In this document: positions 1 through 64,000 of the stretch, piece by piece
How positions within the stretch are numbered: the stretch's first letter is position 1
How the letters are laid out: each line of letters opens with the position of its first letter
NCBI RefSeq assembly: GCF_006376685.1
Contig: NZ_VEWL01000013.1
Span: 62,001 to 126,000, forward strand
Direction of reading: 5' to 3'
Origin: Ochrobactrum teleogrylli
GTDB taxonomy: Bacteria; Pseudomonadota; Alphaproteobacteria; Rhizobiales; Rhizobiaceae
DNA length: 64,000 bases
Position numbers and translations under genes: made by a program
Notes under the pieces: generated by a model
Told to the model about the DNA's origin: nothing
What the model saw: the letters and a program-made list of their open reading frames with translations, nothing else
Database searches by the model: none

Positions 1-341
1 TCATCGGTTTCAACATGTGGCTGAAGGCCGTCGAAAAGGCCGGAACCACGGATCAGGATGCGGTGATCGACGCGCTGGTCGGCGTTTCCGTACCTAATCT
101 TTCGGGTGGCTATTCGACCATGATGCCGAACCATCACATCACCAAGCCGGTGCTGATCGGCGAAATCCAGTCCAACGGTCAGTTTGAAATCGTCAGCCAG
201 ACGCCGGGCCTGATCGTCGGTGACGAATGGTCCGATTATCTGCCGGATTCCAAGAACCTGATCTCCGATTGGCGCAAGCCGATGTCCTGCGGCAACTTTA
301 ACGTCGAAACGGGCAAGTGCGGCGGTCAGGGCGGCTCCTGA
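1..341 (+). CDS. urtA: Urea ABC transporter substrate-binding protein, C-terminal part
   Basis: Only the last 113 residues are present; the reading frame is open from base 3 and the start lies outside the window. UrtA is the periplasmic urea receptor of the UrtABCDE importer. The fragment carries the C-terminal pattern I recognise from UrtA and related amide receptors: a MMPNHHITKPVLIGEI segment followed by GQFEIV and an acidic-aromatic tail (GDEWSDYL). The last residues include two cysteines in a Gly-rich tail. It is followed after 246 bases by urtB on the same strand, with a stem-loop just after the stop codon. The identification rests on the tail motif plus the four urt genes behind it. 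Confidence 0.88.
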   Translation, partial: IGFNMWLKAVEKAGTTDQDAVIDALVGVSVPNLSGGYSTMMPNHHITKPVLIGEIQSNGQFEIVSQTPGLIVGDEWSDYLPDSKNLISDWRKPMSCGNFNVETGKCGGQGGS

Positions 342-357
342 TAACGGGGGATGCAGA

Positions 358-380
358 GGGCGGGCAGAACGGGCCCGCCC
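358..380 (+). other. Stem-loop just downstream of urtA
   Basis: An 8-bp perfect GC-only stem (GGGCGGGC / GCCCGCCC) with a 7-base loop begins 17 bases after the urtA stop. No T-run follows, so it is probably not a full terminator. A stable hairpin directly behind a binding-protein gene often protects the upstream message and lets the receptor be made in excess over the permease. Comparable hairpins follow two other binding-protein genes in this window (47545-47568 and 56423-56446). Confidence 0.6.
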
Positions 381-423
381 CTTGCAATCAAGTGTCCGAT
401 CCAAAAAACGCCATGCCGGTCTG

Positions 424-500
424 CAAATGGCAATTTCTGCGCTTCCGGTGCTCACGTACCCAAATGTACGCTGCGCTCCGGTTCTCGAAATCACCATTTT
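424..500. repeat. Long imperfect palindrome between urtA and urtB
   Basis: The stretch folds back on itself over about 77 bases. The outer arms read AAATGGCAATTTC on the left against AAATGGTGATTTC on the reverse complement of the right. The core is CGTAC (455-459) and GTACG (466-470) around a 6-base spacer, and CCGG occurs in both arms. It resembles the short palindromic interspersed elements common in Brucella/Ochrobactrum intergenic regions. I did not see a second full copy in this window. Confidence 0.55.
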
Positions 501-587
501 CGCCACGGCCTGACTCTTTTTGATTCAGACACTTAGGCCCCAATGGAGCGAAAATCGAAACTGCAGTTATAGTGAAGGAAATCAGCC

Positions 588-2201
588 ATGGAGCGCCGGA
601 TACGGGCCGTCTTGCTCGTCCTGTCCGTCCTGTTTGCCGTGCTGGCGACGACAGCCCGGGCGGATGAATTTCAGGGGCTTGTCGATGCGTTGGGCAAGGC
701 GAATTTTGCCCAGATGCAGGAACGAATTTCCGCGCTTGCGGGTACCGGCGACACGCGCGTCGTGCCTGTGCTGAACGCGCTTGGCGATGGCGATCTTTAT
801 GCACGCAAGTCGGATGGTCGCGTCTTCATCACGAAAGCATCCGGCGCTAATTTCCAGCTTACCGATCCTGTCAGCGGAGAGGCGACGGGTGAAGCGCCCA
901 AAGCCGCGATGGACAAGGTCAAGGTCAACAATTCCGTCCGCCGCGCGGTTCGCACGGCCTTGGGCGGTCTCACGCTGATGAGCCCCAACCGGGCCGAACG
1001 GCTGAAGGCTGCGGAGATCGTTGCCGCAAGCGCCGATGCGGATGCGCTTGAGCCGATCGAGGCGGCACTGGCCAAGGAACAGGACGACGCGATCCGCGCC
1101 CTTCTGGAAAAGGCGCAGGCTGCGGCGCTGCTGGCATCGGACCGTCCGGTTGCCAACAAGCTCAAGGCGACGCAGTTTCTTCAGAACAATGGCGATCGTT
1201 CCACTTTGTCGGTTTTGAATGCCGCCCGCGCCAATGCGCAGCCAGAGCTTGCCGCCGCGCTCGATACAGCCATCGTTCATATCGAACAAAGGCAGGCTTT
1301 CTGGGACGCCGGGCAGAATGTCTGGTACGGGCTGTCGCTCGGCTCCGTCCTGCTGCTTGCGGCCATCGGCCTTGCCATTACCTTCGGCGTCATGGGCATC
1401 ATCAACATGGCGCATGGCGAAATGGTCATGCTGGGCGCCTATGTCACTTTCATGGTGCAGGAGGTCATCCGCACCAGCTATCCCGGCCTGTTCGACTGGT
1501 CGCTGGCCATCGCCCTGCCTTTGGCGTTCCTGTTTACCGCGCTGGTCGGTCTGGTGATCGAGCGCGGCGTCATCCGCTTTCTCTATGGTCGTCCGCTGGA
1601 AACATTGCTGGCGACATGGGGCATTTCGCTCATCCTGCAACAGGCTGTGCGCTCGGTGTTCGGGCCGACCAACCGTGAAGTCGGCAATCCCTCCTGGATG
1701 TCGGGTGCTTTCGAACTCGGCGGCATGACCGTGACCTGGAACCGCCTGTGGATTATCGTGTTTTCGCTGGCCGTGTTTTTCACGCTGCTGGCCGTCTTGA
1801 AGCGGTCGAACTTCGGCCTGCAAATGCGCGCCGTCACGCAGAACCGCCGCATGGCGTCGTCAATGGGCATTCGCACGCCTTATGTCGATGCTTTCACCTT
1901 TGCGCTCGGTTCCGGTATTGCCGGCATGGCGGGCGTGGCCCTGTCGCAGATCGATAATGTGTCGCCCAATCTCGGGCAGGGTTATATCATCGACAGCTTC
2001 ATGGTGGTGGTGTTCGGCGGTGTCGGCAATTTGTGGGGTACACTCGTCGGCGCCTTCTCGCTCGGTATATTGAACAAGTTCCTCGAACCTTATGCCGGCG
2101 CGGTGCTCGGCAAGATTCTGGTGCTGGTCCTCATCATTCTCTTTATCCAGAAGCGCCCGCGCGGTTTGTTCGCTCTCAAGGGCAGGGCGGTGGAAGCATG
2201 A
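588..2201 (+). CDS. urtB: Urea ABC transporter permease UrtB
   Basis: UrtB is one of the two membrane subunits of the urea importer (LivH family). At 537 aa it has the usual UrtB architecture: a signal-like hydrophobic stretch at residues 5-25, a soluble helical region to about residue 230, then a LivH-type membrane domain from about 240 to the end. A conserved INMAHGEMVMLGAY segment near 280 and a GGVGNLWGT segment near 470 mark the family. The start is the ATG preceded by AAGGAA. The stop overlaps the urtC start (ATGA), indicating translational coupling. The long N-terminal region is normal for UrtB and is not a separate fused gene. Confidence 0.93.
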   Translation: MERRIRAVLLVLSVLFAVLATTARADEFQGLVDALGKANFAQMQERISALAGTGDTRVVPVLNALGDGDLYARKSDGRVFITKASGANFQLTDPVSGEATGEAPKAAMDKVKVNNSVRRAVRTALGGLTLMSPNRAERLKAAEIVAASADADALEPIEAALAKEQDDAIRALLEKAQAAALLASDRPVANKLKATQFLQNNGDRSTLSVLNAARANAQPELAAALDTAIVHIEQRQAFWDAGQNVWYGLSLGSVLLLAAIGLAITFGVMGIINMAHGEMVMLGAYVTFMVQEVIRTSYPGLFDWSLAIALPLAFLFTALVGLVIERGVIRFLYGRPLETLLATWGISLILQQAVRSVFGPTNREVGNPSWMSGAFELGGMTVTWNRLWIIVFSLAVFFTLLAVLKRSNFGLQMRAVTQNRRMASSMGIRTPYVDAFTFALGSGIAGMAGVALSQIDNVSPNLGQGYIIDSFMVVVFGGVGNLWGTLVGAFSLGILNKFLEPYAGAVLGKILVLVLIILFIQKRPRGLFALKGRAVEA

Positions 2202-3346
2202 TCACGGCATTTCTGTTCAAAAAACTCGACCGCGGTGTCTTTATCGCCGCTGCAATCCTGATCGCGGCTGCGCTGGTCGTTCCGGCTCTCAATCTGCTGA
2301 CGGCGCCGGATCATCCGCTGCATGTGCCGACCTATATGGTGTCGCTCATCGGCAAATATCTGACCTATGCCATGCTGGCGCTGGCGCTTGATCTGGTCTG
2401 GGGTTTTTGCGGCATTCTCTCGCTCGGCCATGCCGCCTTCTTCGCACTCGGCGGCTATGCCATGGGCATGTATCTGGTGCGGCAGATCGGCGCGCGCGGC
2501 GTCTATGGCAATCCCGGCCTGCCGGATTTCATGGTGTTCCTCAATTGGAAGGAACTGCCGTGGTACTGGTTCGGCTTCGATCATTTCTGGTTTGCTTTGC
2601 TGATGGTGCTGCTGGTGCCGGGGCTTCTGGCTTTCGTCTTCGGCTGGTTCGCCTTCCGCTCCCGCGTCACCGGTGTATACCTGTCGATCATCACGCAGGC
2701 GATGACCTATGCCCTGATGCTGGCCTTTTTCCGCAACGAGATGGGTTTCGGCGGCAATAACGGCCTGACCGATTTCAAGGATATTCTGGGTTTCAACATT
2801 CAGGCAGACAGTACGCGCGCCGCACTCTTCGCTGCTTCCGCACTCGTGCTGGCCGTCGCGCTGATCTTCAGTTCGGCAGTCGTCAAATCGAAATTCGGCA
2901 AGGTGCTGGTCAGCGTGCGCGACGCGGAAAGCCGCACGCGTTTTCTGGGCTACCGTCCGGAAAACTACAAGCTCTTCATCTTCACGGTTTCGGCGATAAT
3001 GGCGGCTGTGGCGGGCGCGCTTTATGTTCCGCAGGTCGGCATCATCAATCCGGGCGAATTCACGCCAGCGAATTCTATTGAGGTTGTGATCTGGACGGCC
3101 GTGGGCGGACGGGCAACACTGGTCGGGCCGGTGATCGGGGCCGTGCTGGTCAATTTCGGCAAGAGCGTCTTCACAACGGCTTTCCCGGAAATGTGGCTGT
3201 TCGTGCTGGGCGCGCTCTTCGTTGCCGTTACCCTGTTCCTGCCGAAAGGGATTGTCGGCACGTTTCGCGCCTTCATGGCGTCGCGCAAACCGGCAACAGC
3301 CCCATCCGGCGATGAGGCCAAACTGCAAGCATCGGCTGCGGAGTGA
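2198..3346 (+). CDS. urtC: Urea ABC transporter permease UrtC
   Basis: UrtC is the second membrane subunit (LivM family), 382 aa, with about ten hydrophobic segments. The SLGHAAFFALGGYAMG segment near residue 75 is the LivM signature, and VGGRATLVGPVIGAV near 310 fits the loop that contacts the ATPases. The chosen start at 2198 overlaps the urtB stop by four bases. An in-frame start further upstream would run about 55 codons inside urtB and is unlikely. The C-terminal tail after the last membrane segment is short and charged. Confidence 0.93.
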   Translation: MITAFLFKKLDRGVFIAAAILIAAALVVPALNLLTAPDHPLHVPTYMVSLIGKYLTYAMLALALDLVWGFCGILSLGHAAFFALGGYAMGMYLVRQIGARGVYGNPGLPDFMVFLNWKELPWYWFGFDHFWFALLMVLLVPGLLAFVFGWFAFRSRVTGVYLSIITQAMTYALMLAFFRNEMGFGGNNGLTDFKDILGFNIQADSTRAALFAASALVLAVALIFSSAVVKSKFGKVLVSVRDAESRTRFLGYRPENYKLFIFTVSAIMAAVAGALYVPQVGIINPGEFTPANSIEVVIWTAVGGRATLVGPVIGAVLVNFGKSVFTTAFPEMWLFVLGALFVAVTLFLPKGIVGTFRAFMASRKPATAPSGDEAKLQASAAE

Positions 3347-3354
3347 GAGACATC

Positions 3355-4104
3355 ATGACCGAAAGCACCAACAGCCTGCTCTATCTCAACGGCGTGTCCG
3401 TCTCCTTCGACGGTTTCAAGGCGCTGAATTCGCTGTCCTTCGTCATCGAACCGGGCGAGCTGCGCGCCATTATCGGCCCGAATGGCGCGGGCAAGACGAC
3501 GATGATGGATATCATTACCGGCAAGACGAAACCGGATGAGGGCGAGGTTTTCTTCGAGGGCAATATCGATCTGACCAGGAAGGACGAGGCCGATATCGCC
3601 CAGATCGGCATTGGCCGCAAATTCCAGAAGCCGACCGTGTTCGAGAGCCACAGTGTCTGGGACAATATCGCGCTTGCGCTGGACCGCAAGCGCGGTGTGT
3701 GGGCGACATTGCTCTACCGGCAGGACAAGGCGGATCGCGAGCGCATCGAAGAAATATTGAAGACGGTGCGGCTATGGGCGCGGCGCGACGAACTCGCCGC
3801 CAATCTTTCGCACGGGCAGAAACAATGGCTCGAAATCGGCATGCTACTGGCGCAGGAGCCCAAGCTTCTGCTGGTCGACGAGCCAGTGGCGGGCATGACG
3901 GATGCCGAAACCGCCGAGACGGCCATCCTGCTGAAAGAGATTGCGAAAACGCGTTCGGTTGTGGTGGTGGAGCACGATATGGGCTTCATCCGCGAGCTGG
4001 GGGTCAAGGTGACCTGTCTCGCAGAAGGCAGCGTGCTTGCCGAAGGGTCTATCGATTTTGTCAGTTCCGATCCGAAGGTGATCGAAAATTACCTTGGGCG
4101 CTAG
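3355..4104 (+). CDS. urtD: Urea ABC transporter ATP-binding protein UrtD
   Basis: UrtD is one of two cytoplasmic ATPases of the urea importer (LivG family), 249 aa. Visible motifs are Walker A GPNGAGKTT (about 43-51), a LivG-type Q-loop region (IGRKFQKPTVF), a signature variant LSHGQKQWLEIG and Walker B LLLVDEPVAGM. The LSHGQ signature with GQKQWLEIG is typical of UrtD rather than LivG. A GTG at 3343 overlapping the urtC stop is an alternative start. The ATG at 3355 is preferred because GGAGTGAGAG lies at the right distance before it. Confidence 0.92.
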   Translation: MTESTNSLLYLNGVSVSFDGFKALNSLSFVIEPGELRAIIGPNGAGKTTMMDIITGKTKPDEGEVFFEGNIDLTRKDEADIAQIGIGRKFQKPTVFESHSVWDNIALALDRKRGVWATLLYRQDKADRERIEEILKTVRLWARRDELAANLSHGQKQWLEIGMLLAQEPKLLLVDEPVAGMTDAETAETAILLKEIAKTRSVVVVEHDMGFIRELGVKVTCLAEGSVLAEGSIDFVSSDPKVIENYLGR

Positions 4105-4115
4105 AAAGGCTACAG

Positions 4116-4811
4116 ATGTTGAGCGTTGAAAATGTGAGCCTTCACTATGGCGCGGCGCAGGCCCTGCGCGGGGTATCGCTGAAGGCGGAGGCGGGGCGCA
4201 TTACCTGTGTTCTGGGTCGCAACGGTGTTGGCAAGTCCAGCCTGCTGCGCGCCATCACCGGACAGCAGGCGCTGAGCGGTGGGCATGTCGTGTTCGACAA
4301 TGAAGACATGAAGGGCCTGCCGCCCTATGCGCGCGCCAGCCGCGGCATGGGCTATGTTCCGCAGGGGCGCGAGATCTTTCCGCTGTTAACGGTGAAGGAA
4401 AATCTCGAAACCGGCTATGCCTTGCTCAAACGCTCGGAACGCTTCATTCCCGACGAGATATTCAATCTCTTTCCGGTGCTGAAGGATATGCTGCCGCGTC
4501 GCGGCGGCGATCTGTCCGGCGGCCAGCAGCAGCAATTGGCAATCGGTCGCGCCATGGTGCTGAAACCGCGTATTCTGGTGCTCGACGAGCCGACGGAAGG
4601 CATCCAGCCTTCCATCATAAAGGATATTGGTCGCGCCATCCGCTATCTGCGTGATTCCACCGGCATGGCCATTCTTCTGGTCGAACAATATCTCGATTTC
4701 TGTCGCGAACTCGCCGACCATGTTTATATCATGGACCGTGGTGAGATCGTTCTGGACGGTCCAGCGGAGGTTCTCGACACACAAAGGGCGCGGAACCATC
4801 TCACGGTTTAG
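4116..4811 (+). CDS. urtE: Urea ABC transporter ATP-binding protein UrtE
   Basis: UrtE is the second ATPase of the urea importer (LivF family), 231 aa. It shows Walker A GRNGVGKSS, the signature LSGGQQQQLAIGRAMV and Walker B ILVLDEPTEGI followed by QPSII, a LivF/UrtE hallmark. The start at 4116 follows urtD by 11 bases with GAAAGG as ribosome-binding site. An open frame reaches back inside urtD, but the upstream part has no family similarity. It is the last gene of the urt operon here; the urease structural genes that often accompany urt are not in the window. Confidence 0.92.
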   Translation: MLSVENVSLHYGAAQALRGVSLKAEAGRITCVLGRNGVGKSSLLRAITGQQALSGGHVVFDNEDMKGLPPYARASRGMGYVPQGREIFPLLTVKENLETGYALLKRSERFIPDEIFNLFPVLKDMLPRRGGDLSGGQQQQLAIGRAMVLKPRILVLDEPTEGIQPSIIKDIGRAIRYLRDSTGMAILLVEQYLDFCRELADHVYIMDRGEIVLDGPAEVLDTQRARNHLTV

Positions 4812-4834
4812 AGAGCGATGATGAATTGTGTGGA

Positions 4835-5245
4835 TCACACCATATATTTGTCCCAGAAGCCGCTTTGCGGCGCGATTTGCTCGACCACATCCACCCACAA
4901 GCCAGTTGGATCTGCGAAGCCAAAGCGGCGCTGGCCGAAAGGCTCTTCAGTGAGCGGATAAGTAATTGGCAGCCCCCTGCCTGCCAGTTCCTCATGGGCG
5001 GCCTTTGCGTCCGCAACTTCCATTTCGAAGCAGAGTCCGCTTCCGGTGTAGATTTCGGGGCCGGGGGGCGACGAAGGATGATCGGGTGTCATGAAGGCGA
5101 TTGAGGCCGTTCCGCCCTCTGCGACGAGCAGGCAAAACCATGAACTATCGAAAGCCACCTCAAACTCAAGATATTTTGCCCAAAAGTCGCGTGCCGCGTT
5201 TTTGTTTGGGGTGACGATGATGGGGTAGCGGTCGGTAAATCGCAT
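4835..5245 (-). CDS. VOC (glyoxalase/bleomycin-resistance) family protein
   Basis: A 136-aa protein of the vicinal oxygen chelate fold, size and motif order of a single-module VOC protein: PIIVTPNKNAARDFWAKYLEFEV at the start is the usual beta-alpha-beta opening, and FGQRRFGFADPTGLWVDVVEQ near the end is the usual metal-site strand. Such proteins include glyoxalases, dioxygenases and antibiotic-binding proteins; the substrate cannot be told. The start at 5245 has a strong GGAGG; the longer frame upstream would run through the operators. It is divergent from a TetR gene, which probably represses it. It converges with urtE, leaving 23 bases between the stops. Confidence 0.8.
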   Translation of the reverse strand: MRFTDRYPIIVTPNKNAARDFWAKYLEFEVAFDSSWFCLLVAEGGTASIAFMTPDHPSSPPGPEIYTGSGLCFEMEVADAKAAHEELAGRGLPITYPLTEEPFGQRRFGFADPTGLWVDVVEQIAPQSGFWDKYMV

Positions 5246-5270
5246 ACTGGCCTCCTTGCCTATTATAAAC

Positions 5271-5321
5271 AAACAGACTATCTGTTTCCATGGCAGACTT
5301 AAAAACAAACAGACTGTCTGT
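5271..5321. promoter_or_regulatory. Tandem palindromic operators for the TetR regulator
   Basis: Two near-identical palindromes lie in the short divergent VOC/TetR region. Site 1 is AAACAGACTATCTGTTT (5271-5287, perfect with a 3-base centre). Site 2 is ACAGACTGTCTGT (5309-5321, perfect). Both are preceded by AAAC, and their centres are 36 bases apart. This is the expected arrangement for a TetR dimer that controls both itself and the VOC gene. Because site 2 would be inside the coding region if translation began at 5290, it also supports the later TetR start. Confidence 0.75.
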
Positions 5322-5346
5322 CAATGAAATTCCGAAGGAAGCGGAA

Positions 5347-5919
5347 ATGACCAAGAATGAACTTCGCACGAGCCAGACCAAGGGGCGGTTGGTTGCTGCG
5401 GCGCGAACACTGTTTGCCCGGGAAGGCTATGCGCAAACCAGCACGGAGGCGATCATAGCCGCAGCCGGTGTGACACGGGGCGCGCTCTACCATCACTATC
5501 GGGACAAGTCGGATTTGTTCGAGGCGGTGTGTCGCGATCTCGCCGTTGATGCGGCTGAGGCGATCCGAATCGCAACCGAGGATTTGACCAATCCTGTCGA
5601 GGCGCTGGAGCAGGGTTCTCTCTCGTGGATTGACTTTATGGTCCGACCGGACAGCCGTCGCATACTTGTTATCGATGCGCCAGGTGTACTCGGGCGCGAA
5701 AGATGGGAAGCGCTTGATCGCGAACTTTCCTTTGATCTCCTCCGCATCGGCGTAGAAGAGGCGATCGATGCCGGCGCCATCCGCTTCTCAGCTGGCCCGA
5801 CTATGCTTGCCATACTGCTCAACGGCGCGATGAACGAGATTGCGTTGCGCGCCGAAGAGGATGATGTCGCGGCATTGAAAGCCGGGCTGCTAGAGTTGCT
5901 TGGCGCGCTGAAGTCTTGA
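5347..5919 (+). CDS. TetR/AcrR family transcriptional regulator
   Basis: A 190-aa one-component repressor. The N-terminal helix-turn-helix runs from about residue 10 to 56 with the family pattern ARTLFAREGYAQTSTEAI, then GVTRGALYHHYRDKSDLF. The C-terminal two thirds is the variable ligand-binding helical domain. The ATG at 5347 has AAGGAAGCGG in front of it; an upstream ATG at 5290 is in frame but would put operator 2 in the coding sequence. It is divergent from the VOC gene and probably controls that pair. The C-terminal type resembles regulators of drug or aldehyde stress, but the ligand is unknown. Confidence 0.88.
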   Translation: MTKNELRTSQTKGRLVAAARTLFAREGYAQTSTEAIIAAAGVTRGALYHHYRDKSDLFEAVCRDLAVDAAEAIRIATEDLTNPVEALEQGSLSWIDFMVRPDSRRILVIDAPGVLGRERWEALDRELSFDLLRIGVEEAIDAGAIRFSAGPTMLAILLNGAMNEIALRAEEDDVAALKAGLLELLGALKS

Positions 5920-6036
5920 TTGCGGCCAAGCTCTTACGCATCCGACTATGTCGCAGCATACCCGGCGCTGGCCCGCCCGTGCGTCCTCCTTCAGCGCGGC
6001 GTTATCCAGCATCGCTTCTGCGATAAAAGTGGTGCA

Positions 6037-6064
6037 TTGACTCCTCATAAAAAGTGGCTATAAC
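6037..6064 (+). promoter_or_regulatory. Sigma70-type promoter of the polyol-phosphate operon
   Basis: TTGACT (6037-6042), 16 bases, TATAAC (6059-6064), close to the consensus. Transcription would begin near 6071, giving a leader of about 100 nt before the MFS gene. The 100-odd bases between the TetR stop and this promoter show nothing else that I can identify. Confidence 0.6.
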
Positions 6065-6085
6065 TACAAGTGCAGACTGAAGACT

Positions 6086-6168
6086 TAAGACCATCTGCAA
6101 GGGTGGTCTTATTGCGTCTGGAATCCGGATAAGTCCTCTTGCAGATGTCATAGCGACGTTGGGAGGAC
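6086..6168 (+). promoter_or_regulatory. Leader RNA with mutually exclusive hairpins and an anti-Shine-Dalgarno
   Basis: Three complementarities overlap. Hairpin 1: TAAGACCA (6086-6093) with TGGTCTTA (6104-6111). Hairpin 2: CATCTGCAAG (6092-6101) with CTTGCAGATG (6138-6147), extended by a G-U and a G-C pair and an inner CTTAT/ATAAG pairing (6108-6112 with 6129-6133). Third, GTCCTC (6133-6138) is complementary to GAGGAC (6163-6168), which contains the Shine-Dalgarno of the first gene. Hairpins 1 and 2 share bases and cannot coexist, and hairpin 2 occupies part of the anti-Shine-Dalgarno. That is the logic of a switch. Seen by eye only; no energy calculation was made. Confidence 0.45.
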
Positions 6169-6174
6169 GCCGTA

Positions 6175-7590
6175 ATGCACGGAAGCAAAATAGCCCTTAG
6201 GGGCGTACCGGATATCATTTCCTACATAGATGCGAATGACGGCATTCGAGGCCGCGCCGGTGTCATCTGGTGGCTCGCCCTTGGTGGCCTGTTTCTTGAT
6301 GCCTTCGCCAATTCGGCATTGAGCGCAGGCCTTGGGCCAATGACACGCGATCTGGGACTGGACGCGGCGCAGGTCGCATTGATGACCTCATTCGCCGCGT
6401 GGGTGTCGATCGCGTTCAATCCGATTGGTGGCTGGATTGCCGACCGTTGGGGGCGTATGCGCCCGCTGATATTCGCAAAGCTCATCGCGCTCATCGGCGC
6501 AGTGCTGGTGATGACCGCGCATTCCTATGAAGTCATTCTGTTGGGACGCTTCTTCGTTGGCGCCGCCTACGGTATCGACTTTGCCATCGCCATGGCCGTC
6601 CTTGCCGAGTTCACCCCTGCGCGCCTGCGCAGCCGTCTCAATACATGGCAGGGCATCTGGTACACAGCCGTTTGTACCAATGTGCTTCTGGCCATGCTGT
6701 TCTACAGCTGGGATGTGGGTGATGCGATCTGGCGCTATTCCGTCGCGGCCACTGGTATCTTTGCCTTTGCCATCATGGTGCTTCAGGCAATGTTCATGGT
6801 CGAAAGCCCGATCTGGCTTGCCCGCAAGGAAAGGCTGGAAGAGGCTGCCCGTGCGATGACCCGCATCTATCATCGCGATTTCGTTGCCGCTCTTCCGGAA
6901 GACCGTCTACCGGTTCTCAATCAGGCCCGCCGCGGCATTGCCAATGTCGCCCTGATTTTCCGTGGCATCTATCTGCCCCGCACTATTCTAGCGGCCACTG
7001 TCCAGATCGGGCAATCCATCCAGTATTTTGCTGTGGGCTGGTATCTACCCCTCATCAGTGCGGCGCTGTTCGGCAAGGATTTCATCTATGCCATGTTGGG
7101 CACGCTGGTGTTCAACGTATTCGGTATCATCGGCGGCTTTTCTTCGCCTGTCATCGGGCGCGTGCTTGGCCTGCGCAAGGCTTCCGCCATCGGTTTTGGT
7201 GCAGTCTTCGTCATGCTTGTCATCATGGGCCTATTCCATGACACCATGCCGACCTGGCTTGCAGTGATCGTGCCTTCTCTGTTCATCCTGTTCCATTCTG
7301 GTGGTCCGGGCGCAAACGGCAAGAGCCTGTCGTCGCTCTCGTTCCGAAGCGAACTGCGTGCGGGCGCCAACGGCATCATCGGTGCACTCGGCGCCATGGG
7401 AGCGGCCCTTGGCCTGCTGGTCTTTCCGCTCTTTCGTGAGAGCTACGGCCTCGGCCCGACATTCCTGATCCTGTCGGTGGTTCCACTGATCGCTTGCATC
7501 ATCTGCTCAATCATTCAGTGGGATCCGACCCGCACCAAGGTCAGCCCAGATGACGAGCCAAATGCGCCGCAGTTCGAAGGCGACCGGTAA
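6175..7590 (+). CDS. MFS transporter, probable polyol or sugar porter
   Basis: A 471-aa inner-membrane carrier of the major facilitator superfamily with about twelve hydrophobic segments. The loop between segments 2 and 3 holds the MFS motif GGWIADRWGRMRP (about 85-97), and the segment after TM4 (LAEFTPARLRSR) is the sugar/metabolite-porter motif. A 30-residue hydrophilic N-terminus precedes TM1. GGGAGG lies at the right distance before the ATG. As first gene of an operon with a polyol kinase and a GlpD-like dehydrogenase, it most likely imports glycerol-like polyols or a related sugar. That substrate is inference from context only. Confidence 0.85.
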   Translation: MHGSKIALRGVPDIISYIDANDGIRGRAGVIWWLALGGLFLDAFANSALSAGLGPMTRDLGLDAAQVALMTSFAAWVSIAFNPIGGWIADRWGRMRPLIFAKLIALIGAVLVMTAHSYEVILLGRFFVGAAYGIDFAIAMAVLAEFTPARLRSRLNTWQGIWYTAVCTNVLLAMLFYSWDVGDAIWRYSVAATGIFAFAIMVLQAMFMVESPIWLARKERLEEAARAMTRIYHRDFVAALPEDRLPVLNQARRGIANVALIFRGIYLPRTILAATVQIGQSIQYFAVGWYLPLISAALFGKDFIYAMLGTLVFNVFGIIGGFSSPVIGRVLGLRKASAIGFGAVFVMLVIMGLFHDTMPTWLAVIVPSLFILFHSGGPGANGKSLSSLSFRSELRAGANGIIGALGAMGAALGLLVFPLFRESYGLGPTFLILSVVPLIACIICSIIQWDPTRTKVSPDDEPNAPQFEGDR

Positions 7591-7604
7591 CAACGGAGGA
7601 TAAT

Positions 7605-9128
7605 GTGAACGGACGCAGACAGGCCATTCTGGCCATTGATGAAGGAACGTCCGGAACCAGGGCCGCGCTCGTCGCGGCCGACGGTTCGGTCTCCGCCGTC
7701 AATTACACGACGCTTGCCGTCTCTTCACCACGTCACAACGTGGTGGAGCAGGACGCCGATGTTCTTTTGCAAAAGACCATCGAAGTGTGCGGCAAGACCA
7801 TTGCAGCCGCACGCGATGCGGGCGTGGAGATTGCTGCAATGGCAATCGCCACGCAACGCGCCACCGGTGTTCTGTGGGATACGCAAACGGGCCGGGCGCT
7901 GGTTCCCGCCATGGTCTGGCAGGATTCGCGCTATGCCGAAGAACTGAAACCACTCGGAGCCATCTGGGACGCGAAACTCGTGTCGCTTGCCGGACGTCCT
8001 GTGGGCGGACGCGCGATCTATTTATGGGCGGCGCGCCACATGCAGGAGACGCCCGTCGTGCGCGAGGCATGGAAGGCGAAAAGGCTTGCTTTCGGCACGG
8101 TCGACACGTGGTTGCTGTGGAATCTGTCCGAAGAACGCAAGGCCGTCACCACACCGACGAACGCGACTTCTGCCGGTGCCTATATTCTCGCTGAGAACCG
8201 CTACTTCACCGAATGGGTGGAGGCGCAGGATTTTCCGCCGGAGCTGTTGCCGGAGCTGAAACAGGACGCTGACGATTTCGGTTATACGCGGCAGGATATT
8301 CTCGGGATCCGCGTGCCGATCAAGGCGTCTTGCGGCGATCAGCTCGGTGGTCTTGTCGGTCTTGGCTGTCACGATGCAGGGCAAGCCATGTGCGTACACG
8401 GTACGGGCAGTTTCGTCGATCTTGTGATCGGAAAACAGACGCCAAAGAATCCCGGCCTCTACGAGGCAACTTTCACCATGACGGCGTGGCGGAGCGAGAA
8501 CCTCTCGCATTTTGCGGTCGAGACCTATGCCGCCACAACCGGATCGGCGCTCAACTGGCTCTGTAATGAAATGCGCTGGTTCGAGAATGCCAAGGAAATC
8601 AGCGAACTGGCTGCAACTGTACCGTCTTCCGATGGCCTGTTCTTCATGCCGACCCTGACGGGATTGCGCCAGCCGAACATCGTTCCCGATGGCCGGGCAT
8701 CACTGACCGGGCTCTCGATGGCACATAGCCGGGCGCATCTTGCTCATGCCATTCTGGAAGGTATTGCGCATTCGGTCGTTTCCTGTGCGGAGGCGAGCTC
8801 TAAAGTGGCGGGCGTTCCGGTTCGGGAAGTGGTGGCAGGCGGAGGGCTTTCCTCCAGCGATACGCTGCTTCAGCTGCAGGCCGATCTCAGCGGTGTGCCG
8901 GTGCGGCGCATGGCGGATCAGGATCGCGCGAGCCTGCGGGGAACCGCATTTCTGGCAGGCAGCGATGGCTTGCTCTGGAGCGACCTTGCTGAAGCTCGCG
9001 GCACGCTGCCCGAAGGCAATCTTTTTATCCCCAAGATCAGCGAAGCGGAAAGACAGGACCGCAGAGCGCGGTGGCATTCCCTCACGGAAGAGGAAGTCGC
9101 ACGCGTTCGATCCGGTCACTATCATTAA
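7605..9128 (+). CDS. FGGY-family carbohydrate kinase, glycerol-kinase-like
   Basis: A 507-aa sugar/polyol kinase of the FGGY family, which phosphorylates a polyol with ATP in the cytoplasm. The N-terminal phosphate-binding motif is DEGTSGTRAAL (about 12-22), the glycerol-kinase type. A WQDSRYAEE segment near 110 and a GGGLSSSDTLLQLQADLSG segment near 410 are the expected second-domain motifs. Translation starts at a GTG with CGGAGGA in front, 14 bases after the MFS stop. The next gene is a GlpD-like dehydrogenase, so a glycerol 3-phosphate-like product is plausible. I do not call it glpK because the substrate-binding residues were not checked. Confidence 0.85.
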   Translation: MNGRRQAILAIDEGTSGTRAALVAADGSVSAVNYTTLAVSSPRHNVVEQDADVLLQKTIEVCGKTIAAARDAGVEIAAMAIATQRATGVLWDTQTGRALVPAMVWQDSRYAEELKPLGAIWDAKLVSLAGRPVGGRAIYLWAARHMQETPVVREAWKAKRLAFGTVDTWLLWNLSEERKAVTTPTNATSAGAYILAENRYFTEWVEAQDFPPELLPELKQDADDFGYTRQDILGIRVPIKASCGDQLGGLVGLGCHDAGQAMCVHGTGSFVDLVIGKQTPKNPGLYEATFTMTAWRSENLSHFAVETYAATTGSALNWLCNEMRWFENAKEISELAATVPSSDGLFFMPTLTGLRQPNIVPDGRASLTGLSMAHSRAHLAHAILEGIAHSVVSCAEASSKVAGVPVREVVAGGGLSSSDTLLQLQADLSGVPVRRMADQDRASLRGTAFLAGSDGLLWSDLAEARGTLPEGNLFIPKISEAERQDRRARWHSLTEEEVARVRSGHYH

Positions 9129-9140
9129 ACAGGAGTTGAA

Positions 9141-10820
9141 ATGCTGAATCTGCGCTCCCGGCGCGCGGACAAGGATCGCGCCCGGATGATCCGCACCGAA
9201 CCGCTGCGGCTGAACCGTTCGGAACAGGAAGACCGTCTTGCCACCGAAACCTACGATATTCTCATCGTCGGCGGCGGCGTGACCGGGGCTTACTGCGCCT
9301 TCGACGCAAGTCTGCGCGGCTTTCGTGTTGCGCTGGTCGAGAAGGATGATTTTGCATCCGGTACATCATCGAAATCCTCCAAGATGGTGCATGGCGGCTT
9401 GCGCTATATCGAACAGGGCAATCTTGGGCTGGTTCGTCATTCCCTGCTGGAGCGCCAACGCCTGCGCCGCAACGCAAGCCATCTGGTGCAGCGCCTGCCT
9501 TTCCTGTTCCCCATTCTTGAAAGGGATGGTGTGTTCGACTCGCGCTTTGCCAAGGCGTTTGAAGGCTTGCTCTGGACCTATGATCTGGCAGGCGGATGGC
9601 GCGAAGGCATCCTGCATCAGAAGCTGACTGCGGCGGAAGTGCTGGCGCATTGCCCGACCTTCAAGGACGAGTATCTGCGCGGTGGCCTGATGTATTTTGA
9701 TGCCCGCGTCGACGATGCGCGCCTGACGCTGGCGCTTGCCCGCTCGGCCGGTTTTCATGGGGCGACGGTCCTCAACCACTCGAAAGTTGCCGAGATCACC
9801 CGCAGTTCGGGCCGGGTTGATGGCGCAATCGTTCATACCGTCGAGGGCAAGGAAATTCGGGTGCGCGCCAAGGCCGTCATCATGGCGACGGGCGTATGGC
9901 TGCGCGACTGGATGGGCCTTGGCAAGGACGGCGAAAAGCCGTTGCATGTGCGCCCCGCAAAGGGTGTTCACGTGGCGATCCCCTGGCTGAAAATCCGCAA
10001 CGACTGCACGGTGACGGTGCCCGTGCCGGGCCGTAGCCGCCGGGCGACCATCACGCGCTGGGGCAATGTCTCCTATCTCGGCACGACCGATGAGGATTAT
10101 CAGGGCGATCTCGATGATGTGCATTGCACCCGCCGAGAACTCGATTTTCTGATCGAGGGCGCTTGCAGCGCGCTCAATATCGATCTGACGCCAGATGATG
10201 TCGTCGGCAGCATTGCCGGATGTCGTCCGCTGGTCGCCGCTTCATCGGGCGGCAGCACCATGGACGTCAAACGCGACCATTCCGTGCATGTTGCGCCTGA
10301 TGGCCTTGTCACGATTGTGGGCGGTAAGCTGACGACGTCGCGCCATATGGCCGAACAGACGGTGGATGCCGCCGCGAAAGTTCTGGGTGATCGCCGCCGT
10401 TGCACCACCAAGAAAGCCTTTTTGCTCGGTGCCGCCGGTTATGACGCGCAGGCAATCGTCGCTTCGGGTGGCATGGAGGCGCATCTGGGCGAACGTTACG
10501 GTACGGAATCGCGCTTCGTCAGTGATCTGATGGCCGCTCGTCCTGAACTTGGCCAACCGATTGTGGAAGGGTTGCCCTATACCGGCGGCGAAGTCATCTA
10601 CGCCGCCCGGCATGAACTTGCCCGGACCGTCGACGACGTGCTGTCGCGTCGTATGCGTGCCCGCCTGATGGCGCGCGATGCTTCCGCCCGTGCCGCCGCC
10701 AAGGTGGGCGCTTTGCTGGGTGAGGAGCTTGGTCTCCCCCAAACCGAAATCGACCGTCAGGTCGCCGCTTATGTGGCTGCGACCGAAAAAGAAAAATCCA
10801 TTCTCATAGGAGCGAACTGA
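9141..10820 (+). CDS. FAD-dependent glycerol-3-phosphate dehydrogenase family protein (first paralogue)
   Basis: A 559-aa flavoprotein of the GlpD family, oxidising sn-glycerol 3-phosphate or a related polyol phosphate to the ketose phosphate and passing electrons to the quinone pool at the inner membrane. The dinucleotide fold begins at about residue 36 (ILIVGGGVTGAYCAFDAS), and the GlpD signature SSKMVHGGLRYIEQGN follows near 80. Length and C-terminal helical domain (YAARHELARTVDDVLSRR) are normal for GlpD. The first 30 residues are a charged extension. It lies 12 bases after the kinase and 2 before the next flavoprotein, so kinase and oxidase are surely coexpressed. Confidence 0.88.
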   Translation: MLNLRSRRADKDRARMIRTEPLRLNRSEQEDRLATETYDILIVGGGVTGAYCAFDASLRGFRVALVEKDDFASGTSSKSSKMVHGGLRYIEQGNLGLVRHSLLERQRLRRNASHLVQRLPFLFPILERDGVFDSRFAKAFEGLLWTYDLAGGWREGILHQKLTAAEVLAHCPTFKDEYLRGGLMYFDARVDDARLTLALARSAGFHGATVLNHSKVAEITRSSGRVDGAIVHTVEGKEIRVRAKAVIMATGVWLRDWMGLGKDGEKPLHVRPAKGVHVAIPWLKIRNDCTVTVPVPGRSRRATITRWGNVSYLGTTDEDYQGDLDDVHCTRRELDFLIEGACSALNIDLTPDDVVGSIAGCRPLVAASSGGSTMDVKRDHSVHVAPDGLVTIVGGKLTTSRHMAEQTVDAAAKVLGDRRRCTTKKAFLLGAAGYDAQAIVASGGMEAHLGERYGTESRFVSDLMAARPELGQPIVEGLPYTGGEVIYAARHELARTVDDVLSRRMRARLMARDASARAAAKVGALLGEELGLPQTEIDRQVAAYVAATEKEKSILIGAN

Positions 10821-10822
10821 AT

Positions 10823-12373
10823 ATGATCAGCAAGGAAGCCATCAAACGCGGTTATAATCGTGGAAATTATGTCGTTGGCGCACCGACCCAGCCGCATTAT
10901 GCCGGCAGCATCAAGGAAATCGGCACCGAGGCCGATCTGGCTCAGAACGCCGTTGCCGTAGACGCTGCTCTCGTTGAAAAGCTGCGGGGCGTTGCAGACG
11001 AAGTTCTGACAGCGCGCGAAGATGTCGTCGTGAACACCCGCGACTGGTGGGCGCGCACCATGGTCGCGGAAACGGGTGGAAAGCCTGCAACGGTTGACGG
11101 CGTATTCGTTCGCGTTTCGACGGTCGAACAGGTTCAGTCCGTCATGCGCCTTGCGCATGAAGCAAAAGTTCCGGTTACGGTTTCTGCCGGGCGCTCCAAC
11201 GTTACCGGCGCGGCACTCCCGTTACGCGGCGGTATCGTGCTCGATGTCTGCAATCTCAACCGTTTCGTCAGCTTCGATGCGGACAGCCAGATCGTTGAAG
11301 TTGAAGCTGGCATGTTCGGCGACATTTTCGAGGAGATGATCCAGCGCGACTTTGGCATGACCATGGGCCATTGGCCGTCCTCATTCGGTATCAGCACCGT
11401 GGGCGGCTGGATCGCTTGCCGCGGCGCAGGTCAGCTTTCGACACGCTATGGCAAGATCGAGGACATGGTGTACGGCATGGAAGTCGTGCTGGCGGACGGT
11501 TCGCTGGTGACGGTTGGAAACTATGCCCGTGCAGCCATCGGACCCGATCTCCAGCAGCTATTCATTGGTTCGGAAGGCACGCTCGGCATTATCGTGAAGG
11601 CGCGCTTTAAACTGCATCGTCTGCCGGATTATGCCCGCGCGATCGCTTATGGCTTCAAGAGCTTCGGCATCGGTCTGGAAGCCTGCCGCCGCATCATGCA
11701 GGGCGGCGCCAATCCCGCAGCACTGCGTCTTTACGACGAGCTGGAAAGCGGTGTGCAGTTCGGCCTGCCGGAAAGCAACGTGCTGTTGATCGCCGATGAA
11801 GGCGCTCAGGAAATGGTCGACGCCGTGATGGCGATCAGCGAGAAGGTTTGCGCCGAACTCGGCGACAAGCTCGATGGTGACACGATCTTCGAAAAGTGGC
11901 TCGACACGCGCTATCTGACTGGCAAGAGCGCCGAAGGCTTCAAGCGCAGCCCGGGCTTTGTTGCCGATACGCTGGAAATGACGGGATGCTGGCGCGATCT
12001 GCCTGCGATCTACGACGAGGTCGTCGCTGCCATCAATGCAGTGCCGGGGACGCTGGCCGGTTCGGCGCATCAGTCGCATGCCTATGTCGACGGCGCCTGC
12101 CTCTATTTCTCGCTGCGTGGCGACGTGGAAGTGGAAAAGCGCGCCGAATGGTATCGTGCTGCCTGGGATGCTGCCAATGCCGTTCTAATCAAGTATGGTG
12201 CAGCCTTGAGCCATCACCACGGCGTCGGACTGCTCCGCGCGCCTTACATGAAGGACGCTCTGGGTTCTGCGTTTCCTCTCCTTGAAACGGTGAAGAAGGC
12301 GCTCGACCCGGACAATCTGCTTAACCCCGGCAAGCTCGGACTTTCGCTCGACATGCCAAGAGACGGAAAATGA
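10823..12373 (+). CDS. FAD-binding oxidase of the alkyl-DHAP synthase / glycolate-oxidase type
   Basis: A 516-aa VAO-family flavoprotein. The FAD domain is at about 85-265 (VTVSAGRSNVTGAA, then GHWPSSFGISTVGGWIACRG and LFIGSEGTLGI). The SSFGISTVGGWIACRGAGQ stretch and a late HHHGVGLLRAPYM motif (about 455-470) are characteristic of alkyldihydroxyacetonephosphate synthases (AGPS) rather than of lactate or glycolate oxidases. Position directly behind a GlpD-like enzyme that makes a DHAP-type ketone phosphate is intriguing. It could act on a glycerol-phosphate-like hydroxyacid or make an alkyl-DHAP; the first is the safer guess. AGGAGCG precedes the ATG. Confidence 0.78.
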   Translation: MISKEAIKRGYNRGNYVVGAPTQPHYAGSIKEIGTEADLAQNAVAVDAALVEKLRGVADEVLTAREDVVVNTRDWWARTMVAETGGKPATVDGVFVRVSTVEQVQSVMRLAHEAKVPVTVSAGRSNVTGAALPLRGGIVLDVCNLNRFVSFDADSQIVEVEAGMFGDIFEEMIQRDFGMTMGHWPSSFGISTVGGWIACRGAGQLSTRYGKIEDMVYGMEVVLADGSLVTVGNYARAAIGPDLQQLFIGSEGTLGIIVKARFKLHRLPDYARAIAYGFKSFGIGLEACRRIMQGGANPAALRLYDELESGVQFGLPESNVLLIADEGAQEMVDAVMAISEKVCAELGDKLDGDTIFEKWLDTRYLTGKSAEGFKRSPGFVADTLEMTGCWRDLPAIYDEVVAAINAVPGTLAGSAHQSHAYVDGACLYFSLRGDVEVEKRAEWYRAAWDAANAVLIKYGAALSHHHGVGLLRAPYMKDALGSAFPLLETVKKALDPDNLLNPGKLGLSLDMPRDGK

Positions 12374-12377
12374 TGGA

Positions 12378-12962
12378 ATGACTTTGGACAGAACGATCGG
12401 TGAGCGGCTTTTGCGGGCGCCAGTCATGGCGACGCTCTACGGCGTGGATAATCTTCAGGCATTTCTGGACAGCAAGGCGGAAGTGGGCATTGTCGCCAAC
12501 ATTGCCTTGCGCCATGTGGCCGAAGTGCTCAACGCGCTTAAGAAAAGCAACAAGCTGATCGTTCTGAACATCGACAGTTGCGAAGGCCTGTCGCAGGACA
12601 AGGGAGCTATCGAATTCCTTGCCGAGATTGGCATTTCGGTTCTGCTGTCGACCCGTGTTCCAACAATCCAGAAGGCCGCGCAATGCGGCCTTCTGACCAT
12701 GCAGAAAGTCTTTGTGACCGACCGGTCCACCTGGCCGCGCAGCCTGAAGGCGGTTTCGCAAAGCGGGCCCAATCTGGTGCAGATCATGCCATCGCCCATG
12801 CTCGGCTATCTCTCTGCAGAGGACAAACGCCGTCTCCCGCCTATCGTAGCTTCCGGCTTTATCTGTGATGAGACCGATGTAGCAAAGGCAATGAAAGAGG
12901 GCGCCATTGCCGTTTCGTCAAGCAATAAATCCCTTTGGGACTATAGCAGGCGCAAGCTATAA
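12378..12962 (+). CDS. Glycerol-3-phosphate responsive antiterminator (GlpP family)
   Basis: A 194-aa protein that matches the GlpP family along its length: a TIM-barrel-like fold with VGIVANIALRHVAEV near 38, IVLNIDSCEGLSQDKGAIEFL near 62, LLSTRVPTIQKAAQCGLLTMQKVF near 92 and the C-terminal AMKEGAIAVSSSNKSLW. In Bacillus GlpP binds glycerol 3-phosphate and the glp leader RNA to prevent termination. Here it is the last gene of the operon, 4 bases after the oxidase. A structured leader precedes the operon (6086-6168), an obvious candidate RNA partner. Whether it still binds RNA is not shown by the sequence. Confidence 0.85.
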   Translation: MTLDRTIGERLLRAPVMATLYGVDNLQAFLDSKAEVGIVANIALRHVAEVLNALKKSNKLIVLNIDSCEGLSQDKGAIEFLAEIGISVLLSTRVPTIQKAAQCGLLTMQKVFVTDRSTWPRSLKAVSQSGPNLVQIMPSPMLGYLSAEDKRRLPPIVASGFICDETDVAKAMKEGAIAVSSSNKSLWDYSRRKL

Positions 12963-13002
12963 TCACACATTGATGACAGCTGACGGTGGAAGCGGGTGTT
13001 CT

Positions 13003-13150
13003 AGAGCGGTTCCGGTTAAAACGGAATCGAGGAACCGCTCTATCTATTGGTTTTTACGCATTATCCTACGTATCAAAGCGGGATCAGAAATCAGTCCAGT
13101 GGACTGATTTCCCCGCGTAGGCGCTACGCACTTTTGCTGGAAATGTTCTA
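13003..13150. repeat. Interspersed palindromic repeat, composite copy
   Basis: The first part is an 11-bp perfect inverted repeat, AGAGCGGTTCC (13003-13013) with GGAACCGCTCT (13031-13041), followed by TATCTATTGGTTTTT. It could serve as terminator of the polyol operon in front. The second part begins TTTTTACGCATTATCC and ends CACTTTTGCTGGAAATG, matching a stretch at 48714-48768. Between these ends sits a 23-bp perfect palindrome (13088-13110) that is missing from the other copy. The remaining bases of the 526-base intergenic region, up to about 13320, show no gene that I can support. Confidence 0.65.
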
Positions 13151-13325
13151 GTGCCGCTTGCACCGCATCTATTCAATAGGCGTTTCACCATCATTCTACT
13201 TTGCTTGATGGTTCTGCCACATATCCGCGTCACGCATACCTGCCCTTCTCATCAGCGCTTATAACAACATCAAAGATTTTTCCCGCGCAGGGTTAGCAAC
13301 TTGTACTCGACGCTTCTCGGGGTGG

Positions 13326-13357
13326 TGTGAAATATATTTCATTATGTGAATTATATT
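13326..13357 (+). promoter_or_regulatory. Candidate operator: palindrome and direct repeats
   Basis: TGAAATATATTTCA (13328-13341) is a perfect 14-bp palindrome. TGTGAAATATATT (13326-13338) is repeated 19 bases on as TGTGAATTATATT (13345-13357), with one mismatch. The block ends against the -35 box of the importer operon. It is a plausible site for the SorC-family regulator encoded four genes downstream. Confidence 0.5.
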
Positions 13358-13384
13358 GACATAGCAAATTTCTTCCGATTATCT
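13356..13384 (+). promoter_or_regulatory. Promoter of the second sugar/polyol operon
   Basis: TTGACA (13356-13361), 17 bases, TTATCT (13379-13384): near-consensus sigma70-type promoter. The transcript would carry about 95 bases of leader before the binding-protein gene. Confidence 0.65.
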
Positions 13385-13488
13385 GGCTTTACCGAATTTC
13401 GAGGAGGAGGTTCGGTCTTCAGGGTTCATCGGCCGCTCGGTAGGGCGACAAAGGATATTGGGAGGGGCTTCGGCCTCAAGGAGGGAAC

Positions 13489-14517
13489 TTGCGCAATTTT
13501 CTAAGCACATCCGCAGCGGCGATCCTAGCAACGACGCTATTCACCGGCGTGGCAAGCGCGGAAACGGAAAACCCGTTTCGCTGCAAGCCGGGCGAAAAAT
13601 ATGTCATGAACGTCATGGTTTCGGGCGTCGAATATTGGTTCCCGGTTTACGAGATGTTCAAACAAGCCGGTCAGCAGTTCGGTTGCGAGACAGCCTATAC
13701 CGGCACGCCGGAATATGACGTCAACAAGCAAATCGCAACCTTCGATCAGGCGCTGGCTCAAAATCCGGCGGGCATTCTTGTCCATCCGATGAACTCGGAC
13801 CCCTTCGTTGAGCCGATCAACCGGGCGATTGATCAGGGCACTGCCGTCGTCACTTTCGCTGCGGACTCACCACTCTCGAAACGTATTTCGTTCATCACTT
13901 CGGACAATACCCGCGAAGGCACCTATGCCGCTGACGCGATTGCAAAGAAGATGGGCGGCAAGGGCGAATATGCCGTTCTTGAAAATCCGGGTCAGGACAA
14001 CCATGACAAGCGCATAGCGGCTTTCATCGCCCGGATGGAGGAAAAATATCCAGACATGAAGCTCGTTGGTCGCGCAGCCTCCAACCAGGACCCTAACAAG
14101 GCCTATCAGGGGCTTATGAGTCTGGTTCAGGCACACCCAAACCTGGGCGCGGTTTTCATGCCGGAAGCCAACTCGGCGATCGGGGCCTCCCAAGCCAATC
14201 AGGAAAGCGGCGGCAAGATCCTCGTCATGTGTGCCGACGTCAATGCCAACATCCTCGATATGATCAAGGCTGGACAAGTGTTCGGCTCGATTAACCCTAA
14301 TCAGGGCATGCAAGGCTATATGGGCTTCATGATGCTGTGGCTCGCCAAGCATCCCGAACTCATTGACCCGATGAACGACTCCAAGCGTTCCGGCTTCAAT
14401 CCGATGAGCATTCCATTCGTCGACAATGGGCTGTCGATTGTGACGGCAGAGAATGCGGACGACTTTTATTGGGACAAGTACCTGAAGCGGCGGGGCACCA
14501 AAGGGATCGACGAGTAA
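13489..14517 (+). CDS. Sugar ABC transporter substrate-binding protein
   Basis: A 342-aa periplasmic binding protein of the ribose/xylose type. Residues 1-24 form a signal peptide ending VASA before ETENP. The mature part has the two-lobe pattern of peripla_BP_4 proteins, including QIATFDQALAQNPAGILVHP near 85 and a VQAHPNLGAVFMPEANSAIG stretch near 210. The start is a TTG with AAGGAGGG in front; no ATG with a site exists nearby. It leads an operon with an RbsA-like ATPase and an RbsC-like permease. Downstream kinase and polyol-phosphate dehydrogenase suggest a polyol or unusual sugar as ligand. Confidence 0.87.
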   Translation: MRNFLSTSAAAILATTLFTGVASAETENPFRCKPGEKYVMNVMVSGVEYWFPVYEMFKQAGQQFGCETAYTGTPEYDVNKQIATFDQALAQNPAGILVHPMNSDPFVEPINRAIDQGTAVVTFAADSPLSKRISFITSDNTREGTYAADAIAKKMGGKGEYAVLENPGQDNHDKRIAAFIARMEEKYPDMKLVGRAASNQDPNKAYQGLMSLVQAHPNLGAVFMPEANSAIGASQANQESGGKILVMCADVNANILDMIKAGQVFGSINPNQGMQGYMGFMMLWLAKHPELIDPMNDSKRSGFNPMSIPFVDNGLSIVTAENADDFYWDKYLKRRGTKGIDE

Positions 14518-14586
14518 CCTTTTGTGTCGGCCATCCGGGATGGTTAAGTTCCGTATGGCCACCGCAAGCTTGGCGAGGAGCATGTC

Positions 14587-16125
14587 ATGGTGTCTGTGCC
14601 CGTTTTGGAAATCCGCAACGTGAGCAAGCATTTCGGTGCGGTGAAAGCGTTAACGGACGTGAACTTCAGCCTCGCGAAGGGCGAAGTTCATGCGATCTGC
14701 GGCGAAAATGGCGCGGGGAAGTCGACGCTCATGAACATCATTGCCGGTGTGGTGCAGCCGACAGAAGGCGAAATCCGCGTAGAGGGTTCGCCGGTCCGGG
14801 TAACGTCGCCCACCATTGCGCAGGCTCTTGGGCTTGGTCTTGTCCATCAGGAAATTGCGCTCTGCCCCGATGTGACCGTGGCCGAGAACATGTTCATGGC
14901 GGCAACAGATCGCCGCCGTTCGCCCTTCATGAACTACGCCGAGTTACAGCGGAACGCGCAGGCAGTGATGGACCGGCTGGCACCGATTGATGTGCGCCGC
15001 AAGGTCTCGGAACTGTCGATCTCCAACCAGCAACTGGTCGAAATTGCAAAAGCATTGACGCTCGATTGCAAGGTTCTGATCTTCGATGAACCAACGGCGG
15101 CGCTAACGGAAGCCGAGACAAAGGTTTTGTTCGGTATTATCCGAAACCTGAAATCCCAGGGAATATCGATCATCTATATCAGCCACCGCATGGCCGAAAT
15201 TTTCAGCCTGTGTGATCGGGTCACCGTGCTGCGCGATGGGCGCTATGTTTCGACAGAGAACGTCGCGGACCTGACGCCGGATGATATCGTGCGTCGTATG
15301 GTCGGTCGCGAGATTACGCAGCTCTATCCTGAAAAACAGGCTTTGGAAGAGCGTACGGAAGAAACCATTCTGAGTGTCTGTGGTCTTGGGGACAACAGCC
15401 GTTTCAAAGACGTCAGTTTCGACTTGCGACAAGGCGAAATTCTGGGTGTTGGTGGGCTGATTGGATCGGGACGTACCGAAATCGCCGAAGGCATCTGCGG
15501 ATTGCGCCCTGTTCAGGAGGGCGAGGTCTTTCTTTATGGGCAGAAGCTTCGGGCGAAGTCTTACGCCGACGCCGTTCAGGCGGGGGTTGTCTATCTCTCG
15601 GAAGACCGGAAGGGTTCCGGTGTTTTCCTCGATCTTTCTATTGCCCAAAACATTGCTGTCCTGGACCTGAAATCGCTGACCGGACCGCTCGGTCTGTTGA
15701 ACTCCAAGGCTGAAGCCGAACGCGCACAAGAACTCACCCGTCGGCTCGGCGTGCGAATGGGCGGGATCGGCATGCCTGTCTCGTCGCTTTCGGGCGGCAA
15801 TCAACAGAAGGTGGCGATAGCCAAGCAGCTGGCGGTCAATCCGAAGGTCATCCTGATGGACGAACCGACGCGAGGCATCGATGTTGGTGCGAAATCGGAA
15901 ATCCACCGGCTGCTGCGTGATCTCGCGCGCTCCGGAATTGGCATCATTGTGATTTCATCGGAGCTGCCGGAACTTCTCGGCCTTTGCGACAGGGTGCTGG
16001 TCATCCGGGAGGGTAGGGTTATGGGTGAAGTCGAGGGCGAAGCGATGACGGAAGAAGCGATCATGCGGCTTGCGTCGGGCATTGATGACCCCAAGAATTC
16101 GAAGGCATCACAGCATGTCGCATGA
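14587..16125 (+). CDS. Sugar ABC transporter ATP-binding protein (RbsA type, two ATPase domains)
   Basis: A 512-aa double ATPase as in RbsA/XylG/MglA. Domain 1 has Walker [11 protein letters not shown] (about 38-47), a weak signature [15 protein letters not shown] and Walker [11 protein letters not shown]. Domain 2 has the degenerate Walker [10 protein letters not shown] usual for this family, a full signature [15 protein letters not shown] and Walker [12 protein letters not shown]. It energises uptake through the permease encoded next. The start lies 69 bases after the binding-protein gene; the spacer contains only a small imperfect hairpin. Confidence 0.92.
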
Positions 16126-17146
16126 ACAGGAAACAGGGGCTGGGAAGACGGTCATGACGAGCGCAACAGTGACAACAACCTATGGAAAAGGCGCCTCGGG
16201 CTGGAAACGGCTGGGCACGATGCGCGAAGCGGGACTGATCGCGATCATTCTGGCGCTTTGCATTGCCATGAGCTTCGCATCGCCGCACTTCCTGACATTT
16301 GGCAATTTTCGGGCCATGCTGATGTCGTTTTCGGTAGAAGGCATTGTCGTTGTTGGTATGACGATCTTGTTGATCGTCGGCGGCATCGACCTGTCGGTGG
16401 GTTCGGTCGTCTGCTTCTCGATGGTTCTTTCGGGGACATTGTTTCTGATGGGGCTCGACCCCTGGAGCGCATCGCTGATCGGCATTATCGCCAGCGGATT
16501 GATCGGCTGTGTCATGGGTTTCTTCGTTACGGTCGTGGGCTTGAACCACTTCATCACATCGCTGGCAGCGATGGTGATCGTACGCGGCGTCTGCCTGATC
16601 ATAACCAAAGGCACCCCGCTGTCGCTCTTCACCTTGCCGCCATCGTTCAAGGCGATCGGGCAGGGCACGTTTCAGGGCGTCCCGATTGTCATTCTGATCT
16701 TCGTCGCCGTGGTCGTATTTTTCGATTTCCTGCTGCGTCGTGCAACGGCCTTCCGCAAGGTTTTCTACACCGGCAGCAACGAGAAGGCAGCGCTCTATTC
16801 CGGCATCAAGACCAATCAGGTGAAATTCTGGGTAACAGTACTTTGCGCCACGCTGTCGGGTGTGGCAGGCGTTATCTACATGTCCCGCTTCGGTGCTGCT
16901 ACGCCCACCTTCGGTGTTGGCATGGAACTCAACATCATTGCCGCTGCCGTGATCGGGGGTGCGTCGTTGAGTGGGGGATCAGGCACGATCCTGGGGGCAA
17001 TTCTCGGTATTGCCCTGCTTTCGGTGGTCACAAGTTCGCTGATCTTGCTAAACGTCTCGGTTTATTGGCAAGACATGATCAAGGGTTGCATTCTGCTTGC
17101 CGCCGTATCGATTGACCATTTCCTTCATAAGCGGAAGGCTGCCTGA
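16115..17146 (+). CDS. Sugar ABC transporter permease (RbsC type)
   Basis: A 343-aa inner-membrane permease with about nine to ten hydrophobic segments. The family segments are [17 protein letters not shown] near 80 and [20 protein letters not shown] near 280, the loop touching the ATPase. The ATG at 16115 overlaps the end of the ATPase gene by 11 bases. An ATG at 16154 is an equally possible start that would shorten the charged N-terminus by 13 residues. It works with the preceding two genes as one importer. Confidence 0.9.
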
Positions 17147-17147
17147 C

Positions 17148-18152
17148 ATGCCGATTGCCAAACGGAAACCCGCTAACGCGCCGCGCGAGGAAATTGTCAT
17201 CGCAAGGCAGATGCATCAGGCCCTGGTCCTGCATTTTCTCGAAGGATTGACACAGGCGCAAATTGCCGACCAGCTTGGCATCTCGCATGCGACGGTAAAC
17301 CGCCTCATCAAGCGTGGTCGCCAGCTCGGCCTCGTCGAAATCAAGATCAAGTCGCCCGTCGAACCGCTGGTCGACATGGAGGAACAGCTTCTGGCGCTCG
17401 GCGGCATCGGTCGTGCCGTGATCGTGCCGACCGTATCTGACAATCCGCAAACGGCACTTCAGGCGGTTGGCGAAGCTGCAGCCCGGTTGCTGCTTGAGGA
17501 GATTACCGACGGAGATACGATCTGCATCACCGGCGGCAAGGGCGTCAGTGCTGTAGTGGCCAGGCTTCAGGCGCAGCGGCCCTTCGCTGTGGAGGTGATC
17601 CCGGCGACCGGTTGTGTGCAGGGAAAGCATTATACCGACGTCAATCACGTCTCAACGTTGATGGCGGATCGGCTGGGCGGTCACTCCTACCAAATCCATG
17701 CGCCGCTGTTTGCCGATAGTGCGGCTGAGCGTGACATGCTGATGAATATGCGCTCCGTCGCCGACGTGTTCGAACGAGCCCGCGAAGCCAAGATCGCAGT
17801 CGTCGGCATCGGTTCGATCCTGACGGATGATTCAAGCTATTACGACCTGCACCCATCTTCCAGCACGGATCGCGCTGCAATCGAGCGTTCTGGCGCGGCA
17901 TGCGAACTTCTTGCACATCTGCTCGATGATCGGGGGCAGGTCTGCGACTACAGCCTCAACCGTTCGCTGGTGTCATTGACGCTGCCCGAATTCGCTTCGA
18001 TCCCGACCAAGATCGGTGTGGCGAGCGGGCCGAACAAGGCAGCGCCGATCCTTAGCGTTCTGCGCGGCAATCATCTGGATACGCTGGTGACTGACGAGGC
18101 AACGGGCGCTCGGGTATTGGAACTGGCGAATGGCGAGGGGAAATGGATATGA
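17148..18152 (+). CDS. SorC/DeoR-type sugar-binding transcriptional regulator
   Basis: A 334-aa regulator of the SorC family. A helix-turn-helix lies near residues 28-60 (LEGLTQAQIADQLGISHATV then RLIKRGRQLGLVEI). The rest is the sugar-phosphate-binding domain, with ITGGKGVSAVVARLQAQ near 125 and a FASIPTKIGVASGPNKAAPI stretch near 285 that is diagnostic of the family. It probably senses a phosphorylated intermediate of the pathway and controls the operon from the sites near 13326. The start follows the permease stop by one base, so it is embedded in the operon it likely regulates. Confidence 0.88.
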   Translation: MPIAKRKPANAPREEIVIARQMHQALVLHFLEGLTQAQIADQLGISHATVNRLIKRGRQLGLVEIKIKSPVEPLVDMEEQLLALGGIGRAVIVPTVSDNPQTALQAVGEAAARLLLEEITDGDTICITGGKGVSAVVARLQAQRPFAVEVIPATGCVQGKHYTDVNHVSTLMADRLGGHSYQIHAPLFADSAAERDMLMNMRSVADVFERAREAKIAVVGIGSILTDDSSYYDLHPSSSTDRAAIERSGAACELLAHLLDDRGQVCDYSLNRSLVSLTLPEFASIPTKIGVASGPNKAAPILSVLRGNHLDTLVTDEATGARVLELANGEGKWI

Positions 18153-19144
18153 GCGGGCAACAGTTGATAAGAGAGATCGGCAAGTCCGGCGTCTCCGCTT
18201 CGGCAGTCGGGCTGGGAACCTGGGCGATCGGCGGCTGGATGTGGGGCGGCACCGACGAAAAAGAATCTATCGCTGCGATACAGGCTTCGCTCGATGCCGG
18301 TGTCACGATGATTGACACTGCGCCAGCCTATGGGCTTGGCCGCTCCGAAGAGATCGTCGGAAAGGCATTGGCCGGACGCCGCGAGAAGGCGGTTATTGCC
18401 ACCAAATGCGGCCTTGTCTGGCATACGCGAAAGGGGCGGCACTTTTTCGATCAGGACGACAAGCCGGTCCACCGATACCTCGGTCGCGATGCGATCCAGC
18501 ACGAGGTTGAAGAAAGCCTGAGAAGGCTTGGAACCGACTATATCGACCTTTACATCACCCATTGGCAGGACCCCACGACATCGGTTGAGGAGACGATGCG
18601 GGCGCTGGAGGATCTTCGAACCTCCGGCAAGATCCGGGCGATTGGAGCGAGCAATGTCAGCCGCCATGATCTTGAAGCCTATATTGCGATTGGGGGTCTC
18701 GACGCCATTCAAGAGCGATACAGCATGATTGATCGTGAAATCGAGGCAGACCTTTTGCCGCTCACCCGGGACAAGGGCATCGCGACATTGAGCTATTCGT
18801 CGCTGGCGTTAGGGCTCTTATCCGGCGCAATAGGCGCAGACCGGGTGTTTTCTGGCGACGATCAGCGCAAGGACAATCCGCGCTTCTCCGTCGGCAATCG
18901 GCAGAAGGCGACGGCATTTGCCAACACCATCCGACCGGTTGCTGAAAAGCACAGTGCCAGTATCGCTCAAACGGTGATCGCCTGGACGCTTGCGCAGCCC
19001 GGTGTGACCTTTGCGCTCTGCGGAGCGCGTAACCCGGCACAGGCAATGGACAATGCGCGGGCTGGAACAATCCGGCTGGACGCTGCCGATCTTGCCGCCA
19101 TCGATACGGCCATAGCGGTGAAACTGACTGACATGGACAGGTAA
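18143..19144 (+). CDS. Aldo/keto reductase
   Basis: A 333-aa NAD(P)H-dependent oxidoreductase of the AKR superfamily. The catalytic tetrad is recognisable: Asp in MIDTAPAYG with its Tyr (about residue 60), Lys in VIATKCG (about 90) and His in LYITHWQDP (about 140). The cofactor-binding tail (LCGARNPAQAMDNARAG, near 300) is typical. It resembles dehydrogenases of free sugars or polyols. Start overlaps the regulator stop by ten bases. In this operon it may interconvert the polyol and the aldose or ketose before or after uptake. Confidence 0.87.
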   Translation: MDMSGQQLIREIGKSGVSASAVGLGTWAIGGWMWGGTDEKESIAAIQASLDAGVTMIDTAPAYGLGRSEEIVGKALAGRREKAVIATKCGLVWHTRKGRHFFDQDDKPVHRYLGRDAIQHEVEESLRRLGTDYIDLYITHWQDPTTSVEETMRALEDLRTSGKIRAIGASNVSRHDLEAYIAIGGLDAIQERYSMIDREIEADLLPLTRDKGIATLSYSSLALGLLSGAIGADRVFSGDDQRKDNPRFSVGNRQKATAFANTIRPVAEKHSASIAQTVIAWTLAQPGVTFALCGARNPAQAMDNARAGTIRLDAADLAAIDTAIAVKLTDMDR

Positions 19145-19156
19145 CGGATCGCCATC

Positions 19157-20905
19157 ATGAAGCGTGAAGAGATATTGGACGGGATCCGCCAGATCCCGAA
19201 GGTGGACGTGTGCGTGATTGGCGGCGGCATCAATGGCGTCAGCGTCTTCCGGGAACTCGCGTTGCAAGGGCTAAATGTATTGCTGGTGGAGAAGCACGAT
19301 TATTGCTCGGGCGCCAGTTCGGCCCTCTCACGCATGGTCCATGGAGGGCTTCGCTATCTGGAAAATGGCGAGTTCAAGCTTGTGAAGGAGTCGCTGGCCG
19401 AGCGTGACCGTCTGCTACGCAATGCGCCGCATTATGTTGCGCCGCTGCCGACGACAGTACCTGTGTTCGATATCTTCTCCGGTCTTGGCAATGGCATCGT
19501 CCGGTTCCTGGGGTTAAGCCGCCGGCCCAGCCGCCGCGGTGCCCTCGCAATCAAAGCTGGCCTCAGCATCTATGATTTCCTGACGCGGAAGCGGGCACTC
19601 ATGCCGCGTCACCAGTTTCGCGGTCGTCGCACGACACTCAAAAAATGGCCCGCGCTCAACCGCAATATCAAAAGCTCCGCAACCTATTTCGACGCCTGGG
19701 TGAGCCATCCAGAGAGATTGGGGATCGAACTGCTGAGGGATGGTTTGGAGGCGGGCGGTGATGTTTGGGCGTTGAATTACGCGGAACTGCGCCGCGCAGA
19801 GGATGGGCGCTATCGCGTTGAAGACCATCTCGGCGGCACCTCTGTTACCATCGATCCGGCGTTGATCATCAACGCCACCGGCGGCTGGATCGACATTGCC
19901 AATGAAGCACTTTTTTCACCGCAGGCGCGCCCGGCGCCATTGATGGGCGGCACCAAGGGCTCGCATCTGATCATCGACAATGCGGAATTGCGTGACGCAC
20001 TTGCCGATCACATGATTTATTACGAGAACGAGGATGGGCGAATTTGCATCCTCTTTCCCTATCTCGGCAAGGTTCTGGTCGGCTCCACGGATATCCGGGT
20101 GAACAATCCCGAAGCGGTGCGTTGCGAGGCGGAGGAGCGGGACTATATCCTGCAATCACTCGCCTTCGTTCTGCCAGACATCAGCGTCAGGCCTGACGAG
20201 ATCGTCTTCCAGTTTTCCGGCGTAAGGCCATTGCCCACCAGCACTGACAGCTTTACCGGACGCATTCCACGGGACCATTTCTGTACGGTCATCGAACAGG
20301 GTGACGACGGCCCGTCGGTGTTGTGCATGATCGGTGGGAAATGGACGACATTCCGCTCGTTTGGTGAAATGGCAGCAGATATCGTTCTGGAAAAGCTTGG
20401 TCGGCAACGGCTTGTTTCGACAACTGATCGCGCAATCGGCGGCGGTCGCGCATTTCCCGCCAACGCGCTGGTTTGGCTGGCTGGCCTGGCGACAGCGAGG
20501 CGTATGTCCGAGGTGCGCATGGCTCAATTGTTCGAGCGTTATGGTACGCATGCCGAGACAGTCACCGACTTCATCACCGCAGGACCGGAAAGGCCACTGC
20601 AACACCCCGGTTATTCCGAGCGTGAAATCCTGTTCCTGATCCGGGACGAGGCAGTCGAACATCTCGATGATCTGCTTTTGCGACGAACGACGCTGGCCGT
20701 TTCGGGTGAGCTTTCGCTCGACATGATGGATGCCGTTCTCGACCTGCTTTCTCAAGAAAAGCGCTGGACCACCACACAGCGTGCCATTGAGCGCGCCCGT
20801 TTTCTCAACCTTCTCAGCGAGCGCCACGGCGTCAGCGAAATCATGCTTTCCGCAAGGAACGAACAAAGGAGTACAGAATGCGACACAATAGCAAAGTCCG
20901 GATGA
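19157..20905 (+). CDS. FAD-dependent glycerol-3-phosphate dehydrogenase family protein (second paralogue)
   Basis: A 582-aa GlpD-family flavoprotein. The FAD fold starts at about residue 17 (VCVIGGGINGVSVFRELALQG), with SRMVHGGLRYLENGEFK near 60 and a late FQFSGVRPLPTSTDSFTG segment near 355. It differs clearly from the first GlpD-like protein at 9141, so the two are not a recent duplication. In Brucella the related EryB oxidises erythritol phosphate; an analogous role on a polyol phosphate made by the kinase at 21754 is likely. The 3' end overlaps the aldolase start by 28 bases. Confidence 0.86.
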   Translation: MKREEILDGIRQIPKVDVCVIGGGINGVSVFRELALQGLNVLLVEKHDYCSGASSALSRMVHGGLRYLENGEFKLVKESLAERDRLLRNAPHYVAPLPTTVPVFDIFSGLGNGIVRFLGLSRRPSRRGALAIKAGLSIYDFLTRKRALMPRHQFRGRRTTLKKWPALNRNIKSSATYFDAWVSHPERLGIELLRDGLEAGGDVWALNYAELRRAEDGRYRVEDHLGGTSVTIDPALIINATGGWIDIANEALFSPQARPAPLMGGTKGSHLIIDNAELRDALADHMIYYENEDGRICILFPYLGKVLVGSTDIRVNNPEAVRCEAEERDYILQSLAFVLPDISVRPDEIVFQFSGVRPLPTSTDSFTGRIPRDHFCTVIEQGDDGPSVLCMIGGKWTTFRSFGEMAADIVLEKLGRQRLVSTTDRAIGGGRAFPANALVWLAGLATARRMSEVRMAQLFERYGTHAETVTDFITAGPERPLQHPGYSEREILFLIRDEAVEHLDDLLLRRTTLAVSGELSLDMMDAVLDLLSQEKRWTTTQRAIERARFLNLLSERHGVSEIMLSARNEQRSTECDTIAKSG

Positions 20906-21720
20906 ACAGGCTGTTTGGCGGCGGGCGCTGCCTTGACGTAGCTATCGATCACGGCGTCTGCAACGAGCCATCCTTTCTGGATGGGCTGGAAGATATTCAG
21001 TCTGTCGTCAAGGCGTTGGTCGAGGCGGCACCGGATGCGATCCAGATGAATTACGGCCAGTCAGACCTTCTGCAGGACATTCCGGGGAAGGACAAACCGG
21101 CTTTGGTCATGCGTATCGATATGGGCAACCCCTATAATCGCATCCGCCACCGTGACATGTGGGCGGTGTTGCAGAACGAAGCAGAGCCGTTGATCGGTGC
21201 AATCGAGATGGATGCGGCTTGCGTCGTCGTCAACCTCTTCATGCTGCCGGACGAGCCTGAGTTGTTCCGTCAATGTGTGCAGAACATTTCCCGCGTGCGA
21301 GCCGATTGCGACAAATACGGAATGCCGCTTATGATCGAGCCACTGGTCATGCAGCCGGTCACCGAAAAGGGCGGCTATATGGTCGACGGTGATGCCGAAA
21401 AAATTGTGACACTGACTCGGCTTGCGCGCGAAATGGGCGCGGATATCATCAAGGCGGACCCGACGAATAATGTGGAAGATTTCCACCGCGTGGTCGAAGC
21501 CGCACGGTGCCCGGTTCTGGTGCGCGGTGGCGGCAAGGAAGATCTTCGTGCGGTGTTCGACAAATCTGCGAACTTGATGCGGCAAGGTGCGTTGGGCATG
21601 GTCTATGGGCGCAACATTTATCAGCATGCCAATCCCAATGCGGTCGTGCGAGGGTTGATGGCCATTATCCATGGGAATGCGAGCGGGGAAGAGGCATTCG
21701 AACTTTATCTGAAGGGCTAA
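20878..21720 (+). CDS. Class I aldolase of the FbaB/DeoC/LsrF type
   Basis: A 280-aa TIM-barrel aldolase. DVAIDHGV near residue 20 is the DHG motif of the archaeal-type FbaB family. GADIIKADPTNNVEDF near 185 holds the probable Schiff-base lysine, and VLVRGGGKEDL near 215 is the phosphate-binding loop. It probably cleaves the ketose phosphate produced by the preceding dehydrogenase into two smaller units. AAAGGAG lies right before the ATG, which sits inside the end of the dehydrogenase gene. The exact sugar phosphate is unknown. Confidence 0.82.
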   Translation: MRHNSKVRMNRLFGGGRCLDVAIDHGVCNEPSFLDGLEDIQSVVKALVEAAPDAIQMNYGQSDLLQDIPGKDKPALVMRIDMGNPYNRIRHRDMWAVLQNEAEPLIGAIEMDAACVVVNLFMLPDEPELFRQCVQNISRVRADCDKYGMPLMIEPLVMQPVTEKGGYMVDGDAEKIVTLTRLAREMGADIIKADPTNNVEDFHRVVEAARCPVLVRGGGKEDLRAVFDKSANLMRQGALGMVYGRNIYQHANPNAVVRGLMAIIHGNASGEEAFELYLKG

Positions 21721-21753
21721 AGCAGAGATTTTGGACCTTGGGAGGGGTTCTGT

Positions 21754-23313
21754 ATGGGAGAATATCTTTTAGGGCTCGACGCTGGAAACACCGTTATCAA
21801 GGCGGTGATCTTCGACCGAACAGGTAATGAAATTGCGGCTGCTTCCGAGGAGGGACGCAGCCGCATGCCATGCCCAGGCCATGTAGAGCGTGGTCTGGAT
21901 GAGCTATGGACGAACGCACGGCACGTGATCCGTAGCTGTATCGAGCGTGCAGGGATATCGCCGGCTGAAATTATCGCAATCGGTTGCGCAGGCCATGGCA
22001 ACGGACTTTATGCGCTGGACCGGGATGGCGCGCCGCTCATCGGCATCCAGTCGATCGATACGCGTGCGACCGGGCTGGTCGAGCAATGGGCCGCTCGGGG
22101 TGTGGGCGAGCGCACCCAGCCGATCGCGCGCCAGCGCCCCTGGCCATCGCAGACGCCGACCTTGCTTGCATGGTTGAAACGAAACCGGCCGGAGTTGTTC
22201 AGCAACATCGGCACGGTGTTCTTCTCGAAGGATTTCGTCGTCAATCGCCTGACTGGCCAACGCGTCAGCGAGGTTTCGGACATGTCCGGCGCGGGTCTGC
22301 TCAATCTGGCGACGCGCCGCTATGACAAGACCTTGATGGCAGCTTATGGCCTTGAGGATTGTATCGATCTCCTTCCTCCGCTGATCGAAAGCGCTGATAT
22401 CGCGGGTACTGTCACGCGAGAAGTTGCGGCGCAGACGGGGCTCGCCGCGGGGACGCCGGTGGTTGGTGGTCTATTCGACGTTGTCGCTTCGGCGCTCGGC
22501 TCAGGCGTCTCGCGCACCGGTAGCGCCTCAATCATTGCAGGCACCTGGAGCATCAATCAGGTCATTATCGACGGACCGGACCTCAATGAACCGGTATTCA
22601 TGTCCTCGACATTTGATCGTACCCGCTACATGGCGATGGAGAACAGCGCGACCTCGGCCGCCAATCTGGAATGGCTGGTCAAGGAGTTCTTCGAAGGTGA
22701 GAATGCGGACGGTGGTTCACCCTTCGATGCGTGCTGTGCCTTGGCCGGAGCGATCACGCCAGCAGCGGACGATCCGCTTTATCATCCCTACCTCTATGGT
22801 GCCCAGCAAGACGGTCACGCTCGCGCTGGTTTCTACGGTATCGCGGGTTGGCACACCAAAGGACATCTTGTTCGGGCGCTTCTCGAAGGTGTCGCTTTCG
22901 GTCATCGCCAGCATGTCGAGAGGATTCGCAAAGCAGGCGCCGTGTTCAACGAAGCCGTGCTTTCAGGCGGTGGGGCTCGCAGCCTGATATGGCCTCAGAT
23001 ATTCGCGGACATACTCGGCCTTCCTGTATCCGTCAGCCGTTCGCGTGAAACGGGCGCGCTTGGAGCGGCGATTGCCGCCGGAACCGGTGTCGGGCTTTTT
23101 GCCGATTTCAGCGAAGGTGCAGCCGCCATGGTCAAGGCCGAGCGGCATTACCTTCCGGACGCGTCGCTGGAAGGGCATTATGCCCGGCGCTATGCCCTTT
23201 TTAACGATATAGACGAGGCTATGAGACCGATCTGGCGGCGGTTGAATGCGGCACAGTTGGCCGACTATGGAGTGCCGAGAGAAACCAGCTCGCCCTGTTG
23301 CCAGACGGCATGA
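21754..23313 (+). CDS. FGGY-family carbohydrate kinase (xylulose/erythritol-kinase-like)
   Basis: A 519-aa kinase. The phosphate-binding motif is LLGLDAGNTVIKAVIFD (about 5-21). Second-domain motifs include IIAGTWSINQ near 265 and LSGGGARSLIWPQIFADILG near 405. The sequence is closer in style to L-xylulose/erythritol kinases than to glycerol kinase. It completes the logic importer - kinase - FAD dehydrogenase - aldolase. Its last 16 codons overlap, on the opposite strand, the end of the amidohydrolase gene (23265-23313). The tail after YGVP (ending SSPCCQTA) looks like read-through rather than a family C-terminus. Confidence 0.87.
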   Translation: MGEYLLGLDAGNTVIKAVIFDRTGNEIAAASEEGRSRMPCPGHVERGLDELWTNARHVIRSCIERAGISPAEIIAIGCAGHGNGLYALDRDGAPLIGIQSIDTRATGLVEQWAARGVGERTQPIARQRPWPSQTPTLLAWLKRNRPELFSNIGTVFFSKDFVVNRLTGQRVSEVSDMSGAGLLNLATRRYDKTLMAAYGLEDCIDLLPPLIESADIAGTVTREVAAQTGLAAGTPVVGGLFDVVASALGSGVSRTGSASIIAGTWSINQVIIDGPDLNEPVFMSSTFDRTRYMAMENSATSAANLEWLVKEFFEGENADGGSPFDACCALAGAITPAADDPLYHPYLYGAQQDGHARAGFYGIAGWHTKGHLVRALLEGVAFGHRQHVERIRKAGAVFNEAVLSGGGARSLIWPQIFADILGLPVSVSRSRETGALGAAIAAGTGVGLFADFSEGAAAMVKAERHYLPDASLEGHYARRYALFNDIDEAMRPIWRRLNAAQLADYGVPRETSSPCCQTA

Positions 23314-24614
23314 ATTTTTCGCGTATTGGTGATGTCATCCAGCGGGTTGGCATCAAGGACGATCAGATCGGCCCGCTGTCCTTCGGCAATCCGGCCCCTG
23401 TCCGTCAATTTCAGCAGCGCTGCGGCCTGCTCGGTTGCTACGCCGATTGCCTGAACGGGCGCAAATCCTGCATTGACCAGATGTTCCAGCTCGCGATGTT
23501 CGGCGAAGCCGGGTATACGTTCTGGAAAAGCACCTGCATCCGCACCAAAGCCGAATTTTACACCGCCAGCCTCTATCAATTTTGACAAATTGCGGAGGTT
23601 CATTTCCACATCTCGTCGCGCTTTTTGTGCCCGTTCGCTGGTAGCTGTCTTTTCGCGCCAGTCTGCGCTGGAAAACTGGTCTTTCAGTTCAGGGCTTAAA
23701 GCCGATTGCAGGAAGGGGTTTTCCAGCAGCGATGGCTGGTCGGCGAAAATATAAGTAGCTTCGTCCATGTGCACCGTTGGAATATACCATGTACCCTTCT
23801 CGCGAAGAGCATCGATAAACTCCTGATCGATCTCAACGTCGCGAACACCGTGGGCTAGAATATCAGCACCCGCAGCGACCAGCTTTTTGGCGTGGTCGAG
23901 TGTGTAGACATGGGCGGCGACAGCGAAACCCAGTTGGTGTGCTTCGTCGATTGCTGCGCGAAAACAATCCTCGCTCATCGGTTGGATAGGCCCGAATGTG
24001 TCGATCCATAGCTTGATGATATCGATCGGTTGCTGCGCCATTTGGCGAACGACCTGACGCGCTTCTTCCGGTATCTGCGGACGTGGTGACAGACCGTCAG
24101 GGGCAAATATTCCCGCACCTGCTGTCATGAAGGACGCACCGTATTGCGGGTTATTGCGCATGTTTTCGCGGGTTTTGGGCTCGGGCGTGGGGGTCATGCC
24201 GAGCGAAACCACCGTGCCGATACCGTAAGCCTGAAACTGGCGTAACGCTGCATAAGCGTTTTCCGGTGTGAAATTATGTCGTCCGCCCGTCGTGCCCTTG
24301 ATAAGCCCGACATGGGCGTGGTTGCTGGTGAATGCGGGGATCAGATATCGTCCTTGATAATCGACAATCTGCGCATTCTGCAAAGCGGCTGCCGTATTGT
24401 CCGTTTCGCTCAGGACCGCTGAAATAGTTCCATTCTCAATCAGGATCGCGCCGGGGCCAGACATCTCCTGGCCAATCAGCATGCGTATATTGGTCATCGC
24501 CAGTCTTGTGCCGCCACTACCGTAATTGCGTGCGTAGGCGCTGTTCGGAGCTATGCCACCGGCTATAAGTGTACCGATAAGAGTATTCACATTGCGTCGG
24601 GTCAATTTGGTCAT
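23265..24614 (-). CDS. Exported metal-dependent amidohydrolase
   Basis: A 449-aa amidohydrolase-superfamily enzyme. The N-terminus (LTRRNVNTLIGTLIAGGIAPN, ending AYA) looks like a Tat or Sec signal peptide, so it probably acts in the periplasm. The metal site includes NHAHVG near 100, a Lys in IIKLWIDT near 195, the His of VAAHVYTLDHA near 235 and AHGVRDVE near 255, and Asp in FGFGADAGAF near 375. The C-terminal GRIAEGQRADLIVLDANPL is the family hallmark. It is the last of three minus-strand genes. It might release an acid from an amide or lactone that feeds the adjacent island. Substrate unknown. Confidence 0.8.
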   Translation of the reverse strand: MTKLTRRNVNTLIGTLIAGGIAPNSAYARNYGSGGTRLAMTNIRMLIGQEMSGPGAILIENGTISAVLSETDNTAAALQNAQIVDYQGRYLIPAFTSNHAHVGLIKGTTGGRHNFTPENAYAALRQFQAYGIGTVVSLGMTPTPEPKTRENMRNNPQYGASFMTAGAGIFAPDGLSPRPQIPEEARQVVRQMAQQPIDIIKLWIDTFGPIQPMSEDCFRAAIDEAHQLGFAVAAHVYTLDHAKKLVAAGADILAHGVRDVEIDQEFIDALREKGTWYIPTVHMDEATYIFADQPSLLENPFLQSALSPELKDQFSSADWREKTATSERAQKARRDVEMNLRNLSKLIEAGGVKFGFGADAGAFPERIPGFAEHRELEHLVNAGFAPVQAIGVATEQAAALLKLTDRGRIAEGQRADLIVLDANPLDDITNTRKIHAVWQQGELVSLGTP

Positions 24615-24753
24615 CGTGATACCACTCCTGGGTTAGATTGAGAGGTAGGACGCCTTTGGCGAACAATGTTGCTGGCTGTGATGTAGGGACCTCTTGAGAT
24701 GCTGGCCGGAGCCATACCGGGTCTGATATGGCTCCGGTTTGATGGAGCTGATG

Positions 24754-26199
24754 CTAGAATGGATAATGCTGCTTTGGGTCTTCGATTGTGATCCATCGCA
24801 GATTGGTAAAACTGTCTATGCCAGCGGAACCGCCAAATCTGCCATAGCCGCTGTCTTTGACGCCGCCGAAAGGCATTTGTGGTTCATCTCCCACCGTCGG
24901 TCCATTGATATGGCAAATGCCTGCATCAATTTTACGCGCAACCTTGAGCGCGCGGTCAATATTCTGGCTGAATACGGCAGAGGACAGACCATACTCCGTG
25001 TCATTTGCAAGTTCGACGGCATGATTGTCATCGCGGGCGCGCACCACGCAGACGACCGGTCCGAATGACTCCTCGCGAAACAGACGCATTGCGGGTGTAA
25101 CCCCGTCGACAATCGTGGCTGGCATGATTGTTCCCTTTGCCGTGCCCCCAGTTGTGATTGTGGCACCGGATTCTTTGGCATCGGCAACCAGTTCGAGCAC
25201 CCGATCAACTGTGCCTTGCGCGACGACAGCGCCCAGAGCGACTTTCTCGCGTGGATTGCCGCTTGGCAATGCTGAAGCCCGTGCCGTAAACCTGGCCACG
25301 AATTCATCGGCGATTTTTTCATCGACAATGATGCGTTCGGTGGACATGCAGATTTGCCCCTGATTCATGAAGGCACCGAAAATCGCCGCGTTGACGGCAC
25401 CATCAAGATCGGCATCATCCAGTACAACCAATGGCGCCTTGCCTCCCAGTTCCAGAAGCACAGGCTTGAGGTGTTTGGCAGCTTCAAGTGCGATGATTTT
25501 CCCCACCCGCGTGGAACCGGTGAAGTTGATCCGCTTGACGAGAGGATGCGATACAAGCGCGTTGACAACTTCCGGTGCGTCATCAGCGCTGTGGCTGACA
25601 ATATTGAGAACACCTTTTGGCAGACCCGCTTCAATCATTACGTCGCCCAGCATGCGATGCAGTCGCGGGCACATCTCGGACGATTTGAGAACAACCGTAT
25701 TGCCACAGGCAATGGGCATCGCAAAGGCGCGTACCGCCAAAATGACAGGGGCATTCCATGGCGCCATTCCAACCATGACGCCAACAGGTTCGCGTACGGC
25801 CATGGAAAGGGTTCCAGGCTTATCGGATGGAACGATCTCGCCCTTGATCTGGGTTGTTGCGGCGGCGACTTCGCGCAGGATTTTGGCAGCCAACCCGACG
25901 TTGAATCCGATCCACGGGGCAGTCGCCCCGGTTTCAGCGATGCCGCAGGCGGTGAATTCGCCGATCCGGGCTTCGAGAAGATCTGCCGCCTTGAGCAGGA
26001 TGGTGCGGCGCTCGCTCGGGCCGACTTCGGACCATTCTGCGAAGGCTGTTGCCGATGACTTGACGGCCCTGTCGATATCAGGCTGCCGGGCGGCGGGCGC
26101 TACAGTGGCCTCTTCTCCGGTGACGGGGTCAATACGGGTAAAGGTCGCGCTGCCCAGTGCCGGAACATCCTGGCCATCTATCAGCAGTCCAATATTCAT
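24754..26199 (-). CDS. Aldehyde dehydrogenase, aromatic-aldehyde (vanillin/benzaldehyde) type
   Basis: A 481-aa NAD(P)-dependent aldehyde dehydrogenase. The catalytic Glu is in LLELGGKAPLVV (near 250) and the catalytic Cys in NQGQICMSTERI (near 287). VVLKSSEMCP near 170, NFTGSTRVGK near 225 and the C-terminal FGGVKDSGYGRFGG complete the fold. The MSTERI context after the cysteine is typical of vanillin, salicylaldehyde and benzaldehyde dehydrogenases. In the neighbouring decarboxylase pathway it would oxidise the released aldehyde to the acid (MdlD role). The IclR gene lies 32 bases upstream on the same strand. Confidence 0.87.
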   Translation of the reverse strand: MNIGLLIDGQDVPALGSATFTRIDPVTGEEATVAPAARQPDIDRAVKSSATAFAEWSEVGPSERRTILLKAADLLEARIGEFTACGIAETGATAPWIGFNVGLAAKILREVAAATTQIKGEIVPSDKPGTLSMAVREPVGVMVGMAPWNAPVILAVRAFAMPIACGNTVVLKSSEMCPRLHRMLGDVMIEAGLPKGVLNIVSHSADDAPEVVNALVSHPLVKRINFTGSTRVGKIIALEAAKHLKPVLLELGGKAPLVVLDDADLDGAVNAAIFGAFMNQGQICMSTERIIVDEKIADEFVARFTARASALPSGNPREKVALGAVVAQGTVDRVLELVADAKESGATITTGGTAKGTIMPATIVDGVTPAMRLFREESFGPVVCVVRARDDNHAVELANDTEYGLSSAVFSQNIDRALKVARKIDAGICHINGPTVGDEPQMPFGGVKDSGYGRFGGSAGIDSFTNLRWITIEDPKQHYPF

Positions 26200-26231
26200 C
26201 TAATCCTCCCATTTTTGGAATTGAGGTGTGT

Positions 26232-27002
26232 TCAACTGGCGTGGGTTGCCGTTCCGTAGAAGGCGATCTGCACTTTCTTTGCGGCAGCCCGGAGTTTGGC
26301 TGCGAGATCATTGGCGATCAGCGGTTCCATCCGGCTTTTTGAACTGAAGACTGAAAGGCCGCAGATCATTTTGCCGGAGGGGTTAAGGACTGGCACAGCC
26401 AGCGCATAGACATCGGGCTCCCGTTCACCCCGATTAAACGCAAGGCCGGACTCTCGAATATCCTGCAGTTCGGCGATGAGCCCCGACCGGTTTGGCACAA
26501 AGCCCTCATTGATCGCCTTGAGCTCAACGCGCTCAAGATAGGCATCAAGCGCGGTTTCACTTAAATGGGCGAGCCACAATTTGCCATGCGCGCTGGCATA
26601 GGCTTCAAGATGACTGCCAAGCTGTATCGATACGAACATCGGCCGATCCGGCAAGGCACGGGCGATACAAATCGCGCTTTCACCGTCAAAACTGGACGCA
26701 AGTGTTGCTTCGCCAACGTCCTTCGTCAGTTGGTCGAGCACAGGCTGCAAGGCGCTGCGCAAATTGTCTGCTCCGGCGGCGCGTTTTCCCAGTTCGGCCA
26801 GTTTGTAGCCCAGTCGATAATGTCCACGCGAAACCGCCACGAGTGCGCCTGCAGCTTCGAGGGTTTTCAGAAAACGGTGCGCTGTTATCGTATTCAACCC
26901 CAGGCGCGATACGACATCGCTTGATCCAATCTGGAGCAGCTGATCGTCGAATAAGTCCAATATCTGGAAGGCCTTAATAACCGATCCATTGGCCTGGCTC
27001 AT
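26232..27002 (-). CDS. IclR-family transcriptional regulator of the hydroxyacid island
   Basis: A 256-aa regulator. The winged helix is at about 8-70 (VIKAFQILDLFDDQ, then GLNTITAHRFLKTLEAAGAL), followed by an IclR effector domain with YASAHGKLWLAHL near 140 and GLAFNRGEREPDVYALAVPV near 190. The ATG at 27002 is chosen because residues before it in the longer frame are hydrophobic and Cys-rich, unlike IclR proteins, and a GGGGAG lies just upstream. It is divergent from the ThDP-enzyme gene with 161 bases between, and is the natural controller of both arms of the island. Confidence 0.88.
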   Translation of the reverse strand: MSQANGSVIKAFQILDLFDDQLLQIGSSDVVSRLGLNTITAHRFLKTLEAAGALVAVSRGHYRLGYKLAELGKRAAGADNLRSALQPVLDQLTKDVGEATLASSFDGESAICIARALPDRPMFVSIQLGSHLEAYASAHGKLWLAHLSETALDAYLERVELKAINEGFVPNRSGLIAELQDIRESGLAFNRGEREPDVYALAVPVLNPSGKMICGLSVFSSKSRMEPLIANDLAAKLRAAAKKVQIAFYGTATHAS

Positions 27003-27053
27003 GACGCATTTTTCTCCCCACAGAACGCGATATCCGCAAAATTCTAAAGCGTG

Positions 27054-27083
27054 TTGACAAACGAAGCGTAACACACCTATCAT
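27054..27083 (+). promoter_or_regulatory. Promoter of the plus-strand arm of the hydroxyacid island
   Basis: TTGACA (27054-27059), 18 bases, TATCAT (27078-27083). An AT-rich inverted repeat ATTTC (27098-27102) / GAAAT (27110-27114) just downstream of the expected start of transcription is a possible IclR site. Confidence 0.55.
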
Positions 27084-27163
27084 TAATTGCAATATAAATT
27101 TCACATATAGAAATATCTGCGAGAAGCAAAACAAGACGCAAATTCTCGGGAGGAGGAAAACGC

Positions 27164-28882
27164 GTGGATGTTCGTTCCCAGACTAGCCATTCCATGACCG
27201 CGGGAGGTGCGCTCCTTGCGCGTTTGAAAGCTGTTGGCGTGGATTATATTTTTGCCAATTCCGGTACTGACTTTCCTCCGATCATTGAGGGGCTGGCTGA
27301 AGCCAAGGCGAATGGGATCGCTTTGCCGGAGGCGCTTGTTATTCCCCACGAGTCAGCCGCTGTCGCAATGGCGCATGGGTACTATCTCGCATCAGGCCGC
27401 CCTCAAGCGGTGATGGCGCACACCAATGTTGGCCTTGCAAATTGCGCCATGGGCGCCATCAACGCCGCGGCGGAACAAATCCCCATGCTGCTGCTGTCGG
27501 GGCGAACGCCAACGCTTGAAAAGGGTCGTTTCGGTGTACGGACGGTGCCCATCGGTTGGGGGCAGGAGATGCGCGATCAGCATGCGCTGGTCCGTGAGGC
27601 TTCCAAATGGGACTATGAACTCCGCTTTCCGGAGCAGATACCAGATGTCGTTGATCGGGCCTTTGCCATTGCAAATTCCACACCAAGAGGTCCTGTTTAT
27701 GTCAGTGTTCCGCGCGAAGTGTTGTGCGAGGTTGTTGACTATGAAGGCCTGACCGCGCCCAGTCGAGTGGCGTCGTCTGTTTCTGCACTCGATTTTGATG
27801 GCGTGGCCGAGCTGGCGCAAGCCATCCGGGATGCGCGCCGACCGCTATTCGTGGCGCAGAAAGGTGCTGGGACAGAACAGGGTTTTGCTGCCCTTGATCG
27901 CATAGCCCGAAACTGGGCTATCCCCGTCAGCCAGTATTGGGCGGTGCAGCTTGCACTTGCGACTGATCATCCTTTTTCGACCGGGGCGGAAATCGCGCCA
28001 TGGATCAACGATGCTGATCTCATCGTCGTCTTGGATTGTCTGGCGCCGTGGTCTCCTGCAATCCATGAACCGAAAGCAGATTGTCGGATTTTTCAGGTCG
28101 GCGCGGATCCGCTCTACGAAAGGTTCCCATATCGGAATTTTCCGTCGGATCGGACCATTACCAGTGAGGTTGGTCCATTTCTTGTCGCATTGGAAAAGGC
28201 CTTGGAGGAGTTGGGCGTCGAAAGCGGCTATTATATCCAAACCCGCCGCGAAGACGCACAGGGCCGTTGTCGCACGCGACGCGAAAAGGTTCTTTCAAAG
28301 GCTGAGACCGGGCAGGACTCCGGTATAACCAAGGATTATGTCAGCCTCTGCCTTTCGCGAGCCGTACAAAACCACGAAGCGTCGGTTCTGTCGGAGCTCG
28401 GTTGCCCGTTGGAGCCGCTGACATTGAACAGGCATGGAAGCTGGTTTCAGGAACCGCATTCTGGTGGTTTGGGCTGGTCGTTTCCAGCCGCTCTGGGGAT
28501 GAAACTGGCAAAAGCTGACCGACTGGTCGTCGCGACCATGGGCGATGGCTCTTACATGTTTGCCAACCCTGTGGTCTGTCATCAGATAGCGGAAGCCCTC
28601 GGCCTTTCGATCGTGGTTGTGGTGGTAAACAATTCCGAATGGGGTGCGGTGCGCCAGTCGGTCGCCGATCTTTACCCGGAAGGCTATGCAGCGCAGGCCA
28701 ATATCATGCCGCTGACCTCGCTGGGACCGACACCCGATTTTGCGATGGTCGCACAAGCCAGTCGCGCTTTTGCACAGCACGTTAAACGAGCGGAAGATTT
28801 GCCGGCGGCTTTGGAGGCTGCTGTCACCCATGTGTCAGCGAACAAGGGGCTGGCATTGGTTGAGGTCAACGTCAAGCCGTGA
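27164..28882 (+). CDS. Thiamine-diphosphate enzyme, benzoylformate-decarboxylase/acetolactate-synthase superfamily
   Basis: A 572-aa ThDP enzyme. The N-terminal PYR domain carries the catalytic Glu in VIPHESAAVAMAHGYYLA (near 63). The middle domain follows, then the PP domain with the metal-binding MGDGSYMFANPVVCHQ...VVVVVNNSEWG stretch (near 463-500). In mandelate pathways the equivalent gene (mdlC) decarboxylates the 2-oxo acid to the aldehyde. Its N-terminus (FANSGTDFPPIIEG) differs from the GNPGS pattern of known benzoylformate decarboxylases, so the substrate may differ. GTG start with GGAGGAGG in front. Confidence 0.82.
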   Translation: MDVRSQTSHSMTAGGALLARLKAVGVDYIFANSGTDFPPIIEGLAEAKANGIALPEALVIPHESAAVAMAHGYYLASGRPQAVMAHTNVGLANCAMGAINAAAEQIPMLLLSGRTPTLEKGRFGVRTVPIGWGQEMRDQHALVREASKWDYELRFPEQIPDVVDRAFAIANSTPRGPVYVSVPREVLCEVVDYEGLTAPSRVASSVSALDFDGVAELAQAIRDARRPLFVAQKGAGTEQGFAALDRIARNWAIPVSQYWAVQLALATDHPFSTGAEIAPWINDADLIVVLDCLAPWSPAIHEPKADCRIFQVGADPLYERFPYRNFPSDRTITSEVGPFLVALEKALEELGVESGYYIQTRREDAQGRCRTRREKVLSKAETGQDSGITKDYVSLCLSRAVQNHEASVLSELGCPLEPLTLNRHGSWFQEPHSGGLGWSFPAALGMKLAKADRLVVATMGDGSYMFANPVVCHQIAEALGLSIVVVVVNNSEWGAVRQSVADLYPEGYAAQANIMPLTSLGPTPDFAMVAQASRAFAQHVKRAEDLPAALEAAVTHVSANKGLALVEVNVKP

Positions 28883-28926
28883 ATGGTTGTCGAGCATTAT
28901 GACTGCTCGGCACTTGGGAGGAAGCC

Positions 28927-30114
28927 ATGAATATGCTGGTTAAAAGCGATTTAGCAGGCGATACAATTGCGCGGGTAGAGGCTATCCCGGTCTTTCTGCC
29001 GTGCGAGTTGAAAATCGGTGCAATTCATCGCTCGACTGAATTGTCTGCCGTGGTGGTTGAGATTGAAACCGCCGACGGTGCCATTGGACACGGTTTTACG
29101 GCGATTACCGATGAAGAGGTGGTGAGCGCTGCCGTCAACAGCCTTGTTGCACCCAATCTTGTCGGCATGCCTGTAATGTCGCGTGAGGCCGTGGCAGAAC
29201 GCCTTTATTGGTTGCTCAGCCCTCGTGGGCAAACCGGTTATGCAAGTCACGTCGCCTCCGCAATCGACATTGCACTGTGGGATATAGCGGGAAAGAAACT
29301 GCAGATGCCGGTTTGGCGTCTGTTGGGTGGTGCGCGCAGCAAGGTCGAAACCTATGTAACGTTTGGTTTCGCCGCGCTTGATCGGGAGGAACTCGCGGAA
29401 GCGGCAGCTCACCTCTCCCGGCAGGGGCAGAAACGGTTGAAAATGGTCGTTGGCCATCATGCGCTGGCGCGTCGTGATAGTGGTCGTTCGCTTGATGCGG
29501 TCATTCGCGAAGATGAAGCCCGGATTCGCGCAGTGCGCCTGGCGGTTGGTGACGATGTCGACCTCTTCATTGATGCCAATTGCAGTCTGGACAAATTTCA
29601 CGCGCAGCTTTTGGCAGAACGGATTGCCGATTGCGATATTCGGTTCTTCGAGGAGCCCCTGCGTGGAAACGATGTTGGAAGTCTGGCGGACTTTCGCCGC
29701 AAGATTAGAATTCCGGTAGCTGCTGGCCAGAACGAGGGACAGCTGTTCCGGTATCGTGATCTTCTCATGCATCAGGCTGTTGACGTGTTGCAACCCAATG
29801 TCTGTATCGGTGGCGGCTATACGATGGGGGCCAAGATTGCTGGCATGGCGCAGGCCTTTAACACCACAATCGATAATGGTGGAGCATTTCCTTTTCACAA
29901 TATGCATTTGCACGCAGCCATGGCCAATGGCGGTCTGGTTGAATGGCACCTCGTCTCGGTTGAACTGTGCAAAGGGGTCTTTGAAGGACTGACAACTTTG
30001 GGACAAGGCGAGATTGCTCTGCCGGAAACACCGGGTCTGGGCTTTTCGATGTCGCCTGAACGCAAAGCGGAACTGTTGAAAATGCCGACGTCGATGGGAC
30101 GTGGAAAAGGATGA
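28927..30114 (+). CDS. Enolase-superfamily protein, mandelate-racemase-like, with altered catalytic site
   Basis: A 395-aa mandelate racemase/muconate lactonizing enzyme-like protein: capping domain 1-130, then a barrel. The metal ligands appear as Asp of FIDANCSLD (near 218) and Glu of FFEEPLRG (near 245). Compared by eye with Pseudomonas mandelate racemase, the second lysine of the KxK motif is Val (LKMVVG, near 178), the third-ligand Glu is Gln (AAGQNEG), the Asp of the Asp-His dyad is Asn (LQPNVCIGGG) and its His partner is not obvious (DNGG). It may therefore be a dehydratase, a racemase with a different base, or have another role. GGGAGG precedes the start. Confidence 0.78.
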   Translation: MNMLVKSDLAGDTIARVEAIPVFLPCELKIGAIHRSTELSAVVVEIETADGAIGHGFTAITDEEVVSAAVNSLVAPNLVGMPVMSREAVAERLYWLLSPRGQTGYASHVASAIDIALWDIAGKKLQMPVWRLLGGARSKVETYVTFGFAALDREELAEAAAHLSRQGQKRLKMVVGHHALARRDSGRSLDAVIREDEARIRAVRLAVGDDVDLFIDANCSLDKFHAQLLAERIADCDIRFFEEPLRGNDVGSLADFRRKIRIPVAAGQNEGQLFRYRDLLMHQAVDVLQPNVCIGGGYTMGAKIAGMAQAFNTTIDNGGAFPFHNMHLHAAMANGGLVEWHLVSVELCKGVFEGLTTLGQGEIALPETPGLGFSMSPERKAELLKMPTSMGRGKG

Positions 30115-30183
30115 TTGTACCTCTGCTTCATCTGTTGGGATGAGCAGGAATACTGATGGAAAGCAAACCACTGGGAGGATGGA

Positions 30184-31176
30184 ATGCGTTATTCGACTGC
30201 ATTTTTAGCATTAATCGCGGCTATGTCGTTTTCGAACATCGCACAGGCGGAATGGAAACCGACACAGGATCTTGAATTCGTGGCAGGTGCGGGGCCGGGC
30301 GGTGGAACCGATCTGTTTGCGCGCACAATCCAGTCCATAATTCAGAAGTATGATTTGGCGGATGTGGATGTCGTCGTGACGAACAAGCCAGCCGGTGCTG
30401 GAAGCGAAGCCTTCATGTATGGTGTCACCGGTGGCAAGGATCCTTATAAGCTATTGTTCGGAAACAATAATGCGTGGCTGCTGCCAATGAAGGCAAGGGT
30501 CGGCTATTCGATGGACGATCTGACACCAGTCGCCAGCATGGCCAGAGATGTTTTCCTGCTCTGGGCCAACAAAGATAGCGCCTACAAGACCTATCAGGAT
30601 GTGGCGAACGCCGCTAAAGATAAGTCCGTACCTTTGAAGTCTGGTGGCACCCAGTCCAAAGACGGTGATGAGATTCTCGTGCGCATGATTGCGGCAGAGG
30701 CAGGCGGCAATTTCATTTACATTCCTTTCAAGAGTGGAAGTGAAGCCGCTGTACAGCTGGCCGGCGGGCATATCGACATCAATACCAATAACCCGTCGGA
30801 AAATGTGGGACAGTGGGCTGGTGGTGCGGTGAGGCCAATCTGCGTTTTTGCAGACGCCAAGCTTGAGGACACGAACAAAGTGTATGACGGGCAGGGCTTT
30901 GGAGATATTCCAACCTGTGCAAGTCAGGGCAGCAAAATACAATCCTACGAGATTCCGCGAACGATCTTTTCCGCAGCGAAATTAACCAACGAGCAACAGG
31001 CCTATTTTCGCGATCTTCTGTCGAAAGTGCGCGAGAAGCCGGAATGGCAAGCCTATCTCCAGAAAACCATGCAGGGCGATCTGTTTTTACAGGGGTCTGA
31101 ACTTCAGACTTATATCGATCAAGATAGTGCGAGAGCCAGAGCGGTGTTTGAGCGTGAAGGTTGGCTTGTCAAATAG
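30184..31176 (+). CDS. Tripartite tricarboxylate transporter receptor (TctC type)
   Basis: A 330-aa periplasmic receptor. Residues 1-22 are a signal peptide ending AQA. The TctC/Bug pattern is clear: DLEFVAGAGPGGGTDLFART near 32, NKPAGAGSEAFMY near 72 and a conserved SGSEAAVQLAGGHIDI segment near 190. Such receptors capture carboxylates for a secondary transporter formed by TctB and TctA, encoded next. In this island the ligand is probably the hydroxyacid degraded by the neighbouring enzymes. Confidence 0.86.
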   Translation: MRYSTAFLALIAAMSFSNIAQAEWKPTQDLEFVAGAGPGGGTDLFARTIQSIIQKYDLADVDVVVTNKPAGAGSEAFMYGVTGGKDPYKLLFGNNNAWLLPMKARVGYSMDDLTPVASMARDVFLLWANKDSAYKTYQDVANAAKDKSVPLKSGGTQSKDGDEILVRMIAAEAGGNFIYIPFKSGSEAAVQLAGGHIDINTNNPSENVGQWAGGAVRPICVFADAKLEDTNKVYDGQGFGDIPTCASQGSKIQSYEIPRTIFSAAKLTNEQQAYFRDLLSKVREKPEWQAYLQKTMQGDLFLQGSELQTYIDQDSARARAVFEREGWLVK

Positions 31177-31221
31177 GGCAAGCTTTGTGCGGTCGCCTTC
31201 AGGCCGCGCTGTCTACTGGAA

Positions 31222-31737
31222 ATGGGAGAGACCGATATGGACGATACCAGGAAGGTATTGCTAACGCGCTTTGCTGCCGAAATGTTTGTGGCAGCACTGC
31301 TCGTCGCTATAGGCGTACTCGTTGCTTACGGTGCCGCCGGTCTGGGTTATGGCTGGACATCCAGCGGCCCGGACTCAGGCTACGTACCATTCTATCTTGG
31401 ATGGGGAATAGGGCTCGCCGGTATGGGGATCGCGATTTCGAGCTATCTCGAGCGTGAGCGTTATAGAGCCAGAGTTTTTCTGACACTCGATGGCGCACGC
31501 GATGTCCTGTCGTTCTTCCTGCCCATCATAGGACTGGTCGTTGCCAGTTATCTTCTGGGCATCTACTGCGCGGGCCTGATCTATCTGTTTTTGACTATCC
31601 GGTTTCAAGCCAAGGCTTCGACTTTGAATGCGCTTTTGATCGCTCTTCTCGCGGTTGGTCTTTTCTATGTGATGTTTGAGTTCTGGTTCCGTATCCCGCT
31701 ATTGACGGGGCCGATCGAACCTCTTCTCGGATTGTGA
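31222..31737 (+). CDS. Tripartite tricarboxylate transporter small membrane subunit (TctB type)
   Basis: A 171-aa protein with four hydrophobic segments (about 14-38, 52-72, 85-107 and 120-150), the usual TctB topology. It has an SSGPDSGYVPFYLGWGIG stretch between the first two, the TctB hallmark. It sits between tctC and tctA genes as in most such operons. Its stop is immediately followed by the tctA start region. Confidence 0.83.
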   Translation: MGETDMDDTRKVLLTRFAAEMFVAALLVAIGVLVAYGAAGLGYGWTSSGPDSGYVPFYLGWGIGLAGMGIAISSYLERERYRARVFLTLDGARDVLSFFLPIIGLVVASYLLGIYCAGLIYLFLTIRFQAKASTLNALLIALLAVGLFYVMFEFWFRIPLLTGPIEPLLGL

Positions 31738-31747
31738 GGTGGAAATG

Positions 31748-33250
31748 ATGGAAAACCTCGAAAATCTTCTGCACGGCTTTTCGATCGCCATCAGCGGCTA
31801 TCATATATTCCTCATGATTGCAGGCGTCATGATGGGGCTTCTCGTCGGCGTTTTGCCGGGGTTGGGTGCGCCCAATGGCGTGACGCTTTTGTTGCCTTTG
31901 ACATTCTCGATGGAACCCGTCTCGGCTATCATCCTGCTAACCAGTATGTACTGGGGCGCGCTGTTTGGTGGGTCGACCACATCGATCTTGTTCAACATCC
32001 CCGGCGAACCATCTTCGGTGGCAACCACATTCGATGGTCATCCCATGGCCAAGCGCGGTGAGACTACCGAAGCATTGACCTATGCATTTTCCTCCGCAGG
32101 TATCGGTGCGTTGTGCGGGGTGGCGCTGATCACGGTTTTATCGAGCTGGATTGCTTCCTTCGCGCTCAGCTTTTCACCGGCGGAATATTTCGCCGTCTAT
32201 TTTCTCGCTTTTTCCTGCTTTATCGGGTTCGGTTCCGGGTCGATGCTGAAGAGCGCTGCAGTAATTGCGCTTGGTTTTGCACTCACATCGGTCGGAATGG
32301 ATACCGTTTCAGGTGAAGTGCGGTTGACCTATGGCTTTTCTGAACTGCTGCGCGGGATCAGCTTCCTCGTTGCCGTGATAGGCCTCTTCGGCATCGGAGA
32401 GCTGTTGCTGACGATGGAGGAAGACCTGAAATTCGATTCCGTGAAATCAAAGCTTGAAATCCGTCGCGTTTTCAAAACGATTGCAACGCTGCCGCGATAT
32501 TGGGCAACATATCTGCGTTCCCTCGCCATTGGCTGTTGGATGGGAATAACACCGGGAGGGCCAACGGCGGCTTCCTTCATGAGCTATGGTGTCGCGCAAC
32601 GCTCCGGCAAAAAGAAATTCGGAACCGGTATTCCAGAAGGTATCATCGCGCCGGAAACCGCCGATCATGCCGCCGGTTCCTCGGCAATATTGCCGATGCT
32701 GGCACTTGGAATTCCAGGTTCAGCGACGGCTGCCGTCATGATGGGGGGGCTGTTGATCTGGGGGCTCAATCCCGGTCCGATGCTGTTTGTCCAGAATACG
32801 GACTTCGTCTGGGGTTTGATTGCCTCAATGTATCTCGGCAATGTCATTGGTGTCATCTTCGCCCTGGCAACGGTTCCCTTCTTTGCTGTCATTCTACGGG
32901 TCCGTTTTGCCATCGTGGCACCGCTGATCATGTTTGTATGTTTGATTGGTGCCTATACGGTGGCGAGCGCATCATTCGATATGGTGTTGCTGGCGATATT
33001 CGGCGTGGTAGGTTATCTCTTCAAGAAGCTGGACTACCCCATCGCTCCGTTTGTGCTCGCCATGGTGCTCGGTCAGAAAGCAGAGGACGCCTTTCGTCAG
33101 TCCTTGATGATCTCCCAAGGGTCACTTTCAGTCTTCTTTTCAAATTGGCTCGTCGGGAGTGTTATGACCGCCGGGATTGCGATGATTGCCATTCCTGCAC
33201 TCATCGCTTTGTGGCGCCGCCGCCGACCGTCACTCGTAGAAGAAGTTTGA
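31748..33250 (+). CDS. Tripartite tricarboxylate transporter large membrane subunit (TctA type)
   Basis: A 500-aa integral membrane protein with about twelve hydrophobic segments. The two TctA repeats are recognisable: VGVLPGLGAPNGVTLLLPLTFSM near residue 30 and WMGITPGGPTAASFMSYGVAQ near 265, with a conserved FNIPGEPSSVATTFDGHPMAK near 80. It forms the transport channel with TctB. Starts at GTG 31739 or ATG 31745 are also possible; 31748 has the best spacing to GAGGT. Expressed with the receptor upstream and the dehydrogenase downstream. Confidence 0.87.
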   Translation: MENLENLLHGFSIAISGYHIFLMIAGVMMGLLVGVLPGLGAPNGVTLLLPLTFSMEPVSAIILLTSMYWGALFGGSTTSILFNIPGEPSSVATTFDGHPMAKRGETTEALTYAFSSAGIGALCGVALITVLSSWIASFALSFSPAEYFAVYFLAFSCFIGFGSGSMLKSAAVIALGFALTSVGMDTVSGEVRLTYGFSELLRGISFLVAVIGLFGIGELLLTMEEDLKFDSVKSKLEIRRVFKTIATLPRYWATYLRSLAIGCWMGITPGGPTAASFMSYGVAQRSGKKKFGTGIPEGIIAPETADHAAGSSAILPMLALGIPGSATAAVMMGGLLIWGLNPGPMLFVQNTDFVWGLIASMYLGNVIGVIFALATVPFFAVILRVRFAIVAPLIMFVCLIGAYTVASASFDMVLLAIFGVVGYLFKKLDYPIAPFVLAMVLGQKAEDAFRQSLMISQGSLSVFFSNWLVGSVMTAGIAMIAIPALIALWRRRRPSLVEEV

Positions 33251-33259
33251 GGACGCGCC

Positions 33260-34459
33260 ATGGGTTTGATCGGCGTTTCACACACACGTCAGGCGGCTCA
33301 ACGGCGCCTGCCTCGCATAGCGTTCGATTTTATCGATGGCGGTGCCGGGCGCGAGAATGCGTTGCGTCGGGCCGAAGCTGCATTCAATGACGTGGAACTC
33401 GTGCCGAGTGTTCTACGGGGTCATACTGAATTCGACACGAGCTGCCGCCTTTTTGGTACGGAACAGTCTTTGCCTTTTGGTATTCCACCGATAGGGCTTG
33501 CCGATCTTGTGTGGCCAAAAACGGATATAGCCTTGGCAGCGACTGCCTATCGGCTTGGCATTCCATACGTACTTTCGACGGCGGCATCGACAACCATTGA
33601 AGATATCACCAAGGTTAACCCGGATGCCTGGTTCCAGCTCTATGTGGGCGAAGATCAGTCTATCGTGGACAATCTGATTGATCGTGCGGAATCTGCCGGT
33701 ATCAAAAAACTTGTCGTCACGGTTGATATACCGGCTCCCGGCAGAAGGCTGAGGGATTTGGCGAATGGTTTTACATTGCCCTTGCGTCCCAGTCTTGGAA
33801 GCATTTTCAGCTTTGCGACCCACCCAGCCTGGTGTCTTGCCACGTTGCGTGCGGGGTCACCGAAAGTTGCTAATTTTGCGAACTATGCATCGGGGTCGCA
33901 GTCCGGCACATCGCTGGCGCGATTGATGGCCCGCCAGACTTCGGGCAGGCTCGACTGGACAATTCTGGGCGACCTGCGGCGACGCTGGAAAGGAACATTC
34001 ATCGTCAAAGGTGTGTTGAATCCGTCCGACGCCCGAAGAATTGTCGACACAGGGGCGGATGCACTGATTGTTTCCAGCCATGGAGGACGGCAGTTCGAAG
34101 CGGCACCGGCGCCATTAGCTGCGTTGCCGGAAATTCGCGCAGCCGTGGGACGACAGATCCCGGTGCTAATGGATGGCGGTATCCGCTCAGGGACCGATAT
34201 CATTTCTGCACTCGATCGCGGAGCCGATTTCGTTTTTATTGGCCGTCCTTTTCTTTACGCCGTCGCCGCAGCTGGTGTTGCCAAGGGGCCGGATCAGATG
34301 GCTGAATTGCTGCGTGCCGAATTGATCAATACGATGGGGCAGCTCGGATTGGGGTCCATTTCAGAGTTGACTGACCGCTCCCAACATCAGGCCACAACTT
34401 CCCGCCAAACGAAGTGTTCGCCGCCCAGCTCCACGCAATCAAGATGTGGCGCTACATAA
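33260..34459 (+). CDS. FMN-dependent alpha-hydroxy-acid dehydrogenase, (S)-mandelate-dehydrogenase-like
   Basis: A 399-aa TIM-barrel flavoprotein of the lactate/mandelate dehydrogenase family. Family motifs are IAFDFIDGGAGREN near 20, YVLSTAASTTIEDI near 97, WFQLYVG near 117 and the active-site VSSHGGRQFEAAPAPL near 273, which replaces the usual SNHGGRQLD. An internal segment HPAWCLATLRAGSPKVANF (near 187) matches the mandelate-dehydrogenase type. It would oxidise the (S)-hydroxyacid to the 2-oxo acid for the ThDP enzyme. The last 24 codons run antisense inside the ABC ATPase gene and read as low-complexity Ser/Gln/Thr sequence, suggesting the native stop was lost. Confidence 0.84.
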   Translation: MGLIGVSHTRQAAQRRLPRIAFDFIDGGAGRENALRRAEAAFNDVELVPSVLRGHTEFDTSCRLFGTEQSLPFGIPPIGLADLVWPKTDIALAATAYRLGIPYVLSTAASTTIEDITKVNPDAWFQLYVGEDQSIVDNLIDRAESAGIKKLVVTVDIPAPGRRLRDLANGFTLPLRPSLGSIFSFATHPAWCLATLRAGSPKVANFANYASGSQSGTSLARLMARQTSGRLDWTILGDLRRRWKGTFIVKGVLNPSDARRIVDTGADALIVSSHGGRQFEAAPAPLAALPEIRAAVGRQIPVLMDGGIRSGTDIISALDRGADFVFIGRPFLYAVAAAGVAKGPDQMAELLRAELINTMGQLGLGSISELTDRSQHQATTSRQTKCSPPSSTQSRCGAT

Positions 34460-36189
34460 TCGAGCGACTTGACGGGACTTGGAAGCTCGCCCTCATTGGC
34501 GACAAACAATCGACGTTCGCGATCTGGATCAGCTACGGGAACCGCCGACATCAGACGACGCGTATAGTCATGGGCAGGATGCTCAAACACCTGCGAACGT
34601 GTCCCGGTTTCCACAAAGCGACCTGCATACATCACCGCCACACGGTGGCTGATCTGCTCAACAACCGCCATGTCGTGGCTGATGAAAAGATAGGACACGC
34701 CGGTTTCGTTCTGGATGTCCTGCAGAAGGTCCAAAACCTGCGCTTGAATGGAGACGTCGAGAGCGGCCACGCTTTCGTCCGCTACGATCAGCTTCGGTGA
34801 AAGCGACAAAGCGCGCGCGATGCAGATGCGCTGCCGCTGGCCGCCGGAGAATTCGTGCGGATAGCGCTTCATCTGGTCGGCAGACATGCCGACGCGACGG
34901 AAGAGATATTCGACCCGGTCTTTCAGCTCACTGCCGGATGCCAGACCATGGATCGTCAGCGGCTCACCCACAAGGTCGCCAACCCGCATGCGCGGATCAA
35001 GAGAAGCATAGGGATCCTGAAAGATCATTTGAATGTCGCGAAGCACTGGCCGCATCGCCGTGCGGCTCAGGCCCTTTGTGCTCTTGCCGTCAATGCGGAT
35101 ATCGCCGCTCCATGGCACCAGATTGAGCAGGGCCTTGCCCGTCGTGGACTTGCCACAACCCGATTCACCGACCAGGGACAGCGTTTCACCGCGATTGACG
35201 GTGAAGGAGACGCCCTCCACGGCATGTACGCGCCGGACAGGACGCTGTAATATGCCGCCCTTTATGTCGAAGCGGACAACCAGATTTTCGACTTCAAGAA
35301 CGGGACGAGAAGGTTTGGGCGCTGGCTCGGCTTTTGGTTCGGCTGGCGCACGTTTTGGCTTGTCTGTGCCGGTCATTTCACCAAGCCGTGGCACGGCGGC
35401 GAGCAATCGCTGCGTATATTCGTCACGAGGGTGATGGAAGACCTCGCGCAGCGGACCTTGCTCTACCTGCCTGCCCTTGTTCATCACAAGAACATGGTCT
35501 GCCATTTCTGCGACGACGCCCATATCATGGGTGATAAGAATGACCGAGATGCCGTTCTCTGCCTGCAGCTTGCGAATGAGTGCCAGTATCTGCGACTGTA
35601 CCGTCACGTCGAGTGCCGTTGTCGGCTCATCGGCGATGAGAATTTCGGGCTTCTGGGCAAGCGCCATGGCGATCATGACGCGCTGACGCATGCCGCCGGA
35701 AAGTTCATATGGATACTGCAGCAAACGACGACTGGAATCGGAAATATGCACCTGATCGAGCAAGTCCTTGCAACGCTGTTTCAGCGCGGCACTGGACAGG
35801 CTGCCTTTCGGGCCAGCTTCATTGGCGACTGCTTCAGCCAGTTGTCGCCCGACGGTCAGAACCGGGTTCAGCGAGGTCATGGGCTCCTGAAAGATCATCC
35901 CGATATGACGCCCGCGCACACTGCGCATCTGGTTTTCGTTGAGCTTGAGAATGTCGCGACCGTTCATCATGGCGGTGCCACCGGTGACGCGCGCCAGGGA
36001 CTTGGGCAAAAGCTGCATCAGCGAGAGCACAGTCATGGATTTGCCGGAACCGCTTTCGCCGGCAATACACAAGGTTTCCCCGGATTGCAGATCAAAGGAA
36101 AGCCGGTCGACGACAGTGCGTGCACCGTCGGGTGTCGCAACCTGCGTCACCAGATCTCTTACCTGCAGAAGCGGAGAAGACGTGTTCAT
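34387..36189 (-). CDS. Peptide/nickel-type ABC transporter, fused double ATPase (DppD-DppF type)
   Basis: A 600-aa protein with two ATPases in tandem, as in GsiA. Domain 1: Walker [10 protein letters not shown] (about 40-48), signature [15 protein letters not shown], Walker [15 protein letters not shown] Pro/Ala/Lys-rich linker lies at about 258-285. Domain 2: Walker [11 protein letters not shown], signature [15 protein letters not shown], Walker [14 protein letters not shown], with Ser in place of the usual Pro after DE. It powers the two permeases encoded upstream in the same operon. It is the last gene of the amide operon. Its 3' end overlaps the hydroxyacid dehydrogenase tail by 73 bases. 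Confidence 0.9.
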
Positions 36190-36242
36190 ATTTGTGCTCG
36201 CTGAGTAATGGAAGAGGGCGGCAGGGACCGCCCCCTTGTGCC

Positions 36243-37196
36243 TTATTCGAAAACGGAACGCGGGAAGTAGAACGAGACGACCCAGTTCGGCTGATCGACG
36301 ATTTCGCTGATGCGCAGATCACCGCAGGCCGAGCAGAGCATATAGGCATCCACGGGGTTGAGGTTCTGCGTCTGGCAAAGAAGGTCGATCATGTTGGAGA
36401 GGGCAGCTTTCGCGCCTTCCCACAGATCGGACCCGATACCGGTGGTGACTTCGTAACCCTTGGTGTCGAGGTGCCGCGTCACTGGCCCCGGCGTGGTGAA
36501 CCGGGGCATCTTCAGTGGCGTATCCTTGATGAGATCCAGCGTCAGGGCGACATTCATCGCGCTTTCGATGGCGGTGCCGCAAACCTCGCCGTCGCCTTGT
36601 GCCGCATGGGTGTCACCAATGGAGAACAAAGCGCCTTCGACTTCGATCGGCAGATAAAGCGTGGTTCCGGCTGCGAGATCGCGAATGTCGAGATTGCCGC
36701 CGACGCGACGCGGCGGCACAACCGAATGCAGGCCCTTTTCCGCCGGTGCAACGCCGATGGTTCCGGCGAACGGTTTCAGCGGAACGCGCGCATGCTCTCC
36801 GAAAAGTGCTGGTTCCAGCGTTGTGGGATTGTAGTTCCACAATGCTAGCGCCGGCTCCTTGAAGTCATCAGCAAGAAGACCGAAGCCTGGAATATTTGCC
36901 GTCCAGCCGAAGCCCGAAGGCTCAAACTGGTGAATGGTGATTTTCAGGATATCGCCCGGCTTGGCGCCATCGACGAAGATGGGGCCGGTAACGGGATTGA
37001 CCTTGGAAAAGTCCATCGTCGACACATCGGCGACCGTGCTGCCGCGATGATAGTGGCCTGCACCGCTGTCCAGACATTCGAATTTCAGGGTCGAGCCGGG
37101 CGCAACCGTTTCAGCCGGCTGGAACGAGTTGTCCCAGCCGAAATGATGATGCCGACCATGAATGGTGTAATGGCAATTATTGCACATCTTTTGCAT
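36243..37196 (-). CDS. Acetamidase/formamidase family amidase
   Basis: A 317-aa cytoplasmic amidase of the FmdA/AmdA family, which hydrolyses formamide, acetamide or similar short amides to ammonia and the acid. Family motifs are HYHRGSTVADVS near 50, NPVTGPIFVDGAKPGD near 67, a GDTHAAQGDGEVCGTAIE stretch near 195 (metal and active site) and the C-terminal ACGDLRISEIVDQPN. The start overlaps the binding-protein stop by 20 bases. It is the only catabolic enzyme of the operon, so the importer probably delivers its substrate. A second Met, three codons in, is an alternative start. Confidence 0.88.
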   Translation of the reverse strand: MQKMCNNCHYTIHGRHHHFGWDNSFQPAETVAPGSTLKFECLDSGAGHYHRGSTVADVSTMDFSKVNPVTGPIFVDGAKPGDILKITIHQFEPSGFGWTANIPGFGLLADDFKEPALALWNYNPTTLEPALFGEHARVPLKPFAGTIGVAPAEKGLHSVVPPRRVGGNLDIRDLAAGTTLYLPIEVEGALFSIGDTHAAQGDGEVCGTAIESAMNVALTLDLIKDTPLKMPRFTTPGPVTRHLDTKGYEVTTGIGSDLWEGAKAALSNMIDLLCQTQNLNPVDAYMLCSACGDLRISEIVDQPNWVVSFYFPRSVFE

Positions 37197-38802
37197 AAAC
37201 CTCGTCGTAATTGACCGGAATGTGGACAGGGTCGACGAAGATCGCGTCGGGGCCGCCCAGACGTTCGGAGCGAACCGAGAAGCGCTCCTCGTTGAAGATC
37301 GGCGCCCACGGCGCGTCGTCCATGATCTTCAGATAGATATCGCGCCACATGGCTTCGCGTTCTTGCTTGCGGGCCGGGTCAACGATGGCGTCAGCTTCCT
37401 GCGCCTTCTTGTCCAGCTCTGCATTGCAGTACCATGACCAGTTCCAGCCACCCTGTACCGCGCCGCTGCAACCCAGGATCGGGCCGTAGAAGTTGGACGG
37501 ATCGGGGAAGTCGGCAATCCAGCCCATGCCGCCGGACCAGATCATCGGTGCGCCTTCGGGCTCGCCGCCAGCCGCGATGACATTGGCCTGCGCCAGAGAC
37601 TTGATCGAGGCCTTGATGCCGATGGCGGCCAGATCCTGCTGGATGGCCTGCGCAATGCGCGGCTGCGGATCGGTATTGGCGACGAACAGCTCGGTTTCGA
37701 AACCATCGGCCACACCGGCTTCGGCAAGCAGCGCCTTTGCCTTTTCAGGATCGTAAGGATAGCCCTTATAGTCCTTGGCATAGCCCGGCATAGACGGCGG
37801 CAGCGGCTGATTGGCAGGCACGGCGCGACCGTTGATGATACGGACGATACGATCCTTGTTGATGGCCATGTTGACGGCCTGACGCACCTTCACATTGTCG
37901 AAGGGCTTGATCTTGACGTTCATGGTCACATAGCCGGTGTGCAGCTGGCCGCCCTGAATAATCAGGTCCTTGAACTTCGGGTCCTTGGTGACTTCGATGA
38001 ATTTTGCAGGCGGAATGCCATCACCCGGAATGTCGACTTCGCCGTTCTGCAAACGCAGAAGGGCAACGACCGGTTCCTGACCGACTTCAAAGGTAATCTG
38101 GTCGAGCTTCGGCAGCGACGGATTGTAATAATCCTTGAAACGTTCGAAGACGATGCGCTGGCCGAGCGTCCATTCGGTCATCTTGAACGCGCCGGAACCA
38201 ACCGGATGCTTGCCGAAATCTGCACCGTATTTCTCGACTTCTTCCTTGGGCACGACGTGGGCGAAATTCAGCGCCAGCACATGCAGGAAGGTCGCGTCCG
38301 GGCGACTCAGTTCGAACTTGATCGTGTAAGGATCGACAACGGTGATGCCGGAGAGCGTCTCCGCTTTGCCTGCTGACGCATCTTCAAAACCGACGATGGA
38401 GCCGAAGAAACCAGCGCCGGGGCTCTGGGTTTTCGGATTGACGACACGTTCAATGGAATATTTCACGTCATCGGCGGTCAGCTCGCGACCATTGTGGAAC
38501 TTCACGCCCTTGCGCAGCTTGAAGGTGAAGGTCTTGCCGTCTTCAGATATCGTGTAATCTTCCGCGATTTCCTTGCGCAGATTGGTAGTGCCCGGCTCGT
38601 AGTCCATCAGGCCGTCGAACAGCGACTTGATCATCGACCAGTTCTGCCAGTCATAGCCGATGGCGGGGTCGAGCGTCGAAACGTCGTCCTTATAGGTGAC
38701 GATCATCGAGCCACCCTGCTTGATGTCGGCGGCCTGCGCACCGAACGAGATGGCGAGGCCGAGCGCCAGCGCCGATATGCCGGATAGAAAAGTCTTTTTC
38801 AT
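37177..38802 (-). CDS. Peptide/nickel-type ABC transporter substrate-binding protein (family 5)
   Basis: A 541-aa periplasmic receptor. Residues 1-24 are a signal peptide ending GAQA. The family-5 signature LRKGVKFHNGRELTADDVKYS is at about 97-117. Further family segments are HVVPKEEVEKYG near 190 and VRQAVNMAINKDRIV near 310. Such receptors take peptides, nickel complexes, opines or small amides. Association with an amidase and an amide sensor suggests an amide-bearing ligand. It lies 31 bases after the DppB-like permease gene. Confidence 0.88.
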   Translation of the reverse strand: MKKTFLSGISALALGLAISFGAQAADIKQGGSMIVTYKDDVSTLDPAIGYDWQNWSMIKSLFDGLMDYEPGTTNLRKEIAEDYTISEDGKTFTFKLRKGVKFHNGRELTADDVKYSIERVVNPKTQSPGAGFFGSIVGFEDASAGKAETLSGITVVDPYTIKFELSRPDATFLHVLALNFAHVVPKEEVEKYGADFGKHPVGSGAFKMTEWTLGQRIVFERFKDYYNPSLPKLDQITFEVGQEPVVALLRLQNGEVDIPGDGIPPAKFIEVTKDPKFKDLIIQGGQLHTGYVTMNVKIKPFDNVKVRQAVNMAINKDRIVRIINGRAVPANQPLPPSMPGYAKDYKGYPYDPEKAKALLAEAGVADGFETELFVANTDPQPRIAQAIQQDLAAIGIKASIKSLAQANVIAAGGEPEGAPMIWSGGMGWIADFPDPSNFYGPILGCSGAVQGGWNWSWYCNAELDKKAQEADAIVDPARKQEREAMWRDIYLKIMDDAPWAPIFNEERFSVRSERLGGPDAIFVDPVHIPVNYDEVYAKDVQ

Positions 38803-38833
38803 TAGTGTCCCTTTCTCTGGAGTTTTTTTGGTT

Positions 38834-39754
38834 TCACCGCAGCTTGATGCGCGGGTCGATCAGTGGAGTGATGAGGTCGGCGAGTAGATTGCCGAGAACG
38901 ATGGCGAAGGCGGATACGATCGTGACGCCCATGATGATGGGAATATCGACACGCTGGATTGCCTGCCAGGCAAGCTGACCGATGCCGGGCCAGCCGAACA
39001 CGCTTTCAACGACGACAATGCCCGACATGAACAGGCCGATGTCAATGCCGATCATCGCGATGATCGACAGGATGGCGTTGGGCATGGCGTGACGCAGCAG
39101 GATTTTCCAGCGTGCCAGCCCCTTGGCGCGGGCCGTGCGGATATAATCCTGGCGAAGAACGTCGAGCAGGGAGGAGCGCATCATGCGCGAATACCAGCCC
39201 GCACCGAGAAGGCCGAGCGTCAGCGAAGGCAGGACGAGATGATGGAACGTGCCGTAACCGCCAATCGGGAACCAACCGAGCTTAACCGCAAACACGTAGA
39301 GCATCAGAATGCCGATAACGAATTGCGGTGCCGAAACGCCGACGAAGGAAAAGATCATCAGGGCATTGTCGGTGCGGCTGCCGCGCCGGGTAGCGGCAAT
39401 GACGCCCATGGTCAGACCGATGGCGAGTTCCGAGAAGATTGCTCCGGCCATCAGCAGCAGGCTTGCGGGCAGGCGCGACCAGATCAGCGACGCCACTTCG
39501 GTTTTCTGCAGATAGGAGCGTCCGAGATCGCCCTGAACGAGCCCCTTCAGATAGCGCAGATATTGCTCATAGAAAGGCAGGTTGAGGCCAAGCTGCTCAC
39601 GAATATTTTCGACCGTTTGTGCGGTGGCGCTGCGCCCGGCAATCTGGCGCGCTGGATCGGCGGGCACCAGATAAAGCAGGATGAAGGTCACGAAGCTGAT
39701 GCCGATCAGGATCATCACGGTCTGGATGAGGCGGCGGGCGATGTAGGCGAGCAT
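38834..39754 (-). CDS. Peptide/nickel-type ABC transporter permease (DppB type)
   Basis: A 306-aa inner-membrane permease with six predicted hydrophobic segments. The N-terminal MLAYIARRLIQTVMILIGIS is the classic DppB opening. The EAA loop contacting the ATPase reads DYIRTARAKGLARWKILLRHA (near 215), followed by VVESVFGWPGIGQLAWQAI. It pairs with the DppC-like permease, whose stop overlaps its start by a single base. Confidence 0.9.
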   Translation of the reverse strand: MLAYIARRLIQTVMILIGISFVTFILLYLVPADPARQIAGRSATAQTVENIREQLGLNLPFYEQYLRYLKGLVQGDLGRSYLQKTEVASLIWSRLPASLLLMAGAIFSELAIGLTMGVIAATRRGSRTDNALMIFSFVGVSAPQFVIGILMLYVFAVKLGWFPIGGYGTFHHLVLPSLTLGLLGAGWYSRMMRSSLLDVLRQDYIRTARAKGLARWKILLRHAMPNAILSIIAMIGIDIGLFMSGIVVVESVFGWPGIGQLAWQAIQRVDIPIIMGVTIVSAFAIVLGNLLADLITPLIDPRIKLR

Positions 39755-40647
39755 CAGTGATGTCCCTGCTGGGTTGGGTCGAGCACATCGCGCAAGGCAT
39801 CACCGACGAGGTTGAAGGCGAGCGCCAGCAAAAGGATTGCTGCGCCCGGAATGAAGACGAGCCAGGGTGCGCTGGTAAAATAGGTCTGATTTTCGAAGAT
39901 GATATTGCCCCAGGAGGCTGTTGGCGGCTGCACGCCAATGCCGAGGAAGGACAGCGTCGCCTCCAGAAGAACGGTGGTGGCGATACCAAGCGTTGCCCAG
40001 ACGATCATCGTGGAAAAGAGATGCGGCAGGATATGCTTCAGGATGATGCGGGGCGCGCCCGCACCCATGGCACGCTCGGCCTCGATGAAATCGCGTTCGG
40101 AGAGAGACCGGGTTTCCGTGTAGAGCACGCGCGCAATCTGAACCCAGTTGACCATGGCGATCACCATCGCGACGATCCAGAGGCTCGGCTTGAAGATTGC
40201 CGCAAGCACAATGGCCAGCAGCAAAGCGGGGAAGGCCATCATCAGATCGGTAAAGCGCATCAGCACGGTTTCCACCCAGCCACGGAAATATCCGGCGCAA
40301 ATACCGACAGTTGAGCCGATGAGCACGGCAATGCCGTTGGCCACGACGCCGATGATCAGCGATGTCTGCGCACCATAGATCAGGCGGGAGAAAAGATCGC
40401 GCCCGACGAGGTCGGTGCCGAACCAGAATTTCAGATTGGGCGCGAGCGGCGCGCCTTCCAGCGTCAGCCCGTCGAAGAACTGTTCGTTCGGATCGAAGGG
40501 GACGATCCAGGGCGCAAAGAGCGCGGCTGCGACAGTGACGACGATGACGACAAGGCCGAATGCGGCGAGCGGTCGGCGGATGATGCGGCCAAGAACGCCG
40601 CGTTCGGCTTTTTTCTGGCCGACCGGAAGAGTGTCAAGCGCGCTCAC
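39754..40647 (-). CDS. Peptide/nickel-type ABC transporter permease (DppC type)
   Basis: A 297-aa permease of the DppC type: N-terminal tail, first membrane segment at about 30-50, then the HFGTDLVGRD-like element (FWFGTDLVGRDLFSRLIYG, near 83). The EAA loop is DFIEAERAMGAGAPRIILKHILP (near 195), followed by SFLGIGVQPPTASWG. It overlaps the ANTAR regulator gene by 14 bases, which ties the transporter to the regulator in one transcript. Confidence 0.9.
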   Translation of the reverse strand: MSALDTLPVGQKKAERGVLGRIIRRPLAAFGLVVIVVTVAAALFAPWIVPFDPNEQFFDGLTLEGAPLAPNLKFWFGTDLVGRDLFSRLIYGAQTSLIIGVVANGIAVLIGSTVGICAGYFRGWVETVLMRFTDLMMAFPALLLAIVLAAIFKPSLWIVAMVIAMVNWVQIARVLYTETRSLSERDFIEAERAMGAGAPRIILKHILPHLFSTMIVWATLGIATTVLLEATLSFLGIGVQPPTASWGNIIFENQTYFTSAPWLVFIPGAAILLLALAFNLVGDALRDVLDPTQQGHH

Positions 40648-41257
40648 GATCGTTCCCTGTCTGCTTTTCGTTCAGAAAGCGCCGGGCAAAGGCCTCGACA
40701 CTGACGCGCTCCGCCATCGCGGCAAGGCGCAGTTTCTGATAGGCCTGTCTGGCGGAGATATTGTCTGCTAACATCAGGATTGCCGTGGCCTGCGCAATGG
40801 CTTCGCGCCCGGCAAGGCTTTCGCGCAGTTCGCCGATTTCGGTTGCCAGCGCATGGCGACGCTGAAAGTTGTGCATGGCGATGACCAGAGCGCTATAGAC
40901 GCCCGCATTGCCGATCGGCTTCAGAAGCTGCGCATCGGCACCCTGATTGAGCGCCCAGCCGATCCGGCCCGGCGCTTCCGAGCCGATCAGGGCGACGGTG
41001 GGCACAGGCGCCTGCTGCGGTGGCCACGGAAATTGCTCGTCATGTCCCATATCGACATCGAAAAAGACGACGTTGAACCGGGAGATGTCGGCGTGCTCAG
41101 GCAGGTCCGGCCAGCATTCCACAGCGTCCACGCCGATGCGGCGCAACTGCTGCACAATCGCATCGACATTGGTGTGACGGCGATGAACGATCAGCGCGGT
41201 CCAGTTTTCGAATGCGCCCCAACTGGCGACGGTGAAGGCCTGGTCTGTCATAGTCAT
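40634..41257 (-). CDS. ANTAR-domain antitermination regulator, AmiR-like
   Basis: A 207-aa protein. Residues 18-130 form a pseudo-receiver domain (TALIVHRRHTNVDAIVQQL, VVFFDVDM) lacking a clear phosphorylation pattern. A coiled-coil region near 130-150 leads to a C-terminal ANTAR domain (about 145-200: LAGREAIAQATAILMLADN, then ARQAYQKLRLAAMAERVSVEAFAR). AmiR proteins bind nascent leader RNA and prevent termination when released from AmiC by an amide. The start overlaps the AmiC-like gene stop (ATGA), the same arrangement as in Pseudomonas. The target would be the terminator at 42438-42475. Confidence 0.87.
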   Translation of the reverse strand: MTMTDQAFTVASWGAFENWTALIVHRRHTNVDAIVQQLRRIGVDAVECWPDLPEHADISRFNVVFFDVDMGHDEQFPWPPQQAPVPTVALIGSEAPGRIGWALNQGADAQLLKPIGNAGVYSALVIAMHNFQRRHALATEIGELRESLAGREAIAQATAILMLADNISARQAYQKLRLAAMAERVSVEAFARRFLNEKQTGNDRERA

Positions 41258-42423
41258 TTGACGAGCCTCAGAAAGCCGGGCTGGTGGCCGGGATTGGCGG
41301 ATGTTTGCAGATGCGTTCGCGCCATGAACGGGTCCGGTTGAATGGCGACCTCGGCCTCATGCACGATTTCAAAGCTGCAATCTTGTCTGGCCCGTCCGAT
41401 ATGCGCGGGCAGGGCGATATGGTTTGTTCGCGGCTCGACCAGCACATCGCCAAGCGGCGTGCTGGTGGGGTGCGTCTGGACGGCGGCAAGCACTTTTTCG
41501 ACATCGTCGGTGCCAGCCCGCTCAATACCGGCGGCGATCATCAGGACGCTGGAATAGGCCTGGGCGAAGATGGCCGATAGGCTACCGTCAAAGCCGTTGC
41601 TTCTGACGGCTTCCAGAAAGGCGCGATTGGTTTCGCCCGGCAGCGTGCGGAAATAGCAGCTTACGCTATAATTGCCCGCGGCGGCATCGCCGACATGCTC
41701 CAGCTCGCTTTCATAGAGATTGCAGCTCAGAACCGGCCTGACATCGGTGCGGAAATCGCTGTTTTTGCGGCCCAGTTCTGCATAGGCGCGCAGGAACGTG
41801 TAGGACGATTCACCAATGAGATTGTTGAGGATGAAGTCGGGCTTCTTGCTTTCGATTTCGCGGATGAGATGGTTGATATCCGTGTCACCGATTGCAATGG
41901 CGCGCTCTCCGAGAACCTCGCCACCCGCGGCATTCAGCATTTCGCGGGCGAGGCGATTGGTTTCCCAACCCCAGATATAGTTCGAACCGAGCAATATGGC
42001 GCGATTGCCGAAGCGGGGAACGATGAAATCGATCAGCGGCACAAGATGCTGATTGGCGCAGGCCGCCGCATAAACGACGCGGTCGCTGGCCTCAAATCCC
42101 TCATAGACGCACGGATACCAGAGCAGTGTATCGCGCTTTTCGACAACGGGAATGACTTCCTTGCGGCTCCAGGATGTGGTGCAGCCGATGATGTGTTTAA
42201 CACCCTTTTGCGAGATCAGTTCTTCGCTCAGCGGCGCATAACGGTCAGGGTTACCACTTGGGTCGGCGATGCGCGGCACGAGATTGAACGGAAGCGCACG
42301 ATCATTGACGGCCTTGATCGCCGCCATAGCTCCGCAATAGCCCTCGTAACCCAGCTTTTGATAAGGACCGGAGTGCGAAAACAAGACGCCGACAGGGATG
42401 TCAATTTTGTTGTTTTGAGACAT
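41254..42423 (-). CDS. AmiC-like amide sensor (cytoplasmic binding-protein fold)
   Basis: A 389-aa protein of the periplasmic-binding-protein fold without a signal peptide, as in AmiC, the negative regulator that holds AmiR. It resembles AmiC/FmdD/UrtA receptors: IPVGVLFSHSGPYQKLGYEG at about 7-26, a GCTTSWSRKEVIPVVEK stretch near 80 and LLGSNYIWGWETNR near 140. The start at 42423 is chosen because a longer frame would be translated through the terminator hairpin. First gene of the amide operon. An importer receptor role is unlikely given the missing export signal. Confidence 0.85.
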   Translation of the reverse strand: MSQNNKIDIPVGVLFSHSGPYQKLGYEGYCGAMAAIKAVNDRALPFNLVPRIADPSGNPDRYAPLSEELISQKGVKHIIGCTTSWSRKEVIPVVEKRDTLLWYPCVYEGFEASDRVVYAAACANQHLVPLIDFIVPRFGNRAILLGSNYIWGWETNRLAREMLNAAGGEVLGERAIAIGDTDINHLIREIESKKPDFILNNLIGESSYTFLRAYAELGRKNSDFRTDVRPVLSCNLYESELEHVGDAAAGNYSVSCYFRTLPGETNRAFLEAVRSNGFDGSLSAIFAQAYSSVLMIAAGIERAGTDDVEKVLAAVQTHPTSTPLGDVLVEPRTNHIALPAHIGRARQDCSFEIVHEAEVAIQPDPFMARTHLQTSANPGHQPGFLRLVK

Positions 42424-42437
42424 GCAGAAAGCCAAAC

Positions 42438-42475
42438 AAAAAAACCCCTCCGGAATTTTCAGATTCCGAGAAGGG
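42438..42475 (-). terminator. Intrinsic terminator in the leader of the amide operon (attenuator)
   Basis: On the minus strand the arms CCCTTCTCGGAAT and ATTCCGGAGGGG pair over 12 bp with one bulged T and a six-base loop, followed directly by seven T residues. It stands 15 bases before the AmiC-like start codon and after the likely promoter, so it must be read through for expression. This is exactly where an ANTAR protein would act. Confidence 0.85.
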
Positions 42476-42504
42476 CCCAAATGCCAAGTAACAATTTGAC
42501 TGAG

Positions 42505-42534
42505 AAATTACTGAATTTAGCGCAATTCCGTCAA
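42505..42534 (-). promoter_or_regulatory. Candidate promoter of the amide operon
   Basis: Reading the minus strand: TTGACG (42534-42529), 18 bases, TAATTT (42510-42505). The transcript would begin near 42498 and meet the terminator after about 25 nt, which leaves little room for the two-hexaloop RNA that ANTAR proteins usually bind. A promoter further upstream is therefore also possible. A weak AT-rich hairpin spans 42487-42512. Confidence 0.4.
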
Positions 42535-42675
42535 GCTATTTCTTTTTGCCGGTATTTTGAGCAATATTGTTAATCGATAGGCAAAATTCAATCCATGTCA
42601 GACGGAAAGACGTTACATTCCATAACGGAGGATGAGCCTCCAATGCGTGAGGCGGTTGAGCCGACGCGTCTTGTC

Positions 42676-43527
42676 CTAACGAATAAACTTCGACATGGAG
42701 ATCGACGTGGCGGCGACTTGAACATGATGCGCCAATTCGGCTTCGACGCGTTCAAGTGACCAGCGTGTGGTCGGTGCGGCGATGTTGACAGCGGCTACAG
42801 CGCGACCACGTTCGTCGGTCACGGCGGCGGCAACCGAAATGTCGCCGAGAACCGTTTCGTTGGCGACGATCGCATAACCCTTCTCAGCCGCCTCCTGAAT
42901 GCGGGCTTTCAAGCGGCCTTTGTCCGTTACCGTATAGGGCGTCAGCGACTTCAGTACAGAGCGTTCGAAGACGTCTTCCTGTTCTTCCGGCGAACGGTGG
43001 GACAGAATGACCGTGCCCGATGCCGTGAAAAGCGCCGGCAGGCGACTGCCGACCATGATATCGACATTGACGAGATGCTGACCCGGAAAGCGTCCGACAT
43101 AGACAATTTCGGTCCCGTCCAGTTCCTGAAGGTTGGCTGTTTCCCCAACCGTGCGGCTGATCTCCAACAGATAGGGGGCTGCCTTGTGGAGGACTTCGTG
43201 GGCGGAAAGATAGTTATAGGCGAACTGTAGAACCTTTGAGGTTAGGGCGTAGTTGCGGGTATTGTGGACGCGCCGCAGAAATCCAAGCGTCTCCAACGTG
43301 TGGACCAGACGTTGCGCGGCGCTGCGATCCAGTCCCGCCAGCTTTGCGATTTCCGAAAGTGGCAACTGCCGCTGCGGCCCGTCGAAGACCTGCAGAATCT
43401 GAAATGTCTTTTCGGTCGATCCGACGAACAGGGACGAGCGCTTGGGATCGACTTCCTCGCGGCCCGTTTCCCCCGACTTTTTCCCTGTATCCGCCTGCAT
43501 CGACATTTCGGCTCTTTCGTTTTCCAT
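42676..43527 (-). CDS. IclR-family transcriptional regulator of the DapA/oxidase operon
   Basis: A 283-aa regulator. After a charged tail the winged helix is at about 35-95 (EKTFQILQVFDGPQRQLPLSEIAKL split by GLDRSAAQRLVHTLETLGFL), then the effector domain with SRLPALFTASGTVILSH near 155 and a YAIVANETVLGDISVAAAV stretch near 215. It is the last gene of a six-gene minus-strand operon, 91 bases after the DapA-family gene. A later Met (codon at 43506) with AAAGAG in front is an equally possible start. Downstream of it is only a small GGAGG/CCTCC hairpin. Confidence 0.86.
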   Translation of the reverse strand: MENERAEMSMQADTGKKSGETGREEVDPKRSSLFVGSTEKTFQILQVFDGPQRQLPLSEIAKLAGLDRSAAQRLVHTLETLGFLRRVHNTRNYALTSKVLQFAYNYLSAHEVLHKAAPYLLEISRTVGETANLQELDGTEIVYVGRFPGQHLVNVDIMVGSRLPALFTASGTVILSHRSPEEQEDVFERSVLKSLTPYTVTDKGRLKARIQEAAEKGYAIVANETVLGDISVAAAVTDERGRAVAAVNIAAPTTRWSLERVEAELAHHVQVAATSISMSKFIR

Positions 43528-43618
43528 GTGCTGCAAAAGCGCAGGACCGCAAAGCCCTGCGCTTGAAAGGTCGGATCGTGAAACCCGACCTCAACTTTGT
43601 ATTTGCCTAACTAAAGGC

Positions 43619-44542
43619 TCAAGAAGCAAGATCGACAGGCGATCTTTCGTACTTGTCCAGAAGTCGTGCATATTCCTTCTTCAGCGCTTCGCTCAATTCC
43701 GGCTTCGGCTGGCGCAGCGGCGCAAGCATGGTCGGCGCATTGATATCGATCAAATCCATCACCGACTTCATCGGCCCCGGATTGGTTTCGGCAAAAGCCA
43801 GATTCATCAACGGGATCATGTCGCGATGCAGCGCCAGCGCATCGGCGGTCTTGCCCTCTGCGGCGAGATCAAACATCTTGCGCCAGACGCGCGGCAGAAG
43901 GTTTGCGGTCACGACGATGCCGCCCGTTGCACCAGCTGCAACATGCAGCGGGAACAGGTGGTCTTCACCGCTGAGTACGGCGAAAGATGCTGCATCGATG
44001 CCCGCTACCACGCGCAGATAGTGGTACATGTCGGTGTTGCATGCCTTCATGCCGATGATGCGCTCGTGACGCGACAGCTCGTGAATAACTTCCGGATCGA
44101 TAGCGATGCGCGTGCGATACGGGATTTCATAGAGCAGGATCGGCACGGGAGATTCGTCCGCATAACGAAGGAAATAGTCCCGGATGCCAGCCTGCGTGGG
44201 GTTGGTGTAGTAAGGCGTGATCACCAGCAGAGCGTCTGCGCCAGCCGCTGCAAAGTCCTTTGCCGAAGCGATGGCGTCGTGATAGCCGGGATCGAGCACA
44301 CCGGCGACGACAGGGCCCTTTCCTTCCATCGCCTTGGCCGAAAGCTCGACAAAGCGGTTGCGCTCGCGGCGAGCCAAAGCGCCATATTCACCCGTTCCGC
44401 CAAGCGGAACGACACCGTCCACGCCCTGCTGCTTCAGCCAGGCGAACAGCGCATCGGTCGCCTTCAGGTCGATCGTGTCGTCGCTTTGAACCGGGGTGAC
44501 GAGCGCAGGCAAAATGCCGCGAAGACTGGAAGAGTTGATCAT
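43619..44542 (-). CDS. DapA (dihydrodipicolinate synthase/NAL) family lyase
   Basis: A 307-aa class I TIM-barrel lyase that forms a Schiff base with a 2-oxo acid. Motifs: GTGEYGALARRER near 47 (usual GTTGE), YEIPYRTRIAI near 137 with the proton-relay Tyr, and the Schiff-base Lys in IGMKACNTD near 163. The family includes dihydrodipicolinate synthase, N-acetylneuraminate lyase and 2-keto-3-deoxy sugar acid aldolases or dehydratases. In this catabolic operon an aldolase or dehydratase for a keto-sugar acid is likelier than lysine synthesis. The start with GAAAGGA in front is five codons into the longest frame. Confidence 0.87.
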   Translation of the reverse strand: MINSSSLRGILPALVTPVQSDDTIDLKATDALFAWLKQQGVDGVVPLGGTGEYGALARRERNRFVELSAKAMEGKGPVVAGVLDPGYHDAIASAKDFAAAGADALLVITPYYTNPTQAGIRDYFLRYADESPVPILLYEIPYRTRIAIDPEVIHELSRHERIIGMKACNTDMYHYLRVVAGIDAASFAVLSGEDHLFPLHVAAGATGGIVVTANLLPRVWRKMFDLAAEGKTADALALHRDMIPLMNLAFAETNPGPMKSVMDLIDINAPTMLAPLRQPKPELSEALKKEYARLLDKYERSPVDLAS

Positions 44543-44575
44543 GGGTAGTCCTTTCATGCGAATTCAATAATTGGT

Positions 44576-46345
44576 TCAGCGGGACATGCTGCGCTGGCGC
44601 AGACGGTCGGCCACGAAGATCAGCACCGAGATAAAGACGAGGAGGCACGTCGATACCGCAGCGATGACCGGCGAGACCTGAAGGGTCACTTCGTCCCAGA
44701 ACTGCTTGGGCAGGGTGGAATTCAGGCCGCCCGACGAGAACAGCGCGATGGTCAGTTCGTCGAAGGAGGTCGCGAAGGCAAAGAGGAAGGCCGAGAACAT
44801 GCCTGCCGCCAGCATCGGGAAGGTGACATAGGCAAGGCTCTTCATCGGGCTGGCGCCGAGGCTCTGGGCAGCGAGATCAAGGCGCGTATCGTAGTTGCGC
44901 AGCACGGCCACCATGGTCATGACCACGTAAGGTACACACACCACCGTATGACCGATGATGAGGCCGAGGGATGTGCCGACCAGCCCGAGTTCTGCGAAGA
45001 CATAGAACAGGCCGACAGCGATGATGATACGCGGCGCGACGATGGGCGACAGCACGAAGGCGAGGATAGCCGCCTTGCCGCGAATATTGGCGCGGGCCAG
45101 CAGGAAGGCAGCGGGAATGCCGATCAGCATCGACAGGATGCCTGCGCCCAACGCCACGACCAGCGAACGCCACAGGGCTTGTGACCAGACGGGCGTGTTC
45201 CACATCTGCTCATACCATTGCATGGTGAAGCCGGACGGCGGCCAGTTCAGTCCAGCGGCGCTGAACGAGATCGGGATCATCATGATGGCTGGAAGGCTGA
45301 TCAGGATGAGCAGACCCCAGACGAAGCCGCTCAAAAGCTTCGGCGAGGTTTCCGCATCGGAGCTTTTGCGGCTGCTGGGAAAGAGCGCGATCAGTCTGTC
45401 GCTGATATCGCCAATGACGGCGAGAAACTTTGCACCGGCGCGACGCGCGGCGGTGTCGCGGTTCACATTGGTTGCCGAGGTTTCGCCGGTCAGGCTTTCG
45501 AAGCCGAAAATCCGGTCATAGATGACGAAGACCGCCAGCACGACCACGAGAAGCAGCACCGAAATCGCACCGGCCAGACCCCAGTTCAGCGTCTGCTGCA
45601 CCTGATCGATGATGAGCTGGGTAATCATGGTCTCAAAACGCCCGCCCAGCAGCGCCGGCACGATGAAGAAGCCGATGGAGGTGACGAATACCATGATGGC
45701 GGCAGCCGCCACACCGGGCATGGATAGCGGAAAATAGACCGTCCAGAAGGCCGAACCCGGACGCGCTCCAAGCGTGGAGGCGGCGCGCGGCAGGTTGCGG
45801 TCGATATTTTCCATGACCGACAGCATGGTCATGACGGCAAGCGGAAGCATGGCATGCACCATGCCGACCAGAACTGCGCCGAGGCTGTAGATCAGGTTGG
45901 CCGGACGGTCGATGACGCCAATCGCCAGCAGGAACTGATTGATGGCGCCGTTACGACCGAGAATCACCACCCAGGCGAAAGCACGCACCAGAAAGCTGGT
46001 CCAGAAGGACAGGAGCACAAGGAAGATCAGCCAACTCTTGGCTTTCGGACCTGCGGTGGAGATGAGATAGGCCACGGGATAGCCGAGCACGACCGAAAGT
46101 GCGGTCGTCGCCAGCGAAATCTTGAGCGTGATCCACAGGACGTTGAGATAGAGGCTGGAGGCGAAAAGCTGCTGGTAGGCGGCGAGCGAGAAGCCATCCG
46201 GGCCGACAAAGCTCAGCGACAGCAGTTTGCCGACAGGATAGACGAGAAAGGCCAGCAGGAGCACGATCAGCGGTGCGATCATCAGCGAATGCTTGATCCA
46301 CAGCGGCCTTGGCGGTTTGCTGGTACGGGTCGGAAGCGCGCTCAT
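44576..46345 (-). CDS. Polyamine-type ABC transporter, two permease domains fused (PotB-PotC)
   Basis: A 589-aa protein in which two complete spermidine/putrescine-type permeases are joined. The first (about 20-275) has FWTSFLVRAFAWVVILGRNG near 113 and the EAA loop RAASTLGARPGSAFWTVYFPL near 190. A hydrophilic linker of about 60 residues (near 280-340) follows. The second permease (about 345-585) has its own EAA loop, LAAQSLGASPMKSLAYVTFP near 497. The paralogous system at 57631-59372 has the same two permeases as separate genes. It is flanked by its ATPase (3 bases upstream) and the DapA-family gene. Confidence 0.88.
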   Translation of the reverse strand: MSALPTRTSKPPRPLWIKHSLMIAPLIVLLLAFLVYPVGKLLSLSFVGPDGFSLAAYQQLFASSLYLNVLWITLKISLATTALSVVLGYPVAYLISTAGPKAKSWLIFLVLLSFWTSFLVRAFAWVVILGRNGAINQFLLAIGVIDRPANLIYSLGAVLVGMVHAMLPLAVMTMLSVMENIDRNLPRAASTLGARPGSAFWTVYFPLSMPGVAAAAIMVFVTSIGFFIVPALLGGRFETMITQLIIDQVQQTLNWGLAGAISVLLLVVVLAVFVIYDRIFGFESLTGETSATNVNRDTAARRAGAKFLAVIGDISDRLIALFPSSRKSSDAETSPKLLSGFVWGLLILISLPAIMMIPISFSAAGLNWPPSGFTMQWYEQMWNTPVWSQALWRSLVVALGAGILSMLIGIPAAFLLARANIRGKAAILAFVLSPIVAPRIIIAVGLFYVFAELGLVGTSLGLIIGHTVVCVPYVVMTMVAVLRNYDTRLDLAAQSLGASPMKSLAYVTFPMLAAGMFSAFLFAFATSFDELTIALFSSGGLNSTLPKQFWDEVTLQVSPVIAAVSTCLLVFISVLIFVADRLRQRSMSR

Positions 46346-46347
46346 AG

Positions 46348-47448
46348 TCAGGCCTTCCCGTTACCGGCAATGGTGACCGCATCGGTGCCGTGCCACGAAA
46401 GTGCAAGCACGTCGCCGATCTGGAAGGCGCGACCGGAAATGCGGGTCGGGAAAGCCGCAACCAGTTCCGGCAGGGTTTCATCTTCGCCGCGCATATAGAT
46501 CTTGGTCAGGCTGCCCGTCACCATCACATCGGTCACGGTGGCACGCAGCGCCGAAGCGTTGGTTTCGTCGGCAAGCGCCACGGAAAGGTTCTGCGGTCGG
46601 ATCATGATGTGGAGGGAATCGGATGGCGCAATCGACCCGTTGCTGAGCGCGCGCGCCTCGACGGCCTTGGTGCCGATGCGGACGATAGCTTCATCACCGT
46701 CGATCTTCTCGACCTTGGCGGGCAGCAGGTTCGATTCACCGAGGAAGTCGGCGACGAACAGTGTCCGGGGGCGGAAATAGAGATCGGCAGGGGTGCCGAG
46801 CTGTTCGATCTTGCCGGAATTCATCAGGCAGATGCGATCCGACATGGTCATCGCTTCTTCCTGATCATGCGTGACATAAACGATGGTCGCGCCGAGTTCG
46901 CGGTGAATGCGCTTGATTTCAAGCTGCATATGTTCGCGCAGCTTCTTGTCGAGCGCGCCGAGCGGTTCGTCCATGAGAATGATCGACGGGCGGTAGACCA
47001 TGCAGCGGGCAAGAGCCACGCGCTGCTGCTGGCCGCCGGACAATTCCTTCGGATAACGCTGCGCAATATGCGGCAGGCGGATCATTTCCAGCGCTTCGGT
47101 GGCGCGCTTGCGGGCCTCTTCTGCAGCCACTTTGCGCATCTTCAGCGGAAAGGCGATGTTCTCCAGAATAGTCATATGCGGAAACAGGGCGTAGTTTTGG
47201 AAAACCACGCCGATGTCGCGCAGATGCGGTGCGCTGTAGGTCACGTCCTCGTTGCCGATCAGAACAGCGCCGTTATCCGGTCGTGCAAGACCCGCGATGA
47301 GGCTGAGAAGGGTTGTCTTGCCTGATCCCGATGGGCCGAGCAGGGTCAGGAACTCGCCTTCCGGGACGAGAAGGTCCGTTTCGGCAAGTGCGATGAAGTC
47401 GCCATAGCGCTTGGCGAGTTTCTGGATGGTTAGGCTGGATGAAGACAT
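46348..47448 (-). CDS. Polyamine-type ABC transporter ATP-binding protein (PotA type)
   Basis: A 366-aa ATPase. Walker A is GPSGSGKTT (about 38-46), the signature LSGGQQQRVALARCM (near 138) and Walker B IILMDEPLGALDKKLREHM (near 160). The C-terminal 120 residues form a TOBE regulatory domain (PADLYFRPRTLFVADFLGESN onward). It is coupled to the fused permease by a 2-base gap. The repeat and hairpin in front of it (47466-47568) separate it from the binding-protein gene. Confidence 0.9.
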   Translation of the reverse strand: MSSSSLTIQKLAKRYGDFIALAETDLLVPEGEFLTLLGPSGSGKTTLLSLIAGLARPDNGAVLIGNEDVTYSAPHLRDIGVVFQNYALFPHMTILENIAFPLKMRKVAAEEARKRATEALEMIRLPHIAQRYPKELSGGQQQRVALARCMVYRPSIILMDEPLGALDKKLREHMQLEIKRIHRELGATIVYVTHDQEEAMTMSDRICLMNSGKIEQLGTPADLYFRPRTLFVADFLGESNLLPAKVEKIDGDEAIVRIGTKAVEARALSNGSIAPSDSLHIMIRPQNLSVALADETNASALRATVTDVMVTGSLTKIYMRGEDETLPELVAAFPTRISGRAFQIGDVLALSWHGTDAVTIAGNGKA

Positions 47449-47465
47449 GGCAATTCCGCTGGGCC

Positions 47466-47520
47466 AGAGCGCGTTTCGATCGGCTTGAACCGGATCGGCG
47501 CTCTAAATTTTTGTTTGAAC
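47466..47520. repeat. Interspersed palindromic repeat (AGAGCGC type)
   Basis: AGAGCGC (47466-47472) and GCGCTCT (47498-47504) bound an imperfect palindrome whose arms extend inward (GATCGG / CCGGATC), followed by AAATTTTTGTTTGAAC. This is the first half of the composite repeat family seen at 13003-13150; the other half is at 48714-48768. It lies between two genes of the same operon. Confidence 0.55.
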
Positions 47521-47544
47521 GAACATCGTATCTGCTCGAAGTGA

Positions 47545-47568
47545 CAGGCCCGGCTGATGCCGGGCCTG
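47545..47568 (-). other. Stem-loop downstream of the polyamine-type binding-protein gene
   Basis: A perfect 10-bp stem (CAGGCCCGGC / GCCGGGCCTG) with a TGAT loop, nine bases after the binding-protein stop on the minus strand. No T-run follows. Probably an mRNA-stabilising or partially terminating hairpin that favours receptor over ATPase and permease. Confidence 0.6.
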
Positions 47569-47577
47569 CTGCTCCGG

Positions 47578-48660
47578 TTAGCTCAGGAGCCAGCTATTAT
47601 AGCGTTCGATGGCCTTGTCCTGATTGTCATACCAATACTGGGCATTGATCTTGACGCCGTTCTTGATGTGATCCGGGAAGGTCGGGCAGTTTTGCGCGAC
47701 TTTCGGATCGATGATGTCGAAGGCTTCCGGCTGGGTAACGCCAGCGGCGAAATATTCAACCAGCTGCGCCTGACGCTTCGGGTCGGAAGCGAATTTGATG
47801 AATTCGCGGCAGGCGTCGGCATTCGGCGTTCCGGCGAGGATAGCCCAGTTGTCGAGGCCCCAGATGTTCTGGTCCCAGACGATTTCGACCGGAGCGCCGC
47901 CCGACTGCGCCGACTGCGCACGCGAAACCCAAGTCGGGATCATGTCCACTTCGCCGGAGATCAGCATCTGCTCGACCTGCGCTCCGCTGGTCCAGAATAC
48001 CGAAACGTCCTTCTTGATGCGGTCGAGCGACTTGAAGGCGCGGTCGAGATCGCAAGGATAGACATCCGCATTGGCCACGCCGTCAGCCATCAGGGCCTGT
48101 TCGATGGTGTCGAACGGGTGCTTGCGCAGCGCGCGACGGCCTTCAATCTTTTCCAGATTGAAGAAGTCGGCCCAGGATTTGGGCGCTTCGCGTCCTTCGA
48201 AAGCATCAGTACGATAGGCAAGAACGGTGGTGTAAACATTGTTGCCTACGCCGTATTCCGACAGATACTGCTTCGGCAGGCTGGCGATGACGGCTTCGCT
48301 TTCGAGACCATGCTTTTCGAGATACTTCTTGTCTCCCGCAGTGAGCATGAGGATGGCCGGTTCGCTGATCTTCGCCATGTCCCAGGTGTAGGACCCGGCA
48401 TCGACCATTGAACGGATCTGCGCGGTTGGCTCCGCATTGGCCTGAACACCCACGACTTCGATGCCGGTTGCTTCCTGGAACGGACGGTAGAAAACGGCAC
48501 CGTAAGCCTTGGTGTAGATGCCACCGTCATCGCGCACGACGATGCGCTTGTTCTGGGCCTGCGACGGCGTCCAGATCGCAGGGGCGGCCAGAGCGACTGC
48601 ACCTGCTGCGGTGGTTTTCAGAAACTGGCGGCGTGACCAGGTGGTATTCTTGATTATCAT
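47578..48660 (-). CDS. Polyamine-type ABC transporter substrate-binding protein (PotD type), Tat signal
   Basis: A 360-aa receptor. The N-terminus carries a textbook twin-arginine signal, SRRQFLKTTAAGAVALAAPA at about 9-28, so the protein is exported folded. The mature region follows the PotD/SBP_bac pattern: IVVRDDGGIYTKAYG near 40, NNVYTTVLAYRTDAF near 143, then a KSWADFFNLEKIEGRRAL segment near 165. The neighbouring oxidase and DapA-like lyase suggest an acid ligand rather than a simple polyamine. First importer gene behind the FAD oxidase. Confidence 0.88.
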   Translation of the reverse strand: MIIKNTTWSRRQFLKTTAAGAVALAAPAIWTPSQAQNKRIVVRDDGGIYTKAYGAVFYRPFQEATGIEVVGVQANAEPTAQIRSMVDAGSYTWDMAKISEPAILMLTAGDKKYLEKHGLESEAVIASLPKQYLSEYGVGNNVYTTVLAYRTDAFEGREAPKSWADFFNLEKIEGRRALRKHPFDTIEQALMADGVANADVYPCDLDRAFKSLDRIKKDVSVFWTSGAQVEQMLISGEVDMIPTWVSRAQSAQSGGAPVEIVWDQNIWGLDNWAILAGTPNADACREFIKFASDPKRQAQLVEYFAAGVTQPEAFDIIDPKVAQNCPTFPDHIKNGVKINAQYWYDNQDKAIERYNSWLLS

Positions 48661-48713
48661 GTTCGTTCCCTTTCAAAAATGCTGAACCAACCAACGGTCG
48701 GCTCTAACTCATT

Positions 48714-48768
48714 GTTTTTTCGCATTATCCGACGCAAAGCCGCTTCACGCTTCTGCTGGAAATGCTTT
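48714..48768. repeat. Interspersed repeat (CATTATCC ... GCTGGAAATG type)
   Basis: A 55-base stretch beginning TGTTTTTTCGCATTATCC and ending TTCTGCTGGAAATGC matches the second part of the 13003-13150 element, without that copy's 23-bp palindrome insertion. It occupies most of the gap between the FAD oxidase and the binding protein. With 47466-47520 it brackets the binding-protein gene. Confidence 0.6.
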
Positions 48769-48773
48769 CGATT

Positions 48774-50213
48774 TCAATGCTCCGCCCGTGCTGCCGGTAT
48801 GAGACGGCCAGGGTTGAACAATCCTTTTGGATCGATGGCGGACTTCACAGCCCGCATCAGCGCCAGATCGGTGGTTGTCTTGTAACGGTCCATTTCCTTG
48901 AGCGAGACCTGTCCGACGCCATGTTCGGCGCTGAATGTGCCGCCCAGCGCAAAGGATGCGTCGTTGACGGCATGGCGGATATTGGCTGCGAGCGCGTCGC
49001 GGTCTTCCAGCGCCTTCCAGTCGTCGAAGGTAAAGAACGGAATGAAATGGACATTGCCGTCGCCGAGATGCCCCACAATGACGAGTGACGCATCGGCTGC
49101 GAGATCAAGCACGGCGGCGCTGGCGCGGTCGATGAATTCGGCGGTCGCGGCCACCGGTACGGCGCAGTCGGTAGTCAGGCCGACGCCCGCCTTCTTATTG
49201 GCTTCCGAAACGCTATGGCGCACTTCCCACATCGCGGCGCGCTGGGACTCGCTGCTGGCGATCACGGCATTTTCGATAAGGCCATCCTCGAAAGCCTGTC
49301 CCAGCAGGTTTTCCAGCGCAGCGTCGAGATCGTCTTCGCCGCCACTGTCGGACAGTTCGATCAGCAAATGCCAATCATGTTCCGTATCGACCGGCGAACG
49401 GCGCTGCGGAACGTTTGCCACCACCAGATCGAGCTGGAGGCGGTTCATCAGTTCATAGCCGGAAAGCTTGGCGCCGTAGCGTTCCTGCACGGTGGTCAGA
49501 AGCTTGACGGCGGAATGGGCGCTTGGCAGCCCGGCCCATGCCACCACATGGCGGATGGGTTGCGGATGCAATTTCAATACGGCGGCGGTGATGATTCCGA
49601 GCGTGCCTTCGGAACCGATGAAGAGATGCTTCAGATCGTAGCCCGAATTGTTCTTGCGCAGGGCCTTGAGATCGGACCAGACCGAACCATCTGGCAAGAC
49701 GGCCTCCAGCCCGAGAATGTTTTCGCGGGTATTGCCATAACGCAGAACCGACGTGCCACCCGCATTGGTGGCGATGGTGCCGCCGATCTGGCACGAGCCT
49801 TCCGCTCCAAGGCTGACCGGATAGTAGCGTCCGGCGTCGGTTGCGGCGGTATGGATATTGGCGAGCACGCAGCCTGCATCGACTTCCATCGTATTATTGA
49901 CGGGGTCGACATTGCGGATGCGGCGCATGCGTTCCAGGCTGATGATTACCGGTGCCGGGCCATCCTTTGCCGGTACGGACCCGCCGACCAGACCCGTATT
50001 GCCGCCCTGCGGCAATACGGGAACGTCGTGGCGATTACAGCAGGCGACGATGGCCGCAACCTGTTCCGTATTCGCCGGACGCGCAACGCAAAGCGCCTTG
50101 CCACTATATCGACCGCGCCAGTCTTCGGTGGCATGCACCATTTCGGCAGCGTCGACGATTACCGCCTCAGTACCGATTAGCTCGATCAGTTCCGCAATCA
50201 CTGGCACTGTCAT
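48774..50213 (-). CDS. FAD-linked oxidase, D-2-hydroxyacid (2-hydroxyglutarate) dehydrogenase type
   Basis: A 479-aa VAO-family flavoprotein of the GlcD/DLD2/D2HGDH type. The FAD domain spans about 40-220 (VLPQGGNTGLVGGSVP near 66, CQIGGTIATNAGGTSVLRYG near 140 and HLFIGSEGTLGI near 192). The C-terminal cap includes IVGHLGDGNVHFIPF near 380 and FSAEHGVGQVSLKE near 430, with the two metal-binding histidine regions. It oxidises a D-2-hydroxyacid to the 2-oxo acid, a natural substrate for the DapA-family lyase of the same operon. First gene of the minus-strand operon. Confidence 0.88.
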   Translation of the reverse strand: MTVPVIAELIELIGTEAVIVDAAEMVHATEDWRGRYSGKALCVARPANTEQVAAIVACCNRHDVPVLPQGGNTGLVGGSVPAKDGPAPVIISLERMRRIRNVDPVNNTMEVDAGCVLANIHTAATDAGRYYPVSLGAEGSCQIGGTIATNAGGTSVLRYGNTRENILGLEAVLPDGSVWSDLKALRKNNSGYDLKHLFIGSEGTLGIITAAVLKLHPQPIRHVVAWAGLPSAHSAVKLLTTVQERYGAKLSGYELMNRLQLDLVVANVPQRRSPVDTEHDWHLLIELSDSGGEDDLDAALENLLGQAFEDGLIENAVIASSESQRAAMWEVRHSVSEANKKAGVGLTTDCAVPVAATAEFIDRASAAVLDLAADASLVIVGHLGDGNVHFIPFFTFDDWKALEDRDALAANIRHAVNDASFALGGTFSAEHGVGQVSLKEMDRYKTTTDLALMRAVKSAIDPKGLFNPGRLIPAARAEH

Positions 50214-50252
50214 TTTCCCATTTAATTGTTATGCGATTACTTCGATTGAAAT

Positions 50253-50280
50253 ATGATAGCGGATAATTTTTGTAATGCAA
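50253..50280 (-). promoter_or_regulatory. Promoter of the FAD oxidase operon
   Basis: On the minus strand TTGCAT (50280-50275), 16 bases, TATCAT (50258-50253), about 40 bases before the start codon. A reasonable sigma70-type match. Confidence 0.5.
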
Positions 50281-50647
50281 TAATGAGTCTTTAATGCCGA
50301 TAATTTCTCAAAATCTTTTCACAGGGAGCGGAATGAAAAGCGCAAAGCGATACTGCCACCCTTTCTGGAAGCAACTGCAGATGCGCGGTGCAAAAAATTG
50401 GATACCCTGATCACGGGCCGCTGTGGGCGGACGTAAAAATTCGCGCGATCATTGCCGCGAAACATCGTCAAGTGGGCAGGGCTGCTCAACACTTATGACG
50501 GTAAAATAAACAGTTCAGCTTTTGTTCAAAAATTTGGAGCGCGGCGAGAACGCACTATCATCAATCAGTTGGCTTCATGATGTCAGTCGAGTGGATTAAT
50601 TTCCAACATAGATTGAACTCGCCGCGCTTGGCGTTTTTCGCGTGCCT
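50281..50647. other. Intergenic region without a recognisable gene
   Basis: About 370 bases between the divergent promoter side of the FAD oxidase operon and the 3' end of the aldehyde dehydrogenase gene. A short plus-strand stretch near 50330-50440 reads as an open peptide of charged residues without a start signal and may be a gene remnant. I cannot assign any feature here. Confidence 0.4.
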
Positions 50648-52102
50648 TTAGCCGGAGATTACCTTAACTTCCGTAAAGTCTTCCAGCCCCCATTTTCCAC
50701 CTTCACGGCCATTGCCGGATTGCTTGTATCCGCCGAACGGGCTGCCGGAACCAAGCGATGAGCCGTTGATCTGCACCATGCCTGCGCGGAGCTTCCGCCC
50801 AAGGCGTTTGGCGCGCTCAACAGATCCGGTTTGGACATAAGCGGATAAACCGTATGGTGTATCATTCGCGATAGCGATGGCCTCCTGTTCATCGTCAAAC
50901 GGAATGATGACCAACACGGGACCAAATATCTCTTCACGCGCAATCGTCATATCGTTCCGTACATCCGCAAATATGGTCGGGCGGACGAAGTTGCCGGCGT
51001 TAAATCCCTTCGGATGACCGAGGCCACCTGCAACCAGACGTGCACCCTCATCAATGCCTGTTTGGATCAGACCTTGAACTTTGTCAAAATGCACTTTCGA
51101 TGATAGCGGGCCGATATGATCTCCTTCAAGAGCTGGATCACCGACCAGCATCTGATCAGCGGCACGAGCGGCGAGCCGCACGACCTGATCGTAAACCGAG
51201 TTCTCGACCAGCAACCGGGTGGGGGCATTGCAGGATTGACCGGTATTGTTGAAGCACTCCGCAATGGCGCGCTCTACCGCGCTTTCAATGTCGCTGTCCG
51301 CGAAAATCAAATTGGGGGATTTGCCTCCGAGCTCAAGTGAGACACGTTTGACTGTATCTGCCGCGCCGCGCGCGACAGCAGTGCCCGCACGGGTCGAGCC
51401 GGTGAATGACATCATGTCGATGTCCGCGTGGCGTGACATGGCTTCGCCCACGACCAAACCTTCGCCATTGACCAGGTTGAATACGCCTTTTGGAAGCCCT
51501 GCTTCATGGAGAAATTCGGCAAAGAGCATTGCAGACATGGGCGCTATTTCGGAGGGTTTCAAAACTACCGTGCATCCGACCGCGATCGCTGGAATAACTT
51601 TCAAAGCGATCTGGTTCATCGGCCAATTCCATGGGGTAATCAGACCGCAGACGCCGATTGGTTCACGCACAATGATCTCGCCGGAATTATCTGTTCGTTT
51701 TTCTTCAAACTCGAAGTTTTCCAGCGCCTGGATGAAAGCGTTGAGGTGATACAAGCCTGCAGCGGCCTGTTGATCGCGGGCCATGGTGATAGGCGCACCC
51801 ATTTCAAGCGAAATGGTTTTGGCCATATCTTCGAGACGCGCCTCATATATTTCTGCGATCTTGCGCAAGAAGCGGGCGCGCTCCTCAACCGGGGTTTCGC
51901 TCCAGGAAGAGAATGCCCTACGGGCAGCTGTGACCGCTCGATCAACATCCTGAGTTGAGCCTGCCGAAATGGTTGCATAAGGCTGCTCATTGGCGGGGTT
52001 GACGACGGCAATGGTGTCGGTTCCGAAAGGTTCGACCCAAGCGCCATCGATATAAATGTCAGTCTTTACGATGTAATTGGTGTTCTGGTCGGATTGGAGC
52101 AC
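50648..52102 (-). CDS. Aldehyde dehydrogenase family protein
   Basis: A 484-aa NAD(P)-dependent aldehyde dehydrogenase. PWNWPMNQIALKVIPAIA near 150, the catalytic Glu in LELGGKSPNLIF (near 255) and the catalytic Cys in NNTGQSCNAPTRL (near 287) are intact, and GYKQSGNGREGGKWGLEDF closes the protein. The longest frame reaches 87 codons further upstream, but that part lies inside the crotonase gene region. A GTG at 52102 with AGAGAGGGA in front is the best start. It probably oxidises an aldehyde released by the crotonase-type lyase or a side chain in the CoA pathway. Confidence 0.87.
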   Translation of the reverse strand: MLQSDQNTNYIVKTDIYIDGAWVEPFGTDTIAVVNPANEQPYATISAGSTQDVDRAVTAARRAFSSWSETPVEERARFLRKIAEIYEARLEDMAKTISLEMGAPITMARDQQAAAGLYHLNAFIQALENFEFEEKRTDNSGEIIVREPIGVCGLITPWNWPMNQIALKVIPAIAVGCTVVLKPSEIAPMSAMLFAEFLHEAGLPKGVFNLVNGEGLVVGEAMSRHADIDMMSFTGSTRAGTAVARGAADTVKRVSLELGGKSPNLIFADSDIESAVERAIAECFNNTGQSCNAPTRLLVENSVYDQVVRLAARAADQMLVGDPALEGDHIGPLSSKVHFDKVQGLIQTGIDEGARLVAGGLGHPKGFNAGNFVRPTIFADVRNDMTIAREEIFGPVLVIIPFDDEQEAIAIANDTPYGLSAYVQTGSVERAKRLGRKLRAGMVQINGSSLGSGSPFGGYKQSGNGREGGKWGLEDFTEVKVISG

Positions 52103-52181
52103 GATATTTCCCTCTCTGGTAATTGTTAGGTTTTGCAGGGTGACGTTGAATACAACGGTTCCCGTCGGACACGATCTCGTT

Positions 52182-52967
52182 TCAGTATCCGAGAAATTGA
52201 ACCGGTTGCTTGTTCGGGAAGTTGTGGATGGCAGCCCGGAAATCATGCGTATAAGTGGCTTCCATGAAGGCTGCCTTTTCTGCCTCAAGTTGAGCCGCCA
52301 ACGAAAGATCCGCGGCCAGCAATTGCTTGAACAGTCCAAAGGCTCGTGTTGGGCCAGAGGCAATTTTTTGTATCAGGGCAGAAAGCTGTTCCTGGTAACT
52401 GCTATCCTCAACCACGTCGTTGACGATCCCAACTGCTTTGGCCTGACTGGCATTGAGTTTGCCACCCTTGAGCATAAGGGCAAAAGCAGCACGCGGCCCC
52501 AGCTTTTGCCGAAGATACCAGCTGCCGCCACAATCGGGCACCGTCGCCAGTCGATCATAAGCAAGAATGAACTCTGCTGATTGACTGCAGATGGCATAGT
52601 CTGCCGATAGAACCATGCTCAATCCGGCGCCAGCTGCCGGTCCGTGTATTGCCGCGATGACAGGCACTGGCAATTGCTGCAGGATTAACAAAGCTGGGTG
52701 CATGTGGCGCAATATGCGCTGCAAGACAAGATCAGCCCGATCAGGGTCGGCTGCAAAAGCCGCGACATCTCCACCTGCCATAAACGCTTTGCCCGCGCCT
52801 TTGAGAACGACGCAACGTATGCCCTTGTCCGATGCTATGGCTTGCACGGCCTCATGAAAGGCCGCTGCCATCGCCTCATCGATAGCGTTGTATTTTTCAG
52901 GGCGGTTGAATGTGACGGTGCTGATGCCGGTTGCTCTATTCATATCGACGAGGATTGGGGTCGTCAT
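52182..52967 (-). CDS. Enoyl-CoA hydratase/isomerase family protein, PaaG-like (third crotonase)
   Basis: A 261-aa crotonase-fold protein. The oxyanion-hole segments are GKAFMAGGDVAAFA (near 62) and HGPAAGAGLSMVL (near 108). Neither of the two glutamates of true hydratases is seen: the helix reads FILAYDRLATVPDCGGSWYL (near 133) and LGPRAAFALMLKGG. The PDCGG(S/T)W pattern is that of PaaG-type isomerases, whose catalytic acid is the Asp of this motif. An isomerase or lyase is likelier than a hydratase. Its start overlaps the end of the DMT exporter gene by 32 bases. Confidence 0.83.
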   Translation of the reverse strand: MTTPILVDMNRATGISTVTFNRPEKYNAIDEAMAAAFHEAVQAIASDKGIRCVVLKGAGKAFMAGGDVAAFAADPDRADLVLQRILRHMHPALLILQQLPVPVIAAIHGPAAGAGLSMVLSADYAICSQSAEFILAYDRLATVPDCGGSWYLRQKLGPRAAFALMLKGGKLNASQAKAVGIVNDVVEDSSYQEQLSALIQKIASGPTRAFGLFKQLLAADLSLAAQLEAEKAAFMEATYTHDFRAAIHNFPNKQPVQFLGY

Positions 52968-53859
52968 TTGTGGATCCCTTGATACAGTTCTGCGGATTGG
53001 GTTGTGGATCGATGCGGCTGGTTTTGATGGTCAATGTGACGCTGCCTAGAATAATGAACGTGCCGAGAATGGCATTGAGACTGGGATGAATGCCCCAGAA
53101 CAGCCAGGTGACCGTAATCGACCAGATCAGCCCCGAATAACCGAAGGGGGCAAGGAGGGCAGGTGATGTCATGCGGTAGGCAATGGCGCTTAAACCTATG
53201 CCCATGCTGGAGAATGCCGCCGCAGCCCCAAACTGGGCAAGGTGTGGGACTTGCAGTCCACGCCAATGCTCTATGGCGAACGGGGCGACAAATAGCGCCG
53301 AAAAGAACGCGCCAAAAAACGAGATCGTCCACAGGTTATCTTCGGACGGAATCCAACGCGAACTGATCGCATTGATGGCGTAAAACACGCTCGATGTCCC
53401 AGCCAGCCCCATAGCGTAATTGAAGTTGGATGCCCGTGGATTGATCGCCACAACCACGCCAAGGAAACAGAAACAGATCGACAGCCATGTGCGAAAACTG
53501 ACATTCTCCTTGAGCAGAAAACGGGACATCGCAGTGATAATGACGGGTGTCATAAAGAGAATGACTGCCGCCTCAGCGACAGTCAGAGTTTTCAGGGAAG
53601 CGATGTATAAATAGGCGGCAATCAAGCCAAAGGCTCCCCGCAGCGCATGTAGCCCAATTCTGGCCGACCATATTTTGCTTCGCCCGGTTGTCCGCACATG
53701 AAACAGGTAAAGAATCGGCAATGCCATCAGGCCGCGGATCAAAATGATCGATGACACATCATAGTCGCTGATGAGAAACTTGGTCGTCGTATCATTCAGG
53801 GTAAAAGCAAGACTGCTTGTGCAGAGAGCGGCAGCGCCAAGGAAACGCAGTGGGATCAT
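52936..53859 (-). CDS. EamA/DMT-superfamily transporter
   Basis: A 307-aa inner-membrane protein with about ten hydrophobic segments in two EamA repeats (first about 6-135, second about 145-280). Typical features are DTTTKFLISDYDVSSIILIRG near 23 and LKTLTVAEAAVILFMTPVII near 88, the end of the first repeat. Such proteins export or import small metabolites. In the operon with the crotonase and the aldehyde dehydrogenase it may move the pathway's substrate or a toxic by-product. The C-terminal tail is hydrophilic and overlaps the next gene. Confidence 0.83.
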   Translation of the reverse strand: MIPLRFLGAAALCTSSLAFTLNDTTTKFLISDYDVSSIILIRGLMALPILYLFHVRTTGRSKIWSARIGLHALRGAFGLIAAYLYIASLKTLTVAEAAVILFMTPVIITAMSRFLLKENVSFRTWLSICFCFLGVVVAINPRASNFNYAMGLAGTSSVFYAINAISSRWIPSEDNLWTISFFGAFFSALFVAPFAIEHWRGLQVPHLAQFGAAAAFSSMGIGLSAIAYRMTSPALLAPFGYSGLIWSITVTWLFWGIHPSLNAILGTFIILGSVTLTIKTSRIDPQPNPQNCIKGSTNDDPNPRRYE

Positions 53860-53943
53860 GCGGCCCCCTCAAGGTCAGTCGCGACCTGAAGATAATCGCA
53901 AGGACAGTGCTTACAGTGGGGAAGGTTTATCGCGGTCGTTACA

Positions 53944-54132
53944 TCATACATGTGGACGCGCCATGACCGCGACAGGTTGCCGCTCTGGAGACCACGCCCG
54001 AACTATCAGACCAGCCGTCGGCGACACGGGATTCGGGGCTCCTGCGTGCTGTTCCGGGGGTGGTGAATTCGAAGATACTGGGCGGTGATTTAGACTACGT
54101 CCTTGATATGGCGTGATCTTTCGCAGTTTCAT
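53944..54132 (-). CDS. Small open reading frame with strong ribosome-binding site, uncertain
   Basis: A 62-aa frame starting at an ATG with TTGGAGGGGGAACATC immediately in front, better than most start sites in the window. The product begins MKLRKITPYQGRSLN, is rich in Pro, Ser and Arg, and I do not recognise it. It could be a real small protein, a leader peptide for the exporter-crotonase-aldehyde dehydrogenase operon (whose first gene starts 84 bases downstream on the same strand), or the remnant of a truncated gene. The rest of the 440-base gap to the nitronate monooxygenase holds nothing else I can support. Confidence 0.3.
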   Translation of the reverse strand: MKLRKITPYQGRSLNHRPVSSNSPPPEQHAGAPNPVSPTAGLIVRAWSPERQPVAVMARPHV

Positions 54133-54299
54133 GATGTTCCCCCTCCAATTGGCCCTCTTTATGGGGCTCCGACGAAAATCATCGTGTTATATCTGCATGT
54201 TAATAAAAAGTTGGACGTTCAGCAAATTTTTTGTTTGACTTCATCTGCGGCGAATTTCAGTATCTAATCATCAGGTTTGATTGCAGCAGGGAGTGGGGC

Positions 54300-55274
54300 G
54301 TGAAGACCCGAGTAACCGAGCTATTGAAAACGAAATACCCGATCATTCAAGGCGGAATGCAATGGGTTGGTCGTGCCGAACTTGCATCAGCTGTATCGAA
54401 TGCGGGCGGCCTTGGAATCTTGACAGCACTGACGCAACCTAGTCCCAAAGCGCTAAGCGAAGAGATCGCTCGCTGCCGGCAGATGACCGATAAACCATTT
54501 GGCGTCAATCTCACGATACTCCCCACGACAGCGCCTCCACCTTATGAAGAGTATCTTGATGCGGCGCTACAGTCGGGTGTGAAGGTGATAGAGACGGCGG
54601 GACGCAGTCCAAAAGAGTTCATCGAGAAAGTAAAGGCGGCTGGTGCGGTTGTCGTTCACAAATGTACGGCTGTACGTCATGCGCTGTCAGCGGAACGGGC
54701 TGGTGTCGACGCCATTTCCATCGATGGATTTGAAGCGGCGGGGCATCCGGGTGAGGATGATGTTGGCGGTTTGGTCCTTTTTGCCGCTGCAGCGGCGCAG
54801 GTCAAAATTCCATTGATCGCCTCGGGCGGTATCGGCACTGGCGAAGGCATGGCGGCAGCTTTTATGCTCGGTGCCGAGGGCGTGAACATGGGGACGCGCT
54901 TTTGTGCCACCAAAGAAGCTCCCATTCATGAGAACATCAAACAGGCGCTGGTCAATGCCGGTGAGCGCGACACCAATTTGATCTTTCGAACGTTCAGAAA
55001 CACCGGGCGTGTTTTGAAAAATGCAATCTCCGATGAAGTCGTCGCTATCGAAGGTCGACCGGGCGGTGCGGAGTTTACAGATGTTCGACCGCTGGTTTCC
55101 GGAGAGCGAGGTCGCCACGCGCTGACAATTGGCGAACTGGATAGCGGTCTGGTCTGGGCAAGTCAGACGCTTGGGTTGATCAAGGATATTCCGAGCTGTC
55201 AGGAGCTTATCGAGCGTATGGTCAGTGATTGCCGCCTTGCCATGACAAGGGGGTTACGCGCATTTTCCAACTGA
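54300..55274 (+). CDS. Nitronate monooxygenase family protein (2-nitropropane dioxygenase-like)
   Basis: A 324-aa FMN-dependent TIM-barrel oxidoreductase. Family motifs are YPIIQGGMQWVGRAELASA near 12, FGVNLTILP near 72, the active-site stretch IDGFEAAGHPGEDD near 142 with the conserved His, and LIASGGIGTGEGMAAAFMLG near 175. These enzymes oxidise alkyl nitronates, but many act as enoyl-ACP or quinone reductases. The start is a GTG with a CAGGGAG site; a longer frame from 54231 lacks one. It heads the plus-strand CoA-pathway genes. Confidence 0.84.
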   Translation: MKTRVTELLKTKYPIIQGGMQWVGRAELASAVSNAGGLGILTALTQPSPKALSEEIARCRQMTDKPFGVNLTILPTTAPPPYEEYLDAALQSGVKVIETAGRSPKEFIEKVKAAGAVVVHKCTAVRHALSAERAGVDAISIDGFEAAGHPGEDDVGGLVLFAAAAAQVKIPLIASGGIGTGEGMAAAFMLGAEGVNMGTRFCATKEAPIHENIKQALVNAGERDTNLIFRTFRNTGRVLKNAISDEVVAIEGRPGGAEFTDVRPLVSGERGRHALTIGELDSGLVWASQTLGLIKDIPSCQELIERMVSDCRLAMTRGLRAFSN

Positions 55275-55378
55275 CTTTTGTCAGCGGAATGCCGAATAAG
55301 GTGCTTTGGAGGAAGTGCCTTTGCCGGTTGTTGCATGCAAAAAAACGCGGCTAGTGGGTCGCATAGGGAGGAGGAACA

Positions 55379-56410
55379 ATGAAAAAGACATTCATATTGG
55401 GCGCAGTGCTTGCCATGGCAGCCGGTTCGGCTGTGGCTGAAGAAAAGGTCAGTTATGCGTCCTACGGCGGCGCCTATCAGGAAGGCGTGCGAAAGGCCAT
55501 TCTTGACCACTTGCCCCAAGACCATGGCATGACCGTTGTCGATTATGTACTGGCTGGCGGTATCCGCGATATCCGTACCAAGGTGCGTGCAAATGCGGTT
55601 GATATCGATGTGGCCGAACTCTATGGTGGTCTGTGTGATCTGGCCGGTAAAGAAGAGCTTCTGGTTCCGCTCGATTATTCAAAAATTCCCAATGCGGCTG
55701 GAATCCCGGAACACCTGCGCTCAAAATATTGGGTAGGATTCACCGCCTATACGTCGGTCCTTGCCTATAACAAAAACGTTTATGGTGACAAGGGGCCACA
55801 AAACTGGGCCGACTTCTTCGATACGGAAAAATTCCCCGGCAGCCGCGCTATCTCGGGGAATTCGCCAGCGACAAATATGGAAATTGCCCTGATGGCCGAT
55901 GGCGTGGCCAAGGACAAGATTTATCCCATTGATATGGAGAGGGCGATGGCCAAATGGTCTACGCTGAAACCGAATATCAGTGTTCAATGGGCCACGGGCG
56001 CGCAGGCGACCCAGCTCGCAACGTCCGAAGAGGTCGATATGTTATCGATCTGGGCAGCCCGCATAGATGCTGCCATCAAGGAAGGCGCACCTTATACCTA
56101 TAAGCTTGACGACGCGGTGATGGATGTGGAATGCCTGGTCATTCCCAAAAATTCACCCAATCCGGAAGGTGCAATGCGCCTGGTCAACCATCTGCTCGAC
56201 CCGAAATATCAGGCGAACCTGCCAAATTATATCGCCTATGGCCCGATGAACCAGGATGCCTTCAAACAAGGGCTTGTACCCGCCGACAAGGCGGCGAGCA
56301 TTGTCACGAGCACTGAGAATCTCAAGAAGCAGCTCATCACCAACATGCCGTACTGGGCCGAAAATCACGAAAAGGCGCAGACCATGTGGGACAAGGCTAT
56401 GATGCAATAG
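55379..56410 (+). CDS. Polyamine-type ABC transporter substrate-binding protein
   Basis: A 343-aa receptor of the PotD/SBP_bac family. Residues 1-20 are a Sec signal peptide ending AVA, in contrast to the Tat signal of the paralogue at 47578. The mature protein shows VSYASYGGAYQEGVRKAI at about 23-40, a TAYTSVLAYNKNVYG stretch near 122 and NWADFFDTEKFPGSRAI near 140. GGAGGAGG lies ahead of the ATG. The ligand is unknown; the following CoA-pathway enzymes suggest an amine- or acid-bearing aromatic or branched compound. Confidence 0.88.
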   Translation: MKKTFILGAVLAMAAGSAVAEEKVSYASYGGAYQEGVRKAILDHLPQDHGMTVVDYVLAGGIRDIRTKVRANAVDIDVAELYGGLCDLAGKEELLVPLDYSKIPNAAGIPEHLRSKYWVGFTAYTSVLAYNKNVYGDKGPQNWADFFDTEKFPGSRAISGNSPATNMEIALMADGVAKDKIYPIDMERAMAKWSTLKPNISVQWATGAQATQLATSEEVDMLSIWAARIDAAIKEGAPYTYKLDDAVMDVECLVIPKNSPNPEGAMRLVNHLLDPKYQANLPNYIAYGPMNQDAFKQGLVPADKAASIVTSTENLKKQLITNMPYWAENHEKAQTMWDKAMMQ

Positions 56411-56422
56411 CTGGTTCTGGAA

Positions 56423-56446
56423 GGTTGGAGGCTTCGGCCTCCAACC
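56423..56446 (+). other. Stem-loop with TTCG tetraloop after the binding-protein gene
   Basis: A perfect 10-bp stem (GGTTGGAGGC / GCCTCCAACC) closed by TTCG, 13 bases after the binding-protein stop and 85 before the ATPase start. The ATCTTCTTC behind it is only moderately T-rich, so it is probably a partial terminator or an mRNA-stabilising element. Confidence 0.7.
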
Positions 56447-56530
56447 CGGAATCTTCTTCATGGAGCCCAAGATTACAGTCTGTAGCTGACAATGCTGCGG
56501 TGTCCTGTTGTGCGCTGATGGAAAGCAGAG

Positions 56531-57628
56531 ATGAAACACTCCTCGACGACGGCTTTGCCGGTTACGATCCAAGCACTGTCCAAACATTACGGCACGGTCC
56601 GGGCGGTTGACGACGTATCGCTGGCGATTAAAGCCGGTGAATTTCTCACATTGCTCGGCCCTTCCGGGTCAGGAAAAACAAGCCTTCTGATGATGATTGC
56701 GGGCTTTTCCCGTCCGACGGATGGTTCGATCAAGATTGGTACACAGGAAATCGTGCATCTTCCGCCCCATAAGCGCAATATCGGCATGGTTTTTCAGAAC
56801 TATGCCCTGTTCCCGCATATGTCGGTATTCGAGAATGTCGCTTATCCGCTGCGTTTGCGTAAGATCGGTCGAGCCGAAATCGAGGAACGGGTCAAGAAAG
56901 TACTCGATCTGGTGCAACTGGGTGGCTATGGCGAGCGTAAGATCACCGAACTGTCTGGGGGACAACGCCAGCGTATAGCGCTGGCGCGCGCCATCGTGTT
57001 CGAACCGCGCATTCTGCTGATGGATGAACCCTTGTCCGCGCTCGACAAGCAACTGCGGGAAACGATGCAGATCGAAATCCGCAAACTGCATGACCGGCTG
57101 GACATGACGACCATTTCCGTCACGCATGATCAGCGTGAAGCGCTCACAATGTCGGACCGGATTGCCGTATTTTCGAAGGGCAAACTGGCCCAGATCGCGT
57201 CGCCGACCGATCTTTATGAACACCCGGAAAGCCGTTTTGTTGCGGAATTCATTGGTGAAACCAGTTTTCTGCCGCTCCGGCGCACTAACGCTGGTGTCAG
57301 CTATGGCGACCAGGGCGTTAATTTGTCGGATGATGTGGGCGAACTGCACGACAACATGTTGCTGAGCATGCGCCCCGAGCGTCTGCGTTTTGCCACAGAC
57401 GAAGCGGCGGCGCGCGCTTCGGGAGCGAACCTGTTTTCCGGTCAGGTCGTCACGGCCATCTACCAGGGTGAATGCCTGCTTTTCGAGGTCATGCTGGATG
57501 GTGGCCATAAGGTATTCACACGCATTGCCAACCGCTCGGAAAATCTGCGGGCAGTGCCAAAGGTTGGTGAACGCGTGGCGCTGCGTCTGGAACGGGCGGA
57601 CGCGCGGCTTGTGCGCGCGGAGGCTTGA
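56531..57628 (+). CDS. Polyamine-type ABC transporter ATP-binding protein (PotA type)
   Basis: A 365-aa ATPase. Walker A is GPSGSGKTS (about 43-51), the Q-loop region VFQNYALFPHMSVFENVAYP (near 95), the signature [15 protein letters not shown] (near 143) and Walker B ILLMDEPLSALDKQ (near 165). A TOBE domain occupies the C-terminal third. Translation starts 120 bases after the binding-protein stop. The stop codon overlaps the next gene's possible start (ATGATG), coupling it to the permease. Confidence 0.9.
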   Translation: MKHSSTTALPVTIQALSKHYGTVRAVDDVSLAIKAGEFLTLLGPSGSGKTSLLMMIAGFSRPTDGSIKIGTQEIVHLPPHKRNIGMVFQNYALFPHMSVFENVAYPLRLRKIGRAEIEERVKKVLDLVQLGGYGERKITELSGGQRQRIALARAIVFEPRILLMDEPLSALDKQLRETMQIEIRKLHDRLDMTTISVTHDQREALTMSDRIAVFSKGKLAQIASPTDLYEHPESRFVAEFIGETSFLPLRRTNAGVSYGDQGVNLSDDVGELHDNMLLSMRPERLRFATDEAAARASGANLFSGQVVTAIYQGECLLFEVMLDGGHKVFTRIANRSENLRAVPKVGERVALRLERADARLVRAEA

Positions 57629-57630
57629 TG

Positions 57631-58557
57631 ATGACAAAAGCTGTTGTCTCATTTCCTGTTGCAGCCCCCAGACCAGTGACGCAAGCCGAACTGAATGAAA
57701 ACCGCCGTGCGCTGAACCGCGAAAAAAAATACGAAAGCTGGTCGATGGTGCGCCTCACCATCCCTGCACTCGCTATTGTTGGCATCTTGATGGTGGCGCC
57801 GCTTTTGTGGTTGCTGTCGATGTCTTTTGTCGACATCAATGGAGAACATGGTCTCGGAAATTTCCGATTGTTCTTTTCGGAACCTGTCTACATCGAGATG
57901 TTTCTCAATACGTTCAAGATCGCGCTCATCGTCACCGTTATCTGCCTGCTGCTCGGCTATCCGGTTGCCTATCTGATGTCGATCCTGTCCCCCAAATGGG
58001 CGGGGCTACTGATGTTGGCAGTGCTGGTGCCCTTCTGGACCTCCGGGCTGGTGCGCACCTTTTCATGGCTTATCATTTTGCAGCGCAACGGCGTGGTCAA
58101 TAAGACATTGCAAGGCCTTGGCTTGATCAACCAGCCGCTGGCATTGGTCAACAACACCACCGGCGTTGTCATCGGTATGGTGCATATCATGATCCCGTTT
58201 CTGGTGCTGCCGCTTTATGCATCGATGAAGGCCATCGACGCCAATCTGATGCGTGCTGCCGCCAATGTGGGGTCGTCGCCAACGCACGCGTTCCTGCGCA
58301 TCTTCCTTCCGCTTTCAATGCCCGGATTGGTCGCTGGCGCCATAATGGTGTTCGTCATGTGCCTCGGCTTTTACATCACGCCCGCACTGCTCGGCGGTGG
58401 CAAGGTAAAGATGATTGCGCAGCGCATTGAGGAGATGATCTCGCTTTACCCGACATGGGGTCCTGCGGCTGCCCTTGCGGTGTTGCTGCTGGCAATGACG
58501 GCTCTTTGCTTGTGGATCAGTCTGGTGTTGGTGCGCCGGCTGTCGTCGGATCGATAG
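57631..58557 (+). CDS. Polyamine-type ABC transporter permease (PotB type)
   Basis: A 308-aa permease with six membrane segments after a 40-residue cytoplasmic tail. FWTSGLVRTFSWLIILQRNGV near 130 and the EAA loop RAAANVGSSPTHAFLRIFLPLSM near 210 are the family hallmarks; the same two elements occur in the fused protein at 44576-46345. ATG at 57628 or TTG at 57625 are alternative starts; 57631 has the best spacing to GGAGG. It works with the PotC-like permease encoded 5 bases downstream. Confidence 0.89.
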   Translation: MTKAVVSFPVAAPRPVTQAELNENRRALNREKKYESWSMVRLTIPALAIVGILMVAPLLWLLSMSFVDINGEHGLGNFRLFFSEPVYIEMFLNTFKIALIVTVICLLLGYPVAYLMSILSPKWAGLLMLAVLVPFWTSGLVRTFSWLIILQRNGVVNKTLQGLGLINQPLALVNNTTGVVIGMVHIMIPFLVLPLYASMKAIDANLMRAAANVGSSPTHAFLRIFLPLSMPGLVAGAIMVFVMCLGFYITPALLGGGKVKMIAQRIEEMISLYPTWGPAAALAVLLLAMTALCLWISLVLVRRLSSDR

Positions 58558-58562
58558 GTGGT

Positions 58563-59372
58563 ATGATGGAAGCTCACGTTTCTCACCGTGCACGTCTCTG
58601 GCTCTACATTCTCGTCGGACTGGTGCTGTTTTTTCTGATCGTTCCGACCCTGATCGTCATTCCGGTTTCGTTCAGTTCAACGACATCACTGGTTTTCCCG
58701 CCAGCAGGCTGGTCCACACGCTGGTATGCTTCATTTTTCGGTCAGGAAAAGTGGATCAGCTCGCTCTGGGTGTCGCTGCGGGTCGCATTTGGGACCATGA
58801 TCGTTGCGACTGTCACCGGCGTGGCGGCATCCTACGCTCTTAATCAGGGACGCATCGCCGTTCAGGGTCTTTTGAAGACGGTGCTGGTTGCGCCGCTGGC
58901 AGTGCCCTCGATCCTGATCGCTGTCGGCATTTTCTTTGTCTATGCAAAGATCGGAATGCTGTTGAACACCATTTGGGGCATGATCCTCGGCCATTCCGTG
59001 GTTGCGATGCCGTTTGTGATCCTGACCATGCTGGCCGGTTTCAGCAGTTATGACTCATCGCAGGAAATGGTGGCACGCAGTCTCGGTGCCAATCGGCTGA
59101 AAGCCTTTCTGACTGTGACTTTGCCTCAGCTCAAGCTCTCGGTCGCAACCTCGATGCTGTTGTCATTCCTGATCTCTTTCGACGAATTGATTATCTCGCT
59201 GATGGTGGCATCGGGGCCCATGTCGACATTGCCGCGCGTTACCTTCTCCACGCTGCGCGATGATCTCGATCCTACATTGGCGGCGGTTTCAACACTCATG
59301 CTGATTGTCACATCGCTACCACCGCTTCTGCTGCACATTTACAGCCAGCGGGCAGCAAAGAACGGTGGTTGA
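58563..59372 (+). CDS. Polyamine-type ABC transporter permease (PotC type)
   Basis: A 269-aa permease with six membrane segments. WSTRWYASFFGQEKW near 48 is the PotC opening loop, and the EAA loop is ARSLGANRLKAFLTVTLPQL near 180, followed by ISFDELIISLMVASG. The start with AGGTGG in front lies 5 bases after the PotB-like stop. A longer frame into the PotB gene exists but lacks family similarity. Confidence 0.89.
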   Translation: MMEAHVSHRARLWLYILVGLVLFFLIVPTLIVIPVSFSSTTSLVFPPAGWSTRWYASFFGQEKWISSLWVSLRVAFGTMIVATVTGVAASYALNQGRIAVQGLLKTVLVAPLAVPSILIAVGIFFVYAKIGMLLNTIWGMILGHSVVAMPFVILTMLAGFSSYDSSQEMVARSLGANRLKAFLTVTLPQLKLSVATSMLLSFLISFDELIISLMVASGPMSTLPRVTFSTLRDDLDPTLAAVSTLMLIVTSLPPLLLHIYSQRAAKNGG

Positions 59373-59373
59373 T

Positions 59374-60195
59374 ATGATTGCAGAACTTAACCGAGAAATG
59401 GATGGCTTTGTCCACCTTGAGAGACACGGATCCGTACTTGAGATCCGTATGGTCAAGCCAAAGGTCAATGCGATCTGCCGCAGTCTAAGCCGCAATCTGG
59501 AGAAGGCAGCGCTCTATTTGCAAGGTGATCCCGACCTGCGTGTCGGTATTGTGTCCAGCGGGTCAGAGCGTGCCTTTTCAGCTGGCTATGATTTCAAGGA
59601 AGGAACGGATCAGAACAGTGGTGCAAGCACCGAAGGCGCAAAAGAGGGCGGTTTCGGCGGTATAACGACGCTGTGGTCACTCAGAAAACCGCTGATCGCC
59701 GCTATTAACGCCCCGGCCATTGGCGGTGGTCTCGAAATATCGTTGGCTTGCGACATTCTGTTGATGGCGGATGACGCCTTCATCCAGTTGCCCGAGCTTG
59801 AGCGGGGACTGCTGCCCGATGGCGGGGGGCTGCAACGTCTGCCACGCCGTATTCCCTATTATGTGGCAACCGGGATGATCTGGACCGGCGACCCCATGAG
59901 CGCGCAGGATGCGCAGCGTTGGGGTTTGGTTTATCGCACCGCGTCACGAGAAAATCTTATGCCGATGGCATTGGAAATAGCCCGGAAAATTGCGGAATCT
60001 GCACCGCTGGCACAACAAGCGTTGAAAGAAGCGTTGCGTGCCGTGGATGGCATGTCAGACCGCGACGCCATGAAATTGCGAGCTGGCGATAATCCGGAGC
60101 TGTCCACCTTTGCCGCCATGTTGTCCTCGGAGGATATGATCGAAGGCCAAAAAGCCTTCCTCGAAAAACGACCGCCGCGCTGGCGCGGACGCTGA
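59374..60195 (+). CDS. Enoyl-CoA hydratase/isomerase family protein (first crotonase of the right-hand operon)
   Basis: A 273-aa crotonase-fold protein. Oxyanion-hole segments are ERAFSAGYDFKEGT (near 67) and NAPAIGGGLEISLACDIL (near 113). The first catalytic Glu position is kept (IQLPELERGLLPDGGG, near 137); the second appears as Thr or Gly (PYYVATGMIWTG), a pattern seen in dehydratases such as carnitinyl-CoA dehydratase and in some lyases. The start is one base after the PotC stop, so importer and enzyme are cotranslated. Substrate unknown. Confidence 0.84.
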   Translation: MIAELNREMDGFVHLERHGSVLEIRMVKPKVNAICRSLSRNLEKAALYLQGDPDLRVGIVSSGSERAFSAGYDFKEGTDQNSGASTEGAKEGGFGGITTLWSLRKPLIAAINAPAIGGGLEISLACDILLMADDAFIQLPELERGLLPDGGGLQRLPRRIPYYVATGMIWTGDPMSAQDAQRWGLVYRTASRENLMPMALEIARKIAESAPLAQQALKEALRAVDGMSDRDAMKLRAGDNPELSTFAAMLSSEDMIEGQKAFLEKRPPRWRGR

Positions 60196-60257
60196 ACCAA
60201 TAACTGAATGACAATTGAGACTGCCCAACCCTTGTGGCTGGGCAGAAAGGGAGAGCT

Positions 60258-61037
60258 ATGTACAAATTTCTGGAAATTGAACGTCATGACGCGGTGGGCG
60301 TTATTGCGCTCAACCGGCCGGAGGCGCGCAATGCGCTCGGTATGGGGATCACCATAGAACTGCGCAAGGCACTAAAGGAGGCGGCGGCTGATCAAACGCT
60401 CCGCACCCTTATTCTGGCCGGACGCGGTGGCGCCTTTTCAGCCGGTGCAGACGTGAAGGAATGGGCGGCGGGCAGAACGGATTGGCCGGACATGAACTGG
60501 GTCGAGGAGTCGCTGCGACTGGTTCAGCAAGTCCATGAAATGCCCAAGCCCGTTATCGCCATGATCGACGGTGCAGCCGTTGGTGCCGGTCTTGATATGG
60601 CTTTGGCGTGCGATTTTCGCTACGCATCGGAAAAGGCCAAGTTCATCTGTTCCTATACCAATGTCGGCTACAACCCGGACTGCGGCGGAACCTGGTTGAT
60701 GCCGCGCGTGATCGGTCTCGAGGCGGCAAAGCGTTTTGCTTATACAGGTGAATTATGGACCGCCCAGATTGCACTTCAAAATCGGCTCGTCAGCCACGTC
60801 AGCAGCTCTGACAATCTGTGGCAGGACACGCTGGCCTTCGCCCGGCAACTGGCGAGCGGGCCGACTGTCGCCATCGCGCAGACCAAGAAATTGCTGAACA
60901 GCGCTCATACGCGCAGCCTATCCGATCAGCAACTGGAAGAAGTAGCGGCGGGCAAGGTCTGCGCACAGACCCAAGATCATAAAGAAGGCCTGGCTGCTGC
61001 CAATGAGCGCCGCGCACCGAATTTCATCGGCGCGTAA
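60258..61037 (+). CDS. Enoyl-CoA hydratase/isomerase family protein, PaaG-like (second crotonase)
   Basis: A 259-aa crotonase-fold protein. GRGGAFSAGADVKEWA (near 55) and MIDGAAVGAGLDMALACDF (near 102) form the oxyanion hole. Both hydratase glutamates are replaced (FICSYTNVGYNPDCGGTWL, then IGLEAAKRFAYTG), and the NPDCGGTWLMPRVIG stretch is the PaaG-type isomerase pattern. An isomerase or lyase role is inferred. AAAGGGAGAG precedes the ATG; the longer frame begins 24 bases earlier without a site. It resembles the crotonase at 52182 in its active site, but lies on the other strand. Confidence 0.84.
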   Translation: MYKFLEIERHDAVGVIALNRPEARNALGMGITIELRKALKEAAADQTLRTLILAGRGGAFSAGADVKEWAAGRTDWPDMNWVEESLRLVQQVHEMPKPVIAMIDGAAVGAGLDMALACDFRYASEKAKFICSYTNVGYNPDCGGTWLMPRVIGLEAAKRFAYTGELWTAQIALQNRLVSHVSSSDNLWQDTLAFARQLASGPTVAIAQTKKLLNSAHTRSLSDQQLEEVAAGKVCAQTQDHKEGLAAANERRAPNFIGA

Positions 61038-61049
61038 AGGGGGAACACC

Positions 61050-62207
61050 ATGGATTTTGCATTAAGTTTTGAACAACAGGCGCTCATCGATTCACTGGAA
61101 GAGTTCTGCAAGCGCGAACTTTATCCGCACGAGAATCTCGTTGAGGAACTTCGCTACGTTCCTGAGGAAATCAAACAGGAAATTCAGCAAAAATCGATCC
61201 AGGCGGGCTTCGCCGGGATGAATCTGCCGGAAGAATGGGGTGGCCCGGGTCTCGACAAGCAGACCAAGATGCAGGCTGAACGCGTGCTTGGTAAATCGAG
61301 CGCCGCGCTCACCATGTGCATGAACCGTGGCGTTACCGGCATCCTCTTCAAATGCAAGGGCGACCAAATTGAAAAATATCTGAAGCCAGCTATCCGAGGC
61401 GAACGTAAGGATGCCTTCGCGCTCACGGAACCCGGTGCGGGGTCTGACGCACGCGGCATTACGACCAAGGCCGTGCGCGATGGGGATCACTGGGTTATCA
61501 ACGGGGTGAAACAGTTTATCTCTCACGCCGATATCGCAGATTTCATCGTTCTCATTGCTGTTACCGGCGTGGATGAAACGCCACGCGGACCACGCAAGCG
61601 TTTTACGGCGTTTCTGCTCGACAAAACCCTGCCGGGACTGCGTGTAGAGCCGATGAAGTCGATCGTCACCCGTGGCTATAATCCGACGATGGTCTATCTC
61701 GAAGATGTTCGTGTTCATAGCGATGATATTCTGGGCGAAGAGGGCAAGGGCTTCGATACTGCCAATGAGTGGCTCTACGATGGTCGGGTTGCTTTGGCCG
61801 CCCATTGTGTCGGTCGTTCTGAACGCATCTTCGAAATGACCAAGGAGTGGGCCGGAACCCGCAAGGCGTTTGGCAAAACAATTGGTGAATTCCAGGGGGT
61901 CGGTTTCAAGGTTGCCAATATGGCGGTTGATATAAAGCTCGGTGATCTTATGGTGAAAGAAGCCGCGTGGAAAATTGAGAATCAGACGATGAACCGCACT
62001 GAAGCGTCAATGGTGAATTACTGGTGCTCGGAAATGGTGTTCCGGGTTGCGGACGATGCCGTGCAAATCTTTGGTGGCATGGGCGTTATGGAAGAATTCC
62101 CCATCCAGCGTTTCTGGCGAGATGCGCGTATCGAACGTATCTGGGAAGGTACGTCCGAGGTCCATCAGGATATTATCGCAAAGGATCTGTTGAGACCGTA
62201 TCAATAA
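61050..62207 (+). CDS. Acyl-CoA dehydrogenase
   Basis: A 385-aa flavoprotein of the acyl-CoA dehydrogenase family, inserting a double bond alpha,beta to the CoA thioester and passing electrons to ETF. Signatures are FALTEPGAGSDARGITTKA near 128 and the C-terminal QIFGGMGVMEEFPIQRFWRDARI. The catalytic base is the Glu of RIWEGTSEVHQ (near 370). Length is normal for short/medium-chain members. It lies 12 bases behind the second crotonase and provides the oxidation step of the proposed side-chain degradation. Confidence 0.9.
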   Translation: MDFALSFEQQALIDSLEEFCKRELYPHENLVEELRYVPEEIKQEIQQKSIQAGFAGMNLPEEWGGPGLDKQTKMQAERVLGKSSAALTMCMNRGVTGILFKCKGDQIEKYLKPAIRGERKDAFALTEPGAGSDARGITTKAVRDGDHWVINGVKQFISHADIADFIVLIAVTGVDETPRGPRKRFTAFLLDKTLPGLRVEPMKSIVTRGYNPTMVYLEDVRVHSDDILGEEGKGFDTANEWLYDGRVALAAHCVGRSERIFEMTKEWAGTRKAFGKTIGEFQGVGFKVANMAVDIKLGDLMVKEAAWKIENQTMNRTEASMVNYWCSEMVFRVADDAVQIFGGMGVMEEFPIQRFWRDARIERIWEGTSEVHQDIIAKDLLRPYQ

Positions 62208-62248
62208 TAAGTGTCGCCGTTAGTCATCGGCCTTCGAGAAGGTAAAGA

Positions 62249-62944
62249 ATGCGGAAAGCTGTCAAAAAGAGGCAAACCAACGAAATCAGACGACAGGATC
62301 TGATCCTTGCGACGCTGAATTCAATAGTCAAACATGGCTATCTGAATTCGACGATCAACACGATCAGTAAAGAATCTGGTTTTTCACGTGGATTGATAAA
62401 CCACTATTTTGACAGCAAGGAAGATCTGCTGACCGCAGCACATCGCTATTACCTTCAAAATGGGGACGATTATTACCGGCACCTTGTATCATCGGTGAAG
62501 ACCGGGAATTTCGATACGCTATACTTTGTTGCCTGTGGGCCATTTTTCCACGGACGCGGATATCAACAGGTTCATATTCACTACAACAGTGCCGCCTGGA
62601 TTGTTCCAGAGATCATGGCATTACATCGCGAACTATGGGGCAAATACCGCGCGTTTCTCGGACGTCGGCTTGCCAAGGTCGCGGCAGAAAAGAATATGGA
62701 AATTGATGTCCGCCTGGCGGCCATCGCTCTTACGCAACTGGCGGACGGGCTATGGCACGGCTGGGTCATGGAAGAGGCCTATTCGGCCGAGGATTGCTGT
62801 ATCATCATCCGCAAATGGCTGTGCGATCTGTTTGGCGAAAATCCCGCCGATCATCCGCTGCTGCCCAATTTCGATGTGGAGAATTTCCCGACGTCTGCAC
62901 CTCTTACCAGTCAAGCTGGAACGAGCGCTGCCGTGGAAGTTTGA
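62249..62944 (+). CDS. TetR-family transcriptional regulator, BetI-like
   Basis: A 231-aa regulator. The helix-turn-helix region is at about 12-60 (IRRQDLILATLNSIVKHGYL then SGFSRGLINHYFDSKEDLL), and the C-terminal domain has ALTQLADGLWHGWVMEEAYS near 160, the BetI pattern. BetI represses choline/betaine genes, but BetI-like proteins also control other amine or CoA pathways. It is inside the operon between the acyl-CoA dehydrogenase and the CoA synthetase and probably regulates it. The Ser/Thr-rich tail is unusual. Confidence 0.86.
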   Translation: MRKAVKKRQTNEIRRQDLILATLNSIVKHGYLNSTINTISKESGFSRGLINHYFDSKEDLLTAAHRYYLQNGDDYYRHLVSSVKTGNFDTLYFVACGPFFHGRGYQQVHIHYNSAAWIVPEIMALHRELWGKYRAFLGRRLAKVAAEKNMEIDVRLAAIALTQLADGLWHGWVMEEAYSAEDCCIIIRKWLCDLFGENPADHPLLPNFDVENFPTSAPLTSQAGTSAAVEV

Positions 62945-62987
62945 GCCCCCTGGGCTGGCAGTGCCTTAAGTTAAGAGGCAGAGGAAT

Positions 62988-64000
62988 ATGCTACAGGTGA
63001 GTACGAGCGTGGAGGAGGGCCGTATCAGCCCTACGCTGCGAGAGAATTTTGCGCGTCTTCTTGCGCCCCGCGCCATGGCCTTCATTGGTGGTGGTCAGGT
63101 CGAGGCAACATTGAAAACCCTGCGTCAGCAGGATTATGCTGGCGATGTCTATGTGGTGAATCCCAAACGCAGCGAAATCGCCGGATATAAATGCATTCCG
63201 TCGATTGCCGATCTGCCTGTTTCGCCTGATGCGGTATTTCTGGCCGTCAATGCCGATGCGACCATCACCGCATTGCATGAACTGTCGGCCATGAAGGCGG
63301 GTGGTGTCGTTTGCTATGCTTCCGGCTTTTCCGAAATTGGCGCGGCGGGTTTTGAGCGAAATCTGGCTTTTGTCGAAGCTGCAGGCGACATGGCGGTGGT
63401 CGGCCCGAATTGTTATGGCCTCGTCAATTACGTCAATCATGGCTCGATCTGGCCAGCACTTTACCCGAAGTTGCAGAACAGTCGCGGCGCGGCGGTCATT
63501 TCCCAGAGTGGCAACGTCACCGGGCATCTGGTTTCCAACGGTCGTTCGGTGCCTTATTCCTATCTGATCAGCGCGGGCAACCAGGCCGTTCTCGGCTTTG
63601 AAGACTATATTGATTACCTCATCGATGACCCGAACGTGACCTGTCTGGGTCTGTTTATGGAAGGCATACGTGATGTGGCCGCGTTCTCGCAGGCCGCCTT
63701 GCGGGCGCGTGCAAAGCGTATTCCGGTCATCGTCTGCCGTTCCGGGCGTTCAGAACTTGGTGCGGTGATGGCCGCCAGCCATACGAGTTCGCTGGCCGGG
63801 CAAAATGAATATTATGAAGCATTGTTTGCCCGTCTCGGCGTAATCGAGACCGATACGGTCCCGCAATTCCTCGAAATGATGAAGCTTGCTTCGATTGCCG
63901 CACCGCTTGAAGGCGAGCGCATCACCGTGTTTTCCAGTTCCGGCGGCGATAATGGCCTGGCTGCGGATTATTGTTCCTTTGCTGGCTTGCAATTGCCACA
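62988..64000 (+). CDS. NDP-forming acyl-CoA synthetase, N-terminal part (window edge)
   Basis: The frame is open from an ATG at 62988 (GAGG just upstream) to the end of the window, 337 complete codons. The first 130 residues are the CoA-binding domain (AMAFIGGGQVEATLKTLRQQ, then a GDVYVVNPKRSEIAG loop). The succinyl-CoA-ligase-like domain follows (GPNCYGLVNYVN, VISQSGNVTGHLV near 165). The His of AASHTSSLAGQNEYY (near 265) is the phosphorylated residue in this family. It activates an acid to its CoA ester with ATP or GTP. FerA feruloyl-CoA synthetase belongs to the same family, so an aromatic acid is possible. The C-terminal half is not in the window. Confidence 0.85.
   Translation, partial: MLQVSTSVEEGRISPTLRENFARLLAPRAMAFIGGGQVEATLKTLRQQDYAGDVYVVNPKRSEIAGYKCIPSIADLPVSPDAVFLAVNADATITALHELSAMKAGGVVCYASGFSEIGAAGFERNLAFVEAAGDMAVVGPNCYGLVNYVNHGSIWPALYPKLQNSRGAAVISQSGNVTGHLVSNGRSVPYSYLISAGNQAVLGFEDYIDYLIDDPNVTCLGLFMEGIRDVAAFSQAALRARAKRIPVIVCRSGRSELGAVMAASHTSSLAGQNEYYEALFARLGVIETDTVPQFLEMMKLASIAAPLEGERITVFSSSGGDNGLAADYCSFAGLQLP

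What the first reader, a model, noticed from the sequence alone, without database searches (positions are those of the whole stretch)
23265..34459. Mandelate-like island with transporter and divergent regulator
Four enzymes match the four steps of mandelate degradation by family: racemase-like, FMN (S)-hydroxyacid dehydrogenase with a mandelate-type internal segment, ThDP decarboxylase-like and aromatic-type aldehyde dehydrogenase. They sit with a TctCBA carboxylate importer and an IclR regulator in a divergent layout. TTT importers are not part of the classical Pseudomonas mdl cluster. The exported amidohydrolase could supply the acid. The combination looks like a distinct 2-hydroxyacid pathway.
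Basis: partly seen in the sequence, partly recalled or inferred. Interest (0 to 1): 0.7.

Follow-up and report, generated by a model that had tools for sequence, protein, structure and literature searches.

The report
Aromatic hydroxyacid pathway tied to AMDase
A soil-type bacterium carries a block of genes that most likely imports an aromatic hydroxyacid resembling mandelate and turns it into a benzoate-type acid; a marine relative carries nearly the same set beside arylmalonate decarboxylase, an enzyme used in biocatalysis whose natural substrate is unknown, and so suggests what its natural job could be.

Summary
The island is real. Window 23269-34365 is one 84%-identical block in Ochrobactrum sp. 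RH2CCR150, with different flanks. Three of the four enzyme calls hold in outline. The aldehyde dehydrogenase is nearest to solved vanillin and salicylaldehyde dehydrogenases. The FMN enzyme keeps most mandelate-dehydrogenase residues. The ThDP enzyme belongs to unassigned family NF006203, not benzoylformate decarboxylase; some relatives sit beside MdlB-clade FMN dehydrogenases, others beside PobA or pca genes, so aryl-2-oxoacid decarboxylase is the best reading. The fourth call fails: the 'racemase' lacks the three catalytic residues of mandelate racemase, as do 19 subgroup members aligned, although the subgroup often sits near TctCBA importers. A predicted IclR operator, ATTTC-N7-GAAAT, lies at 27098 and recurs before ThDP genes in other genera. 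Four of the five closest racemase-like relatives outside Ochrobactrum sit in true arylmalonate decarboxylase (AMDase) loci; Ponticoccus alexandrii holds TctCBA, AMDase, ALDH, ThDP, racemase-like and FMN genes in one divergent cluster. Best reading: an aromatic 2-hydroxyacid pathway, a new variant of the mandelate route. Boldest: AMDase naturally feeds it by decarboxylating 2-hydroxy-2-arylmalonates. No substrate was tested.

The parts
23265..24614 (-). exported-type amidohydrolase (role in the pathway unproven)
   Evidence: Pfam Amidohydro_1 77.7 bits; found in 2 of 80 ThDP loci, L009 (92%) and L010 (91%)
24754..26199 (-). aromatic aldehyde dehydrogenase
   Evidence: nearest solved chains: vanillin DH 9ihb 621 bits, salicylaldehyde DH 6qhn 601, NahF 515, 4-hydroxybenzaldehyde DH 379; none of the 25 NCBIfam models shown reaches its cut-off
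26232..27002 (-). IclR-family regulator, nearest to the PcaR/PobR/PcaU type (ORF runs to 27134; probable start ATG 27002)
   Evidence: TIGR02431 135 bits, below its cut-off of 285; relatives in 33 of 80 ThDP loci
27054..27083 (+). sigma70-like promoter TTGACA-18-TATCAT facing the ThDP gene
   Evidence: 11 of 12 consensus bases
27098..27114 (.). predicted IclR operator ATTTCACATATAGAAAT (ATTTC-N7-GAAAT)
   Evidence: exact in 18 of 28 loci with a divergent neighbouring IclR, 0 of 2531 background stretches, 1 of 2800 shuffled spacers; in the own genome the only site with at most one mismatch to the 17-base consensus
27164..28882 (+). ThDP enzyme of family NF006203 (PRK08327), proposed aryl-2-oxoacid decarboxylase
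   Evidence: 662 bits, cut-off 456; contexts with FMN_dh, ALDH, PobA or pca genes
28927..30114 (+). enolase-superfamily protein of a subgroup without the mandelate racemase residues (KMV, GQNE, QPN, NGG); reaction unknown
   Evidence: MR_MLE domains; positions 174, 291 and 318 are V, N and G
30184..31176 (+). TctC-type periplasmic receptor
   Evidence: Pfam TctC 61.7 bits; weak to solved receptors, best 25hk 60 bits
31222..31737 (+). TctB small membrane subunit
   Evidence: Pfam TctB 40.6 bits
31739..33250 (+). TctA large membrane subunit
   Evidence: Pfam TctA 453.7 bits
33260..34459 (+). FMN-dependent (S)-2-hydroxyacid dehydrogenase type enzyme (homology with L009 ends at 34365)
   Evidence: best solved chain MdlB 6bfg 250 bits; Y131, R165, H274, R277 and G81 kept, Y26 is F

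Best explanation
The block is a peripheral pathway for an aromatic 2-hydroxyacid (mandelate, or more likely a ring-hydroxylated or methoxylated mandelate). TctCBA imports the acid. The FMN dehydrogenase oxidises the (S)-2-hydroxyacid to the aryl-2-oxoacid. The NF006203 ThDP enzyme decarboxylates that to the aryl aldehyde. The aromatic aldehyde dehydrogenase makes the benzoate-type acid, which can enter PobA and the pca pathway encoded elsewhere in the genome. The enolase-superfamily protein acts on the imported acid before oxidation; an (R)-to-(S) conversion by a non-standard mechanism is the simplest job, but its chemistry is unknown. The IclR protein represses from ATTTC-N7-GAAAT, just downstream of the ThDP promoter, until an aromatic effector releases it. 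Shown here: gene order, families, residues, the motif's conservation, recurrence of the parts. Inferred: substrate, direction and order of steps, that the motif is the IclR operator, the sign of regulation, the role of the racemase-like protein.
For: ALDH: the best five solved relatives at 1e-90 are vanillin, salicylaldehyde and 4-hydroxybenzaldehyde dehydrogenases; 9 of all 10 are named as aromatic aldehyde enzymes. FMN_dh next to ThDP in 8 of 80 loci besides L009, six in the same direction at 3-191 bp, two convergent; six of these eight form a supported clade with MdlB (100/99). ThDP in aromatic-acid contexts: pca genes in 6 of 80 and pobA in 15 of 80 loci. In 20 of the 42 ThDP-positive genomes of the order, PcaB is within 6 kb of ThDP in 4 and PobA within 5 kb in 5; I chose these 20 after and they include every genome where such neighbours had been seen, so the fair base is 42, with 0.14 and 0.10 expected (p 1e-5 and 7e-8). 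Named records: Chelatococcus CO-6 pcaF, pcaB, ALDH, TRAP, ThDP in one direction; Roseivivax IclR/ThDP/TRAP/pobA-pcaGHC; Paroceanicella FMN_dh-MarR divergent from ALDH-ThDP; Lutibaculum L044 IclR, ThDP, ALDH, PobA with an exact motif. FMN_dh relatives: 8 of 12 non-own genomes are ThDP-positive against 41 of 296 (p 2e-5). The own genome has PcaB and PobA.
Against: No substrate is known for any gene here. The ThDP enzyme has no equivalent of BFD His281 (recalled numbering). Foldseek ranks a 4-hydroxybenzoylformate decarboxylase first (5e-31), but acetohydroxyacid synthases follow at 3e-29 and glyoxylate carboligase has a higher TM-score (0.79 against 0.74), so the fold does not decide. ThDP-adjacent FMN enzymes are not one clade, and the window's is not in the MdlB clade. 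The flank test in the order gave 7 of 46 against 0 of 20 controls, only p 0.09. FMN_dh was near none of those 46 at the thresholds used, which only 22 of the 46 ThDP genes themselves passed. 21 of 80 loci hold ThDP with a ChrR-like cupin, and 20 of these 21 have no FMN_dh. Relatedness of loci and genome size were not controlled for. The window TctC is far from every solved receptor. No NCBIfam model shown for the ALDH or the FMN_dh reaches its cut-off.
Confidence: 0.7

Rival explanations
1. The ThDP enzyme is a C-C lyase or carboligase on aromatic alpha-hydroxyketones (for example 2,4'-dihydroxyacetophenone-type compounds from lignin), not a 2-oxoacid decarboxylase; the FMN enzyme supplies or removes a side intermediate.
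For: A ChrR-like cupin, called 2,4'-dihydroxyacetophenone dioxygenase family in two NCBI records, lies near ThDP in 21 of 80 loci, usually with an SDR and ALDH. The fold is about as close to acetohydroxyacid synthase and glyoxylate carboligase as to benzoylformate decarboxylase.
Against: L009, Ponticoccus and Paroceanicella show no such cupin in the stretches seen, nor does the window's ORF list, but they have an FMN 2-hydroxyacid dehydrogenase, whose product would be a 2-oxoacid. Six ThDP-adjacent FMN enzymes are in the MdlB clade.
Confidence: 0.18
2. The island handles an aliphatic 2-hydroxyacid or a sugar acid (lactate-, tartrate- or galactarate-type); the aromatic look is coincidental.
For: Among the solved chains closest to the enolase-superfamily protein are sugar-acid enzymes (that 4ggb is a galactarolactone cycloisomerase is recalled). 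In a more distant branch of the subgroup, L124 has an MmgE/PrpD-like gene (by eye) and a tartrate dehydrogenase gene. Citrate is the commonest proven TTT ligand (passages of PMC5812351).
Against: The aldehyde dehydrogenase is of the vanillin/salicylaldehyde type, pobA and pca genes are neighbours in related ThDP loci, and the regulator is nearest to the PcaR/PobR type.
Confidence: 0.12
3. Classical mandelate pathway with a true mandelate racemase and a benzoylformate decarboxylase.
For: Domain families match.
Against: Racemase catalytic residues absent in the window protein and the 19 subgroup members aligned; ThDP enzyme far below the BFD family cut-off and best in another family.
Confidence: 0.05

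Closest known systems
Pseudomonas putida mdl (mandelate) pathway: MdlA, MdlB, MdlC, MdlD (composition recalled)
   Same: Same order of chemical steps proposed: hydroxyacid oxidation by an FMN enzyme, ThDP decarboxylation, aldehyde oxidation; the FMN enzyme keeps most MdlB catalytic residues.
   Different: ThDP enzyme of another family (NF006203), aldehyde dehydrogenase of the vanillin/salicylaldehyde type, racemase-like protein without racemase residues, TTT importer, IclR regulator.
Arylmalonate decarboxylase (AMDase) loci with MR/MLE and TTT genes (Maimanakos et al. 2016, PMC4996985; abstract and passages read)
   Same: Four of the five closest MR-type relatives outside Ochrobactrum sit in loci with a true AMDase; three of these four also have TTT genes; Ponticoccus carries AMDase with the window's pathway genes.
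   Different: The window's genome has no AMDase match at 1e-5. The passages read do not connect AMDase loci with FMN dehydrogenase, ThDP and aldehyde dehydrogenase genes; the rest of the text and the supplements were not read.
4-hydroxybenzoylformate decarboxylases 7orx and 6qsi
   Same: 7orx is first in the structure comparison, and the product would fit the pobA/pca neighbourhoods.
   Different: Only 21-22% identity, and acetohydroxyacid synthases score almost as well.
NF006203 (PRK08327) thiamine pyrophosphate-requiring protein
   Same: The window enzyme is a member at 662 bits, cut-off 456.
   Different: The family name gives no function; no paper in the library holds the term PRK08327.

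Membership tests
Mandelate racemase (MdlA-type) | second lysine of the KxK motif (K166, recalled) | tested here: not met
   position 174 is V, T, Q or L in 20 of 20 rows of the subgroup, never K or R; K or R in 21 of the 30 relatives
Mandelate racemase (MdlA-type) | His297-Asp270 pair (recalled) | tested here: not met
   position 291 is N in 20 of 20 rows, position 318 is G in 19 and A in 1; the rows were chosen as close relatives
Mandelate racemase (MdlA-type) | enolase-superfamily domains and first two metal ligands | tested here: met
   Pfam MR_MLE N and C domains; D216 and E242 in 20 of 20, third ligand position Q268
Benzoylformate decarboxylase (NF005485) | family score above the curated cut-off | tested here: not met
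   141.5 bits against 493; NF006203 662 against 456
Benzoylformate decarboxylase (NF005485) | ThDP glutamate, active-site His70, GDG...NN motif (numbering recalled) | tested here: met
   E63, H86 (His70), D461 and N490 invariant in 40 sequences; H86 in 80 of 80 relatives
Benzoylformate decarboxylase (NF005485) | Ser26 and His281 (recalled) | tested here: not met
   T35, and alanine at the 281 position, in 80 of 80 relatives (alignment uncertain around 281)
(S)-mandelate dehydrogenase MdlB | Tyr131, Arg165, His274, Arg277 (recalled) | tested here: met
   all present in the window protein
(S)-mandelate dehydrogenase MdlB | Tyr26 (recalled) | tested here: not met
   F24 in the window, F in 3 of 9 relatives; Ponticoccus also has FDF at this place
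(S)-mandelate dehydrogenase MdlB | same clade as MdlB | tested here: not met
   window falls in a neighbouring assemblage (97/99), not with MdlB (midpoint root)
Aromatic aldehyde dehydrogenase (vanillin/salicylaldehyde type) | closest solved relatives | tested here: met
   621 and 601 bits
Aromatic aldehyde dehydrogenase (vanillin/salicylaldehyde type) | activity on aromatic aldehydes | not testable with these tools
   needs an assay
Tripartite tricarboxylate transporter | TctC, TctB and TctA genes together | tested here: met
   Pfam
AMDase locus | AMDase gene beside MR-type and TTT genes | tested here: not met
   no AMDase in the window's genome at 1e-5

The most novel reading that the evidence does not exclude
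The window is the AMDase-free form of the natural AMDase pathway. In Ponticoccus-type clusters TctCBA imports a 2-hydroxy-2-arylmalonate (aryltartronate), AMDase decarboxylates it to the (R)-arylglycolate, the enolase-superfamily protein converts (R) to (S) by a mechanism without the mandelate racemase residues, and FMN dehydrogenase, ThDP decarboxylase and aromatic aldehyde dehydrogenase finish the job. This would name the missing natural substrate class of AMDase and explain why its strict (R)-preference goes with a racemase-like gene.
Probability: 0.3. Interest if true: 0.8.

Novelty: new variant of a known kind. Interest (0 to 1): 0.6.

Why it matters
It gives a ThDP family without an assigned function (NF006203) a concrete, testable role, and a conserved motif by which to follow it. 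It marks off a subgroup of the enolase superfamily that is labelled mandelate racemase yet lacks the racemase residues. Through Ponticoccus it places arylmalonate decarboxylase, whose natural substrate is stated to be unidentified (PMC4996985), in a readable catabolic cluster, so that an old question can be tested with five purified enzymes.

Tried and rejected
Insertion of the MR-TctCBA-FMN_dh part into an older amidohydrolase-ALDH-IclR-ThDP locus was my first reading of L010 (note). Rejected: L010 still matches the first 44 bases of the MR-type gene, and L009 against L010 shows about 5.57 kb missing, so a deletion in L010 fits better. Plasmid origin: no plasmid record matches the block by megablast. 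A wider regulon: in the own genome the motif with at most one mismatch occurs once; of the two sites with two mismatches I read only the starts of the ORFs beside them, and none looked like a pathway gene. With up to three mismatches there were 13 sites against 3 for the backwards control, so further weak sites are not excluded. Out-of-sample motif check: of three further loci with a relative IclR, L147 has one mismatch at a fitting place, L160 and L266 two, so support outside the first set is modest. TRAP receptor of L016: its nearest solved chain is 7nqg (479 bits), but its ligand was not found, so it is not used. Paper searches without a useful hit; listings only; led to PMC4996985. In PMC2443382 one sentence was seen that predicts 4-hydroxymandelate catabolism in Azorhizobium, without genes.

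Structure: the ThDP model (mean pLDDT 81.8, residues 115-149 below 50) was compared with the PDB and does not decide between decarboxylase and carboligase. The model of the racemase-like protein, from the window and L009 only, had not finished at the last look and plays no part.
Full report
What is there. Nine ORFs lie at the stated coordinates with the stated Pfam domains. ALDH, amidohydrolase and IclR run leftwards; the ThDP enzyme, the MR_MLE protein, TctC, TctB, TctA and the FMN dehydrogenase run rightwards with short gaps. The window lies in a 4.76-Mb genome. The closest ThDP genes found outside it, 91% identical, are in Ochrobactrum sp. RH2CCR150 and a Rhizobiales isolate (the tool may leave out very near records); Ochrobactrum belongs to Brucellaceae.

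Borders and history. Against L009 (that Ochrobactrum) 23269-34365 aligns without a break at 84.5%, while the rest of L009, about 6 kb on the left and 4.5 kb on the right, does not align with the window. In L010 (Rhizobiales bacterium AFS001111) only 23275-28970 aligns, that is, up to 44 bases inside the MR-type gene, and L009 and L010 share the sequence that follows the FMN gene in L009. The simplest account is a deletion of about 5.57 kb in L010, which took most of the MR-type gene, TctCBA and the FMN gene. So amidohydrolase, ALDH, IclR and ThDP can persist without the rest.

The ThDP enzyme. It scores 662 bits against NF006203 (cut-off 456) and 141 against benzoylformate decarboxylase NF005485 (cut-off 493). 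In the order 42 of 297 genomes have a member. The histidine that matches BFD His70, the glutamate E63, D461 and N490 of the GDG...NN motif and a set T35, F37, Q134, M136, Q429 and H432 are invariant in 40 sequences. Ser26 and His281 of BFD (numbering recalled) have no equivalent, with the warning that the alignment is weak around 281. A model from 40 sequences matches a 4-hydroxybenzoylformate decarboxylase first, but acetohydroxyacid synthases and glyoxylate carboligase are close behind, so the fold does not settle the reaction.

Context says more. I fetched 80 loci of ThDP relatives with up to 10 kb on each side (the best 80 of 455 relatives matched). Tallies over all 80: ALDH 38, IclR 33, TRAP large subunit 29, MarR 22, Liv-type receptor 21, cupin 21, SDR 20, TRAP receptor 16, pobA 15 (12 Thalassospira and one Rhodospirillales MAG at 5.8-9.3 kb, L044 and L079 at 1.1-1.6 kb), FMN_dh 9, PanE-like 9, pca genes 6, amidohydrolase 2, TctC 2, MR-type 1. 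The complete window set is in 1 of 80, L009. In eight loci besides L009 FMN_dh is the next gene found after ThDP, six in the same direction (3-191 bp) and two convergent (9 and 27 bp). A second sample came from the order search: 46 loci besides the window, 7 with pca or pobA genes within about 10 kb, against 0 of 20 control stretches 70 kb away on the same contigs; Fisher's test gives p 0.09. The thresholds were strict: only 22 of the 46 ThDP genes themselves passed them. I then searched PcaB and PobA by family in 20 of the 42 ThDP-positive genomes. The 20 were picked after and include all genomes where such neighbours had been seen. PcaB is in 20 of 20 and within 6 kb of ThDP in 4; PobA in 19 of 20 and within 5 kb in 5. 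On the fair base of 42 genomes, 0.14 and 0.10 would be expected for random places (assuming 5-Mb genomes; p 1e-5 and 7e-8); the smaller values used a base of 20 and are withdrawn.

Named examples. Of 23 plasmid records with a ThDP relative I looked at eight, picked by me. Three have an annotated alpha-hydroxy acid oxidase nearby: Ponticoccus, Paroceanicella, where it and MarR are divergent from ALDH and ThDP, and Sagittula stellata, with TAXI-TRAP, ALDH and an amidohydrolase-family gene in between. Two have pca genes: Chelatococcus sp. CO-6 with pcaF, pcaB, ALDH, TRAP and ThDP in one direction, Roseivivax THAF197b with IclR, ThDP, TRAP, pobA, pcaG, pcaH and pcaC together. Two, Sulfitobacter and Ensifer, have the cupin, SDR, ALDH and ABC genes and no FMN_dh, and the Pseudosulfitobacter stretch shows no pathway neighbour. 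The gene table of that collection is incomplete. The own genome has PcaB and PobA elsewhere and no NF005485 match at 1e-80.

The aldehyde dehydrogenase. Its best solved relatives act, by their names, on aromatic aldehydes: vanillin dehydrogenase 621 bits, salicylaldehyde dehydrogenases 601 and 515, 4-hydroxybenzaldehyde dehydrogenase 379; of the 10 chains at 1e-90 one is named only aldehyde dehydrogenase. None of the 25 NCBIfam models shown reaches its cut-off.

The FMN enzyme. Best solved relative is MdlB (250 bits). Tyr131, Arg165, His274, Arg277 and Gly81 (MdlB numbering, recalled) are kept, Tyr26 is Phe. In a tree of 29 rows six ThDP-adjacent FMN enzymes form a clade with MdlB (100/99), two of them with MdlB itself (100/98). 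The window enzyme lies in a neighbouring assemblage with those of L020 and L064 (also beside ThDP), L210 and others. Of 12 non-own genomes in the order with a close relative, 8 are ThDP-positive, against 41 of 296 overall. Genome size and relatedness were not controlled for.

The racemase-like protein. Relatives were drawn from the class, the phylum and the order. In 21 of 30 relatives of a first alignment the usual K or R, D and (20 of 21) H are present at the three catalytic places; the window and the other nine, among them the eight closest, have V, T, Q or L, then N, then G or A. In a second alignment of the window and 19 relatives chosen as members of that subgroup, position 174 is V 13, T 5, Q 1, L 1; 291 is N in 20; 318 is G in 19 and A in 1; K172, D216, E242, Q268 and E339 are in 20 of 20. 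It is therefore not a mandelate racemase by the known mechanism. In the order 9 non-own genomes have a match at 1e-70, 5 of them ThDP-positive (p 0.003). TctA or TctC lies within about 10 kb in 12 of 17 loci and in Ponticoccus, but not in L125 or Burkholderia arboris L258: 13 of 20 looked at besides the window and L009. Two of the seven misses lie on contigs of 5 kb or less. No matched control was run.

The AMDase link. Among 17 other genomes with an MR-type gene, an AMDase of 299-340 bits lies within 3.3 kb of it in three, G001, G305 and G893. AMDase-family matches over the cut-off occur in 14 of the 17, but the others score 140 bits or less and none lies within 10 kb of the MR-type gene on the same contig. 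Two of the three AMDases were compared with solved ones (217 and 197 bits); the L119 enzyme shows GTSMSFYRG and SCGGL in the alignment. Of the five loci whose MR-type protein is 54-59% identical to the window's, besides L009, four have AMDase (L210, L235, L257, L119; not L258). In L210 the MR-type gene is followed by FMN_dh; in L119 and L235 none was detected. In Ponticoccus alexandrii C31, plasmid p-SCP4, one divergent cluster holds TctC, TctB, TctA, AMDase, ALDH (70% to the window) and ThDP (57%) on one strand, and the MR-type gene (57%), an alpha-hydroxy acid oxidase (49%) and MarR on the other. Maimanakos et al. 2016 (PMC4996985; abstract and passages read) report MR/MLE genes in 61% of the available AMDase sequences and frequent TTT genes, and state that the natural substrate remains to be identified and that the conserved enantiopreference is puzzling. 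No hydroxylase is annotated among the genes from ThDP to MarR in Ponticoccus (a molybdopterin-dependent oxidoreductase lies some 4.5 kb beyond MarR), so if AMDase feeds the FMN step its substrate should already carry the hydroxyl group: a 2-hydroxy-2-arylmalonate. This is inference, and it leaves open what a protein without the racemase residues would do.

Regulation. Between IclR and ThDP the window has TTGACA-18-TATCAT (27054-27083) and, just downstream, ATTTCACATATAGAAAT (27098-27114). ATTTC-N7-GAAAT was first noticed in the window, L013 and L018. It is exact before ThDP in 18 of 28 loci with a divergent neighbouring IclR (at most one mismatch in 23), exact in 4 of 5 loci where IclR lies about 3.3 kb away, and exact in 0 of 47 loci without a related IclR (two with one mismatch); controls: 0 of 2531 background stretches exact, 23 with one mismatch; 1 of 2800 shuffled spacers exact. 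Fourteen of the 18 are Thalassospira or a Rhodospirillales MAG, so events are fewer than loci; exact sites also occur in Ochrobactrum, a Rhodobacteraceae genome, Nitratireductor and Lutibaculum. In three further loci the best sites had one, two and two mismatches. Its place suggests repression.

Judgement. The pathway reading is right in outline and now better founded for an aromatic acid; the racemase label is wrong in mechanism; the decarboxylase belongs to a different family from the classical one. The imported acid and the role of the amidohydrolase are unproven. The unexpected gain is the AMDase connection.

Noticed in passing
window 11030-23313: To the left lies a polyol-type set, read by eye: FAD-linked oxidase, antiterminator-like gene, ABC sugar importer, GlpD-like dehydrogenase 19157-20905, aldolase 20878-21720 and FGGY-type kinase 21754-23313. 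It does not align with the L009 or L010 stretches.
   Followed up: no
window 34387-38802: To the right, on the minus strand, an Opp-type ABC ATPase, an FmdA-type amidase and an OppA-type receptor. An FmdA relative (66%) also lies next to a ThDP gene in L073.
   Followed up: partly
L036, L260, L264 and other ThDP loci: A ChrR-like cupin, annotated as 2,4'-dihydroxyacetophenone dioxygenase family in L260 and L264, lies near ThDP in 21 of 80 loci, usually with an SDR, ALDH and a Liv-type ABC importer: perhaps a second pathway served by the same ThDP family.
   Followed up: partly
L124, L241, L243: A more distant branch of the MR-type subgroup sits with further MR-type genes; in L124 also with an MmgE/PrpD-like (by eye) and a tartrate dehydrogenase (TIGR02089) gene.
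   Followed up: partly
L016:6971-8020: The TRAP receptor beside ThDP and FMN_dh is very close to the solved receptor 7nqg (479 bits); its ligand could hint at the substrate.
   Followed up: partly
L015, L016, L038, L039, L055, L059, L062, L063, L082: A ketopantoate-reductase-like gene (PanE) recurs near ThDP on the other strand, 0.1-5.4 kb away (9 of 80 loci).
   Followed up: no
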